Shown piece by piece: positions 1 through 64,000 of a stretch of DNA of 64,000 nt. The notes under the pieces are model-generated. The model was given only the letters and a program-made list of their open reading frames with translations. It searched no databases and had not been told where the DNA came from. This DNA is from Quercus robur (Eukaryota > Streptophyta > Magnoliopsida > Fagales > Fagaceae). How positions within the stretch are numbered: position 1 is the stretch's first letter; the number at the start of each line of letters is the position of its first letter. The position numbers and the translations under genes were made by a program. The stretch is taken from assembly GCF_932294415.1 (NCBI RefSeq), contig NC_065536.1:45171854-45235853 (forward strand). The letters are read 5' to 3'.

Positions 1-579
1 TCTCAAATTGGGCCTACCCCGCACAAACAAGTGGGATCGTGATGCTCAAAATGCCGAATTCATTGTAAAATGTACTCCCCTTAGATCGAGGGTTTTACAT
101 GGACTCTCCACTTCTTTAATTTAAGTGGAAAAATAAGAAAACCTTCACTATAAAAAAAAAAAAAAAAGTTTCTGTTGTATTAATATATATGACAATTTAC
201 ATCAATTTTGTAACAAAAATTTACAATGATTTTTTAGTCCTAGATACAATCTAAGAAAGTAAATTACATTATTTTGTTTCCTAGTTACATTCTAAAAAAA
301 TGTAAAATTACATATACAAGAGCCTAGTCTAGAACCCTTGATCTTGGTTCGGAAGCTAATTTACGAGATAGGAAGGGATTAAGCACCCATCTCTCCCGGT
401 AAAACCGGTCTCCTAGGTTAGGGTGGCCAATATCATGTCATGTCAAACAAATACAAACATTATATCATATAAACATGTTAATTTGCGAGAATTGTAAACA
501 AATATGTGTTGGAGAATTTGACATAAAGAGAAACAAAAAGTGAAATTTGTTAGATAACAATTTAAATGTAAAGAAAGCA

Positions 580-1345
580 TGAAAGTAATGGCATGTTCAT
601 CCAAGAAATTAATGTAAATAAGGAATTCCTAGCCTAGACATGTTCATATAAGCATGTGAAGGAAAACAAAATCGGCATGTTATTTGTCATTAACATAATT
701 GCAAAAGAAAATTTATTTTTAGACCTACGAATCATCCAAGCAATCATGAGAAGAACAAAGACACCAAGACATGTTCATCCAAGTATTTAAGCGAAAACCA
801 TAATGATAATTAGACTTGTTCATCTAAGCATTCAAAAAAGAGAGAAATAACTACCTAGACATGTTCATCTAAGCATGTTATGAAAAGAAAATAATAACTT
901 AGAAGTGTCTATCCAAGCATGTGAAGGAAAACAAAGAATTGTCATGCTATTTGTCATCCACACAATTACAAAGAGAAAAACAAAACATTTAAGCATATTT
1001 GATCATCCAAGCAATTATGAAAAAAAAAAAAAAAAGTAAAGAAAAATCTCTTAGACAGACATGTTCATCTAGAGAAAATCAAAATTCTTAAACATTTTTG
1101 TTTAAGCATTTAAAAAAAGTAAAATAACTGTCTAGACGTGTTCATCGCATTCAAGAGAAAGCTGTGCATTAGCCTAGAAGTGTTAATCTAAGCATTCAAG
1201 AGAAAGCTATGTATTAGTTTAGAAATGTTCATCTAAGCATGTAAAAGTAATATCAATGAGATATATAGGCATGTTCATCCAAGCATATCATGAAAGAAAC
1301 AAATAATGACTTGGAAGCATTTATTCAAGCATGTGTAGAAATTTA
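580..1345. repeat. Degenerate short direct repeats (catgttcatc-aagcat motif)
   Basis: About fourteen imperfect copies of a motif like catgttcatccaagcat, often preceded by 'tagaca' and followed by 'gtgaaggaaaac', are spread irregularly over this stretch. Copies lie for example near 594, 644, 766, 860, 1226 and 1272. Spacing is about 40-120 bases. They sit in what would be the R/U5 part of the putative LTR. Confidence 0.7.
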
Positions 1346-1566
1346 AAGAACACAATTAACTACTTACCAACATAGAGCATGAATTAAATGGGGAAGTGAT
1401 CACTTAAAGGTCTAGGGAGAAAGTAAGGAAGTACTAAACTACAACCAAAGTAAGGAAGTACTAAACTACAACCAAAGTAAAAACAATGGTTGCACAACAG
1501 CTTTTCTTTTCTGCTTTCTCACTAGCTCTCCAGAGGGAATGGGGTGCAGAAAATGAAAGAGGTCTT

Positions 1567-1580
1567 CTCTCTTTATAGGG
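1567..1580 (-). promoter_or_regulatory. TATA box of the putative left LTR
   Basis: On the - strand CCCCTATAAAGAGAG gives a good TATAAA, in the expected middle part of the putative LTR between a U3-like right part and a repeat-rich left part. Use as a promoter is inferred. Confidence 0.35.
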
Positions 1581-1679
1581 GAAGGGATGGCTTAGCTTTA
1601 AAGCTAAGTTATTAGCTTTCTTCTAAAGCTAAGGGAGGAGATAAACCTGTTTAAATAAGCTGGAATGGATTTGAATTTT

Positions 1680-2225
1680 GAAAGGAAGTTGAAGATGATG
1701 CTGAACTTGTGTTATCTTCTGCACCTGTTTTGTAGTTTGGCTCTAACTTTCTGCTAAAAATTCCAATTGATTCGAAATTAGTGTTTTTTGAAAGGAAATT
1801 CAATTCTATACAACTTTTCCAGAAATAGAGAAAACCAAATTTGAACTTTTTCCTAGCCAAAAATGTGATTCAAGTTGCTGCTGAAAATAGTAACGTTTTT
1901 TTAGCATTTTTTTATTTTTTGAAATTTTTCATAGAATGTATCTGTTTTTCTCTGAAAGAAAATTGAAGATGATGCTGAATTTATGTTATCTTCTGCACCT
2001 GTTTCATATGGCTAGAACTTTTTGCTCAAAATTCCAATTGATTCGAGATTAGTGTTTTTTGAGAGGAAATTCAATTCTATACAACTTTTACAGAAATAGA
2101 GAAAATAAAATTTCAACGTCTTCCCAGCCAAAAATGCGATTCAAGTTGCTGCTGAGAATAATAACGTTTTTTTGAGCATTTTTCTTCTTTTTTTTTTTTG
2201 AATTTTTTCATGGATCATATATTTT
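1680..2225. repeat. Tandem duplication, period about 274 bp
   Basis: Two neighbouring copies (about 1680-1953 and 1954-2225) share long runs, for example the block around gaagatgatgctgaa at 1691 and again at 1965, then ttctgcacctgttt, then gattcaagttgctgctga. Divergence is low to moderate. It lies within the U3 side of the putative left LTR. Confidence 0.75.
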
Positions 2226-2597
2226 TCTCTCTCTAAAATTAATAATAATAAAAAAGAAGGAAAAAAAAAAAAGCAGATGAGACGCCATAAAGGAAAACAT
2301 TTTTTATTATTTCTTAAAAAAATGAAGTAAAATGAAATCCAATCAAAAATCACACTTAATTAATTTTAAATTAATTATTGTGAGAACCAATCAAAATTAA
2401 GTTTTTAAAATAGGATGTGATCAGGCCCATCGTGTAGGTGAGCCATGATCATTGAAACTTGTTTGTATGATAACTTTTAATCAAGTGGTCCAATCAAAGC
2501 CCATGACATACCATTATGATTGTTATAGCATCAAGATTTGTTTTGTATCACAAATCTGAAAATCTATCTGTTGGTTAAATGCGAGTTGTAAAATGGG

Positions 2598-2603
<6 letters not shown>

Positions 2604-2631
<28 letters not shown>
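2604..2631. repeat. (AT)n microsatellite
   Basis: About 14 AT units directly abut the outer border of the putative left LTR, so they may have eroded or replaced its first bases. Confidence 0.9.
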
Positions 2632-2634
<3 letters not shown>

Positions 2635-3023
2635 GTAGTTTTGTGGTGATTATTCTGACGGGCTTTGTGCTGGATTATTTAATCAGAAATTGTGTTTTAT
2701 AAGTTGTGTCCTCCTACATTGTATAATAATTCTTGTCATGTTTTTATTGAAAATGATTTTGTAGATATCAGTCAAAAATTTTCAAATTATAACATGCTTT
2801 GTAAACTATTTATTATCATGGAAACTTACATTTCCCCTACCCTCATTAATTATGCTACTTAATGGGTCCTATCTCATCCTATTTTTTCACAAACTTTTTT
2901 AGAGTAGGTAACACTCTCTTAAGACATGTTTTTGTGGCTAGCAATAGTTAGACAAACTATTAATGGAGGCTGAACTTTTGTGATGATGATCCTTAGGTAT
3001 TGTACATGCTAGAGAAGGCTTGA

Positions 3024-3071
<48 letters not shown>

Positions 3072-3354
3072 TATCTAATAGTGGTGATAACTTTTACTCC
3101 CACTAATGGTATAAGTTGATAATGTGTAATTATATCTATTCAGGCCTCCATTCTTTTGTGGTCAATGGTTCTTGTGATTATTGCATAGAGTTTTGACTTA
3201 CTTTGGGAGTATCATTAATGAAATTATTATGAAAATTCTTGATGTTGGTACTTAGTATGAATTATTTGAATTGAATTGTTAAAAAAAGAAAATTCTACAG
3301 GTATCTTTAGGTTGTATTTCTCATGCTTTGAACCCTTTTGGGTTTGTGGTGCGA
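2632..3354. other. Intergenic, no gene seen
   Basis: AT-rich sequence with a poly-T run at about 3028-3070. No open frame with a recognisable product and no clear repeat borders. Confidence 0.6.
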
Positions 3355-3545
3355 CAAACGCAGCCAAGGTCATGGCATGCCCGCATGCACACTGCCTAGG
3401 CCATGGTAGTTCCCTTTGGGCACGCAACCAAGGCCCTAGCATGCATGCTGCCTAGGCAGTGGAAACCCAGTGTGGGCACATGGCCGAGGCCATGTCATGC
3501 CCTCGAGACCCCTCAAAGGCCATGAAAGCACCTTGGAGGGCACGC
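3355..3545. repeat. GC-rich degenerate tandem repeat, three units of about 55-65 bp
   Basis: Three units can be lined up, each ending in gggcac: about 3355-3420, 3421-3478 and 3479-3542. Shared blocks are 'ccaagg(c/t)c', 'gcatgc' and 'ctgcctaggc'. The base composition stands out sharply from the AT-rich surroundings. No coding potential is convincing. Confidence 0.55.
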
Positions 3546-3717
3546 TACTGCCAAGGTTAGATAACCTCTTCAGCCACCTCCTGCTCTTTCTCCCTTAAAG
3601 AGCACTTAGGACCAAAATGCAAAACCCATGGGCCAGCAGCATAGAGGGAAACTCCCCTTATATTCCCATCAGATTCAGCCTTCTCAAACAGAGCATGTAA
3701 CACTAGATGTCTATCAA

Positions 3718-3772
3718 TTTAATAATAATAATAATAATATAACAATTATTATTATTATTATTATTATTATTT
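3718..3772. repeat. (AAT)n followed by (ATT)n, self-complementary microsatellite
   Basis: AAT repeats are followed after a few bases by ATT repeats, so the two halves can pair as a hairpin. Confidence 0.85.
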
Positions 3773-4832
3773 GGAAAAGTTTCTATCTTTTATGAGCCTA
3801 TTTACCTTAGGTGTGGGCTACAACGATAATAGATTTGCTTATCCAATTAAACATACAAATTGCAGTGAGGGATAGAATGCTGGTTGGACAAGGCGTATAG
3901 AGTTGTTTTCTAGAATCAATTTCTTGAACACCCACTATTTTAGCAAGATGAAGACTTCAGCAAATAGCAGTTGCCTCTACTACCACAAGGCCGAAAATAG
4001 AATTACTTTTGGTCTAGCTTTGCCATTCCAAGTAGAGATGGCCATGGTGCAGGTTTGGATCGAGTCTACTCGAACCCAATTCAAAAATTTGACCCATGGA
4101 TACCTGAACTCTAAAACCCGATTACCGCCCATTCTTGAGCCTTGCTCAAATTTTTTAGCCTTAGATGTCCGAACTTAACCCAAACCCCATTTTTTTTTTA
4201 AAGAAAATTTAAATTTTAAGTTAAAAATGTGATTTTGCGTCTGAAACTTTTTAAACTAAAAGCCAATTCTTCTCAAATATTTTTAATAGATGTATGGATT
4301 CAAAATCTTGTTTGCTAGACCTCACAAGAGCGAGTCCATCTATTTCATCGAAAAGGAGGGTCGAGTCCTTTGTTTTAATTGTCTTTCTCCCTCTCCAATC
4401 CATAAGAAACCATATCATGCGGATTAAGCAAACCTCACTCTTAAAAGCCAACCCAGCTGCAAATATAAGCCATAAGAAGCAGAGATTAACAGTGTAATTA
4501 GCTAGGCCTTTAGAGGCTAATTTGCACCTCCACCCACCAATTTTCTAGTGCTGCACTTTTCCCAATCATTAATCACCATAAATAAACGGAAAACAAAATA
4601 AAAATCAATAATTCAAATTTTAGAGTCTATAGAAACCAAGAGACCGTTTGGTAACATTGTTCTAATAATGTTATTTGTATTTTTTGAAAATATGTGTGGT
4701 TAAAAAGTGTGTGAAAATACATGTAATATTGTTTAAAAACTGAAAACATATATTTAAACTCCTATACCAAACCACCCTCAAAACTTTTCACCCCAATAAA
4801 AAATTATTTGTATTTTCAATAGTTAATACTAA
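3773..4832. other. Intergenic, no gene seen
   Basis: Only short frames without recognisable domains. Around 4640-4790 the 'gaccgtttggtaac' and 'ataccaaacc' blocks look like the worn ends of a small TIR element. Confidence 0.5.
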
Positions 4833-5057
4833 GGTTGCGTTAGGCAGTGGCTTAAAAAGTCTAATTTTTTTTACTATTTAATTTATTTTTGCTACTATTC
4901 AGCTTATTTTTGTTACTATTCATAGATTTCGTTACATTTTTTTATACTATTTATGAGTCTTATTGTACTATTTTAACTATCTTTTAGCTTTATTTATAGT
5001 ACTTTCAGTAAAAAAAATTCAGTTTCAGTTAAATAAGCTATTACCAAACACACTCTA
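4833..5057. mobile_element. Small hAT-type MITE (probable)
   Basis: The left end GGTTGCGTTAGGCAGTGG and the right end TTACCAAACACACTCTAA are roughly inverted complements of the common plant 'GGGTGCGTTTGG' termini. The interior has runs of 'ttactattca' and 'cagtttcag' typical of such non-autonomous elements. The length is about 225 bp. A target duplication is not clear. Confidence 0.5.
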
Positions 5058-5910
5058 AACCCAATAGATCAATTATCAAAAACCAAACAAATGAATTCAA
5101 ATGATCTCAATTAAACCCAAATAAACTAATCCGAATTTATTTGTATTTTAAATTGTAAAACTATCTAAACAAAGCAAATATTTTTTTTATACATAAAAAT
5201 CAAAATCAACTACTAACATTATCACAAATAATCAATCAAAATTAAAGTAACTCAATATCACAAATAATCAATCATAATATATCAAACAAAATTAACCACA
5301 ACAATTAATGTCAACTCCCATCAATCAATTTAAGGATAAAAAACTTGGAAGTAGAGGCATACAACAAGATGACAGTTTGTATGGTGTTAGGATTAGAAGC
5401 AAAAACGGAAAGCACGCCTGTTCTAGCAATGTATAGTGGCAAAAATGGCTTTGATTTATACTCGTTGAACTTTTCACAAACACCTTTTCATATTGTACCA
5501 ACATCCAAAAACGATGCGGGACATCATATTAACATCAACAGTTTCTGGTCAGGTAGGGTCGGGTCGGGTCACATATATGCTAGCGGGTTTTGATGATCCT
5601 AATTTCAAGAACCTTTATCACATTCCACAACAGGATCACAACTTGCTTCGATGAAACCAATAAGTGGTTTGGACTAACTAGTAGACTGAGCAAGTTGGCT
5701 GGCACTAATTTTTAGCTGCCTGGCCTTAACTTGACAATGGAATTGTTTGTTTATCACTATAATGGTATCTATAGATGCCATATTTTCCACCATTAAAGCA
5801 TACCTATTTCTCAACTTCCATATATAATCAATGATCACAACAAGTGGAGGAAAATTATCATGTGCGCATCATCATTTAAAATTGAGGGGGGGGGGGGGGG
5901 GGGTAATATT
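5058..5910. other. Intergenic, no gene seen
   Basis: One 82-codon open frame (5345-5593) shows no domain, signal or coding-like context and is treated as chance. A G-run at about 5887-5902 is present. Confidence 0.5.
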
Positions 5911-5916
5911 ATTTAC

Positions 5917-5976
5917 ATCAGGAGAACTACTGATGTGGTCCTCCCTGTCCAACAAGATGATGTCATCTTTCTTTCT

Positions 5977-6013
<37 letters not shown>

Positions 6014-6255
6014 AAGATGATGTCATCTATGCATGTGAGCTTCCTAATCCTAATCAGCACAATGAATAAAAAAATAAAAATTATCAGATAATGTCATATT
6101 TGCATAAATAAAAGCATTTTATTGGTTAGGAGGATTGCTAATGTGGTCCTCCCTGTCCAACGAGATGATGTCATCTATGCATGTGAGCTTCCTAATAGCA
6201 TTTTATTGGTTAGGAGGACAGAGAGGACCACATCAGCAGTCCTCCTGGTGGACTT
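5917..6255. mobile_element. Small TIR element with internal duplication
   Basis: The left end (5919 onward, around ctactgatgtggtcctcc) is the inverted complement of the right end (ggaccacatcagcagtcctcc near 6222-6245). The block 'tggtcctccctgtccaac' followed by agatgatgtcatctatgcatg occurs twice (about 5935-6040 and 6142-6190). A long A-run sits between them. The length is about 335 bp and the superfamily is not clear. Confidence 0.5.
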
Positions 6256-7465
6256 AATAATTTCTTTGGGGGGGGGGGGGGGGGGGCGGGGGCGGGGGCG
6301 GGGTATTTATAATCATTTTGGCAATGGGATGGTTTAGTGTTGGGTTGGATTAGGGATGCCTCATCCCTATTTCAGGGTGAGAAAATCTTAGCACGGGACG
6401 AGAGCGGGGCAAATTAGGGGTAGGCATGTTAAAGGGTTTTTTTTTTTTTTTTTTTTTTTAATTTCTAATGAGTGATTTTCAACATTATTAAGGTACAAAT
6501 GAAAGAGATAGAGAATGACATTCGTCTCACTGCTAAAAAAAGAGAAAACAAATGTTTTAAGGATGGTAACAAAATATTTATAAAAAATATAAATAAAATA
6601 CATATAAAAAATAAATTTCATATATAAATCATTTAACTATATATTAAATATAAAATTATATATAAACATTTTGGGGTGAGATGAGGTGAGCAAAACTTGT
6701 CCTTACCCTATCATTTTTTGGTGTAAGAAGAATTCATCTGGGACACAATGGGGCAGGTGGGGAATATTTGCAATCCTTAATGTTAAGTTAGTCCTTTATA
6801 ATCTCTTTCCATTAAGAAGATAGTTACTAACTGTTACTTTGTGTGATTTTTTACAAAATAACTATTCATCACATCACTACTCACAATTAAAAATCAAATA
6901 GGTTAATCGTTTGTTGTCATTTATATTATTAAATAAAAAAAATATGAATACATATAATTAATAATTAGGATAAACTACTTTCTCTCTCCCTTGTGTGTAT
7001 GTATTTGCTTCTAAAAAAAGGGATAATTGTCCTACATTACTTAAGAGAGTGTGTTGTATCTAGTATAACTTGCCACACCCTCCCTTAAAAGTTATTATGG
7101 CTTTTGAGTAAAGTTGTGTGCCTTTGTGTTAAAACTTCTTTCCCTCTCCCTTGTGTGTGTGTTTGTTTGTTTTTTTTTTTTTTTTTTTAAAGGATAAACT
7201 CAATATAGACCATGATAAAGTCTTTTATTATCAAATAAAAAATTTGGAGTTTAACCTCTGCCTAAACCAAAAATCAATTTGTGTTTTAGCTTGACGATAA
7301 AAAGAAATTATCATGGAGCAAACACCATGGGGTTGATATACTATTGTATTACCACCATGCACCCTTAAAGCGATGGTCACTCCACAAGTACAAGTTCTTG
7401 TGAGATGGGAAGTAAGGGCCGAGGCACAAGGCTCCCTCCTACGTGTGTGTGAGAGTTCAGAGCAT
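6256..7465. other. Intergenic, no gene seen
   Basis: G-run and (GGGGGC)n-like stretch at about 6270-6303, T-runs near 6437-6460 and 7170-7190, otherwise AT-rich sequence with no supported gene. Confidence 0.5.
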
Positions 7466-7995
7466 GGTTATTAAACTCGACTTGGACATTGACATGGTCT
7501 ATAAGCCAGGTCACTAGGTCATCAGTCAAATCGCAAGTCAAATAAAAAATTTTAAAAATAAATGTATATAAAAATGAGTTTGAGAAATCATAACATAAAT
7601 ATGTAAATTTAAAAAATATGCATATACCTAAATTAAATTGGCCATTATAATTCAAAATTAAGGTTTCACAATAATAGAGTAGTATTTTGATAGAATGTGA
7701 GTCTTAGAGGCAAACAAACATATAGAGAAGTTAAATTTCCTTTTAATTTTTTAGGTTTTCTCACCTTTAAATTACCATATTATATAAACAAGTCAATAAA
7801 GTGGACCTATAGATATAATTTAAATTTCATAAACCCACTAAGCTGATAAAAACTCATCAAAGTTACATAGGTCGCCACAAACACGCCGTGTTTGACAAGG
7901 TTTGACTGGATCTTGTGTACAAATGGTCCATTTAATTACTCAGTCTGGTCTAGATGTCGAGTCACTTTCGACCTGATCATTCCGAGTTTAATAAC
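7466..7995. mobile_element. Non-autonomous TIR DNA element, about 530 bp
   Basis: The left terminus GGTTATTAAACTCG and the right terminus CGAGTTTAATAAC are inverted complements. Just inside, the motifs 'gacttgg', 'aggtca' and 'agtcaaat' are mirrored near 7900-7980. The interior is AT-rich and non-coding. It could be a MULE-like or hAT-like derivative. No clean target duplication was found. Confidence 0.5.
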
Positions 7996-8300
7996 TATGT
8001 TTTAGAGTAATTTGGAATAAAAATTATCACTAACAATAAAAATTATAAAATAAATAAAAAAAAAAAAAAAAAAAAAAAAAAACACACACAACACATATTA
8101 AACAATAATTTTACAATGGTCTATGCCGGTGTGGAGTGATAATTTAGCTGTACCACACTCCCACCAAATCCATAATAGTTATTTAATATTTTGTCGTATA
8201 AAAAGGGAGTGTTTCCATACGGTAGTCTATTCCATAACTCCAAAGTCCAAAGCAGACAAAATATTTATAAATAAATAAACTAAAATAAAATAATTTTTTT
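7996..8300. other. Upstream intergenic DNA of the RING gene
   Basis: Contains an A-run at about 8050-8085 and AT-rich sequence with 'tatttataaataa' near 8258-8272, which could serve as a TATA element for the RING gene. No open frame. Confidence 0.35.
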
Positions 8301-8482
8301 AATAATAATTCTAACAGTGTTTGCGCGTGTACATAATTGCTCATTCATCCTGAAGGTTCCCAAAATCGGAAACCTCTGATTCTGGTTGGTTTGTTGGACA
8401 TCCTTCCAAGGCTTCACACATGGCGTACCTTTAAGTTTCTGACATTACTTTTCAGAGGATCTACTCGAATATCATCATCAAG
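8300..8482 (+). promoter_or_regulatory. Putative 5' UTR exon of the RING-H2 gene
   Basis: The stretch ends in CATCATCAAG followed by GTAACT, a good splice donor at 8483. It lies ahead of the coding start at 9058, with possible acceptors such as the AG at 9026-9027. It contains a short upstream frame ATG GCG TAC CTT TAA at 8420-8434. Transcription start and splicing are inferred. Confidence 0.35.
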
Positions 8483-8639
8483 GTAACTGGAAAATCTCAC
8501 TCTCACTATGTCTATCAAAACCTAAACCCACTCTTAAAAAAATGACTGTAAAACAACAAATTGATCATCTTTTTTGTTTAAAATTCATTGACCCATTTGC
8601 TTAATCCGCTTGCTTTTCTGATTCAATTTCTTTGTAGTA

Positions 8640-8790
8640 GTTTCGCATTACTGGGTCATCATAATGTGGTAGGTGGGTCAACGAGGGGGCTTCTCAGGTT
8701 CAACCCTGTTGCTTGTTCTGCATTACTGGGCGATAATAGTAATCTATGTCTATGTGGTGGGTGGGTCAACTAGGGGCTTCTCAAATCCAA
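8640..8790. repeat. Direct duplication in the putative leader intron
   Basis: Two copies of a block beginning 'attactggg' and ending in gtgggtcaac plus 'ggggcttctca' lie at about 8649-8698 and 8724-8783, 75-80 bases apart. Confidence 0.6.
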
Positions 8791-9057
8791 GCTTGGACTG
8801 CCCAACAAATTTTTAACATTAACAGTTTTCATCGATTCTGTCAATTTTTTTTTCTATGCTGACTATTTTCATCAAGCGTATAAAACTGTGTTATTCTATT
8901 ACATTGTAAAATCTTCATGTTTGGACATTTTGACTTATTTCCAGTTAAGTTTTGTAGTCAATTTCTGGAGTTGAAAATAACATTTTCTTTTCCTCCCAAT
9001 TTGTTAGTTTTGTTGTTCAACAACCAGTACATTCTTATTTATTGGGGAAGCATAAAG

Positions 9058-11153
9058 ATGGGTGCTTTTTGCTGTTGTCCATGTGATGGAGAATTAGAAG
9101 AATACACCCTTCCAAGCAATTCCATATATAGGCACTGTTTATGCCTGAGATACTTTTTCCACCAGCTATTCACAGGGGTATGCAATGAACATTTAAACAG
9201 CTCAAAACTTTGCCTTTTCATCTCTTATATATGCATAGAAAATGTTATAGATGTTTTAATTGAGTTAATACTTATTCTCTCCATTTGATTCTGCTGCTGC
9301 TGAAACTTCCATAAATTAGGACACTTATGGCCAATTGTCTTGAATCACCAGTTCAAGACATTGCTGCCTGGGCATCTAGGCAAAACCTAAGCAGCACTGC
9401 CTCCCTTGATTAGCAGAGGGGCCAGGCACAGGCTGTGCTCTAGACTATATATACATGTTATTATCTTTAACTTTGGAGGACTTTCCACTTGAGTAAAAAA
9501 AAAATTAGTTTCAAGATAGTATAAATAAACAATTTTTAACCATATGATGTATTTTATTCCTTTAAATCATAGTAAATTAGTATAAGCTCTACAATTAGAT
9601 GGCGCAAGTCACCTTGTAACATGCTTTTTAAGCCTCACCTTTTTAATTCAAGGACAATGTACCCTCTATGTGTCACCTACTGTAATTAATGTGCCTGAAC
9701 AACTGGGTCTTTTGTTTTAATGGAGGGAAATCCTGTTCTAACTGCTGCTCTTTCTGTTTCACTTTACTTTTTATGTAATTGTTTATTTGTTTGCCTTCTA
9801 CCCTGCACATGCAGTATGGTACGACATTTCATAGACTTGAAGGACGGTCAATATCTCCACCAATCCAAGGAGCTTCTATGGCATCATCAGGGATTGGCGC
9901 AGCATTGCCTGATAATCCCTCTAACGATATTCATCTCTCTGTGTCCAGACCAGTGCCTTCTGATTCTGATCAGAGGTACTCTCGTTTGCAACGTGATGGC
10001 TTGGTCTCTAGGCGTGATAAGTCAATGACGCATTTCCAGGAAGATTCTCAACCACTGAGGAGAAATATGAGTAGTTCTGGTACAGAGTCGTTGGGCTTTG
10101 CGAAGAAATGGAACGGAGTTGAATCTGAAGAAGACAGTAAACTTAGCCATTCCGAGTCCTCAGAGAAGGCTTTGGCAGCAAAAGTTGCATATGGACTTGC
10201 TTATATGCAAACATCTTCTGAAGATGAAGATGTCTGTCCTACATGTCTTGACGGTAATTAACATGTTTGTAGCCTGCTTTTGCTATTACAATAATATGAT
10301 TAGGATATGTTTAATGTTTTTGGGCCATCAGTATTTTCTGCTGTAGTAAAAATGGAAAAAGCAATTGCTTCTTAGATTCTTGAATTATTTTAATATTATC
10401 TGATTTGTTCTCTTGCAGAATATACTCCAGAAAATCCTAAAATAACAACACGATGTTCTCACCATTTTCACCTTGGTTGTATTTATGAATGGTTGGAAAG
10501 AAGTGAAAGTTGTCCAATCTGCGGCAAGGTACGTGCAGAGTTGTTTTTTTAGAAACAAAAGCATATACTAGTTTTCTTAAATGTCTTGCAAAGTCACAAT
10601 CACTGCTGGACAGGAGTTTCTCTTCAGTGCATGAATCAGTCTAGTGCAGGGTTTATCTTGTAACTGATGGCCCAAATATGAATAACACCTAAACCTGTGG
10701 CTTCTTTCTACCAAAAGGCTTAGAAGTATTACCTAGATATCATCATTTTTTATGGTTGGGATATATGATGTCAAAATTGTTTTCTTTACCCCTCATAACA
10801 TTCATGCATGAAATGCTTATAAAATCATTGTGACACTCATGCATGAAATCAAGCATTCTTGTGACTCTTGTAGAACATTGGAGTTGACTTGTTAGTCTTT
10901 AGTTGTCATAAAAATATTTCATAATGGCAATCGTCTTCTTGCATATTAAACACTAATAAAGTTTTTATCTCTAATATCTTCCATTAAACTCACATTAATA
11001 GTTTGCCAGATGTGCCCTAGTGTGGGTGCATATGTTTGCTTGAGTTTGTGCGTAGGTTTTACAGCTGTTGCTAACTCTTTGTTTAATATATATCTATCTC
11101 ACTCGAAACTTTGCCTGGAATGTCAGGAGATGGAGTTCTGTGAAAGCCCTTAA
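9058..11153 (+). CDS. RING-H2 E3 ubiquitin ligase, At3g02290/At5g15790-like (4 coding exons)
   Basis: Exons 9058-9177, 9815-10253, 10419-10528 and 11127-11153 give 231 aa with GT-AG introns in phases 0, 1 and 0. The N-terminus MGAFCCCPC has Gly2 and several Cys, fitting N-myristoylation and palmitoylation and so membrane attachment. The middle is Ser-rich and probably unstructured, with a conserved 'RLQRDGLVSRRDKSM' block. A complete RING-H2 finger has C181, C184, C199, H201, H204, C207, C218 and C221, with family-like spacing. Such proteins join E2 enzymes to substrates for ubiquitin transfer; the substrate is unknown. The start follows the conserved MGAFCCCP opening. The last exon has only nine codons (EMEFCESP plus stop). 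Without that splice, the frame runs from 10529 to a stop at 10549-10551. Family identity rests on remembered Arabidopsis sequences. Confidence 0.85.
9318..9460. repeat. Degenerate interspersed repeat in RING intron 1
   Basis: The block with gcctgggcatctaggc, 'gcctcccttgattagcag' and gccaggcacaggctg resembles a worn copy of a common plant repeat rich in AGGCGCC-like words. Most of its CpG sites are now TG or CA. Borders are uncertain. Confidence 0.35.
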
Positions 11154-11843
11154 ATTTGTGTCTGGGTTCAAAGCAATTGAGCAAATATACATAGAGCGGC
11201 CATGAGCATCTGTAAATAAAAGTTCTCTCATCTTGTTTGTAGCAGGATTTAACAAGAGAAAGCGATTGTTTATTTTGTATCACTAGTTTGTTTTACCTCA
11301 TAAATCCTAATGTTCCAGTATGTTATGATACTTCAATGTTTATGTTTCTTATTGTATAGTAAACTGCTGATACAAGCTGAATCATATTTGCTAATGATAA
11401 ACATAGTTGTGATTGATCATCTTAGTGAATCGGGCACTGTTCCTTTTAGATTGTGCTTCAACCAATAGGAAGATCTTAAATTATACTACATCAGTGTATA
11501 ACTTGCAAGTGATAATGGAAAAGTAAGCTCGGCTTAGTGCTTGTGGTAGTTGCAACATTAGTTTGAGCATCAGAAAATTGTTGTTACCATTGTCCCAATT
11601 CATTTTCCTATGTATTCAAATTGCCTATCAAGAGGCTTTTGTTAATGGGAGTTTGCATCGATGGGGCCACGGCCAACGTCCCCCACGTTTATAGGAGAAG
11701 CTGTGATGTGTAAGCAAAAATTAGACTGAAAACAAACAAACGAACAAACAAACTCTTGTAATGAAAACAGAATGCTCTTTTCGCATTTCCTTCCTTTTTA
11801 CTTTTCATCTCTCACCTGATGGTTGTACTTTACCAATAGAGCT

Positions 11844-11878
<35 letters not shown>

Positions 11879-12150
11879 CTCTTCCCTTTTTTTAAGCAGG
11901 GAATAATTTTTTTTAAAAGCATATTAAAGAAGAAAGAAGAAATAAAGGTTATATTCCAACGACTTTCACATACCTAGTCCCTCACGCCAATGACCCCATT
12001 CAAGGAAGAACGATTAAGAATTTTAAGAATGTGCTATTTTTTTTTTTTAAAGGTTATACTTAGTGTGGAAAACTTCCATTATTGCAGGGTGTGGGAAAGG
12101 TGTTGGTCCTAGATGTGGTTGGTAGTGTTGTCAGACTGGGAATCATTGAT
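11154..12150. other. 3' side of the RING gene and intergenic DNA
   Basis: Holds the 3' UTR of the RING gene, whose end cannot be fixed by eye, then AT-rich sequence and a T-run at about 11847-11880. No further gene is supported. Confidence 0.5.
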
Positions 12151-12154
12151 ATAG

Positions 12155-12405
12155 TGAGTGTTTGGATTCACGTTTTTCTCTTACGTTTGCATTTTCTGCT
12201 TTTTTTTTTTTTTTTAAGCGTATATGAACAGTAATCACACTATTCATGCACATGGATTCACTGTGTAAAAGACAAAGTGCACTGTTCACGTATTGTTTAC
12301 GCACTGTTCACGGGTCCCACGGCACTGTTCACACAATTAAAAATTATTTTGCTACATTGTTTTCACTTTTCAGTTTTCAGCAGAGTAAGTTGTATCCAAA
12401 CGGAC
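12155..12405. mobile_element. hAT-type MITE, about 250 bp
   Basis: The left end GAGTGTTTGGATTCACG and the right end AAGTTGTATCCAAACGGACC match the common plant MITE family with GGTCCGTTTGGATAC termini and an interior rich in 'cactgttcac' and 'ttttcagcag'. A related right end occurs near 41735-41765. No clear target duplication. Confidence 0.6.
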
Positions 12406-12624
12406 CTATGGAGACTCGAGTCTACAGTGAGAAATGGTACAATGTAGCATCACTGCACAAATTTTTGCCCAGGGGTATTTATAGAGAAGCATATACCTCT
12501 TGTGAAGAGACATATCTATTGCGAACATATATATCAATTCTGAGAGTCACTCATTTACTTAATTAACTCTTCAATTAAAATACTTTTACATGAACAAATC
12601 TCACGTCTTGTGATGGTGTTGCTT

Positions 12625-12756
12625 CACGTTGGCAACCTCAACTTTCACAACCCTAGTCTATTGCGCCAATGACCCACTGATTTCAGCCACCACGTTGGCA
12701 ACCTCAACTTTCACAAACCTAGTCCATCGCGCCAATGACCCATTGATTTCAGCCAC
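12625..12756. repeat. Tandem duplication, 66-bp period, two copies
   Basis: cacgttggcaacctcaactt starts at 12625 and again at 12691, and the two 66-bp units differ at few positions. A more worn relative of the same unit appears near 11957-12010. Confidence 0.85.
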
Positions 12757-13271
12757 CAACATCATGCTTCTCTTTAGTCTTCACGGAAAAGCTTCTTCAT
12801 GATTTTTCTTTCCTTTTTTTGTAACATTGGTTCATTTTTATTTAAAAGTGTTATCTATAATTGTTTATTTGATAAGAAAGTATAAAACTTTTAGGTTGTG
12901 TTTGCTTTACCTGTAAATATTGTCTGGCTATAAAATATTTTCAAGTGAAAACATTTAAAATATATATATATATATATATATATATTCAAGTGTTTGGTTG
13001 CGTTCTTGAAATCACTCTTGAAAACAATTTTAGTTGTTTGGTTATGTTCCTAAAAATACTCTAGAAAACACATTTTATACTACTTTCCAACCTCGGATTC
13101 GATACATAAGGCTATGGTAGGAGATTTAACTAAGGGACTAGTTAAGAAATAATTCCAAGTGTAGATAGAGTAATGTGTGTGTGTGTGTGTCTATATATAT
13201 ATACTCTTCACGTGACATGGATGCAAACATGTTTTCTAATTTACTTTTGAAATATGTTTTGGTGTAATTTC
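12757..13271. other. Intergenic, no gene seen
   Basis: Includes (AT)n at 12961-12984, (GT)n at about 13178-13191, and 'tgtttggttgcgttc' blocks at 12991-13060 that look like remains of small TIR elements. Confidence 0.5.
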
Positions 13272-13272
13272 T

Positions 13273-13434
13273 ATGGTTTTAAAAATCAGACCAGGGCAAA
13301 ATTAGATTTGCCTCTGGTTTCCGGTTTAACCCGATTTTCGACCCATTATTGAGGTTTTTTGGGACTGAATCGGTAACCAGTTCCCAATTCAACCAATCAG
13401 ACCGGCCGATTTGATCTGGTTTTTAAAACCATGG
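13273..13434. mobile_element. Short TIR element (GGTTTTAAAAA ends), about 160 bp
   Basis: It opens with ATGGTTTTAAAAATCAGACC and closes with GGTTTTTAAAACCATGG, an inverted pair. Inside, 'ggtttaacccg' and 'accggccgatttgatctgg' fit a widespread plant element with similar ends. A related arm occurs in the inverted repeat at 59762-61383. Confidence 0.55.
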
Positions 13435-13673
13435 TAATTTCTTTAATTCTGGGAAACTGCCCCAGGTGGCGTACACCTAAAATAATAGGTGTGTGCCTCC
13501 CAAGAATCAATGTTCATTGTTTTCTGGGAAAAATTTGTTTCACATTTTGGTCATTTTTCCTAGGTGTTGATCAAAGCTTTGTGATGTAGACCACTTAAAA
13601 GAAATATATGCCATTCTAATAGTAGCCCTAATTTCATTTATTTTCAAATTTTGGCTTTGTATAGTTTTATTTT

Positions 13674-13868
13674 GGCTAAAATCCAAAACTGACATTTTAA
13701 GTTTTAACTTTTGTCATTTCAATTCTCTAAGTGTTAGTTTTGTCATTTCAGTCCTCCAAGTTTCAAATTTTGTCAATTCAGTATTCGGTTACCTTTCAGT
13801 TAAGTGTTGTCATTAAACTGTTATTAATTAAAATTGTTATTAAAAAATGAAAATTTGTTATTAAAAAA
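13674..13868. mobile_element. Partial MULE-like terminal arm
   Basis: Begins GGCTAAAATCCAAAACTGAC and continues with 'gtcatttcagtcctccaag' and 'ttttgtcaattcag'. This is similar in order and wording to the terminal arm of the MULE at 21756, but more worn. It stops where the outer Helitron's CTAG end begins (13869), so the Helitron may have landed in it. The opposite end was not found with confidence. Confidence 0.4.
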
Positions 13869-14163
13869 CTAGCCTCTGATCACGTGCTCACGTGCGTGCT
13901 CAAAGGCTCTTCTATTTTTTGGGTAAGGGTTAAATTAGAGCATTTATTATAATTTGGGATTACTATATTTTCCAATCACAAAAAAAACCTAGGGGTGTGA
14001 TGAGTATCATGTGTGGAGAAATAATTTTTCATCACACCCTTAGGGTTTTTTTGTGATTGGAAAATGTAGTAATCCCAAATTATAATAAATGCTCTAAATT
14101 AACCCTTACTCAAAAAATAGAAAATCCTCTGAACATGTGCGTGAGCGCGTGCTCAGAGGCTAG
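13869..14163. repeat. Palindromic Helitron 3' terminus, outer copy
   Basis: A ~295-bp inverted repeat with arms of about 140 bp. Each arm ends in a GC-rich hairpin (around gcgtgagcgcgtgctc on one side and cacgtgctcacgtgcg on the other), a short spacer and CTAG. The arms also share the block gagcatttattataatttgg. The left CTAG is the true outer end; the inner CTAG at 14160-14163 mirrors it. Confidence 0.8.
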
Positions 14164-14506
14164 TATTCCGTAATTATTATCCATTTTTGCCTTTTTTTAA
14201 ATGCAATAATCAACGTGCTATTGATTAGAAGATGATGCAATAATTTAGTATTAACCTTTAGGGGGAGGGAAAAAAAAAAAAAAAGATCCTCTGAATAAAT
14301 CTTAAAAATAGTGCATATATTGAAAATGCATAATAAAATTGTAACAATAAAACTACTTACAAAATACATGTGATGACCTTTACAAAAGCTATTATGAAGA
14401 AGTTGATGGATTAATGTAGAAAATTGAAATATTTACATCAGATAAAACTGTAAATTAGTGCACTACATCTTAAACATGGAATAGGTGAACTTATTAATAT
14501 TATGCC

Positions 14507-15550
14507 CTACAGTGGAGAAGTTGGTGGAGCAATGCTATTTGTTTCACATTCTAATTGCTTTCCAGCAGCATTTGCCATGAACCTATGATACAAAATGTGT
14601 TAGTTTGTGTTATTAATAGAGACTTTAAAACGTACATAATAATGATAAGCACAATAAATATCAAGCATAAACTTGTAAAATGAAATATTTGAACTGACCT
14701 TGTGATGATATTGCATAGCTCCAAGTATGTGAAATTGTCTACTTCAGCTGGGGACTTGAAGAACTATCATTTAATTACCAAAATTTTTTAAAAAAATTTA
14801 TATAAAAACTATGTAATTAATTTTATTTTTTTTTAAAGTAGACGTGGTAATGATTTGTACCTGCTTTATTATCACATTGTCCTTGACTCTCATTTTCTTT
14901 TTGTCTTTACTGTTTTGGGTGTTGAAGATTGCATCGTCCTTGATTTTTTTTCTTCATATCTTTTTTTGCTCTTGGATGTTGGAAATCACATTGTCCTTGA
15001 TTTTCATTCTCTATTTGTCTCTGTTGGCATGAGTGTTAGAGATCACATCGTCCTTCATTTTTCCTTTGTCTTTATTCTTATGGATGTTGGAAACCTCATT
15101 GCTCTTGATAGTGATTTGTTGTTTGTCTTTGTTCTTGGAACTTCAAAATGAAGAAAAAAAATGTTTGTATATTAAGATTATCAATTAGTTATTTTTCTAT
15201 TTTAAAAAATAGTGTAACACATCTTTCCAATTCTTGTGACTCTAAAACTCATTTCACTTCTTTCCAAAGCTCTTTCTTGTCAGCTCGAACAGTGAATCCC
15301 TAACCAGGTGAATAAATTTGCAATTTTTGAACCTAACCCATACGCAGCATGACATTTTTAATATTAATTTTGATAAAACAATAGAAAGGGATGCTGATTA
15401 AAGATATCACTAAAAAGAAATATACCTTGTTATCAATGGCCTCCATGTTCGATATTGATTGATCATCCTTCTACTTCTCCCAATGAGCAGTAAGAACAAC
15501 ATGCACTCCATTATTTAGCATAGTGGACTCAATCCTCACATTTGAGTTGG
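14507..15550 (-). pseudogene. Unidentified accessory exon-like region, outer Helitron copy
   Basis: The - strand counterpart of 28445-29478. Frames include a stretch starting MPNSNVRIESTMLNNG, a lysine-rich middle with repeated 'KDN/KDD' words encoded by imperfect ~50-bp repeats, and an end reading GKQLECETNSIAPPTSP. Pieces are separated by GT...AG-bordered gaps. Internal stops are present in the most open frame, for example after the AHWEK block. I recognise no domain. Its presence at the same place in both copies makes it part of the element family rather than a single capture. Confidence 0.45.
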
Positions 15551-15671
15551 GCATCCTTCCTCTTACCAATTAATTGTATATAAAAAACAAAGATAGCATA
15601 ACCATTAAAATTTGTAAATTATTAAAATAAATCTATATGTAAGACAGTTCTTTTCAATTGTTAATTAATAT

Positions 15672-16695
15672 CTATGATGAAGGGAACAAAACATCTTTAT
15701 ATACAATATTTCTTGTGTGAACACCTTCCTCCTCAGGTATTCTTCCTTTTTGCACCAGTAGTTTTGTGGTGGATTGGGAGACTCCCCTTGACAACGCCAC
15801 ATATATTTGGCCATGACTAAAAACATGATTGGGAAGATAAATTCCAACAGTTGGAATTGTCTGACCTTGCGCTTTGTTTATTGTAAGTGCAAAGCTCAAA
15901 CGTACAGGAAGTTGTCGTCTGATCATTACAAATGGCAAGTGTACATTTTTTGTTGTCTTCAAAGGGATAATTGGAAAAAAAAAAACGCGTGTATCCACAT
16001 ATTGTCTAGTCAAAATTTTAGCGTCAATTACGTTATTAAAACATCCACGGCATATCAATCTTGTACCATTAGATAATCCGACTTTTGGATCTATATTGTG
16101 CAGCAACATAATTGGAGCACCCTTTTTTAGCCTTAATATATGTGGTGGTAAACCCCCTGGAGATATAGAATTTAGGAATTCTTGTTGATATAGATATTGC
16201 GTATCTCCTTCAACCTCATCAAAAGAATGTAACGTAAACTCATCTCCTAGAAACTGAGAAATTATCTTTGCATTAAGCTATTCAACATTATCATTTATAG
16301 GTGTTAGCAAAGCCCTATCAACCATATACCTTGCATCATTGGCATGTTTTTGCAAACTTAGAAAAACTTGATCAATCAAGTTGTATATAGAATGCTGACT
16401 CTCCCATTGCATTGCCATTGAAGGGGGTAGTTTAATCAAATCATTGATTATATATGGTTCATTCCCATCACCAATGTGTTGTATGTACTCAGCAAACTCT
16501 TCATTGTTTCATTGTTGATAGACCTCATATTCTGCTTCAAATGTAACACTTTAACATCTTTCCATAATGGGAACTTGACTATGCATGCATCAATCATTTC
16601 TGCCTTTGTACCCTTTGGAACAACCGGAAGTACTTAACGAAAATCTCCACCCAAAATTTGCACTTTACCACCAAAAGGTAAATTTACTTCCATAA
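15672..16695 (-). pseudogene. Helitron Rep/helicase, C-terminal part (outer copy)
   Basis: The - strand codes for the last third of the Pif1-like helicase of RepHel. Visible blocks are LSFALTINKAQGQTIPTVGI and VALSRG, the conserved closing motifs of this helicase family, and the end PSS before a stop at 15672-15674. Upstream parts carry stops and frame changes, so the gene is dead here. The N-terminal parts of the same gene lie in the other half at 30151-34418. Confidence 0.8.
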
Positions 16696-16730
16696 TCTAT
16701 ACTACTAATTAAGGGGCTTCCTCTATTTGG
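16696..16730 (+). repeat. 5' terminus of the inner Helitron
   Basis: TC at 16696-16697 followed by TATACTACTAATTAAGGGG, matching remembered plant Helitron 5' termini. It directly follows 'cttccataA' from the outer Helitron's helicase gene. Confidence 0.8.
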
Positions 16731-16906
16731 ATTCCTCATTTTTTATGTCTAAAATACCCACATCATACCCACTTACAAGTTTTCAACTAGCGGGGATAAA
16801 TATGTAAATTAAAACTCTTACACTTTAAGACCCACAAATTTACGTACGCTTTACAGTTTCTATCTCACTTTCTATCTCTCATTCTTCTTCAGATTGAAGA
16901 CATTTA

Positions 16907-17413
16907 GGGCACATTTGGTAGACTGTAATAGACACTGTAATGAAATAGATATTCTTATGGCATAATTATTCGATTGTTTGGTTATGTTTTTATTACAATG
17001 AATAGTTATTCCTTATGAATAGTTATTCTTCAAAATGAGGAATAACTATTCCTTATCAAAAGTACTGAATATTTATTCCTTCATCTTATGTAATAATTTT
17101 ATAAAATTTTTTTCTAAAAAGCCATTAGTTGCCACATCTTCAAAAAGAAAGAAAATAAAATTTCCTTGTTAATTATTAGCTCTGTTTTGAACACCCTAAA
17201 ACAAGTGTATTTTAGGAAATTTAACTTAAAAATGATTTAATTACATCTTCTTTTTATACTCTACTAAATTATAGATGTATATTCAGGATTCTATTCCTAA
17301 ATGGTCACCAAACTAATTAATAGTAATACTTATTTCATTTCTACTTAATGTATTCCTTGTAATATTTATTCCTATTCCCATGTAATAATTATTACAGTGT
17401 ACCAAACGTGCCC
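16907..17413. mobile_element. PIF/Harbinger-like MITE, 507 bp, TTA target duplication
   Basis: The left end GGGCACATTTGGTAGACTG and the right end ACAGTGTACCAAACGTGCCC are inverted complements. TTA flanks both sides (16904-16906 and 17414-17416). The interior repeats 'aatagttattcctta'. The 3-bp TTA duplication points to PIF/Harbinger. A relative's left end is at 41265. Confidence 0.75.
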
Positions 17414-17969
17414 TTAGTTTAGCTCTACATCCTCCTTTCTTTTTCTTTAGATTAAAGACATTTACTGTTAGAGGCTCCAACAAATTTTTAGGTTCTATCT
17501 TTTGCAAGTTCCTCTTTGTTTTCTTTTCTTTTGTTTATGATTGACTTTCTTTGAGTTCTACTTTTTTTTCTTTTTTTATTTATTTTATTTTTATGTGTAT
17601 CACGTTAACTTTTTTTTTCTTTTTTTTTTCAAATGTAATTTTGAAATGAATGGTTCTTTCATATACTCTACCACTGTACTTCTTAATAAATTGTCATTTC
17701 ATGTTGTAAGTATCGTGATCCAAAGATAGGGTGGCTTTATGCTACAAAAGAAGCATTTAAAATCATTTGTGAACAATTAAACAATATGGCTTCCCTTACC
17801 TCTTTTAGTAGCCTTTGTTTACATTTTATTTAAAAAATTTGAATTGAAATAAAAATAGTTACCACAGTACTCCCTGATTAATGATCAAAATATAAATGAT
17901 CAATTACTATTTCCTTCTCCTTCCTCACTTTTTTTTTTCCTTCTTCATATTTTTTTTTCTTTTTAAGAA

Positions 17970-18010
<41 letters not shown>

Positions 18011-18013
<3 letters not shown>

Positions 18014-18151
18014 ATCATTGTATATGTTTTTGGTGTTAAATTTTTTTAGTTTTTTTTACCATCATTGTATATGTTTTTGGTGTTAAATTTTTTTAGTTTT
18101 TTTTACCATCATTGTATATGTTTTTGGCATTAAATTTTTTTTATTTTTCTA
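18011..18151. repeat. 47-bp tandem repeat, three copies
   Basis: accatcattgtatatgtttt starts at 18011, 18058 and 18105, an exact 47-base period, and ends in T-rich sequence. Confidence 0.9.
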
Positions 18152-18334
18152 TTTAGGTATGTAGCAACCTTGAGTTCTACTATTTATTTTTTTATATGTA
18201 TCACGTTAACTCCTTTTTTTTTTCTTTTTCTTTTTTTTATTAAATGTAATTTTGAAATGTTAACTCCCTTTTTTTTCTTTTTCTTCTTTTTTTAAATGTA
18301 ATTTTGACACATTAACTCCCTTTTTTTTTAGATC

Positions 18335-19010
18335 CCCATTAGTTATTTATTTAAATAGTTGATGACGTGGTGATAAGATTTTAAAGAGTCCATGATAGAG
18401 TTAAATTCTAAAAAATCTTTATCTTTATTCTGAACATTTTAATAGGATTTTCAGGAAAAATGATCTCATCAAAATTTAAATCAAACACAAACTGTAACAA
18501 ACTTATGCTATTATCTTTAATAACATGCATGCTAACTTTGTTGATTAAATTTTTTTATTTTTTTATTTAGGTATGTAGCAACCTTGAGTTCTACCTTCTT
18601 CTTTTTTTTTAATACATGTTAACTCCCTTTTTTTTCTTTTTTTCTTTTTTAATGTAATTTTGAAATGTTAACTCCCTTTTTTTTCTTTTTCTTTTTTTTT
18701 TAATGTAAATTTGAAATATTAACTCCCTTTTTTTTTTCTTTTTCTATTTTTTTAAATGTAATTTTGACACGTTAACTCCCTTTTTTTTTTTCTTTTTCTT
18801 TTTTTCTTTTTTTAGATCTCCATTAGTTATTTATTTAAATAGTTGATGATGTGGTTAAATTCTAAAAAAATATTTATCTTTATTCTGAATAATTTTAATA
18901 GGATTTTCAGGAAAAATGATCTCATCAAAATTTAAATCAAACACAAACTCTAACAAACTTATGCTATTATCTTTAATAACACGCACGCTAACTTTGGTTT
19001 GTTGATTAAA
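18335..19010. repeat. Leader duplication, two copies about 490 bp apart
   Basis: The block from ccattagttatttatttaaa to acttatgctattatctttaa occurs at about 18335-18550 and again at about 18820-19010. The second copy lacks a short piece near 'gtgataag'. The outer Helitron also holds two copies (near 35850-36005 and 36275-36331). Confidence 0.8.
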
Positions 19011-19504
19011 GTTTTTATTATTATTATTATTATTTTAAAATACTTGGTTTAACCCTAATTCTTTTATCTCTCTCAGGTTCACATACGCACAAATTTTTTT
19101 GGGTTGCATTGAGGAGTCATTGGAATGGAATATTAGATAAGTTTGGGTGAGAGACTTTACAAGAATTAATATATGTATTAAACCTCACATAAAGTGGTTG
19201 TTATCTAAGAAATTGTTGTAAAAAAATTTCTTTTGTAATAGAAACTATATTTATCATTTGTATAATTCTATGTCAAATTCAATTTCAATTTTTTTTATAA
19301 GTATTAATTTACTACTTCATAAAAAATGTTACGTACCTTTTTCTCAATTTTAAAGGTTGTTGATATATTTGAAATTTAAACTATTTTTAACTTTTGTTAT
19401 GGATGTGTAGTAAGTGGCTAACTTTTAGAACTAAAAAACTAAATTTTTGGATTAAACAAAAATTGATAAATGTTATTAATTTTTTTAAAAAGAACAACAA
19501 CACC

Positions 19505-21020
19505 AAAAGAAACGTGTATCTCCTGCCATAAAATTTGAAATCTAAACTTTTATTTACTTATGTTATGGATGTGTAGTAAATGGCTAAATTTTAGGATTAG
19601 AAAAAAAATTATAACTGCCATACAAAAAAGTTGAAAAAAAGAACAACATCAACAACACCAAAAAGGGGGTGGGGGGGGGGGGGGGAATGGATGTGTAGTT
19701 ACTAAATTTTAGGATCCTTCTAGGTTCTAGGAGCATTTCCTTTAACAAAAAACTTATTAATTTACTTATGTACCTTATAAAAATGCAATATAAGTATTGA
19801 TAATTAAGTTTGTCAATTTTAAACTCATTGGATACTCAACTATTGTAAAAATTAGTAGAAGCATCCAAATCCCAATCCAAAAATGCAAGCCATGTATCAG
19901 GTGGTTGGGTAGTTTTTAAACGTGGGATAGAAAGTGGGATTTTTTTAAAATAGTACATGGATAGAGCATGGGATTTTTTTTAAAGTGTAGTCTTTTTTTT
20001 TTTTTTTTTTTTTTTTGATAAACTTTTAAATAAGAATAGGGTCACATCAATTCCCCACCTTAATCTTTTAAATTTCCCTAAATTTTAGCCTTTTATTTTC
20101 TTTCAAAATTAGATATGTTAGTGCCTAAATATAAGGATATGTATGGAGAAGTTATAGTAGTGGTTTATAGTAGGAGTCTTTTTTTTTTCCCCCAAAATAT
20201 GGAAGAGATTTAAAAAGAAAAAAAAAAGAAAAAAAAAAAAAAGAGAAGAAGAAGAGGAAAACATGAATTTGAACTTAAACATGAATTTGGATGTTGTTCC
20301 TACTGCTATGAACTTAAATTACATTCAATGTACTTTTGTTCAATAAAAAATTTAGAAGAATAGCACTGACGAATTAAAATAAAAGTTCATTATAATTCCT
20401 ATTGGGTTTTTGTTAAACCACCTTTAATAATGCTTTACAGTATTTTTTTTTTCTTCTCAACAAACAATCATGAAGTTTTTTTACAATTTTTTTTTCTAGA
20501 TACCTCTAATCATTAATTCCCAATTGTATTAGCCTTTTGTTAAGGTTAAAGCACCATTTAATACTTTATTAAAAAAAATCTCAAAATACAATTGTCGTTT
20601 TATACATTTAACGTGTATCTCTTGCAATAAAATTTTCAATTTAAGCTTTTATTTACTTGATATGGATGTGTAGTAAATGGCTAAATTTTAGGATTAGACA
20701 AAAAATGACAACCGTCACACATAAAATTTGAAAAAAAGAACAACATCAACAACACCAAAAAGGAAAAAACACAAAAAAAAAAAAAGGAAAAAAAAAAACG
20801 TGGATGGTTAGTTATTAAATTTTAGGATCTTTTTAGGAGCATTTCCTTTAACAAAAATCTTATTAATTTACTATTCCATAGAAAATGTTACGTACCTTAT
20901 AAAATACAATATAAGTATTGATAATGATAGTCTGTCAATTTCAAACTCATTGGATACTCACTAATGTAAAAAATAGTAGAAGAATCCAAATCCCAATCCA
21001 AAAATGCAAGCCATGTATCA
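19505..21020. repeat. Leader duplication of about 400 bp, offset about 1.1 kb
   Basis: The series 'acgtgtatctc', 'gatgtgtagtaaatggctaa', 'attttaggat' and 'caaatcccaatccaaaaatg' runs through 19505-19910 and recurs at 20610-21020. The outer Helitron shows only one equivalent, so the second copy probably arose, or was lost, after the two copies separated. Confidence 0.75.
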
Positions 21021-21755
21021 GTATGTCCCACGTAATTAAGGGTATTTTTTTTTTTTTTTTTTTATGGATAATTAAGGGTACTTTAGTAAAGAAGAGATTA
21101 AAAAGTTTTAACGTAAAACAACAATAATTTTCTTTCAAACTTCGACACCTCTTTCCATATTTGTTTGATATAATATTTATATCCGGTAAAGTGAGAAATT
21201 AAATGTACATTCAAATCCTTTAAATACCCTTAAAGACTTTCATCTTCCTTATCACCTCCACAGCTCTCAACTTCTAAACTCACTAAGCCACATCTTCTGT
21301 CTCTTACACTTACACACAAACACACAAAGTTACAAACAGACACATTATTTTCTCATCCAAATTAACCAAAATGGCATGGTTTTGTTTTAAAGTGTGTGAA
21401 ACGAGTACGGAAAATTTAGTCTAATTTTAACTATAAATGATTTTGTGAAATAAAGTAGACATTTTCTAAATTATATTTTCGTCATATTGATCTAACAAAT
21501 CATAACCTAAATTTAAATATATTCTCAAAACTTCTACCTAAAATAATAATTTAATAATTTTAAGAAGTGTAACTTATTTCTCCTATTTTACTAAAAATTT
21601 ATCACAATTACACATATTATTACAATTCTTGCATGTGATTAATTTGTTCAAAATTAGTTCACTTTATTGAGGTTTTAATACACCCTATTTGTGACAAGGA
21701 AAAATCTATTAATTATTGTGTATGTTTACGCAACGACCACTATAAATTTAATTTA

Positions 21756-21972
21756 GGCAAAAATGCAAAACTGACCCTCTAACTTTCACATTTTTTTTAT
21801 TTCAGTCCTCTAACTTTCAGTTTTGTCAATTTAGTCCTCTAACTTTTAATTTTTGTTAATGCAGGATTCCGTTACAACTCAATTAGTGACTGTCATTAAA
21901 ACTCCTGAAACACCGTTTTTCTTTTCTTTCTTTTTTTTAAATTCGAAATTAAAATAAATAAGAAAAATCTGA

Positions 21973-22004
<32 letters not shown>

Positions 22005-22802
22005 AGGAAAAGGAGAAACTTCCCCTGAAATCAAAACAAATCAAAGAAAAATCTAGCACAAAACCCAGAAAGAAATCAAAACCAAAATGCAAAAAACATT
22101 AAAATCAAGAAACTAAGGCAAACCCATATGAATTTATGGTGGGAGGAGAAGGAACTTAGTCAAATGTTGGCAAACCCAGATGAACAATATCATGCAACGG
22201 TGGCCATATCCACCGATCTTTGCAAGACAAAGATGGCAACATCAAAAACCCAAACCATCGCCCACCACTGTCCTTCATGCAAGAGAGGGGAGCTGATCTG
22301 TGCAAGAAAGAATGGCCGATCTTTGCAAGACAGAGAGAGCAACGTCAAAAACCCAGATGAACGATTCAAATGAATAGATGGGTTTCTATTGGAGTATTTA
22401 AGGATTTATATTGTGGGTTGGAAAATTAAAAATGTTTAAGGCTTTCTTCTGGTATAAGTGCTTTTGTTTAAAAGAAATCTTGATCTGTCTTTTTTTTTCC
22501 CCCCCCTAATATTATGCACTGTCACTGCAGTTCGATGATGGAGTTCTGAATTAGTTTCTTTCTTCTTCTTCTTCTTCTTCTTTTTTTACAGATTTTTTTC
22601 TTTAAATTCCGAAATTTATTAAAAAAAGAAGAAGTCAAAATGACATCGTTTTGGCTCAATTGACGGCAACCCCTAACTGAGTTCTAACGGAGTCCTGCAT
22701 TGACAAAAATTGAAAGTGAGAGGACTGAATTGACAAAACTGAAAATTAAAGGACTGAAATGAAAAAATGTGAAAATTAGAGGGCCAATTTTGCATTTTTG
22801 CC
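21756..22802. mobile_element. Non-autonomous MULE, 1047 bp, 9-bp target duplication
   Basis: The ends GGCAAAAATGCAAAACTGAC and GGCCAATTTTGCATTTTTGCC begin terminal inverted repeats of roughly 130 bp. A 9-bp duplication TTTAATTTA flanks it (21747-21755 and 22803-22811). The outer Helitron has the empty site near 34420-34440 with one copy of the target. The interior holds A-rich sequence and an 81-codon open frame (22128-22373) made of two similar halves around 'gatctttgcaagaca'. It shows no transposase domain. Confidence 0.9.
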
Positions 22803-22822
22803 TTTAATTTAATTATGTAGAA

Positions 22823-25800
22823 ATGAGTTCGCAAAATACAGCAATGGTGAATACCGATAACATAGAACATCGTCGACAATGATGGAGATATTATGCTCGC
22901 TTGAGAAGACAACGAGAAGACAATGAAAGCAGAAATATTCGATTGGCAAGACGTCGTGCTAATTACTCAAGACAAAGACAACAAACTTTGGGTGGTGATC
23001 ACATTTTGGTGGGAGGCCCAGCAAATTTAAATGAAGAAGATGTTGTACATTCTAATTCAACATCAACAAACCCATCACTAATACCACCTAATCAAGAGGC
23101 TGGACAAAGTCATCGGCTTACACATATCCATAACTTGGCACGTAATATGCCAGTTGAGCATAGGGCTATGCAAGAAGTCAATGGTGAGATTATAGTTTTG
23201 TATCTTTAAACATTCTTCATTGCTTCGAATCTTATTATTTTGAGAAAATTTATAGTTTCTGGCATATTAGTTATATGTCAATGTATACAAAGATACTAAG
23301 TCAATGTTTATAATATTAAATTTAGGTTTCCCTCCAACCTATTCAACTATAACGGCAAACAACATTGTGGCTGGACCAAGTCATATAACTTCTAATGTTA
23401 ATACTGGTAAGTTTTATATAATATATTTATAAAGCATTAACCATTATTTTTTATATATAATTATACCAATTGAGCATTCTATATAAGTACATTGCAGTTA
23501 CAGAAAGAATTGAAGGAGCTGAAAATATAGTTGTGCAAAACCAAGGGGATGCCTATAAAGAACAAGGTTCATTACTCAATGTCACAATTTTTATCTTCAA
23601 TTTCATGTTTATAATATCCTTCTATAAAGCTTTCATCATTATTTTATATATATAATTACACCAATTGAGCATTTTCTATAATTACATTACAGGTGTAGAA
23701 AGAAATGAAGAAGTTGAAAATATAAGTGATCAAAATCACGGGGATGGCTACAGAGAGCAAGGTTTGTTACTTAATGTCATTATTTTAATTTCAATTTACA
23801 TGTTTATCATTATCAATTTTATTATTTGTTAACAAGCTGCTTATTCGAAACGTTATTAATATTTTGCTTATTTCACAACATAATATTTGGTACAATTTTA
23901 ATATTTTCTTTCACAACTATTATAACACTTTTTATCACTAATTTTTTCCTCAAAATAAAAATTAGGTGCTGTCAACACATTTGATGGTACTGCACATGTA
24001 ATAAATTGTATGTGAGGCAGATACAATTGTGCAAAGGATTATAAAGAAGATATAGAGACCATTAGGTACCAACTACCACAACCAAAGACATGTTGCTTTT
24101 GTAATACCCGTTTGTTCCATCGAGAGACATCCTCGATGTGTTGCAAGGATGGAAAAATATCCTTACCCAACATACCAATTTGTCTTGAATTTAGGGAGCT
24201 CATTTGTGAGCAAACACCATGGGGCAAACATTTCAAGCAATATATACGGTTTTACAACAACATGTTTGCATTTACCTCAATGGGTGTGCACATGGATGAA
24301 AGCGTGGCCTTGAATAGTCGAGGAATATATACATTTTGTGCCCAAGGTGCCATCTATCATAGAATTGGTAGTCTTTTATCACATACACCTCTTAGTGTGC
24401 GACATCTACAATTGTATATCTACGACACCGGTCTTGAAATACAACGCAGAATGTCTTAATCTATAGAAGCTCACGAAGATATTGTGCGACTTATTCAAAG
24501 GATTTTAGATATGCATAACCCATTTGTAGAGAAATTTTGTCAACTATCTTGAAGTCCAAATTTACATCAATGTAAACTCCTCATTAAAGAACAACCTCTA
24601 AACCAACCTCATTATTGCCTTCCCAGTGCTTCCCAAGTGGCAGTTATTATTGTAGAAGGAGAAGAAGCTGGTCATTTAAGTGGTAGAGAAATTTTGGTTC
24701 AAATGTTTGGTGGTAATTTGATTAATGTTCAAGATACAGCAGGATATTATGATCCATTGTAGTACCCAATACTTTTCCATTTGGAACATATGGATGGGAT
24801 ATCAACACATGTGACGCTAATAGAAGTTAAGTATCATGTTGTGATTATTATGCATACATCTTTCATGTAATAGTTTTATTATTTTCAAATTGTTTTACTT
24901 CAAAATGACGCTTACACTATAAAATAACTGAACCTACATCCATTTTTACTAATGTCCCAGGTTCGCGACGATGCTCTATCAATGATTTGGTATGGCGGAC
25001 ACCTTTCACAACAGTATTTTGTTAATAATTATGTAAAAATTGAAACACACAAGCTTAGGTTGTTTGAGCACAATCAAGATTCAATTAGGGCAAATCTGTA
25101 CAATGGCCAACAAGATGCTTTCCATGAAGGAGAGAGTGATACTGGTAATGTAAACTTTACACTTGAAATTTACATTACTTTATTAATGGCAAATTGGTAT
25201 CAATATTTATTAATGACCCAACTTTTTTATCTTATATTTAGGAAATGTTGGACATAGAACCATTCTACCTTCATCATTTGTAGGAAGCCCACGTGATATG
25301 ATCCAACGATTTCAAGATGCAATGTCATTGGTTCAAAAGTTTAGGAAGCCAGATTTATTCATCACAATGACGTGTAATCCAAGATGGGAAGAAATCCAAA
25401 ATGAGCTTTTACCTGCACAAACCGCACAAGATCGTCCATACTTCCTTGCAAGAGTTTTCAAATCGAAATTTGAAGAATTGAAGGATGATATTGTGGTCAA
25501 GGGGGTTCTTGGAAGAGTTATTGTATATGTGCAGGTCTTTGAGTTCCAAAAAAGGAGTTTACCACATGCACATATGCTTATAATTCTCGATGAAGATGAT
25601 AAATTGCATAATTTAGAGGATTACGATCCAGTTGTTAAAGAAAAAATTCCGTGTAAGGAGGAACAACCTCAGTTACATAAAGCTGTTCTGAAGCATATAA
25701 TACATGGTCCTTGTGGAGTACAAAATCCAAGATCATCGTGTATGAAAAATGGGCAATGTAAAAAAGGATACCCAAAGCCTTTCTTGCCAGAAACCTACCA

Positions 25801-28300
25801 AGGCAATGACTCATATCCTGTTTACAAATGATATGATACTAATAATCTCATGCCAATGAATGATCATTGCAGGATTATGGTAGACAACACTTGGGTTGTT
25901 CCATATAATCTTTGGTTACTGCTGAAATATAAGTGTCATATTAATGTTGAAATATGTTGCAATATCAAGAGTGCAATGTACTTATATAAATATGTGTATA
26001 AAGGCCCAGATCGTGTCTCTATGGAAGTTAGACCAGGCCCAAATTATGATGAGGTCCAATAGTACATTGATGCAAGATGGGTATGTGCTCTAGAGGCATG
26101 TTGGAAGATATTTTCTTTTCCTATGTATCGAATGTACCCTAACGTTTTTTGTTTGCAAATTCATCTTCCAGATAGACAATAGGTACCTTTTAGACCACAT
26201 GAACCTATTGCTAATGTTTTGGAGCGAAGTAAAAAAACAATACTCACTGAATTTTTTTATATGAATATGATTGATCATAATGCACGAAATTATCTATATA
26301 GAGAGTTCCTTGAGCATTATTGTTGGAATTATAAAAACAAAACATGGACATGAAGAAGATCTCATAAAAAAGTTGTGGGCAAGATATATACTATTTCTTC
26401 ATTTGATGGAGAGAAGTTCAATCTGCGTGTTCTTCTTAATCATATCAAGGGGCCAACAGGATTTGACGATTTATTGACTGTGAATGTGATAACCTATCCA
26501 ACTTTTAAGTAAGCAGCTAAACAAAGGGATTTACTAGAGAATGATAATAGCATACGATAGTGTCTACTTAAGGCAAGAGATATTCGAATTCCATCAGTTT
26601 TAAGAAGATTGTTTGCAACAATATTGGTATTTTGTTTACTAACTGGAGTAAGAGAATTGTGGAATTAGTTCTATCCATATATGGTAGAAGATTACCCATC
26701 AAAATCTGTTACAACAGAGACACATCGTACAAATAAACTTCTCAATGATTTAGAGGCATTACTCTTGCAATATGGAAAGCATATTACAGAGTACGATTTG
26801 CCAATTTCAATTGGAGAATGTGACAATGATTTAGCTGTACCAAGACTCATACAAGATGAGCTAACTATTCCTAATGTAGATGAAGAATTCACTTTAATTG
26901 AGAAGTTGAATAACGACCAGAGAGTTGCATATGAGACAATTATAACAGTTATTGATTGTAAGGAAAGCATGATATTCTTCGTCGATGGGCCAGGGGGAAC
27001 TAGGAAAACATTTTTGTATCGCACAATATTGGCAACCTTGAGAAAAGTCGGTCACATTGCAATTCCCACAGCTACATCTGGCATAGCAGCAACATTACTC
27101 CCTGGTGGAAGAACAATGCATTCCAAGTTTAAGATTCATTTAACTCTCGATGTTTCATCTACTTGCTCAATAAGTAAACAATCAAACTTAGCTAAACTTA
27201 TTAGACGTGCCACCATAATTATTTGGGATGTAGCCCTAATGGTAAATTGACTTGCACTTGAATCTTTAGATAGAACATTTAGAGATATTATGGAAGTAAA
27301 TTTACCTTTGGGTGGTAAGGTGCTAATTTTGGGTGGAGATTTTCGTCAAGTACTTCCGGTTGTTCCAAAGGGTACAAAGACAGAAATGATTGATGCATGC
27401 ATAGTCAAGTCCCCATTATGGAAAGATGTCAAAGTGTTACATTTGAAGCAGAATATGAGATCTATCAACAATGAAGAGTTTGTTGAGTACATACAACACA
27501 TTGGTGATGGGAATGAACCATATATAATGGATGATTTGATTAAACTACCCCCTTCAATGGCAATGCAATGGGAGGGTCAACATTCTATATACAACTTGAT
27601 TGATCAAGTTTTTCCAAGTTTGCAAGAACATGCCAATAATGCAAGGTATATGGTTGATAGGGCTTTGCTAACACCTACAAATGATGATGTTGAACAACTT
27701 AATGCAAAGATAATTTCTTAGTTTCCAGGAGATGAGTTTATGTTACATTCTTTTGATGAGGTTGAAGGAGATACGCAACATCTATATCAACAAGAATTCC
27801 TAAATTTTATATCTCCAGGGGGTTTACCACCACATATATTAAGGCTAAAAAAGGGTGCTCCAATTATGTTGTTGCGCAATATAGATCCAAAAGCCGGATT
27901 ATGTAATGATACAAGATTGATATGCTGTGGATGTTTTAACAACATAATTGACGCTGAAATTTTGACTAGATAATATGTGGGTACACGCGTTTTTTTGCCA
28001 AGAATCCCTGTGAAGACAACAAAAAATGTACACTTGCCATTTGTAATGATCAGACGACAATTTCCTGTATGTTTGAGCTTTGCACTTACAATAAACAAAG
28101 CGCAAGGTCAGAAAATTCCAACTGTTGGAATTTATCTTCCTAATCATGTTTTTAGTCATGGCCAATTATTTATGGCGTTGTCAAGGGGAGTCTCCCAATC
28201 CACCACAAAACTATTGGTGCAAAAAGGAAGAATACCTGAGGAGGAATGTGTTCACATAAGAAATATTGTATATAAAGATGTTTTGTCCCCTTCATCATAG
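22823..28300 (+). pseudogene. Helitron Rep/helicase gene (RepHel), inner copy, decayed
   Basis: Reads on the + strand from an ATG at 22823 to a stop at 28298-28300. In order there are an arginine-rich start (LARRRANYSRQRQQ), two small duplicated exon-like pieces (about 23490-23770), a Cys-rich N-terminal domain (CFCNTRLFH...CCKDGKISLP, about 24095-24150), the Rep nuclease (FITMTCNPRWEEI; PHAH of the HUH motif near 25560; YLYKYVYKG with the catalytic Tyr pair near 25980), and a Pif1-like helicase (26680-28300). The Walker A reads GGTRKT instead of GGTGKT and the Walker B region reads WDVALM instead of WDEAPM. In-frame stops occur, for example at 22880, 25829, 26060, 27248 and 27719. Several are TGA where the outer copy has CGA. 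RepHel normally nicks and unwinds DNA for rolling-circle transposition. Confidence 0.85.
23430..23775 (+). repeat. Duplicated small exon-like unit in the RepHel N-terminal part
   Basis: Two neighbouring units of about 200 bp share an intron-like part ending 'ccaattgagcatt...acag' and a coding-like part (AENIVVQNQGDAYKEQG and VENISDQNHGDGYREQG) followed by an AAG-GTTxxTTACT donor-like border. The same pair exists in the outer Helitron (about 33495-33780, - strand). Confidence 0.7.
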
Positions 28301-28444
28301 GTATTAATTAACAATTGAAAAGAACTGTCTTACATATAGATTTATTTTAATAATTTACAAATTTTAATGGTTATGCTATCTTTGTTTTAATATTTCATTT
28401 CTTGAAGTTTTTTATATATACAATTAATTGGTAAGATGAAGGAT

Positions 28445-29478
28445 GCCCAATTCAAATGTGAGGATTGAGTCCACTATGCTAAATAATGGAATGCATGATT
28501 TTCTTACTGCTCATTGGGAGAAGTGGAATCAATATCAAACATGGAGGCCATTGATAACAAGGTATATTTCTTTTTAATGATATCTTTAATCAGCATCCCT
28601 TTCTATTGTTTTATCAAAATTAATATTAAAAATGTCATGCTGTGTATGGGTTAGGTTCGAAAATTGCAAATTTATTCACCTGGTTGGGGATTCACTGTTC
28701 GAGCTGACAAGAAAAAGCTTTGGAAAGAAGTGAAATGAGTTTTAAAGTCACAAGAATTGGAAAGGTGTGTTACGCTATTTTTTAGAATAGGAAAATAACT
28801 AATTGATAATCTTAATATACAAACATTTTTTTTCTTCATTTTGAAGTTCCAAGAACAAAGACAAACAACAAATCACTATCAAGAGCAATGAGGTTTCCAA
28901 CATTTATAAGAATAAAGACAAAGGAAAAATGAAGGACGATGTGTTCTCTAACACTCATGCCAACAGAGACAAACGGAAAATGAAAATCAAGGACAATGTG
29001 ATTTCCAACATCCAAGAGCAAAAAAAGATACGAAGAAAAAAAAATCAAGGACGATGCAATCTTCAACACCCAAAACAGTAAAGACAAAATGAAAATGAGA
29101 GTCAAGGACAATGCGATAACAAAGCAGGTACAAATCATTACCACGTCTACTTTTAAAAAAAAAATTAATTACATAGTTTTCATATAATTTTTTTTAAAAA
29201 AATTTGGTAATTAAATGATAGTTCTTCAAGTCCCAAGCTGAAGTAGACCATTTTACATACATGGAGGTATGCAATATCATAACAAGGTCAGTTCAAATAT
29301 TTCATTTTACAAGTTTATGTTTGATGTTTATTGTGCTTATTGTTATTATGTACGTTTTAAAGTCTCTATTAATAACACAAACTAACACATTTTGTATCAT
29401 AGGTTTATGGAAAATGCTACTGGAAAGCAATTAGAATGTGAAACAAATAGCATTGCTCCACCAACTTCTCCACCGTAG
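28445..29478 (+). pseudogene. Unidentified accessory exon-like region, inner Helitron copy
   Basis: Lies 145 bases after the RepHel stop, on the same strand. Pieces bordered by GT and AG are seen at about 28447-28560 (MPNSNVRIESTMLNNGMHDF..., WEKWNQYQTWRPLITR), 28655-28764, 28847-29127 (lysine-rich, imperfect ~50-bp repeats around 'atcaaggac(g/a)atg'), 29230-29288 and 29402-29478 (GKQLECETNSIAPPTSPP, stop). More than one frame stays open over the first two pieces, so the true reading is uncertain. The same parts occur at the same place in the outer copy. No domain is recognised. It could be a second element gene, a captured host gene shared by the family, or RepHel 3' sequence. Confidence 0.45.
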
Positions 29479-29777
29479 CTAGCATAATATTAATAAGTTC
29501 ACCTATTCCATGTTTCAGATGTAGTGCACTATTTTACAGTTTTACCTTATGTAAATATTTCAGTTTACTACATTGATCCATCAACTTCTTCATAATAGCT
29601 TTTGTAAAGGTCATCACATGTATTTTGTAAGTAGTTTTATTGTTACAATTTTATTATGTATTTTCAATATATGCACTATTTTTAAGATTTATTCAAAGGA
29701 TCTTTTTTTTTCCTCCCCCTAAAGGTTAATACTAAATTATTGCATCATCTTCCAATCAATAACACGTTGATTACAGC

Positions 29778-29817
<40 letters not shown>
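29778..29817. repeat. Poly-A tract, about 40 bases
   Basis: An almost pure A-run inside the inner Helitron, between the exon-like region and the palindromic end. The outer copy has only a short run at the matching place (near 14195). Confidence 0.9.
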
Positions 29818-29819
<2 letters not shown>

Positions 29820-29848
29820 AGGCAAAAATGGATAATAATTACAGAATA

Positions 29849-30150
29849 CTAGTCTTTGAGCACACGCTCACACACGTGCTCAAAGGCTCTTCTATTTTTT
29901 CGATAAGGATTAATTTAGAGCATTTATTATAATTTGGGATTACTACATTTTCCAATAAAAAAAAAAAAAAAAACCCAGGGGAGTGATGAAAAATTATTTC
30001 TCCATACAAGATACTCATCACACCCCTGGGTTTTTTTTTGTGATTGAAAAATGTAATAATCCCAAATTATAATAAATGCTCTAAATTAACCTTTACCCAA
30101 AAAATAGAAAAGCCTCTAAGCACGCGCGTGAGCGTGTGCTCAGATGCTAG
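29849..30150. repeat. Palindromic Helitron 3' terminus, inner copy
   Basis: A 302-bp inverted repeat. The inner CTAG (29849-29852) plus hairpin mirrors the terminal hairpin (30119-30140) plus CTAG (30147-30150). The arms share 'aaaggctcttctatttttt', gagcatttattataatttgg and 'aaaacccaggg'. It is homologous to 13869-14163. Confidence 0.85.
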
Positions 30151-33100
30151 GATCTCTAAATGTTCTATCTAAAGATTCAAGTGCACGAAGATTTACCATT
30201 GGGGCTTCATCCCAAATAATTATGGTGGCACATCTAATAAGTTCAACAAAGTTTGATTGTTTACTTACTGAGCAAGTAGATGAAGCATCGGGAGTTAAAG
30301 GAATCTTAAACTTGGAATGCGTTGTTCTTCCACCAGGGAGTAATGTTGCTGCTATGCCAGATGTAACTGTGGCAATTGCATTGTGACCGGCTTTTCTCAA
30401 GGTTGCCAATATTGTGAGATACAAAAATATTTTCCCAGTTCCCCCTGGCCCATCAACGAAGAATATCATGCTTTCCTTATGATCAATAATTGTCATGATT
30501 GTCTCATATGAAACTCTCTAGTCGTTATTTAACTTCTCAATTAAAGTGAGTTCTTCATCTACATTAGGAATAGTTAGCTCATCTTGTATAAGTCTTGGTA
30601 CAGTTGAGTCATTGTCACATTCTCCAGTTGAAATCGGTAAATCATACTCTGTAATATGTTTTCCATGTTGCAAGAGTAATGCTTCTAAATCATTGAGAAG
30701 TTTATTTGTACGATGTGTCTCTGTTGTAACAGATGTTGATGGGTAATCTTCTACCATATATGGATAGAACTCATTCCACAATTTTCTTACTCCAGTTGGT
30801 AAACAAAATACCAATATTGTTGCAAACAATCTTCTTAAAGCTGATGGCATTCGAATGTCTCTTGCTTCAAGCAGACACTATCGTATGCTGTTATCATTCT
30901 CTAGTAAAACCCTTTGTTCAACTGCTTGCTTAAAAGTTGGATAGGTTATCCCATTCACAGTCAATAAATCGTCAAATCCTAGACATGATTAAGAAGAACA
31001 CACAGATTGAACTTCTTTCCATCAAATGGTGAAACAGTATATATCCTGTCCACTACTTTTTTATGAGATCTTCTTCGTGTCCATGTTTTGTTTTTATAAT
31101 CCCAACGATAATGCTCAAGGAACTCTCTATATAGATAATTTTGTGCATCATGATCAATCATATTCATATAAAAAAATCCAATGAGCATTGTCTTTTTACT
31201 TCGCTCCAAAACATTAGCAATAGGTTCATGTGGTCTAAAACATACCTGTTGTCTATCTGGAAGATGAATTTGCAAACGAAAAATGGCAGGGTACATTCTA
31301 TACATAAGAAAAGAAAATATCTTCCAACATGCCTCTAGAGCACATACCCATCTTGCATCAATGTACTGTTGGACCTCATCATAATTTGGGCCTGGTCTAA
31401 CTTCCATAGAGACACAATCTAGGCCTTTATACACATATTTATATAAGTGCTTTACACTGATGATACTACAACATATTTCAACATTAATATAGCAGTTATA
31501 TTTCAGCAGTAACCAAGGATCATATGGAATAACCCAAATGTTGTCTACCATAATCCTGCAATGATCATTCAATGGCACAGGATTATTAGTATCATATCGT
31601 TTGTAAACAGGATATGAGTCATTGCCTTGGTAGGTTTCTGGCAAGAAAGGCTTTGGGTATCCTTTTTTACATCGCCCATTTTTCATGCACAATGATCTTG
31701 GATTTTGTACTTCGCAAGAACCATGTATCATATGCTTCAAAACAGCTTTATGTAACTGAGGTTGTTCCTCCTTACACGGTATTTTTGCTTTAACAACTAG
31801 ATCGTAATCCTCTGGATTATGCAATTTATCATCTTTATCGAGAATTATAAGCATATGTGCATGTGGTAAACCCCTTTTTTGGAACTCAAAGGCAGACATA
31901 TACAATAACTCTTCCGAGAACCCCCTTGACCACAACATCATCCTTCAATTCTTTAAATTTCGATTTGAAAACTCTTGCAAGCAAGTCTGGACAATCTTGT
32001 GCGGTTTGTGCAGGTAAAATCTCATTTTGGATTTCTTCCCATCCTAGATTACACGTCATTATGATGAATATCTCTGGCTTCCCAAACTTTTGAACCAATG
32101 ACATTGCATCTTGAAATCGTTGGATCATATCGCGTGGGCTTCCCACAAATGATGAAGGTAGAATGGTTCTATGTCCAACATTTCCTAAATATAAGATAAA
32201 AAAGTTGGGTCATTAATAAATATTGATACCAATCTGCCATTAATAAAGTAATGTAAATTTCAAGTGTAAAGTTTACATTACTAGTATCACTCTCTCCTTC
32301 ATGGAAAGCATCTTGTAGGCCTTGGTACAGATCTGTCCTAATTGAATCTTGATTATGCTCAAACCACCTAAGCTTGTGTGTTTCAATTTTTACATAATTA
32401 TCAACAACATACTGTTGTGAAAGGCGTCTTTCATACCAAATCATTGATAGAGCATCATCGTGAGTCTTGGACATTAGTAAAAATAGATGTAGGTTCAGCT
32501 ATTTTATAGTGTAAGCGTCATTTTGTAGTAAAAAAAATTGAAAATAATAAAACTCTTACCTAAAAGATGTATGCATAATAATCACGATATGACACTTTAC
32601 TTCTATTAGCATCACGTGTGTTGATATCCCATTCATATGTTCCAAATGGGAAAAGTATTGGGTATTGCAATGGATCATAATATCCTGTTGTATCTTGAAC
32701 ATTGATTAAATTACCACCAAACGTTTGAACCAAAATTTCTCTGCCACTTAAATTCCTTTGAATAAGTCGCACAATATCTTAATGAGCTTCTATAGATTGA
32801 GACATTCATCGTTGTATTTCAAGATTGGTGTCGTAGATATACAATTGTAGATGCTGCACACTTAGAGGTGTATGTGGTAAAAGACTACCAATTCTATGAT
32901 AGATTACACCTTGAGCACAAAATGTATATATTCCTTGACTATTCAAGCCACGCTTTCATCCACGTGCACACCCATTGAGGTAAATGCAAACATGTTATTG
33001 TAAAACTGTATATATTACCTGAAATGTCTGCCTCGTGGTGTTTGTTCACAAATGAGCTCCCTAAATTCAGGACAAATTAGTATGTTGGGTAAGGATATTT

Positions 33101-34418
33101 TTCCATCCTTGCAACACATCGAGGATGTCTCTCGATGGAACAAACAGGCATTATAAAAGCAACATGTCTTTGGTTGTGGTAGTTGGTACCTAATGGTCTC
33201 TATACCTTTCTTTAAAATCCTTTGCACAATTGTATCTGCCTCACATACAATTTATTACATGTACAGTACAATCAAATGTGTTGACAGCACCTAATTTTTA
33301 TTTTGAGAAAAACTTTAGTGATAAAGAGCGTTATGATAGTTGTGAAAGAAAATATTAAAATTGTACCAAATATTATGTTGTGAAATAAGCAAAATATTAA
33401 TAACGTTTTGAATATGTAGCTTGTTAACAAATAATAAAATTGATAATGATAAACATGTAAATTGAAATTAAAATGATGACATTAAGTAATAAACCTTGTT
33501 CTCTGTAGCCATCCCCGTGATTTTGATCATTTATATTTTCAACTTCTTCATTTCTTTCTACACCTATAATGTAATTATAGAAAATGCTCAATTGGTGTAA
33601 TTATATATATTAAATAATGATGAAAGCTTTATAGAAGGATATAAACATGAAATTAAAGATAAAAATGGTGACATTGAGCAATGAACCTTGTTCTCTATAG
33701 GCATCCCCTTGGTTTTGCTCTACTATATTTTCAACTCTTTCAATTCTTTCTGTAACTACAATGTACTTATATAAAATGCTCAATTGGGGTAATTATATAT
33801 AAAAAATAATGGTTAATGCTTTATAAATATATTATATAAAACTTACCAGTATTAACATTAGAAGTTATATGACTTGGTCCAGCCTCAAAATCATTTGCCA
33901 TTATAGTTGGATAGGTTGGAGGGAGTCCTAAATTTAATACTATAAAGATTGACTTGGTATCTTTGTATACATTGACATACAACTAACATGCCAAAAACTA
34001 TAAATTTTCTCAAAATAATAAGATTCGAAGCAATGAAGAATGTTTAAAGATACAAAACTATAATCTCACCACTGACTTCTTGCATAGCCCTATGCTCAAC
34101 TGGCATATTGCGTGCCAAGTTACGGATATGTGTAAGCCGATGATTTCGTCAGCCTCTTGATTAGGTGGTATTAGTGATGGGTTTGTTGATGTTGAATTAG
34201 ACTATACAACATCTTCTTCATTTAAATTTGCTGGGCCTCACACTAAAATGTGATCACCACCCAAAGTTTGTTGTCTTTGTCTTGAGTAATTAGCACGACA
34301 TCTTGCCAATTGAATATTTCTACTTTCATTGTCTTCTCAAGCGAGCATAATATCTCCATCGTTCTCGATGACGTTCTATGTCATCGGTATTCACCATCGT
34401 TGTATTTTGCGAACTCAT
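30151..34418 (-). pseudogene. Helitron Rep/helicase, N-terminal two thirds (outer copy)
   Basis: Starts at an ATG (34418-34416) matching the inner copy. It shows the same parts in the same order: arginine-rich start, duplicated small pieces, Cys-rich domain (about 33230-33020), and Rep nuclease with GLPHAHMLIIL (HUH) and LYKYVYKG in one open frame of 320 codons (31941-30979). The helicase start has Walker A GGTGKI (T to I) and an intact WDEAPM. It is cut at 30151 by the inner Helitron. The gene is broken by several stops and frame changes elsewhere, including a TGA in the first coding piece. The Rep core is better kept than in the inner copy. Confidence 0.85.
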
Positions 34419-36331
34419 TTCTACATAAAATTAAATTAATTTATAGTGGTCGTTGCGTAAACATACACAATAATCAATAGTGTCAATGCTGTTCTTCTAA
34501 ATGTTTTATTGAACAAAAGTACAATGAATGTAGTTTAAGTTCATAGTAGTCGGAACAGCATCAAAATTCACGTTTAAGTTCAAATTCGCGTTTTCCTCTT
34601 TTTTCTTTTTTCTTTTTGAATCTCTTCCATATTTTTGGGGAAAAAAAAAAAAAAAAAAAAGAGTCCAACTATAAAACCACTACTATAACTTCTCCATCCA
34701 TATCCTTATATTTAGGCACTAACATATCTAATTTTGAAAGAAAATAAAAGGCTAAATTTTAGGGAAATTTAAAAGTTTAAGGTGGGGAATTGATGTGACC
34801 CTATCCTTATTTAAAAGTTTATCAAAAAAAGAAAAACTACACTTTAAAAAAAAATCCCATGTTCTATCCTTGTACTATTTAAAAAAAAAAAAAAAATCCG
34901 CTTTCTATCCCACGTTTTAAAACTATCCAACCACTTGATACATGGCTTGCATTTTTGGATTGGGATTTGGATGCTTCTACTAATTTTTACAATAGTTGAG
35001 TATCCAATGAGTTTAAAATTGACAAACTATGATTATCAATACTTATATTGCATTTTTATAAGGTACATAAGTAAATTAATTAGTTTTTTGTTAAAGGAAA
35101 TGCTCCTAGAAGGATCCTAAAATTTAGTAACTACACATCCATGTTTTTTTCCCCCTTTTTGGTGTTGTTGATGTTGTTCTTTTTTTCAACTTTTATGTAT
35201 GGCAGTTATAATTTTTTTTTTAATCCTAAAATTTAGTTTTTTAATCCTAAAATTTAGCCATTTACTACACATCCATAACATAAGTAAATAAAAGCTTAAA
35301 TTTCAAATTTTATGGCAAGAGATACACGTCTCTTTTGGTGTTGTTGTTCTTTTTAAAAAAATTTATTAACATTTATCAATTTTTTTAAATCCAAAAATTT
35401 AGTTTTTTAGTCCTAAAAGTTAGCCACTAACTACACATCCATAACAAAAGTTAAAAATAGTTTAAATTTCAAATATATCAACAACATCAACAACCTTTAA
35501 ATCTGAGAAAAAGGTACGTAACATTTTTTATGAAGTAGTAAATTAATACTTATAAAAAAAATTTTAATTGAATTTGACATAGAATTATACAAATGATAAA
35601 TAGAGTTTCTATTACAAAAGAAATTTTTTTACAACAATTTCTTAGATAATAACCACTTTATGTGAGGTTTAATACATATAATAATTCTTGTAAAGTCTCT
35701 CACCTGAACTTATCTAATATTCCATTCCAATGACTCCTCAATGCAACCCAAAAAATTTGTGCATATGTGAACCTGAGAAAGATAAAAGAATTAGGGTTAA
35801 ACCAAGTATTTAAAAAAAAAACTTTAATCAACAAACCAAAGTTAGCGTGCGTGTTATTAAAGATAATAGCATAAGTTTGTTAAAGTTTGTGTTTGATTTA
35901 AATTTTGATGGGACAATTTTTCCTAAAAATCCTATTAAAATTATTCAAAATAAAGATAAAGATTTTTTGAATTTAACCACATCATCAACTATTTAAATAA
36001 ATAACTAATGGAGATCTAAAAAAAAAAAAAGGAGTTAACGTGTCAAAATTACATTTAAAAAAAAAAAAAGAAAAAGAAAAAAAATGGGAGTATAACATTT
36101 CAAAATTACATTAAAAGAAAAAGAAAAAAAAAAAAAGGGAGTTAACATTTTAAAATTACATTAAAAAAAAAAAAGAAAAAAAAGGGAGTTAATGTGTATA
36201 AAAAAAAAAAAAAAAAAAAAAAAAGTAGAACTCAAGGTTGCTACATACCTAAATAAAAAAAATAAAAAAAATTTAATCAACAAACCAAAGTTAGCGTGCG
36301 TGTTATTAGAGATAATAGCATAAGTTTGTCT
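34419..36331 (-). other. Leader of the outer Helitron
   Basis: Non-coding, A-rich on the + strand. It matches parts of 18490-20400 and 21715-21755 of the inner copy in reverse, lacking the MULE and the 20.4-21.7 kb duplicated part. Contains several A-runs and 'ggagttaac' blocks. Confidence 0.7.
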
Positions 36332-37400
36332 TGAGATGTGTTTTTGATGAGTATGAGAGCTCCAAGATAAATTTGTTTTTTCTTTCCCCTCAAGAAATTG
36401 ATTGGATAAGAATTGGAATAAAAAAATCGAATTAAATAGTTAAATTTTCAAATTTTTGGACTGATAGAAATTGACACAAGGTTTAAAGGATAACGACCAA
36501 TTATGCAATTTACCCTTATAATTAATTAACCATAATTGCACATGTCTAGCACTAAATCCTAATCATAATAATGTGTATTAACCATTAAAACTTGATTTGA
36601 TTAAAACTTGCAATCTAGAAGTTTGATCGAACCAAATAACACCTTTTTTTTTCTTTTCTTTTTTTTTACTAGGTTTAAAACTTTTAGATGTGTTTTATAT
36701 GAAGACTTTGGAGATCCAAGGACCAAATTTACAAATTTTCCCTCAAGTCATAAAAACATGGGTTTTTTTTCTTATTAAGGACTTGAGGTTAAAGAAAAGT
36801 TACAAAATGATTTTTTTTAAGGAAAAAAATGGGGTGTTTATATACAAAAATTACATTCATTATCACATCAATTTATATTATTTTAGAATGATATAATTTT
36901 AAAAAGTTGTCCTAGATGATTTAGACGATTTTGCTCTTTGTTTGTAAACATTTTCTAATAAAATTGATATTTTTCTATAAATTTAAATAAATAAATAAAT
37001 AAAAAAGCTTTTGTGATTTGTCACAAAGTCCGATCCCCAAAAGTCAAAACAAAGTACAGTAATAAATTGCCAAATGGGACCCGTTTAATGAGATGAACTG
37101 GACATAATTAAATAGTACTACTACTAACTACCACCATTCTTAATGGTTGGTCCACATAAAAAAGAAAGGGGAGGGAAAGAGAAAAAGAAAAACATCGAAT
37201 CGAAGAGCATGTATGCAAGGATCAAGGATGCGAGACATTTATATCGGGACCTCAGAAAGATATGGATGTCTAACTATATGTCACCCAAATTAATCAGCAT
37301 TAATGTTTGTTTATATCATGCAGCTTATAGCGAGAGAGGTTTACTGTTGAAGGGTTTGTTGTGGCGTCAGCAGCTGGACTTGTTTGGAGAAAGAGTGTGG
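36332..37400. other. Intergenic DNA upstream of the NPF gene
   Basis: AT-rich with no supported gene. Near 36440-36530 the words 'ttttggactgatagaaattg' and 'gaccaattatgcaatttacc' resemble a worn MULE-type end. Two short frames (36690-36896 and 37143-37424) show no domain. Confidence 0.5.
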
Positions 37401-37760
37401 CTTTCAACAATCACATACGGATAACCTCTCTTTCAGATGGGCCATTAAGTGTTTGCTTCTGCCACTTTCACTTTCTGATACATTTTTTTTTCCTTATAAC
37501 CCATTTATTGCATTTGGGTCTTCTTGTATCTATGCCTACGAGTGTCTTCACGTGTCGGTTGGATCTCTTTCAACGTTTCAACTTTCAAGTGGCTTAATAT
37601 TTTTGGATTGTCGTTTTTTGTAACTGTCCCAAAAGATTGAATTCATTCACTTCTATGCTTTAATAGCTAGATATAGACAGAGCTGCTCTTCCTCTTATGC
37701 ATAGTGGTTGAACAGTGAACACTCATACTAGAACATAGTACTAAGTTGCACTGTAATAAG
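37400..37760 (+). promoter_or_regulatory. Putative 5' UTR exon of the NPF gene
   Basis: A possible donor AAGG/GTATGT at about 37757-37762 could pair with the strong acceptor ttttttcag at 38311-38319, 11 bases before the coding ATG. The exon start is not visible. Inferred from splice signals only. Confidence 0.3.
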
Positions 37761-38330
37761 GGTATGTATTTTCTTGCTCTCGTGAATGATTGGTATTCCC
37801 TATTTTGCTTTTAAATTTCAATTTTAATACTTTACCAACAACATGAACAACGTTGTGCACTTTTGTTCTTTCAAGTTTCAAGAAAGGTAAAGCTTGGCAT
37901 CGTAAGACTTGGAAACGTCATGATTGTTCATTAAGTTTCTATGTTGTTAGGAAAGTTTCAGAAATTTTAAACAAAATAATTTATACGCAAGCTCGAGCTA
38001 TTGTTTTGGTCCTTATTATATATTTTTAAATCCATTTCAAATTGCGGGAGCAGGATCTTCTGGGTTTTATAGTACTTTTATTAGACCTTTATCTTTGTTT
38101 GGTTGTTAAGCCAAGAGTAGTACCAGGATGAGTGAACTCCTGAAAAGTCCTTATGTTGCACCCCTTTCTTTTGAATTCCGATAAAATAGAATGACTAATT
38201 TGTTAAGCATACTCTCAAAAAAATTTGTGACTAAGGCTTGGTTGTTGTTGTTATGTATATATTTCTTATGATCATTTATATCATTTCTCAAAACTGTAAT
38301 AGGAGTTGGATTTTTTCAGGGAGTTGAGGA

Positions 38331-41153
38331 ATGGATACCAGAGAAATTCAGTCACCTGAGGATGGGGTTGAGACACCAACTGTTTTGGATGGAAATTCTG
38401 ACTCCATTCATACAAAGAAGCTAGGAATGTACTTCATTGAATCTGATGATAGGCGGACAGCGTTTGGGCGTGGTTATACGGGTGGTACCACACCAGTTAA
38501 TATTCATGGAAAACCTATTCCAGATCTTTCAAAGACGGGTGGCTGGATTGCTGCCTTCTTTATATTTGGTAGATGATATCTTTCAGTTTGATTTTTCAAA
38601 TTTCTGTGTCTTTATATTTCTATTGTTTGGTTGCTGGTAAAACTGTGAAGAACTGAAGTGACTGTTCCTATGTTTGTTGTTGTTGATGTCGTTGTTAACA
38701 AATGAATCCATTCTGATTTGGTTGGAATAGATGTCTAAAGCACACTTGAGGTGTTTGTGTGTGTGTGTGTGTGTGTGTATGCAAACATTGGCCAAATAAT
38801 TATGGGATATGATTGAATTGTAATGAACTGGAGTCTTTATTTGTCCAGGGAATGAAATGGCAGAGAGAATGGCTTATTTTGGGCTTTCAGTGAATATGGT
38901 GGCCTTTATGTTCTATGTTATGCATAGACCCTTCTCCAGTTCATCAAATGCGGTAAACAACTTCCTAGGGATATCACAAGCTTCCTCTGTCCTTGGTGGT
39001 TTTCTAGCTGATGCATATCTTGGTCGATATTGGACAATTGCAATCTTCACAACAATTTATCTGGCGGTAGGATCTATATATGAACCCCTGTATATGAAAT
39101 GTTTTTAGATACATTATTAGTTTATCCTTTTTTTCAGGTCATTTCAGTATACATTATTAGTTCTTACATTTTCCTCTACTACAGTTCCTTGTTTTACTAG
39201 TTTATTCTAAAATTGGTAGTATACTGATTATGATTATCACATTCTTTTTGAATTTTCTTTCCTGGAGGGTTTGACAGGAATAACCTTATGTGCAACAATG
39301 AGCATCTTCGTGCCAAACCAAGATAATTGTGATCAGTTTTCACTCCTGTTAGGCAATTGTGAGCCTGCAAAACAATGGCAGATGGTATACCTGTATGCCG
39401 TACTTTATGTGACAGCATTTGGAGCTGCTGGTATAAGGCCATGTGTTTCGTCTTTTGGAGCTGATCAATTTGATGAAAGCAGACAAGACTACAAATCTCT
39501 CTTGGATAGGTTTTTCAACTTCTTCTATCTTTCTGTTACTATTGGAGCAATTCTGGCCTTCACTGCGGTAGTATACATTCAAATCAAACATGGATGGGGA
39601 GCTGCTTTTGGTTCACTGGCTGCAGCTATGGGCATATCAAACATGGTATTCTTTCTTGGAACTCCTTTGTATAGGCATAGGTTGCCAGGAGGCAGCCCTC
39701 TAACACGGGTTGCCCAAGTCCTGGTAGCTGCATTTCAGAAGAGAAATAACTCATTCTCTAGCAGTGAGTTAATAGGCTTGTATGAGGTTCCTGGAAAACA
39801 ATCTGCAATTAGGGGTAGTGGAAAGATAGCTCATACTGATGATTTCAGGTAGGACCGATCCTTCTTTTACATTACTTTTCCCTGATTAGTGATTGCCATA
39901 ATAATGATTAATTCGTTTTTTCCTAACATCTTAAACTTTTGGGACAATCCCCACCTATCAAGAGGAGTCTGGGCTCACACATGAGACAGTTTTAGAATAA
40001 TGATTAAATCACCATTTCTTAATAGCTTAAGCTTTTAGGACAACCAAGAATTTATCAGTTATTAGGCACATAAAATGCTAGATCATTATGATTTTTTCTA
40101 CTGGCCTAAGCAGCAGCTAAGGCATCAAATGGAACAACGGAGTAACAAAGCACCTTAAGAATTCCTATTTCCAGTGATTCTGAAGGATGTCTCTCCACAT
40201 TAACTGTTTTCTGGTCCGCATAAATAATAAGTTGTTACTAAACTGCTGATTTATTTCAATATATGATATCTGAGACTTTTTGGCCCTACAGATGTTTGGA
40301 CAAGGCAGCAATGCAGCTGAAAGAAGATGGTCCCAATCCAAGTCCTTGGAGGCTTTGCACTGTGACTCAAGTAGAGGAAGTCAAGATCCTTTTGAAACTT
40401 ATCCCCATACCAGCTTGCACAATAATGCTCAATGTAATCTTAACAGAGTTTTTAACTCTCTCAGTACAGCAAGCCTATACTCTAAACACCCACATGGGTC
40501 ATCTAAAACTCCCAGTAACATGCATGCCTGTATTTCCTGGTCTCAGCATATTTCTTATACTATCTCTCTATTACTCCACATTTGTCCCAATATCCCGACG
40601 CATAACTGGTCATCCCCATGGAGCTTCACAACTTCAAAGAATAGGCATTGGTCTATTAGTTTCTATCCTTTCTGTGGCATGGGCTGGGACTTTTGAAAGG
40701 TACCGAAGAAACTATGCAATAAAACACGAGTACGATGCTAATTTCTTAATTCCGATGCCCAACCTAAGTGCGTACTGGTTGTTGATTCAATATTGCCTGA
40801 TTGGCTTAGCTGAAGTATTTTGCGTGGTGGCATTACTAGAATTTCTCTATGAGGAAGCCCCAGATGCCATGAAAAGTATAGGATCTGCTTATGCTGCTAT
40901 AGCTGGTGGTTTAGGTTGCTTTGTAGCCTCTATATTGAACAGCATTATCAAATCCGTCACAGGAAACCCAGGCAAAGGACAGCCATCATGGTTGTCCCAA
41001 AATATAAATACTGGTAGATTTGATTATTTGTATTGGCTCCTTACTGTTTTGAGTCTAATAAATTTCTTAGCTTTTCTGTATTCAGCACATCGGTACAAGT
41101 ACAGAGCAAGTCATAATTTTGAGACGGGGAAGCAAGATGTAAACAACAAATAG
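38331..41153 (+). CDS. NPF6.1: NRT1/PTR family transporter, NPF6.1-like (4 exons)
   Basis: Exons 38331-38568, 38849-39066, 39268-39848 and 40292-41153 give 632 aa, close to the roughly 620 aa I recall for Arabidopsis NPF6.1 (At5g13400). All introns are GT-AG, in phases 1, 0 and 2. A hydrophilic N-terminus of about 75 residues includes TGGTTPVNIHGKPI. The ExxER proton-coupling motif is E82-x-x-E85-R86. Next come the PTR signature regions GAAGIRPCVSSFGADQFDE and FFNFFYLSVTIGA. A central cytosolic loop is followed by the C-terminal half with LTLSVQQAYTLN and EEAPDAMKSIGSAYAA. Twelve membrane segments are expected. The family are proton-coupled carriers of nitrate, peptides, hormones or other metabolites; the substrate here is unknown. 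No coding defect is seen. The subfamily name rests on strong remembered similarity, not on a search. Confidence 0.88.
38756..38781. repeat. (GT)n microsatellite in NPF intron 1
   Basis: About 12 GT units within the intron, polymorphism-prone. Confidence 0.9.
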
Positions 41154-41264
41154 AATTCCCTCTCCATGGTTAGTTAAATAGGAATTGGGCACATTAGTTG
41201 GATAAGGGCCAATTTCCCTTGCACAATTTTCCTCTTTCTAGATTTTGTACTTGAAAAAGTGTTA

Positions 41265-41640
41265 GGGTATGTTTGGTAGACTGTAATAAGAGCTGTAATG
41301 TAATAGTTATTCTTTAGTTTGGTTATGCTTTTATTACAAGGAGTAGTCATTCCTTATAAATAGATATTCTTCAAAATGAGGAATAATCATTCTTCTTTAA
41401 AAGGTTGTATTAGCTATTCCTTAGTAAGTACAATAATTTCAAAACTTAATATATTTTCAAATAAGCAAACTTTCCATATACATCTAACAATTATAAAAAT
41501 AAAAAATCATAAAAAATAACACATATTTCTCTTAAATTTAAAAATGACAATTTTTAAGGAGATATAATTGTATGAGTAAGATATTTTCTAAAATAAATGT
41601 TAAGTTTCATTTTAATGTTATAAATCACAATCAAACTAAT
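41265..41640. mobile_element. Harbinger-like MITE, left end only
   Basis: TTA followed by GGGTATGTTTGGTAGACTGTA and then 'gtaatagttattc' matches the opening and interior of the MITE at 16907. No matching right terminus is found downstream, so the copy is truncated or overwritten. It lies about 110 bases after the NPF stop and may sit in the 3' UTR. Confidence 0.6.
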
Positions 41641-41649
41641 GAATGTGGA

Positions 41650-41772
41650 TTACAACATGAACAGTGCATTAAGGCAAATGCATAGTGATTTCATTAACGA
41701 ACAATAATCAGAAAATATTTTTTATTGTTTTCAGTTTTCAGCAAAATAAGCAGCATCCAAACGCACATTTAA
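41650..41772. mobile_element. hAT-type MITE fragment
   Basis: The right part (ttttcagcaaaataagcagc, atccaaacgcac) matches the right end of the element at 12155-12405. The left end is worn. Confidence 0.45.
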
Positions 41773-42328
41773 TAAAATAAGTGGTGACTTCATGTAAACC
41801 CTCAATCTAGGGGGACAAATGACTCGAGTCGAGCCACACATTTTAAGAGGCACTTAACACAACTTCATCCATTCACATGGGTCTTGACTTGAACCAAAAG
41901 AATGAGTCTACTTAGGGTTGCGATTTTTCACAAAAGCCAGTACCATCATGTTGTCCTAAGGTTAAGCAACAACTATTATCCATAAAGATTGATTTATTGT
42001 TTTATAGTGAATTTTGGTGTTTTTATGACGATTTTTTGAAAGGGGTTTCTATCCTAAACTATACTCCATTTTATACTTTATTTCTTAAATTATCAAAATG
42101 TACGATTGACCCTTCAAAGTTATAATTCAATAACTTAACCCCTTAACTATTTGTTTTCGGTTAACTCTAAAGGAATTTAGTATTAGAAGACCAATTTTTA
42201 AATGACAAAGGGTAAATTAGTCTTTTAACACTACATTTTGTTAGACTTAATAGAGGAAGTGACGAGAGCATGACAGAGCAAGGGGCCGGGCCTCCCCTGA
42301 CCCCCAAAAAAATAAACAATTAGAAGGT
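41773..42328. other. Intergenic, no gene seen
   Basis: AT-rich sequence. 'ggccgggcctcccctgaccc' (42283-42302) looks like a piece of an interspersed repeat interrupted by the following MULE. No open frame is supported. Confidence 0.45.
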
Positions 42329-42337
42329 AAATTTACT

Positions 42338-42930
42338 GGCAAAAATGGCCCATTACCATCAATTTTGAAAATAATTTGCCCAGAAACACTGTTTACGAAC
42401 AATATAGCAATATACCATTTTTTTAGGTACTCGAACTTGGTGAGCTCGAGTACCATGTTTTTTTAATCCACTATCGCCCCATATTCAAGGAGCCCTATAG
42501 TGGCGTTTTTAAGCCCTATAGTGACGTTTTCGAGCCCTATAGCGGCGTTTTTAAGCCCCCATACCAGGTTAAGGGGCCCTATAGTGACGTTTTCGGGCCC
42601 TATAGCGGCGTTTTTCTGCAAAAATTTTTTATAAGTCCCCATAACAGGTTCAAGGGGCCCTATAGCGGCGTTTTCCTACAAAATTTTTTTATAAGTCCCC
42701 ATAACAGGTTCAAGGGGCCCTATAGTGGCGTTTTTAAGCCCTATAGTGACGTTTTCGGGCCCTATAGCGGCGTTTTTTTTTTTTTGAGAAGATGTTTGAC
42801 TTAAAAAAACATGGTACTCGAGCTCACCAAGCTCGAGTACCTAAAAAAAGTGGTATATTGCTATATTGTTCGAAAACAGTGTTTCTGGGCAAATTATTTT
42901 CAAAATTGATGGTAATGGGCCATTTTTGCC
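42338..42930. mobile_element. Foldback MULE with tandem-repeat core, 9-bp target duplication
   Basis: The ends GGCAAAAATGGCCCATTACC and GGTAATGGGCCATTTTTGCC start near-perfect inverted arms of about 125 bp. The 9-bp duplication AAATTTACT lies at 42329-42337 and 42931-42939. The core (about 42476-42775) is made of short repeats 'ccctatag(t/c)g(a/g)cgttttt'. There is no transposase frame. It is probably young, as arms and duplication are still almost exact. Confidence 0.9.
42476..42775. repeat. Minisatellite core of the MULE
   Basis: Repeats of 'gccctatagtgacgttttc' and 'gccctatagcggcgttttt' in alternation, with a larger unit containing 'ataagtccccataacaggtt' that is itself repeated (about 42632 and 42691). 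Confidence 0.85.
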
Positions 42931-42939
42931 AAATTTACT

Positions 42940-43031
42940 ACTAAAATTATATTTGGGCCCCCTCTCCTTCCAAGAAAATATCAGCCCAGCCCAACGAGGA
43001 AAGTATCAGCCGTTTAACAAACCTAATTCCG

Positions 43032-43060
<29 letters not shown>
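42940..43060 (+). promoter_or_regulatory. Probable core promoter/leader of the mediator-associated gene
   Basis: Immediately after the MULE come 'tttgggccccc' and 'cagcccagcccaacg', which contain GGGCC and AGCCCA (site II-type) words common in promoters of plant housekeeping genes. A (GA)n tract follows. The transcription start is not visible. Confidence 0.4.

Positions 43061-43071
<11 letters not shown>
43037..43071. repeat. (GA)n microsatellite in the leader
   Basis: About 17 GA units in the probable 5' UTR; GA/CT tracts near transcription starts are common in plants. Confidence 0.9.
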
Positions 43072-43073
<2 letters not shown>

Positions 43074-43592
43074 CAGACGTGAGTTGAGAGAGAGATCAAC
43101 CACCGGCCATCGACTCACCGCCATTCGCCGCCGTAGTTCCTCCAGCTGCCCACCCCACCTCCGACGCCGAACAAGTATATATTCTCTCCTACAAAACCTA
43201 ATACTGATGTGATTTTTCTCTGATTCTCTTTCTCCGCACTATACATTTATAATTTGTGTGAATGTGTTATTGTGGTGTTTGTTTGTTTTTGCTGAGGATG
43301 AATGTGAATTGAGTCTGTGACTGTGAATCTGTGATTGTGTTTGTGAGTAGTCTCTGTCTCAGAGACTGATAATTATTTTTGCAGTGAGTTGTGAGTAAAG
43401 TTATATTATATATAGAGAGAGAGAGAGAGAGTAGGAGCTGTAAAGGATATAAAATAGTTTTTATTGATAAGGTGGGTGTTACTAAGAAGGTGTTTGTTGA
43501 AATGCTTGAACTGGGGTTGATTGGTTATGACTTATGAGTTTACTTTTTCGTAACCTAAATTGTAATTGTTGCTCTGCTTTTTTGGAAATACA
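43072..43592 (+). promoter_or_regulatory. Putative 5' UTR exon and leader intron of the mediator-associated gene
   Basis: GC-rich sequence with 'cgccattcgccgccgtag' up to 'gccgaacaa' (about 43171), then GTATAT as a possible donor. A possible acceptor 'aatacag' lies at 43592, 32 bases ahead of the ATG. Inferred from composition and splice signals. Confidence 0.4.
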
Positions 43593-43623
43593 GTTGGTTG
43601 TTTTTTAGTTGAAGATTGAGGTA

Positions 43624-45614
43624 ATGGATTCCGACAATGAACAAGGTTACAAACCTCGACCAGATTTTCAGGTAGAGGCCAAGGAACCACTTATTGATCT
43701 TAGTTCAACAGACAACACAGAACTTTGGCTCATTCAGTGGCCCAAAAGTAAAGATAAAGAAGTAAGTTTTATTCTTTTGTGTCTGCCATCTCAGTCTGTT
43801 TCTTTCAAACCCGGTTTCAGGATAGAAGAAAAAAAAAAAAATTTTGATGAAAGGTTTGTAACAAACTGTAATTACCATGTTAATTTTGTATTTTTCCATA
43901 CTTGAAATAGTTGAGGTTGTTATGTGTATTTGATATAAGACTTAAACCCAAAATTGGTTGGCTGGGCTTTGCTAATTTGCTTTCAAAATTGTACCATTTA
44001 TTGAAGTCTGGATTTTTGTGTCATCTTAGCTTAAAAAATTAACTGGTTTGAATGAGGCAACTCAACCAAAAAATAAATTAGTTGTCTGGATTTGACTTCA
44101 ATAGCATCAAAGATTTAACAGCAAATTTTTGTATAAGTCATTGGAATAACTGCTATCATGGTTTGATCATTGATGTCACTGAGGCCAGGGCATTGTGTTT
44201 ATTAAACGATCTATGGGTATTGCAGCTTCCTGGACTTGATGGCCAAGAATTGTCTCTCAAACTTCATTGCGACGGACAGTTGGGCAGTTTTGAGGATTCT
44301 TCTGGTAAATATTAATATTCTGCAGTGGTTCAAGGGAGAAACTCTAGTCTCAGCATCCATTTTTTCTTGTGTTAATCCTCTTCTAGCATGTAATGTAGCC
44401 TGATTTGTAACAATGTTTACTGTTTACACCATATGATTGTCAGCACTTTTCTGATTCAATCTTGTGCATTTTGACAGGAAAAGCTTATGATGTTGTCAGC
44501 TTTGCGGCTCAAGAGTCAAATGCAACAGTTTTTCTTTCCTCTGCATCAGAGTCAAAAATTGGTATGTGTGTATTGGCTTCTTGCTTTTCTTTTTTCCACA
44601 TCTTTATAATATATTTTCAGATTCATTCAAAGTTAACCCATATGAATTAAGATGCATCAGTAATTTTTACATATCTATCATATTTGTACCAATATACAAG
44701 TGTTTCATTCACTTCATTTGGATATACAAAGTTAATTTTCAGATGATGTTGCCTATGAGGCTCCATTTGGTCTTGTCTGGCTTCCTTCTTTCTGACAGCT
44801 TATGTAAGCATTATAGGTCGTAGAAGAGAAAAGCAAGTTCCAGAGAGGGATATCCTAGTCTATTTTGTTAGGTGCCTGTTTTATTTTTCCAATCAAGGAA
44901 CTCATCTAGTCCATGTGTAACTCTAAGCCCAGTCATACTTAGATTCTGATTTTGTATCTGAAGTTTGTTTATGAATACAATCAAGTTGTCTATGCTTCCC
45001 ACTTTGAAAGATTGTTTTTGGTGTTTGATCCTGTGAAGTTCCATCACCAAGGTCTAGTTTTATGTCTTTCATTTGGTACTTTACCCATAATGAAATGAGA
45101 ACGGTTATATTGATTTAACCTAATCTTTTATATGGGTTGCCTTTGTTATTACTGCCATTATTATATTGAAATTTGTTATTGTTACTTGTTACAAGCTTCA
45201 TGCATTCCAATGATAAAATAATATGTGTTGGCAGTTGGGAAGATTTCACGGCTAGTTTCCCTTGTCCATTATCCAGAACCTAATGAAATTCAAAATCTGA
45301 ATTCCAACAGCTTGAGACAAAGTTATCAGAATTCTAGGGGAATTTCATTGACAAATTCTTCGCGTCAATTCTCTACCCCAAGTTCTATTCTGAGAAAGTC
45401 TCAATCAACAAGTCGACATCAGAGAAGTTCCTTGTCTGAACTTGGGGAGCCGTCAGAGACTCCAAAAAAAAGACATGTTCGTGAATCTGCTGGGTCTATG
45501 GATCATCGTACTCAAGATTCAGGACGAGGTAACAGTGAGCTTACCTATTCAGGGCTGTCAGATCGTTCTCATCAAAGTAAGTCAAAGAAGAAAGTTAAAA
45601 CTGAGGAGGACTAA
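43624..45614 (+). CDS. Mediator-associated protein 2-like nuclear protein (4 exons)
   Basis: Exons 43624-43761, 44226-44304, 44478-44561 and 45235-45614 give 226 aa, with GT-AG introns in phases 0, 1 and 1. The first ~110 residues hold the conserved part: YKPRPDFQVEAKEPLIDLS, ELWLIQWP, DGQELSLKLHCDGQLGSFE, YDVVSFAAQE, VFLSSASESKIVGKISR and VSLVHYPEP. The rest is Ser-rich and low in complexity, ending in a basic KSKKKVK stretch that could be a nuclear signal. This matches my memory of the plant 'mediator-associated protein 2' (At5g64680-like), found with the Mediator transcription complex; its molecular role is little known. The start is the ATG before DSDNEQGYKP. An in-frame TTG lies 15 bases upstream, but ATG is preferred. 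No defects are seen. Confidence 0.82.
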
Positions 45615-46530
45615 GGTGCCCCTGCCTTCATGATAAGTTTATCTTCTTCCAATACGCAAAATGAGTTCTCCAGTTCTCCTCCCTCTCTCTGTGGGATAAG
45701 TGGAGGTGCTAAATCATCAATGCTGCTCTGGCATCATGATTTACAAATTTTCTAGTTCATTTTGTATTTGGATTGGAGATTTTTGAATCTTCTAGAAAAT
45801 TTATCTGAAAGATGATGTGAGAAATTAAATATTTTCTGCTCCTTATTTCTTTTTTCTTTTTTTCTTTTTTTCCTTAAGTTTTGGGCTCATGTTATGTACT
45901 TTAAAAACCCAGTCTTAACCTCTTTATTGCTTGCTCTCTTGTACTGGTCTCGATTTTCTGCAAATATATGATTTGCAAACCGAATAAACCTAATCATGCA
46001 ATCAGAACCAGTTCTTCTCTAACAATGATATATAGAATATAGTTGCATATAATCTGCCCTTTGTAGCAATCAACATGGGATGCCAAATGCTGCTAATAGG
46101 AAGAACCAGGGAAGAAGTCCATTCATCAAGACTTTAATTTGGTAGTTCAGGTTCCATTCATCATTAATTCCAAGTTCAGAAAATACCCTCCTTACAACAT
46201 GTTTTCCCACTGATTCCAATCCTATACGTCATCATTATTTCCATCTCCTCAGTGCATTTTACTCAATCTCATGTTGCTCACATACTTGATAGGTTGTATC
46301 ATGAATTTAACTAGTAAGCTATTGTATGGAGCCAGGTTACTAAATAATTTTTTTTTGGTAAACTACTAAATAATTATTCGTTTCATGAGGAGTTTAAATA
46401 CGTCAATTCCATGATATTGGACTTATATTTTACTGGGACGGAATTTATGTGTTCCGGAAACAGTCTCTCTTACACTTGTGTTTAGCATTAATGTACTTCC
46501 TCAGTTTAGAACTCATTTTGAGAAGCTCAA
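45615..46530. other. 3' UTR and intergenic DNA
   Basis: Contains the 3' UTR of the preceding gene, whose end is not fixed, and AT-rich sequence without a supported gene. Confidence 0.5.
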
Positions 46531-47352
46531 GGGTTGTCTAGATTTGTAGTTTTCCATTACCCATAACTCTGTTTTCCATCACCCATAACTCAAAACTAGT
46601 GGGTCCCACGGCTGAGTAGTTTGTTTAGATGTGTTTTCAGTTTTTGTTTCCATCACTTAATTCTCTGATTTTTGAGTAATGAGTTATGGAAACTAAAAAC
46701 ACATTTTAGATGTTTTCAAGTTATCAAAACTGAGTTTTCATGGCATTTTGGTAAATAAACATACATACATGGGACCCACAGTCAAACCTTTTGCTCTCTT
46801 CAACACACGTTGTCTTCTTCTTCTTCTTCTTCTTCTTTTTTTTTTTTTTTTTTTTTTTTTTTTCAAATTGGGTTTTGGGTTTGGTTGCATTTTTTTTCTT
46901 TTTCATTCTTTTTCACTGGGTTTCTGGGCTTGGGTTCTCTTTTTTCTTTTTCTTTTTTTTTTTCCTTTTCACATTGGGTTTCTGGGTTTGGTTGCATTTT
47001 TTTTTTCCATTTCTTTTCACTAGGTTTCTGGGCTTGGGTTCTCTTCTTTTTTTCTACTTCTTCTTTCTTTCTTTCTTTCTTTCTTCACTTCTCACGATCT
47101 TTTCTCTTCTTTATTTTCCCTCTTTTAGTTATTTCTAAGCTTTATAGTGTAATTTGTTGTGGTGTTGAAGGTGTTGGTGGTGTGAATGGTCGGATCTGCT
47201 ATGGTGGATTGGTTTGATGTTTTGTGGTTTGCACGGTGATGGTTTTTTTCAGTTGGGTGCTGGGTTCGATGAATAGATGAAGAGGGAAGCGATGAACGGT
47301 GCATGAGAACAATTTGGGTTAGGTGAGTTTAGGTATCAAGGGTTGAAGGAAA

Positions 47353-47385
<33 letters not shown>

Positions 47386-47573
47386 AAGCTGCACTAAGTC
47401 AATCTGTGGGTCCCACAAAAAGTAAAATTTGTTGAGTTATCAAAGTTGGAAACAAGTGCCAAACATGCCACTTTAGGAAGTTGTGGTATTTTCAGTGATA
47501 AGTGATGAGTGATGAGTGATGATATTTGAGTGATGAGTGATGAGTGAGCATTTTTTTAAATCCAAACAGCCCC
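46531..47573. mobile_element. hAT-type non-autonomous TIR element, about 1.04 kb (probable)
   Basis: The left end GGGTTGTCTAGATTTG and the right end AAATCCAAACAGCCCC are imperfect inverted complements. Further in, 'gggtcccac' occurs near both sides in opposite orientation (46600, 47408). (CTT)n plus T-runs at 46815-46862 face (GAA)n at 47350-47383. 'gatgagtgatgagtgatga' repeats near the right end are typical of a common plant element. The T-rich frames inside are low-complexity and not genes. Confidence 0.55.
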
Positions 47574-47611
47574 TCAGTGTCCCAGAAACTATTTATCTAG
47601 TTTTTTTTACT

Positions 47612-47763
47612 GAAAGTGTTTTTAAAATATACTTGTACCTTAAAAAATTTTGAATAAGTAAGAAAATGCGAGAAAAAATGAGGTTTTAAAAAACTATATA
47701 TAAAAGCTAAAAAAACTAAAAGCTAAAAGCTGAGTTTATAAGCTGATATTAAACAGACACTTA
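47612..47763. mobile_element. Right half of a small hAT-type MITE
   Basis: 'tactgaaagtg', 'aaaagctaaaagctgagttt' and the closing 'taaacagacactta' resemble the right side of the element class at 4833. It ends just before the Tat element's target duplication. Confidence 0.4.
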
Positions 47764-47768
47764 ATCAT
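47764..47768. repeat. Target duplication (ATCAT), left side of the Tat element
   Basis: ATCAT directly precedes the LTR's TG and recurs at 59637-59641 directly after the other LTR's CA. Confidence 0.85.
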
Positions 47769-48544
47769 TGTAGGGTCACAATTTGCAGCGCAAGCTCAAG
47801 ATATATGGAGTTTTGGCCCAATGAGTCCAATACAATAAATTTGTAAAGAATGGGTCAAGGAACTAGGTCCTAATGAGTTGGACAACAGCTAGTATTGAAT
47901 TGCATGACGATTAAATACAAATAAAGGATGCTAATATCAATGGACTTTCAGTCCAAGGAGGTCAGACCTGTATATAATGATCACTCTTGGATATCAAAAT
48001 GATTTAGATTGCTATAATATTTTCTCTCTCTATTTTCCGATCCCCTTCTCATGGAAGGTTTCTCACATTATATAGCTCATTTTATGTCATCTTGATTCTA
48101 CACTTGTTGATCATCTGAGTCCCTAGTGAGTGCTCGTATTATCAGACACCCCTTTTAGCTTTCTGTGGGTTATGATAGCCAAGGCAGCACTGTTCAAAAG
48201 TCTTCTCCACATAAATACGACCAGAAAAGTAGTTACAATGCATTTAATGCAGTGGTAGCAGCTTTTCCTTATATATTTTTGAGTTTCCTTCTTTCTCGTA
48301 TGTTAATGAGGCACATTCCTATCGCTGGAGCCTTTTGGAGGGTCACTCTAATTGCTAGAGTACACACTTGGGCTACATTCGTCGTATCCGAGGAGGGATT
48401 CCTCCTCGGATCATCTTCCATTCATTCCCTACTTATGAGATTTTAATTGGGAATCCCTAACAATTATTTGCTCCTCCTCGGACTTGTCAATGTCCCGGAT
48501 AAAGCCCAAAACCCAATATATGATCTTAGGCCCTTACCCCTACA
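47769..48544 (-). repeat. Downstream (3') LTR of the Tat element, 776 bp
   Basis: Begins TG and ends CA on the + strand, matching 57886-59636 over its whole length except for the insertion there. Just outside, at 48545-48565, a GAATTTTGAGGGGCTAT-like stretch (- strand) fits the polypurine tract. Confidence 0.9.
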
Positions 48545-48831
48545 ATAGCCCCTCAAAATTCTGGTTTTTCCCTCTTATCCGAGGAGAAAAAGTGGGGTTT
48601 TGATTTTTAAGGGATAAGACCCACTAATTCTTTGATTCACATGTGTGGGAATGCGGTTTTACGCACCTCATAATTGTCACTGATGCTTCGTAGCCCACGA
48701 GGCGTTATTAATTACTTTAGGCGACTTTATGTCCCCCGCATCCAATAGTGAAGCGCTAATACAACGATTGACATTTTTCCTAGAATTTTGAGCGGGAGTA
48801 TTCCCACTTACTCTCTCCCTCTATATAAAGC

Positions 48832-48839
48832 CTTGAGGG
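48832..48839 (+). promoter_or_regulatory. TATA box ahead of the opposite-strand region in the Tat element
   Basis: TATATAAA in the setting ccctctatataaagccttg, on the + strand about 270 bases ahead of the first ATG of the opposite-strand reading region (49104). Role inferred from position. Confidence 0.5.
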
Positions 48840-49103
48840 AAACCATTTTCCTATTTTCTTCAAAAACCTTCAAGTGCTCCAGAGAATTCCAGCGCCTCAT
48901 CTCACAAAACACTCTAAATTCCTGAGTCTCTATAGCTACTTCTTATAAGAAGTCTTTGCGAATCTTTCTAAAAGTTTCAGAGATTTAGCATACGTGTTCC
49001 TGTAAGTCTTTCATTTCTTTATATTCTTCTTTTTCTTCTCAGCCTTCTTCCTTGGCCTTTTTCTTTTTAGAAGCCTTTCTCTGTGTCATTTCTAGTCATT
49101 TAG

Positions 49104-51581
49104 ATGGGTAGGTTCAAGCACCTAGTAGATTCGTCGGCCGGTATGGAGGGTTTTAGGGCCAAATACCATATCCCACAAAGAATGGGTTTAGAATATTGTC
49201 CTCCAAACTGAATACTCACTGACAGAGAGATGGGTCAAGTCGTCATTCCTATGATTGCTTTCATAGAGGGAGGAATGACGCTTCCCATGGGTAGGATAAC
49301 TAGGGACTATTTGCTTAACCACAGATTGACCCCCCACCAGTGCACTGCCAATATGTTCCGAGTTTTAGGGTGCATAGATACTCTAAACGACCAGATGAAC
49401 CTTGGCCTCACATGGCACGACGTTGCTCATTTGTACGAGTGCCACTTCCTTTCCGGGGGATATTACCTCAAATCTTGGTCCGACGAGGTGAGATTGATAT
49501 TTTGCCTTCCTAAGTCCAACAAAGGCTTGAAGGACGATTATCTGGTCGTTTCTGGGGAATGGCATGACGGTCTTCACTGCCCAGTTAGGGTAGGAACACC
49601 AGGTGGGGTACTCTAGGATCAGGTCCCTCGGCCGGGATCTTAGTCTTCTGAGCTTTCCCTTTACTTGATTTTAGTTATTTGTTTTCTCGGATTAACCACA
49701 ATTTCCCTTTCGGATGTTTTACAGATAAAGATCACATCACTCCGAAGATCAGTTTGATCAACGTTCAAGCTCTCAATTACCTCCTAAGGTCGGAGATTTT
49801 CATGAGTGAAGATGGACAGTTACAGGCCACTCATTTGATTTTGGACTACGAGCCGCTGTCTCGCATCTTCCAGGACGTAGGCTAGGCTATAAGGGCCGAA
49901 AGTCCCAGATTGGCTCGAATTGATGTCTCCAAGCTGGGATTTTTAGCTCGGAGAGACCTTCCACCCGTTTAGCCGCTCGTCCAGCGTGTTCTTTAAGGGG
50001 TAGCCTCTCTAAGAGAGGAGATAGATTCTACTCACTTATCCCTTAAAGCTGAGATTGATCAATTTTGCTTTAACGAGGAAGGTGAAGTGACGACAAGGCC
50101 AGTAGAGCTCTCGGACTCTGACGCTAATCTTGACCGATTCTTCGCGGCACATTCTCCGAGGTTGATAGTTGCCCGAATCGATACCAGCCTCGAAGTCGAA
50201 GAAGAAGGCATGGATCTGAAGCCAAGGTCCGGCTTAAAGGGCCTGATGGCCAATAGGAACAAGAGACAAACCTCCAGAGATGTCCCCAAGGTACAAGTTC
50301 CTCCTAGCCTCCCTCCTCCTCCCCCGCCTCCCACTGACCTCAGATTGCAAGCCAATCCGAATCTGAGGAGGAAAAGGACAGTTGATGATTTAGAGGAGGG
50401 TGAGGTCGGTCCTCAAAAGGGGGTCAAACAACAAAAGAAGGCTAGAGAGCCTAAGGATAAGAGGGCCAAGTCCGTGGACAACCGGGATGAGGCTATAGTG
50501 CGACAGGGGCAGCGTACTTGGTCCCCTTGGCTCGAGATAGATGGTGCTCCCATTTCTTGGGATGCCAGGATTTGGGAGTCTTAGAGGGGACAGGCTACAT
50601 ACCTCGCCGAGGCCTTACAGCAGCCCCTTCTCCTCCCTCGAGATATGAATGGACTCAGGAATACCAGGCTGTCAGACCTCTTCATGTCGTTAAAGAAGGA
50701 CCTTGCGATGGTAAGCCAAACAACATCCTTCTTCATATAAATTTTAGATTCTATGTTCATTCACATATTGCATATATTTTAATAACCCTTCCGCTACCTT
50801 TATGCAGGTTACCCAGCAAATTTATGTGGCGGAAGAGTAGGTTAGGAATGCCCACAATGAGGTGAGCACTGAGTTCCAGTCCCGCCTTGAGGCTGAGAAA
50901 GCTGTCGGAGTCCTTAGGCAGGAAAATGAGAGCTTGTCTGAGAAGGTTAAAGAGGCTATCTAAGCTCGCGATAGTGCCAAGACGGGCCTGAAGACCACAG
51001 AAAGGCAAGCCAAGGATATGCGCTAGAAGCTGCACGTAACAGAGATAAATCTGGCCACCGAAAAGAAATCTGTCTTAATTCTCAAGGCGCAGCTGCAGAA
51101 AGCCAAGGAGGTAGCTTGAGTGGCCAGGGAAGCAGCTGAGGCCGCGGTGAAGGCATCCTATGAGCGTGGGGTGCTGGACACGGAGAATAGGCTGACGGAG
51201 AAGGTGGTTGTAGTTTGCAGGGATTACTGCACCGAGTCCTGGGGAGTGGCGAAGGACCGGGCGGGAGTCCTTGCAGACTCCGAGCTAAGGAGGGCTGAGA
51301 ATATCTTCTTCCCAGAGGATATTCAAGAGATTCCTAAATTGGACCCTTCTTCCGAGAAGCTCCTTTTTGCCCAGGCCCCCCTTCCTGATACCGACATTCT
51401 TGAAGGGGTAGGAGTGGATAAGGAAGCTCAGCCACCAATGAAGGATAAGCCGTTCAAGGACTCCCTCACAACCAGGGATGTAGTCTCGCAGGCCAAGGAC
51501 GTGGAGTCTAAGTCCAAAGCCGATGGTGCTCATTCCGAGGCTACTAATCCCAAGAAAGATCCCCTCAAAGACAAGGCCTAG
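49104..51581 (+). pseudogene. Additional opposite-strand gene region of the Tat element (decayed)
   Basis: Long coding-like stretch on the strand opposite to gag-pol, between the integrase side and the 3' LTR. Tat-lineage elements such as Retand and Ogre are known to carry extra frames (aORFs), some antisense. The first part has blocks such as GMTLPMGRITRDYL and WHDVAHLYECHFLSGGYY, like the 'putative plant transposon protein' type. The last part is rich in Ala, Glu and Lys (AREAAEAAVKASYERG), fitting a coiled coil. Function is unknown in the family. It is broken in this copy. Confidence 0.6.
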
Positions 51582-51829
51582 AATTCTAGATATAGGATTT
51601 TCTTTTGTAGCTCTCTTTTTGCTTTCCATTCCTGTGGCTTCTGCCACTGCTTGTAATATAATTTCTTTTAAATTAATGAATGAACTTTTTCTTCTATTCC
51701 TTGGGTCTTTACTTTCATTGCTTCCATTTTTATTGTTATTGCAGACAAGCTTGAACTGTTATTGCTCCATTTCTAACAGTAATTCATTGTTGGCATTTCA
51801 CGAAATCTAACTTGTAACTTAATTTCTGT

Positions 51830-52403
51830 TTAACATTTATAAAGGTGTTCTTGAGTGTCAAAAGTAGTTAATTTCCCCTAAGCCTGTGGTCCGAGGGGCC
51901 ATGCAGGACTTAGGTTTTGTTTAACACTAGAGTAGATGTCAAAAGTAATTAATTTCCCCTAAGCCTGTGGTCCGAGGAGCCACGCAGGACTTAGGTTTTG
52001 TTTAACACTTGAGTAGATGTCAAAAGTAGTTAATTTCCCCTAAGCCTGTGGTTCGAGGAGCCACGCAAGGCTTGGGTTCTGTTTAACACTTTAGTAGATG
52101 TCACAAGTTATTAATTTCCCCTAAGCTTGTGGTTCGAGGGGCCATGCAGGAATTAGATTCTGTTTAACACTTGAATATTTGCTAGAAGTAATTAATTTCC
52201 CATAAGCTTGTGGTTCGAGGAGCCATGCAGGGCTTAGGTTCTGTTTAACACTTGAATATTCGCCAGAAGTAATTAATTTCCCTTAAACCTGTGGTCCGAG
52301 AAGCCATGCAAGGCTTAGGTTCTGTTTAACACTTGAATATTCGCCAGAAGTAATTAATTTCCCTTAAGCCTGTGGTCCCTGCTGTTTAAAACTTGAATAG
52401 ATT
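51830..52403. repeat. 81-bp tandem array, about seven copies
   Basis: aatttcccctaagcctgtgg or close variants start at 51870, 51951, 52032, 52113, 52194, 52275 and 52356, an exact 81-base period throughout. Each unit also holds 'tccgagg(g/a)gcca', 'gcaggacttagg' and 'tgtttaacactt'. It lies in the non-coding 3' part of the Tat element, where such arrays are known in this lineage. Confidence 0.95.
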
Positions 52404-52599
52404 GAAAGACAAGAAGCACGATGCCTTTGTACAACAAAAGAACTTATTGATAAAGGATATTTTCATTAATAATAGTACCTTTTCAGGTTGTTTACATTCC
52501 AAGGGCGTGGTATTACATGCTCATCTAAATCTTCTAGAAAATATGTTCCTATACCAGCCACTGAGGTGATGCGATATAATCCTTCCCAATTGGGTCCTA

Positions 52600-53970
52600 A
52601 CTTTCCCTACGCTGGGTTTTTTGCAGTGCCCAGAACTTTCCTCAACACTAAGTCACCAGGCACTAATGGCCTTAGCTTTACTTTGGCATCATAACCTTGC
52701 TTGAGTTTGTGTTGGTAGTACGCCAATTGGACCATTGTCCTTTCTCTTCTTTCTTCAATAAGATCTAAGCTTTTCTCTAGCAGCTCATTGTTCTTGCTCG
52801 GACTGAATGAGCTGGTCTTTAGCGTTGGAAAGCTTGTTTCTAGAGGAATAACAGTCTCGGCCCCGTAAGTCATCGAAAAGGGGGTCTCTCTTGTTGATCT
52901 GCAAGGTGTGGTTCAATACGTCCATAGGACATGTGGCAGTTCTTCCACCCATCTTCCCTTCACGTCATCTAACCTCTTCTTAAGTCCATTCACTATGACC
53001 TTGTTAATAGCCTCGACTTGCCCATCCCCCTAGGGGGTAAGCTAGGGTAGAATATCTATTCGTAATTCCCAATTTGCAGCAGTACCTCCTGAAGGCCTTA
53101 CTATCGAATTGAAGACTATTATCCGAGATAAGGGAGTGAGGGACCTTGAACCGAGTAACAATGTTTTTCCAGACGAACTTTTTGGCATCCACATCTCCGA
53201 TGTTCGCTAAAGGTTCAGTTTCAACCCATTTAGTAAAGTAGTCAGTGCCAACGAGTAGATACCTTTTGTTCCCTACTGCCTTGGGAAAGGACCCGACAAT
53301 ATCCAAGCCCCATTGAGAAAATGGCCAAGGACTGGACAGTGGATTGAAGATCCCTCCTGGTTGATGTATGTTTAGTGCAAATCTTTGGCATTGGTCACAC
53401 TTCTTCACGTATTCATGTGCTTCTTTCTGCATGTTTGGCCACCAATAGCCTTGGGTGATGGCCCTATGAGATAAGGACCTGCCTCCTGTGTGGCTTCCAC
53501 AAATGTCTTCGTGTAATTTCTCCAGGATTAGTTCTGAGGCCTCAGGGTGTACGCAGAGCAAGTATGGTCCAGAAAAGGAACGTTTATACAGCTTCTGGTC
53601 CTCAGATAGCCATAACCAAGAAGCTTTTCTTCGTATCTTGTCAGCCTCGGTCTTCTCCTCGGGCAAGATGTCATCCTTCATAAACAGTACTAGAGGGTCC
53701 ATCCAGCTAGGTCCCACTCTGACTTGGTGGACATTGATCACTTCTCTCTTCGTCACTGATGGTTTGTATAAATCTTCTACAAGGATGACTTGGGGTAAAC
53801 TTTGAGCCAAGGAGGTGGCAAGCGTGGCCAAGGAGTCGGCATGCGTGTTTCCACTTCTAGGGATATGCAGTAAGCTAAAAGAATCAAAACGTGATTGTAG
53901 GTGCTTAACTTGGCTTAGGTATCCTTGCATTCTTTCGTCTCTTGCTTCTAATTCCCGATTCACCTGGCCA
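52600..53970 (-). pseudogene. Tat element: integrase region
   Basis: Shows the zinc-binding HHCC part (GSHTGGRSLSHRAI, then CDQCQRFA), the catalytic core opening GLDIVGSFPKAVGNKRYLLVG, 'TDYFTKWVE', and, towards the C-terminus, LRPLVPGDLVLRKV, as usual in gypsy integrases. Fossil copy. Confidence 0.85.
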
Positions 53971-53974
53971 ACAA

Positions 53975-54690
53975 CCAGTCTTGAGTCCTAGAACATGTTT
54001 ACTGCTTCTCCCCCCAGTTTCTGAACCATGAATATCCCCTCCAGTAGGGCCTCATATTCAGCCTCATTATTCGTGGCCAAGAAACCCAATCTTAGTGATT
54101 TTTGGATGGTAATCCTTTCAGGAGAAATCAGAACTAGCCCCACTTCGGAGTCCCTTTGGTTCGCTGCACCATCAACATATACTTTCCAGCATATAGGTCC
54201 TTGTAGAGAGATTGCGCCAACTGATTTTTCATCCATGTCTTGCATCTCTTTTTCTTCTTCTAACGAGGGTTCAGCGAATTCAGCCACCAAATCTGCGAGG
54301 ACTTGGCCCTTAACGGAGGTACGAGGCATGTACTTGATGTCAAAAAGCCCTTAAAATCGTGCCTCACTTAGTAATTCTCCTTGTATAATCAGCACTTCGA
54401 AGTATGGACCTGAGCAGAAGCTGGGTTAGAACGATAACTGTATGTGCCTGGAAGTAATGGCGGAAGCTTTTGTGTAGCTTGAACCACCGCTAAGATGGTC
54501 TTTTCTAGTGGCAAATAACGTATCTCGGCTTTATGCAACAATTTGCTCACATAATAAATTGGTCATTGTACGCCGTTGTCCACTCGTATTAGCACTAGGC
54601 TTACTGCATGAGGGGCCACAGCGATGTAGGTGAACAAGTCTTCATCGACCTCGAGACTGGACATGATTAGTGGCCGGGATAGATATTCTT
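53975..54690 (-). pseudogene. Tat element: two RNase H regions
   Basis: Next to the reverse transcriptase are remains of the Ty3-type RNase H. They are followed by a second, distinct RNase H opening WKVYVDGAANQRDSEVGLVL, with NNEAEYEALLEG. The duplicated RNase H arrangement is characteristic of the Tat clade. Fossil copy. Confidence 0.75.
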
Positions 54691-55640
54691 TAAGTTATTG
54701 GAAAGCCAAAACACATTCCTTGGTCCACTCAAATCCCTTCCATTTATTCATCAAGAGGAAGAAGGGTATGCACCTATCTACCGACCGAGAAATAAAACGA
54801 TTTAAGGCAGCAATCATTTTGGTAAGCCTTTGGACCTCCTTGGGATTCCAAGGCAGTTGTAGGCTGTTGACAACCCTGATTTGATCGAGACTGACCTCGA
54901 TCCCCCTGTGGGTCACCATATAACCCAAGAATTTTCCTGATCTTACCCCAAATGAACATTTGGATGCGTTGAGACATAGCTTGTGTCTCCTCAGAATTTG
55001 AAAGATGTCTCCGAGGTCTCTCACGTGCTCGGACACCACCTTACTCTTTACCACCATGTCATCTATATAGATTTCAATGCTCTTACCCAGCTGTGACTCA
55101 AACATTCTGGTCATCATTCTCTGGTAGGTGGACCCTGCGTTTTTCAAACCAAAAGGCATCACCTTGTAATGGTAGTTTCCAATGGGAGTGACAAAAGCTG
55201 TCTTTTCTTGATCGTCTGCGACCAGTGGTATCTGATGATATACTTAAAAGGCATCTAAGAAGCTCATCCGAGGATGGCCCGCGGTTGTATCTACCAACTG
55301 ATCTATTCGAGGCATAGGGAATGGATCTTTTGGGCAGGCTTTATTCAGATCCATGAAGTCTACACAAACTTGCCACTTTCCGCTCTTCTTCTTTACCACT
55401 ATAGTATTGGCCAACCATTCAGGGTAAAAAACTTCCTTGATAACCCCTGCTCTTTTAAGCTTCATCACCTTGTCCCTAACAGCGTCAGCATACTCCTTCA
55501 ATGGGCGCCGAGGTGGTTGCTTCTTAGGAGTAACGGATGGGTTAACATTTAGATGGTGGCAGATGAAGATCGGATCAACCCCTAGGGCCTCGTAGGCATC
55601 CCACGCAAATACGTCCACGTTTTCTCTAAGAAACCTAATT
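54690..55640 (-). pseudogene. Tat element: reverse transcriptase region
   Basis: Carries VCVDFMDLNKACPKDPFPMP, 'MPFGLKNAGSTYQRMM', the catalytic YIDDMVVKS and FLGYMVTHRGIEV, all standard Ty3/gypsy reverse transcriptase blocks in order. Fossil copy. Confidence 0.9.
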
Positions 55641-55879
55641 AGCTCTTCTCTCTCTTAGGGAGGTAGTTCCGAGCCGACTTGAAAGAACCTTTTTGAATCA
55701 TTGCCAACAGCAACCTTTTCTAGGTCCTCGCATTTTGCTTCCTCAGTTAATCCATTACCGAGCAATGTCGGGGTTGTTGATTGCTATAAGCCCCTTTCAG
55801 TGGAGGTAGAGGACTTAGCATTGGGCCGGTGTGAGATGGCAGCCACCATGCACTGTCTAGTCATGGACTGATTCCCCAC

Positions 55880-56480
55880 AATTTCTTTAACTTAGCCCTC
55901 TAACGGATACTTCACCTTCTGGTGCAGAGTAGAAGAGACGGCTCTTAAGGCATGAAGCCAAGGTCTAGCCACAATAGCTGCGTAGGGTGAATAAACATCA
56001 ACCATAATGAAATCCACCCCCACCATGTTCGAACCAGTTTGTATGGGCAGTCTAATCTGGCCTGTTAGAGTAACGGTCTTTCCCTTGAAGCTTACCAGAG
56101 GGGAATCGTACGCTGTTAGGTCCTCGGGTTTTAAATTCAGCCCCTTGTACAGGTCGGGGTACATTATCTCCATAGCACTGCCCTAATCTACCAGCACTCT
56201 CTTCACATCATATCCCTCTATCCTGAGTGTGACTACCAGAGCATTGTCATGCGGTTGGATGGTTCCGATCTTATCTTCGTTCGAAAAGCCCAGCACCGGT
56301 AGGGCTTCTTTCTTGGCTTTTTTGGACTCCTGATTATCGTCCTCGGTGGATAGCCGAGTCACAGACATCACTCTGGAAGGACAAGAGCCGGTCTTTCCCA
56401 GAGCAGCAAGAATGACATTTATCGTGCCTATAGGAGGTCTTAAGGAGGTGTCTCTCCAAGACTCTAGATTTTCCTGTCCT
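55880..56480 (-). pseudogene. Tat element: protease region
   Basis: Blocks 'DNALVVTLRIEGYDVKRVLV', 'MYPDLYKGL' and VDFIMVDVYSPYAAIV surround the aspartic protease site region of Tat-type elements. Fossil copy. Confidence 0.7.
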
Positions 56481-56499
56481 TGTTAACCACTGGAATGAT

Positions 56500-57850
56500 G
56501 TAAGAGGTGCCTTAATTTTCCCTCTCAGGCCAGCTGGTCCAAGTGATTCCTTAAGTTCCTGCAGTCCTCGATGGTGTGCCTCGTTTCTTGGTGGTATTGG
56601 CAATATAGGTTTTGGTTGCGCTTCATGGGGTCTCCTGCCATCTTATTTCGCCATTTGAAGAATGGCTCGTTCTTGATCTTCTCCAGAACCTGATGTACTG
56701 GATCTTGGAACACAGCATTAACTACCTGCGCATCGATAGATCTGGATTTCCCTGCAAAGTCTCTCCTCAGTTAGTTGTTGTTATTAAATTGATCCGACCT
56801 GAAGTCCCTCCTCTCCTGAGGGACAATCTTTGCTTTACCTTTACCCAATTGTTGGTCTTCTTCAACCATTTTATACTTGTCGATCCGGTCCATGAGTTGG
56901 CCCAAGCCGGTGACAGTCTTTCTTGTTAGGGATTTTCTTAAATCATGCTCGGTTGGGAGGCCGCTCTTGAAAGTGTTGATGGCGACGTAATCAAAGTTAC
57001 CCTCTATCTCATTGTACATCTCCCAATACCTGTCTGAGTATGCTTTCAAGGTCTCCCCTTCTCGCATGGACAAAGATAGTAGAGAATCCAAGGGTCGAGG
57101 AACCCTGCTACTTATGATGAAGCGAGAGCCAAAGGCCTAGGTTAGCTACTTAAAGGAACCTACGGAATTTGGCCTTAGGCCATCCAACCATCTCATCGCC
57201 ACTGGTCCCAAGCTGGACGGAAATACTTTGCACATCAAAGCCACGTCTTTGGAATGGATGGCCATCCTCTGGTTAAACCGGCTTACATGCTCTATGGGGC
57301 TCGTTCTACCATTGTACATGGTGAAAGTAGGTTGATGGAATCACCGAGGGAGCTTAGCCCCTTCTATCTTGCGTGTGAAGGGTGACTTAGAGATCCGATC
57401 CAAGGCCTTGCTCATGGCGTCATTTACTAGGCCTTTACAAGACGGACTTTTGTGTCTGCGTTTATGGTGGTGCCCTTCCTTATAAGAAAAGGTTTCACTT
57501 TGTGGAGTTCTTGACCTTTGCCTATAATTGCCATCCCCTTCATCATTAGAGGACATATCTGAACTGGAAGGGGACTGCTTCCATTGCGCATGACGTAGTT
57601 TCCTTTTTAAGTCATTAATATCCTACTGCAGGGCTTTATTACAGTCTTGCCTTTGGGACATGTGACTTTCCACCCTAGAATGGCTTTTGCTTGTATGGGT
57701 AGTACGCACACTACCCTCTCGATACCTGTCCTGATCTCTTTCCCGTTCAAGATTAAGAAAGTTGTCCTGCCATTGAGAACCTGCAGGCTCCGTTTGGTGT
57801 GGACCTGCTTGGTGTGGACCTGATCCCACCATGTTTAACCGTTGCACTCA
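56500..57850 (-). pseudogene. Tat element: gag region
   Basis: Charged N-terminal part rich in Arg and Ser, then the gag core around LSLSMREGETLKAYSDRYWE and the nucleocapsid-side block YCQYHQETRHTIEDCRNLRN with CxxH-like spacing. It starts just inside the primer site. Fossil copy. Confidence 0.75.
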
Positions 57851-57865
57851 CTGAGGCACAAGTTC

Positions 57866-57883
57866 TTCCCACAGACGGCGCCA
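57866..57883 (-). other. Primer binding site of the Tat element
   Basis: On the - strand, two bases inside the upstream LTR, TGGCGCCGTCTGTGGG begins with TGGCGCCGT, which would pair with the 3' end of tRNA-Asp; the later bases match less well. Confidence 0.65.
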
Positions 57884-57885
57884 AT

Positions 57886-59636
57886 TGTAGGGTCATAATT
57901 TGCAGCCTAAGCCCAAAACGCATGGAGTCTTGGCCCAATGAGCCCAATACAATAATTTGTAAAGAATGGGTCAAGGAACTAGGTCCTAATGAGTTGGACA
58001 ACGGCTAGTATTGAATTGCATGACGATTAAACACAAATAAAGGATGCAATCAATGGACTTTCAGTCCAAGGAGGTCAGACTTGTATATAATGATCACTCT
58101 TGGATATCAGAATGATTTTGATAGACCAAAAACGTATTGACCCCTTGTGATGAATTAATTAATGAATTAGCCAAGTTTATTAATTAATCAAATTAACATG
58201 CAAATGCGTGGTAGCACAAACAAATCACCAATAAACTAATTATGCAGCGGAAAATAAATAACACGTCGATTTGTTTACGAATGGGGAAAACCTAACGGCA
58301 AAAACCCTACCGGGTGATTTTTAGGTCACCGCTCCCGAAACTCCATTATTATCAAAACAAGCGATTACAAGTAAAGGAATCCCAAGTACCTTACCAACCT
58401 ACATTTGAACCCTTATCCTAATACCCAATTAGACTTGTTCTGTAGTGATAGTTTTCCCTTTTGATGCACAGCTCCCAAGTACGTGACTAACTAATTGCGC
58501 AGATCCTAGTACGCGACTTCAATCACCAACTAAGAAAGTTGTTGACTGAAAAGTTCTTCAGTTCATCCACACGATGAAGATCAAGAAGATGCTTGGTCAC
58601 AAAACCTTACGGTGCACATACACAACAACTTCTTCAAGAGAAAGAGATGAACTAAGGCAAGAACTTCGTCTCCAGTCACAATTTGCTTGAACAGAGTTTG
58701 CTCAATGCTTGTACAATTTGTGAACACTTTAACGGCATTTAAAACAATCCTTTTATATGTCTAGGGTTAGGAGAAAAGAAGGCCCAAAGACACATCTATG
58801 GATCCCAAGAAAAACAAATCAGAAATTCTGTTTTTGTAAACCTCGACAGATAGAAGTTGTCAAGCATCTGTCGAGCTAGCTATCGAGCTTTAGTAACTCT
58901 GCACTTTCAGCTTGTTTTCTTGGACAGACTTGAAGGTTTCAACACTTGATCTTGAAACATGGTTTCTTGAAGTATTTAAACGCATCCTAAATCTACCCAA
59001 ATATAAGTAAAGTGCATTTTGTCAAAGGATAAGCCAATTACATAAAATAGTAACATATGTTTCTAACGAGTGAATCACATATGTCCTAATAGATTTAGAT
59101 TGCTATAATATTTTCTCTCTCTATTTTCCGATCCCCTTCTCATGGAGGGTCTCTCACATTATATAGCTCATTTGGGGTCATCTTGATCCTACACTTGTTG
59201 ATCATCTGAATCCCTAATTGAGTGCCCGTCCCATCAGTCACCCCTTTTAGCTTTCTATGAGTTGTGGTAGCCAAAGTAGCACTGTTCAGAAGTCTTCTTC
59301 ACATAAATGCGACCAGAAAAGTCGCTGCAATGCATATAATGTGGTGGTAGCAGCTTTTCCTTAGATATTTTTGAGTTTCCTTCTTTCTCGTATGTTCATG
59401 AGACACATTCCTATCGCTGGAGCCTTTTGGAGGGTCACTCTAATTGCTAGAGTACACACTTGGGTTACATTCGTCGTATCCGAGGAGGGATTCATCCTCG
59501 GATCATCTTCTATTCATTCCCTACTTATGAGACTTTAATTGGGAATCCCTAACAATTATTTGCTCCTTCTCGAACTTGTCAATGTTCCGGATAAAGCCCA
59601 AAGCCCAAAATATGATCTTGGACCCTTGCCCCTACA
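57886..59636 (-). repeat. Upstream (5') LTR of the Tat element, split by an insertion
   Basis: 57886-58118 and 59097-59636 align with the 776-bp downstream LTR. The part between is a later insertion (58119-59091) plus its target duplication. Ends TG...CA; ATCAT follows at 59637-59641. Confidence 0.9.
58119..59091. mobile_element. Unclassified 973-bp insertion in the LTR, 5-bp target duplication GATTT
   Basis: Flanked by GATTT at 58114-58118 and 59092-59096; the other LTR has GATTT once at the matching place. It begins TGATAGACC and ends GTCCTAATA. The interior has ccctaccgggtgatttttag, 'gctcccaagtacgtgactaa' and 'gatgaagatcaagaagatgc', with no long frame. A solo LTR or non-autonomous LTR-type element is possible (TG start, 5-bp duplication), but the end is not CA. 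Confidence 0.8.
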
Positions 59637-60179
59637 ATCATATTCTTGAAATGCATCAAAAATTAGTATGACTTTATATAATGCTGGATAAAATTTCATG
59701 GTTTCAAAAACTGGACTAGTTTAACCGAGAATTGGATCTTAATCTAGAAATTAGAGAAAAACATGGTTTTAGAAACTAGAACTTACAAAGAATCGGAAAA
59801 AGAATGGTAATTAGTTCTCTGATCCGACTGGGGTCGGAGTGATGGTTGAACCAATGATGTTATAATTAATATAATTAAAATATTTAAATAATTTTTATAT
59901 GAATTTTGAATTTAATAACTTATATAAAGAAAAAAAAATAGAAACTGCCTTTTTTTTCTAGTTGGTATTGTTAACAAAGTATAGTTTGCTATTTAAATTT
60001 TGTGTTTTTATTTTTATAAATAATATTATAAATGTTTAACTTTAACTTTTAATTACTTATTTATTCAAGAAAAAAGAAAAAAAAAACCTGAAATGCTAGA
60101 ATGACTAGACATGTTATGGACTTACCAACCCACTTTCCCAACCACACACTTTTATTTATTTATTTCCTTTTTTCCTTAA

Positions 60180-60749
60180 GGTATGTTTGGTTAAGACGAT
60201 TTTGGGGAGGATGTAACAAAATATAGGAGAAAATAGAAGAGAAAATGATTAGGAGAGGTCTTTGGTTGGGAGGGAGGAGTAAGAGAAAACTGGTGAGGCC
60301 AAAGTGTTTTCTCTTTAGACCCACCAAAACTCAATCTTCCTAAATTGGGAAGATTATAGGAGTGCAAACAAGGAGAAAAGCTCCTGTGCTTTTGGACAAA
60401 ATTACAGTAGCAACAACAGCAACTTTCTTCTTCACGTTTTGGCTTTTTTTTTTGGGTGCTCGTATGTTTATTTTCTCATCAATTTTGGTAGGTTTTTGTT
60501 TTTGTTTTTGTTTTGTTTTAAGAAAACAGTTTTGGATTAATTTCTTGTTCTTTTTTAGTTAAATTTTAATGAAATGCATATTCATACACAATTTTTTTTT
60601 TTTAAAAGTATAACGTGTTACCTTTTGTTTTATTTAAAAGTATGATGGTAAATTTATACAAATTTTATTTTAAATCCTCCCATTTTTCTTCTCAACCAAA
60701 TAAAAATGTTTTCTATCCCTCAATTTTTCCACCCTCCCTACCAAACATA
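60180..60749. mobile_element. Non-autonomous TIR element in the inverted-repeat loop
   Basis: The left end GTATGTTTGGTTAAGACG and the right end 'ctccctaccaaacataa' are inverted complements over about 10-12 bases. Inside, 'gagaggtctttggttgggag' on the left faces 'cttctcaaccaaataaaaat' on the right. A short frame inside (60362-60562) is not convincing. Confidence 0.5.
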
Positions 60750-60806
60750 AATGAGCGAAACTAGAATTTCTTCCTTCCTCTCACTTTTCCACCCTCTCTT
60801 CATTAA

Positions 60807-60809
60807 TGT

Positions 60810-60872
<63 letters not shown>
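60807..60872. repeat. (TG)n(AG)n compound microsatellite
   Basis: About 13 TG units followed by about 19 AG units. Confidence 0.95.
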
Positions 60873-60875
<3 letters not shown>

Positions 60876-61383
60876 TCTTAACATGTGGAGGAAAGAAAAG
60901 TAAAAATCTAAAAAATAAAGAGTTTGAATTTGATATGATGGTAACATGTTGTGCTAGATTTAAGGAAAAAATAAAAAAGAAGTAAACGTGTGTGGTTGGG
61001 AAAGTGGGTTGGTAAGTCTGTGACTTGTCTAGTCATTCTGACATTTGGTTTTTGTTTTCGTGAATAAATAAATAGTTAAATTAAAGTTAAAAATTTAAAC
61101 AATTATATATAAAAATAAAACACAAGACTTAAATGACAAACATGTATCAATAATTACCAACTAGGAAAAAAAAAGGCAGTATGCAAAAAAGTATCATTCT
61201 ATTATTTATATTTTCTTAATATAAGTTATGAAAATTCAATGTTCTCGTAAAAATTATTTAAATATTTTAATTATATTAATTTTGACATTATCAGTTCGAC
61301 CATCAAGCCATCCTAGTCAGACTAGAGAACTTATATCTAGTCTCTTTTTCGGTTCATTGTCCGTTCCACTTTTTAAAACCATG

Positions 61384-61756
61384 TAAAATTTCCTTCCACA
61401 ATTTTAAACTAATAGATAAAAAGAAACTAAATCCTCGTTTTGATTAATGCTGAAGCAGAAAGGTTGCAAAATAAACAACTCTTTGAAGCTGTTTGGAAAT
61501 TTGAAATAATGTAAAGAGGGGGAGAGAGGAAAGCAAAGGAAGGAAATTGGTGGGTGGAAAACCAATTCCCGCTATTTGGATAATGTGAGAGAAAGGAAAT
61601 AGTTATAAATTGGAGAAAAAAATAATTTGTGAGGCTCAAAATTCCTTTGTCTTCCTAAAGTAGGCAAAAGAGGGGGAGAATTTGAATGCTGCCAATTTTG
61701 AGTTAGTAATTAAGGAAGGGGGGTTAATTTACGATTACACCCTTAGAATTGACCCA
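61384..61756. other. Intergenic, no gene seen
   Basis: Purine-rich sequence, including 'ggaaattggtgggtggaaa' and 'gaggctcaaaattcctttg', that may be the remains of a small TIR element related to the one at 60180. No supported frame. Confidence 0.4.
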
Positions 61757-61759
61757 ACT

Positions 61760-62240
61760 ATACTTATTTATTTATTATATAAGTAAGAATAATTTTATTA
61801 AAACCAAGTACTTCATGTAAAAGCCACACAAAGTAGCCAAACGAATTATGTAAAAAAAGAAAGAGACTATAAACATTGGAATGGGCTCTCTAGATGTAAA
61901 TCCCCAAGTTCAAGACTAATCAAACAAAGTCTCTACGAATGAAACTAGAAGTTTGTCCCCCGAGCTCTCCAAATCCTCAAATATACAATTGTTACGCTCT
62001 CACCAAATTATTTTCATCAAACATAACATAGTCAAATTCCAAATATCCAATGAATTATTCCCCAACAATTTCCTCCACCCAAAAAAAGGGTTAATTACTC
62101 TTTCTAGTAAGACCCAAGAGTCAAGAGACCCCAAAAGATCTAAAAACAATGCTCCACAACTAATACCCCTTGCAGACACTGCATTTTGTACTCCTTACAA
62201 CTTGGGCCCCTGTTCCCTAATGATGCTAAAATTCTAAAGC
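61760..62240 (-). mobile_element. L1-type LINE, 3' end fragment
   Basis: Translated on the - strand, the C-terminal end of a plant L1 ORF2 is clear: GNNSLDIWNLTMLCLMKIIW, ERNNCIFEDLE, LLVSFVETLFD and 'TWGFTSREPIPMFI'. This matches the usual '[23 protein letters not shown]...LFDWS' ending. At least three stops interrupt this stretch (after IIW, within LFD-S, and upstream near GPKL). The element ends near 61760 in a TAAA-rich tail on the - strand. The 5' part is missing beyond about 62240. A target duplication was not found. Confidence 0.75.
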
Positions 62241-63763
62241 TCAAGGTTGGTTTAGGGCCCATGTATACATACGCAGATCTGATGCATGCGTACACAAGCA
62301 TGGACCTACGTACGCAACTAGGGTTCTAGAAGTTATGAAAAGAAGGTTTTCTGCATTATAGATCGAGGTTTGGAATGAATCCCACATCATCTGGAAGCCG
62401 TTCCAAATCCCAATTTTTCAACTATATAAAGCCTTGCATGGTATATTTCAAAAACACACAGAAAATCCTAAGGGAAAACATAAGATTCACTAGAAATAGT
62501 AAATCAAAGAGGGAGTTTTTCACAAAACATCCTCAAGTCAATATTTTCTGATTGATGCATTTTCTAGCCTTGATCTTTGAGTTTTAAGATTACTAATCAC
62601 TTCCTTATTTGATTATGAATAGATTTGACTGAGGGGAATGGTCAAAATCAAGCTTAGGAGCTTTTGTTTTGAAGTATTGAGTTCTAAACTCCTTTTTTTT
62701 CATTTATGTTTTAATCTTGTTTTTTATCTTGTTTCCTTGCTTTGTTTATGCTTAGATATGTTTGTTTAGCCTAGGGTTTAGTAGTTTGTATGTTTAAAAG
62801 CATGTTAGGTTGTTAGATTTATTGTTTTGAGTCTTGCTCTGTTTTTTGTGTTTCCAAGTTTCTGGGTTAGGGTTCATCAGGCGTGTTTGTGTACTTATGA
62901 TTTTGTATGCGCACATAAACTCGTAGCATGCATACACATACAATTGGCCTGCATATGCAGGCCTATGTATGCGCACACATACTCATGCCCAAAAATCCTA
63001 ATCTAAGTTTTCTGCTTTTGTTTCTTTGTTTCTTTTACATCATATGCCTCTATTTTGTCTTGTTTTTATGTTCTTGAGTTACTATTCCTCTGTTTAATTA
63101 CCTGTTTGCCTTTAACATGCTAGATTAAGGTTTCTTTTTATTTCTTGATTTAACACCATGAACATGCATTCATATGATCATACATTGATGCATAGGTGCT
63201 ATGATGCAGTGAGGTAAGTAAGGTAAGTCATGCATTCACATGGACATGCATTTTGATGATGAATATGTTTGTTTGATGCTTTGATTTCATGCCTAGATGT
63301 TTGAGATATACTTGATGTTTATACCTTGTTGCCCTGTCTATGTTTCTGCCATGATTTGTTTGCTACCTTGGATGATGTGTATGATAAAGCATGCTACGGT
63401 CTATGATGCCATGATAGATGTATGGTTAGGGTTTTAGGATGATTGATGCTATGTTGTATGCTTAGATGTATGCTAGTGTGTGTGAGTTTAAGATGCAATA
63501 TTGAATATGTCTTTGATGAGATTAAGATGTAAAACATAATGAGTGGAAGCCAACCCTCGAGTCGGGCGATTTTGGGTGCCTAACACCTTTCCAAAACTGT
63601 ACCTAAACTCTAAACTCATACTCTGGTAGTAAGATCAGTCCTTCCACGTAAAGACACTATATACATGGTTCCTAGACTATAAAACTAGGTGGCGACTCCT
63701 TCTCTTCTCTGCCATGGTCCACTCGACCGAGGTGCACTCCCTAAACCACGCGTTACGCCCACA
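62240..63763 (+). mobile_element. Probable 5' LTR of an Ogre/Tat-type fossil running off the right edge
   Basis: A TATATAAA box at 62423-62430 is followed by a transcribed-looking stretch. Then come the block GGGTGCCTAACACCTTTCC (about 63574-63592) and 'aggtggcgactcctt' (63690), words well known from Ogre/Tat LTRs. The stretch ends CCCACA at 63758-63763, just before a primer-site-like sequence. The left border is uncertain because the typical TG start was not recognised. The element continues past 64000. Confidence 0.5.
62423..62430 (+). promoter_or_regulatory. TATA box of the right-edge LTR
   Basis: TATATAAA in 'caactatataaagccttgc', like the promoter context in the other Tat element (48832). 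Confidence 0.5.
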
Positions 63764-63764
63764 A

Positions 63765-63785
63765 TGGAGACTCCATTAGGGATAG
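63765..63785 (+). other. Primer binding site of the right-edge element (probable)
   Basis: TGGAGACTCCATTAGGGAT lies one base after the CCCACA end and resembles the Ogre-type site TGGCGACTCTGCTGGGGA, with several differences. Confidence 0.45.
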
Positions 63786-64000
63786 AAATTTTGATTCCAA
63801 TGAGTCTTATTTCTTAATATTAATAAAGGCTTGTTCAATGCTTGTTTGCACACACTTCACTTGGTTCTTTATCCCTTTACCTCGGTTGGTGATGAGTGGA
63901 AAGATAAGTACGCTCCATTCAGGCCAAAGTCTTTCAAAGTTCATCCTACCAACTCACAATGTGTGTCATTGCCTATGATAGGCTTTGAGTACGTTAATGA
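63786..64000 (+). other. Start of the internal region of the right-edge element
   Basis: Leader-like sequence with no supported frame before the window ends. Confidence 0.35.

Follow-up and report, generated by a model that had tools for sequence, protein, structure and literature searches.

One Helitron lies nested within another of its own family in the window analysed here, a 64,000-nucleotide stretch of the Quercus robur genome. Specifically, the element very probably inserted, in opposite orientation, at an A/T site in the PIF1-helicase gene of the outer copy, with neither duplication nor loss of target sequence. The inner Helitron (13,455 bp; an A, then TCTATACTAC...CTAG) occupies positions 16696..30150 on the + strand, as delimited by its termini, by alignment and by a 5' boundary that recurs elsewhere in the genome. 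The outer Helitron lies on the - strand in two parts: a 5' part at 30151..36348, which ceases to resemble the inner copy at about 36348, and a 3' part at 13869..16695, which ends in CTAG at 13869 and is followed by T on the - strand. The nesting is real, and it explains the large inverted repeats of the window. Of wider importance than the nesting itself is the long palindrome that closes both elements at their 3' ends.

The initial annotation had proposed that the two - strand pieces meet exactly within the helicase gene while the inner copy reads through uninterrupted, and both statements hold. When the outer pieces are rejoined (32753 to 30151, then 16695 to 13869) and aligned with positions 24674-30150 of the inner copy, as that annotation had suggested, they match along their length in one alignment (5,509 columns, 91.94% identity); the junctions coincide, and no gap falls within 100 columns of them. 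Likewise, a self-comparison of the window returned inverted matches of 13869-16696 with 30150-27287 and of 30152-32753 with 27286-24674, abutting end to end. Across the junction, the outer helicase reads ...TTTAGAGATC and then TTATGGAAG... on the - strand; the inner gene reads ...TTTAGAGATATTATGGAAG... at about 27287, equal in length and differing by one substitution, which falls at the junction, on the base expected to be the T of the A-T target. At the left junction (16695..16696), an A abuts the T of the inner element's TC, with TCTATACTAC beginning at 16696. At the right junction (30150..30151), the terminal CTAG at 30150 abuts a G on the + strand, and the matching base of the inner copy is T. 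The A-T target claimed earlier is therefore seen directly in its left half, and in its right half holds only if that G is a changed base, as the inner T suggests; a T-to-G change after insertion would account for it. No target duplication or loss is present at the nested site, and the same base of CTAG forms the 3' stop of both elements (13869 in the outer, 30150 in the inner).

The 5' boundary was followed through the assembly containing the window (785.7 Mb, 42 contigs). A search with the initial 210 bases of the inner element gave 575 first-look candidates, 40 of which were scored. At 30 loci with a projected 5' start, one of them the inner copy itself and some having flank in common, the preceding base was A in 25, C in three and G in two; starts other than TC were found at four of the 30. 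The predominance of A before the start indicates that the boundary recurs. Taken as a whole, the seamless junction, the Helitron termini at the breakpoints, the common 3' boundary and the recurring 5' boundary argue for one nesting event, in which Rep and helicase may have carried out the strand transfer by the rolling-circle route published for Helraiser.

One observation sits less comfortably with this reading. The outer element mismatches the inner copy at 184/2601 positions in its 5' half and at 148/2796 in its 3' half (p 0.0065). By 300-column windows the mismatch is 169/2400 before the junction and 108/2400 after it (chi-square p = 0.0002), not counting the window at the junction (21/300) or the final one, which holds the palindrome (35/298). 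A single outer element predicts no such step, which could stem from gene conversion or from one of the copies being a mosaic. The step would also suit an origin of the inverted repeats, which the window does contain, by inversion in the genome or by recombination of Helitron copies lying in inverted orientation. The initial annotation had preferred nesting to inversion, and such an origin is indeed highly improbable: its breakpoints would not fall at TC and CTAG, as they do here with no base lost or gained, and the inserted piece begins like family members at other loci. An assembly join of similar repeats is just as remote: repeats of about 92% identity are generally known to misjoin readily, but a misjoin would not hit transposon termini exactly on both sides, the copies differ at 5-7% of aligned bases, and a MULE-like insert is private to the inner copy.

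The nested copy has itself received later insertions. That insert, at 21756..22802, is flanked by a 9-bp target duplication (TTTAATTTA; 21747-21755 and 22803-22811), and the outer copy provides the uninterrupted, empty site; we take the insert to be MULE-like from its class features. A smaller insertion near the inner 5' end (16907..17413), with TTA duplicated, is presumably PIF/Harbinger-like, on the same kind of features. The 5' end of the outer copy may have been damaged already at the time of insertion, or afterwards. Position 36331, once given as the outer boundary, is not a terminus: similarity fades there (36329-36348), no TCTATACTAC-like 5' end is present, and a pattern search and sensitive alignment near and beyond that point found no outer 5' terminus.

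Both copies carry the hallmarks of Helitron1. The inner element has the 5' TC and 3' CTRR of that group (TCTATACTAC...CTAG), and the outer retains the 3' CTAG only; insertion between A and T without duplication applies, with the local exception of the T that reads G. Both copies have a stem within their final 48 nt; it comes to 2 nt from the end, where a distance of 10-12 nt is usual. Both encode Rep and a PIF1-type helicase (PF14214, PF05970) in broken frames. The TT target of Helitron2/Helentron does not apply, as A precedes the 5' end and T follows the 3' end at most of the extracted loci.

The Rep region of the inner copy (25217..25831, + strand) matches Pfam Helitron_like_N (E=5.6e-44), and its best solved relative is Helraiser (7lcc, E=1.6e-64). 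The inner PIF1-type helicase (26669..27721, + strand; Pfam PIF1 E=5.2e-35 and 5.8e-27) spans the place where the outer gene is interrupted, and contains an in-frame TGA at 27248-27250 with PIF1 matches flanking the stop on both sides. In the outer copy, the insertion point lies inside the PIF1 domain, with PIF1-type matches on either side. The N-terminal piece cut by the insertion (30140..30517, - strand) covers positions 10-128 of the 223 of the PIF1 profile (E=5.5e-37; Helraiser E=1.7e-18), and its frame extends 11 bases into the inner element, stop included; the C-terminal piece (15672..16277, - strand) matches Pif1_2B (E=9.5e-19). The C-terminal part of the outer Rep survives in a broken frame (30979..31944, - strand), with a Helitron_like_N match of E=5.5e-05 that lies below the curated cut-off. 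Pooled over five segments that overlap by some 350 bases, such that some codons are counted twice, the two copies differ by dS 0.063 and dN 0.059, a ratio of 0.95 (Fisher p 0.71). The ratio indicates divergence roughly as non-coding DNA, and the same figure led to the rejection of selection on the coding sequence after the copies had separated. The split between the inner and outer copies probably preceded the insertion by no great interval. Relatives were also sought in viral contigs: a protein search gave six pattern-matching stretches, none confirmed, and a search with the DNA core gave none.

The initial annotation also described a terminal hairpin followed by CTAG. The CTAG stands, and the hairpin is in fact a palindrome, 295 bp long in the outer copy (13869..14163, - strand) and 302 bp in the inner (29849..30150, + strand), with CTAG at both edges. 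Folded as single-stranded DNA, the outer palindrome (13865-14170) reaches -116.1 kcal/mol and the inner (29842-30155) -100.2 kcal/mol, and none of 100 shuffles did as well in either case. Near its edge, each arm holds a short stem such as Helitrons usually have; the palindrome of about 300 bp amounts to two Helitron 3' ends joined tail to tail. Helitron2/Helentron elements bear inverted repeats or palindromes, terminal or subterminal, at either end; here, the long palindrome stands at the 3' end, and it showed no match to the 5' end among the 80 longest matches listed in the window self-comparison.

The genome yielded 1,398 first-look candidates for the palindrome, and 40 of these were scored. 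A simple pattern rule set the edges, and the better-scoring strand decided which was left and which right. The left CTAG was clean at 32 of 39 palindrome loci and was preceded by A in all 32, and T followed the right edge at 36 of 39; A and T are common in the inner copy (A 0.345), which is the context for these counts. An ordinary MITE was considered as the identity of the palindrome and set aside, as no common target duplication was seen by eye in the 39 edge pairs, a weak test given that many flanks are Helitron. In 17 of the 39 loci, Helitron body adjoins an edge. In five loci (L001, which is the outer copy, L013, L021, L034 and L039), the palindrome follows the standard 3' junction at window position 14164. 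At others, it is attached to internal points of the body: at 20921 in L019, L025, L035 and L043, and apparently in L036, where the edge is placed differently; at 23310 in L040; at 23418 in L020; and at 23832 in L010. The uninterrupted body reads A^T at 20921, 23310 and 23418 and A^C at 23832; a weaker fifth point, in L016 (81.5% over 119 columns), reads A^A. Given an AT dinucleotide frequency of 0.108 in the inner copy, three A^T among four points has p 0.005, and three among five p 0.011, the points being counted without L033 and L037, where the body match ends before the edge, and without L024 and L030, which adjoin body but gave no exact point.

Ten further truncation points of the body were extracted. 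The palindrome stands at the joint in L078, L079 and L081 (at 23418) and in L085 (at 23310); L082 and L084 join inside an arm, and L077, L080, L083 and L086 join other sequence. Points 20921, 23310 and 23418 each occur in several loci that differ downstream, suggesting that the short forms have transposed.

The arms of the palindrome seem to evolve in concert. Over 37 modules (6 of 43 were dropped, their arms not being delimitable), the left-arm and right-arm consensus sequences are identical save for five columns bordering the loop, which reflect differing cuts of the arms. After L028 and L029 had also been dropped, derived variants common to both arms of one copy numbered 54 in 35 copies, as against 24.7 expected (sd 4.7), and none of 5000 random re-pairings of arms reached 54. 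For transversions alone, five were found in both arms as against 1.2 expected, a number reached by 33 of 5000 re-pairings. These figures are not exact, because related copies (L017 and L030) contribute several of the variants and older copies would share more by chance.

The loop, in turn, is found in both orientations relative to the body. At the standard junction, the outer copy, the inner copy and L039 have it one way, and L013, L021 and L034 the opposite. L016 and L024, with 283 columns of common flank at 95.4%, are likewise opposed, as are L020, L078 and L079 to L081 at point 23418, the last through a fuzzy match with three errors. Orientation is constant in the 20921 group (5/5), and also in L011 and the two L015 modules. 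Among pairs sharing adjacent flank, drawn from 54 readable modules, 29 have the same loop orientation and 17 opposite ones: four at the standard junction, the L016/L024 pair, four at joints with 5' ends, and eight in overlapping or tandem palindromes. In the reading used for 23418 and in part for the 20921 group, the side of the body was entered by hand; L085 and L014 gave no clear orientation in it, and L014 is labelled F in the arm-consensus set. Inversion of the loop thus occurs, though only at some steps, whereas a strict flip/flop cycle would predict more of it.

The palindrome is reasonably likely to be simply the fixed 3' end of the family, not portable, its arms and loop being altered within the chromosome by ordinary gene conversion and by inversion of the stem-loop. 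The Helitron sequence found beside the edge at 17 of 39 loci, where the remaining flanks are mostly of no assigned kind, favours this account, as does the constancy of loop orientation within several subfamilies, such as the five of five at 20921. A palindrome with body continuing on both sides was seen neither in one 381-bp stretch, for which 40 copies out of 43 candidates were scored, nor among the ten truncation points, and its absence there counts against portability; three of the 40 copies hold inserts of about 1.0-1.6 kb in that stretch, the contents of which lay outside the test. Empty sites among the extracted loci were none, the matches being to other palindromes or 5' ends. A fixed end accommodates less readily the several different internal attachment points, three of the four resolved reading A^T, and the A before the left CTAG at every one of the 32 clean edges among the 39 loci. 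With these in mind, it is tempting to suggest, tentatively and against the likelier outcome, that the palindrome could be a portable, self-copying terminator, one that would attach itself at A^T within the bodies of Helitrons, supply these with a new end and thereby found, in a single step, short lineages that transpose, with hairpin-templated copying, as at parvovirus ends, keeping the arms identical and sometimes inverting the loop.

Joints of another kind were also observed. In six cases (L009, L011, L018, L026, L035 and the second palindrome of L040), the palindrome is followed directly by the family 5' end minus its first few bases, and in one place three 5' ends stand in a row, 2,017 bp apart (L072-L074). 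Helitron-to-Helitron joining recurs in this family, as the consulted portions of two reports describe for other Helitrons (PMC5148889, PMC3288121).

The nesting is another case of a known event, and hence ordinary, since those same portions already document Helitron self-insertion (PMC5148889, PMC3288121). In Fusarium oxysporum, where nested, composite and opposite-orientation cases are discussed, one Helitron likewise sits within another; those elements are non-canonical and Helitron2-like, and the nested example is non-autonomous (PMC5148889, available part), whereas both copies here are of RepHel type, one cutting the helicase of the other. Maize offers the same likeness, with Helitrons inserted inside Helitrons and later moving with several termini, but the nested elements there measure 1.1-2.7 kb, and the available part of that report describes no long palindromic 3' end (PMC3288121). 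Nor did searches of an open-licence library turn up a Helitron described as having a long 3' palindrome whose loop inverts. How Helitrons terminate transposition, and how few RepHel-bearing ones yield many short elements, are open questions on which the palindrome bears. Parvoviruses such as AAV combine an HUH Rep with terminal palindromes whose arms are kept identical and which occur in two orientations; here, the palindrome stands at one end only, loop inversion is occasional, and the likeness is an analogy. If arms do co-evolve and loops invert within a terminator, hairpin-templated copying at a Helitron end becomes testable. Finally, the family has in common with Helraiser/Helibat a RepHel protein, TC...CTAG termini, an A-T target and a 3' hairpin, which in Helraiser acts as a terminator and consists of a 19-bp palindrome 11 nt from the end (PMC4778049, in the portion consulted). 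The short stem of the oak elements, by comparison, forms part of a palindrome about 300 bp long that carries a mirror 3' end.

Both copies of the Helitron family in the window, the outer copy and the one nested within it, end at their 3' termini in a palindrome of about 300 bp, located at 13869-14163 in the outer copy and at 29849-30150 in the inner copy. The arms of this palindrome are concerted, and both orientations of its loop occur. A genome search with the palindrome returned 1,398 first-look candidates. At six family loci (L009, L011, L018, L026, L035, and L040) the palindrome's edge runs straight into a family 5' end from which the first few bases are missing. The joining edge is CTAA at L035 and CTAG at the other five. 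Such junctions, in which the 3' end of one Helitron abuts another just inside its 5' end, are recurrent. Elsewhere, three family 5' ends lie on the same strand at a spacing of exactly 2,017 bp (L072, L073, and L074; near 34219466, 34221483, and 34223500 on contig C6 of the searched assembly, G000), possibly as a head-to-tail array.

The 3' part of the outer Helitron also carries diverged tandem repeats with a unit of about 57 bp (14871-15061), to which repeats in the inner copy are related. Within the inner copy lies a MULE-like element with a 9-bp duplication (21756-22802), and the sequence at 13665-13817, beside the outer copy's 3' end, resembles an arm of this element.

The remainder of the window contains a POT/PTR2 family transporter gene in pieces (39220-41153), a 645-bp self-complementary stretch (69%; 42310-42954) containing repeats of about 21 bp, a minisatellite of 6.5 copies of an 81-bp unit with 90% matches (51856-52378), and, on the minus strand, fragments of the integrase and reverse transcriptase of an LTR-type retroelement (53004-55243).
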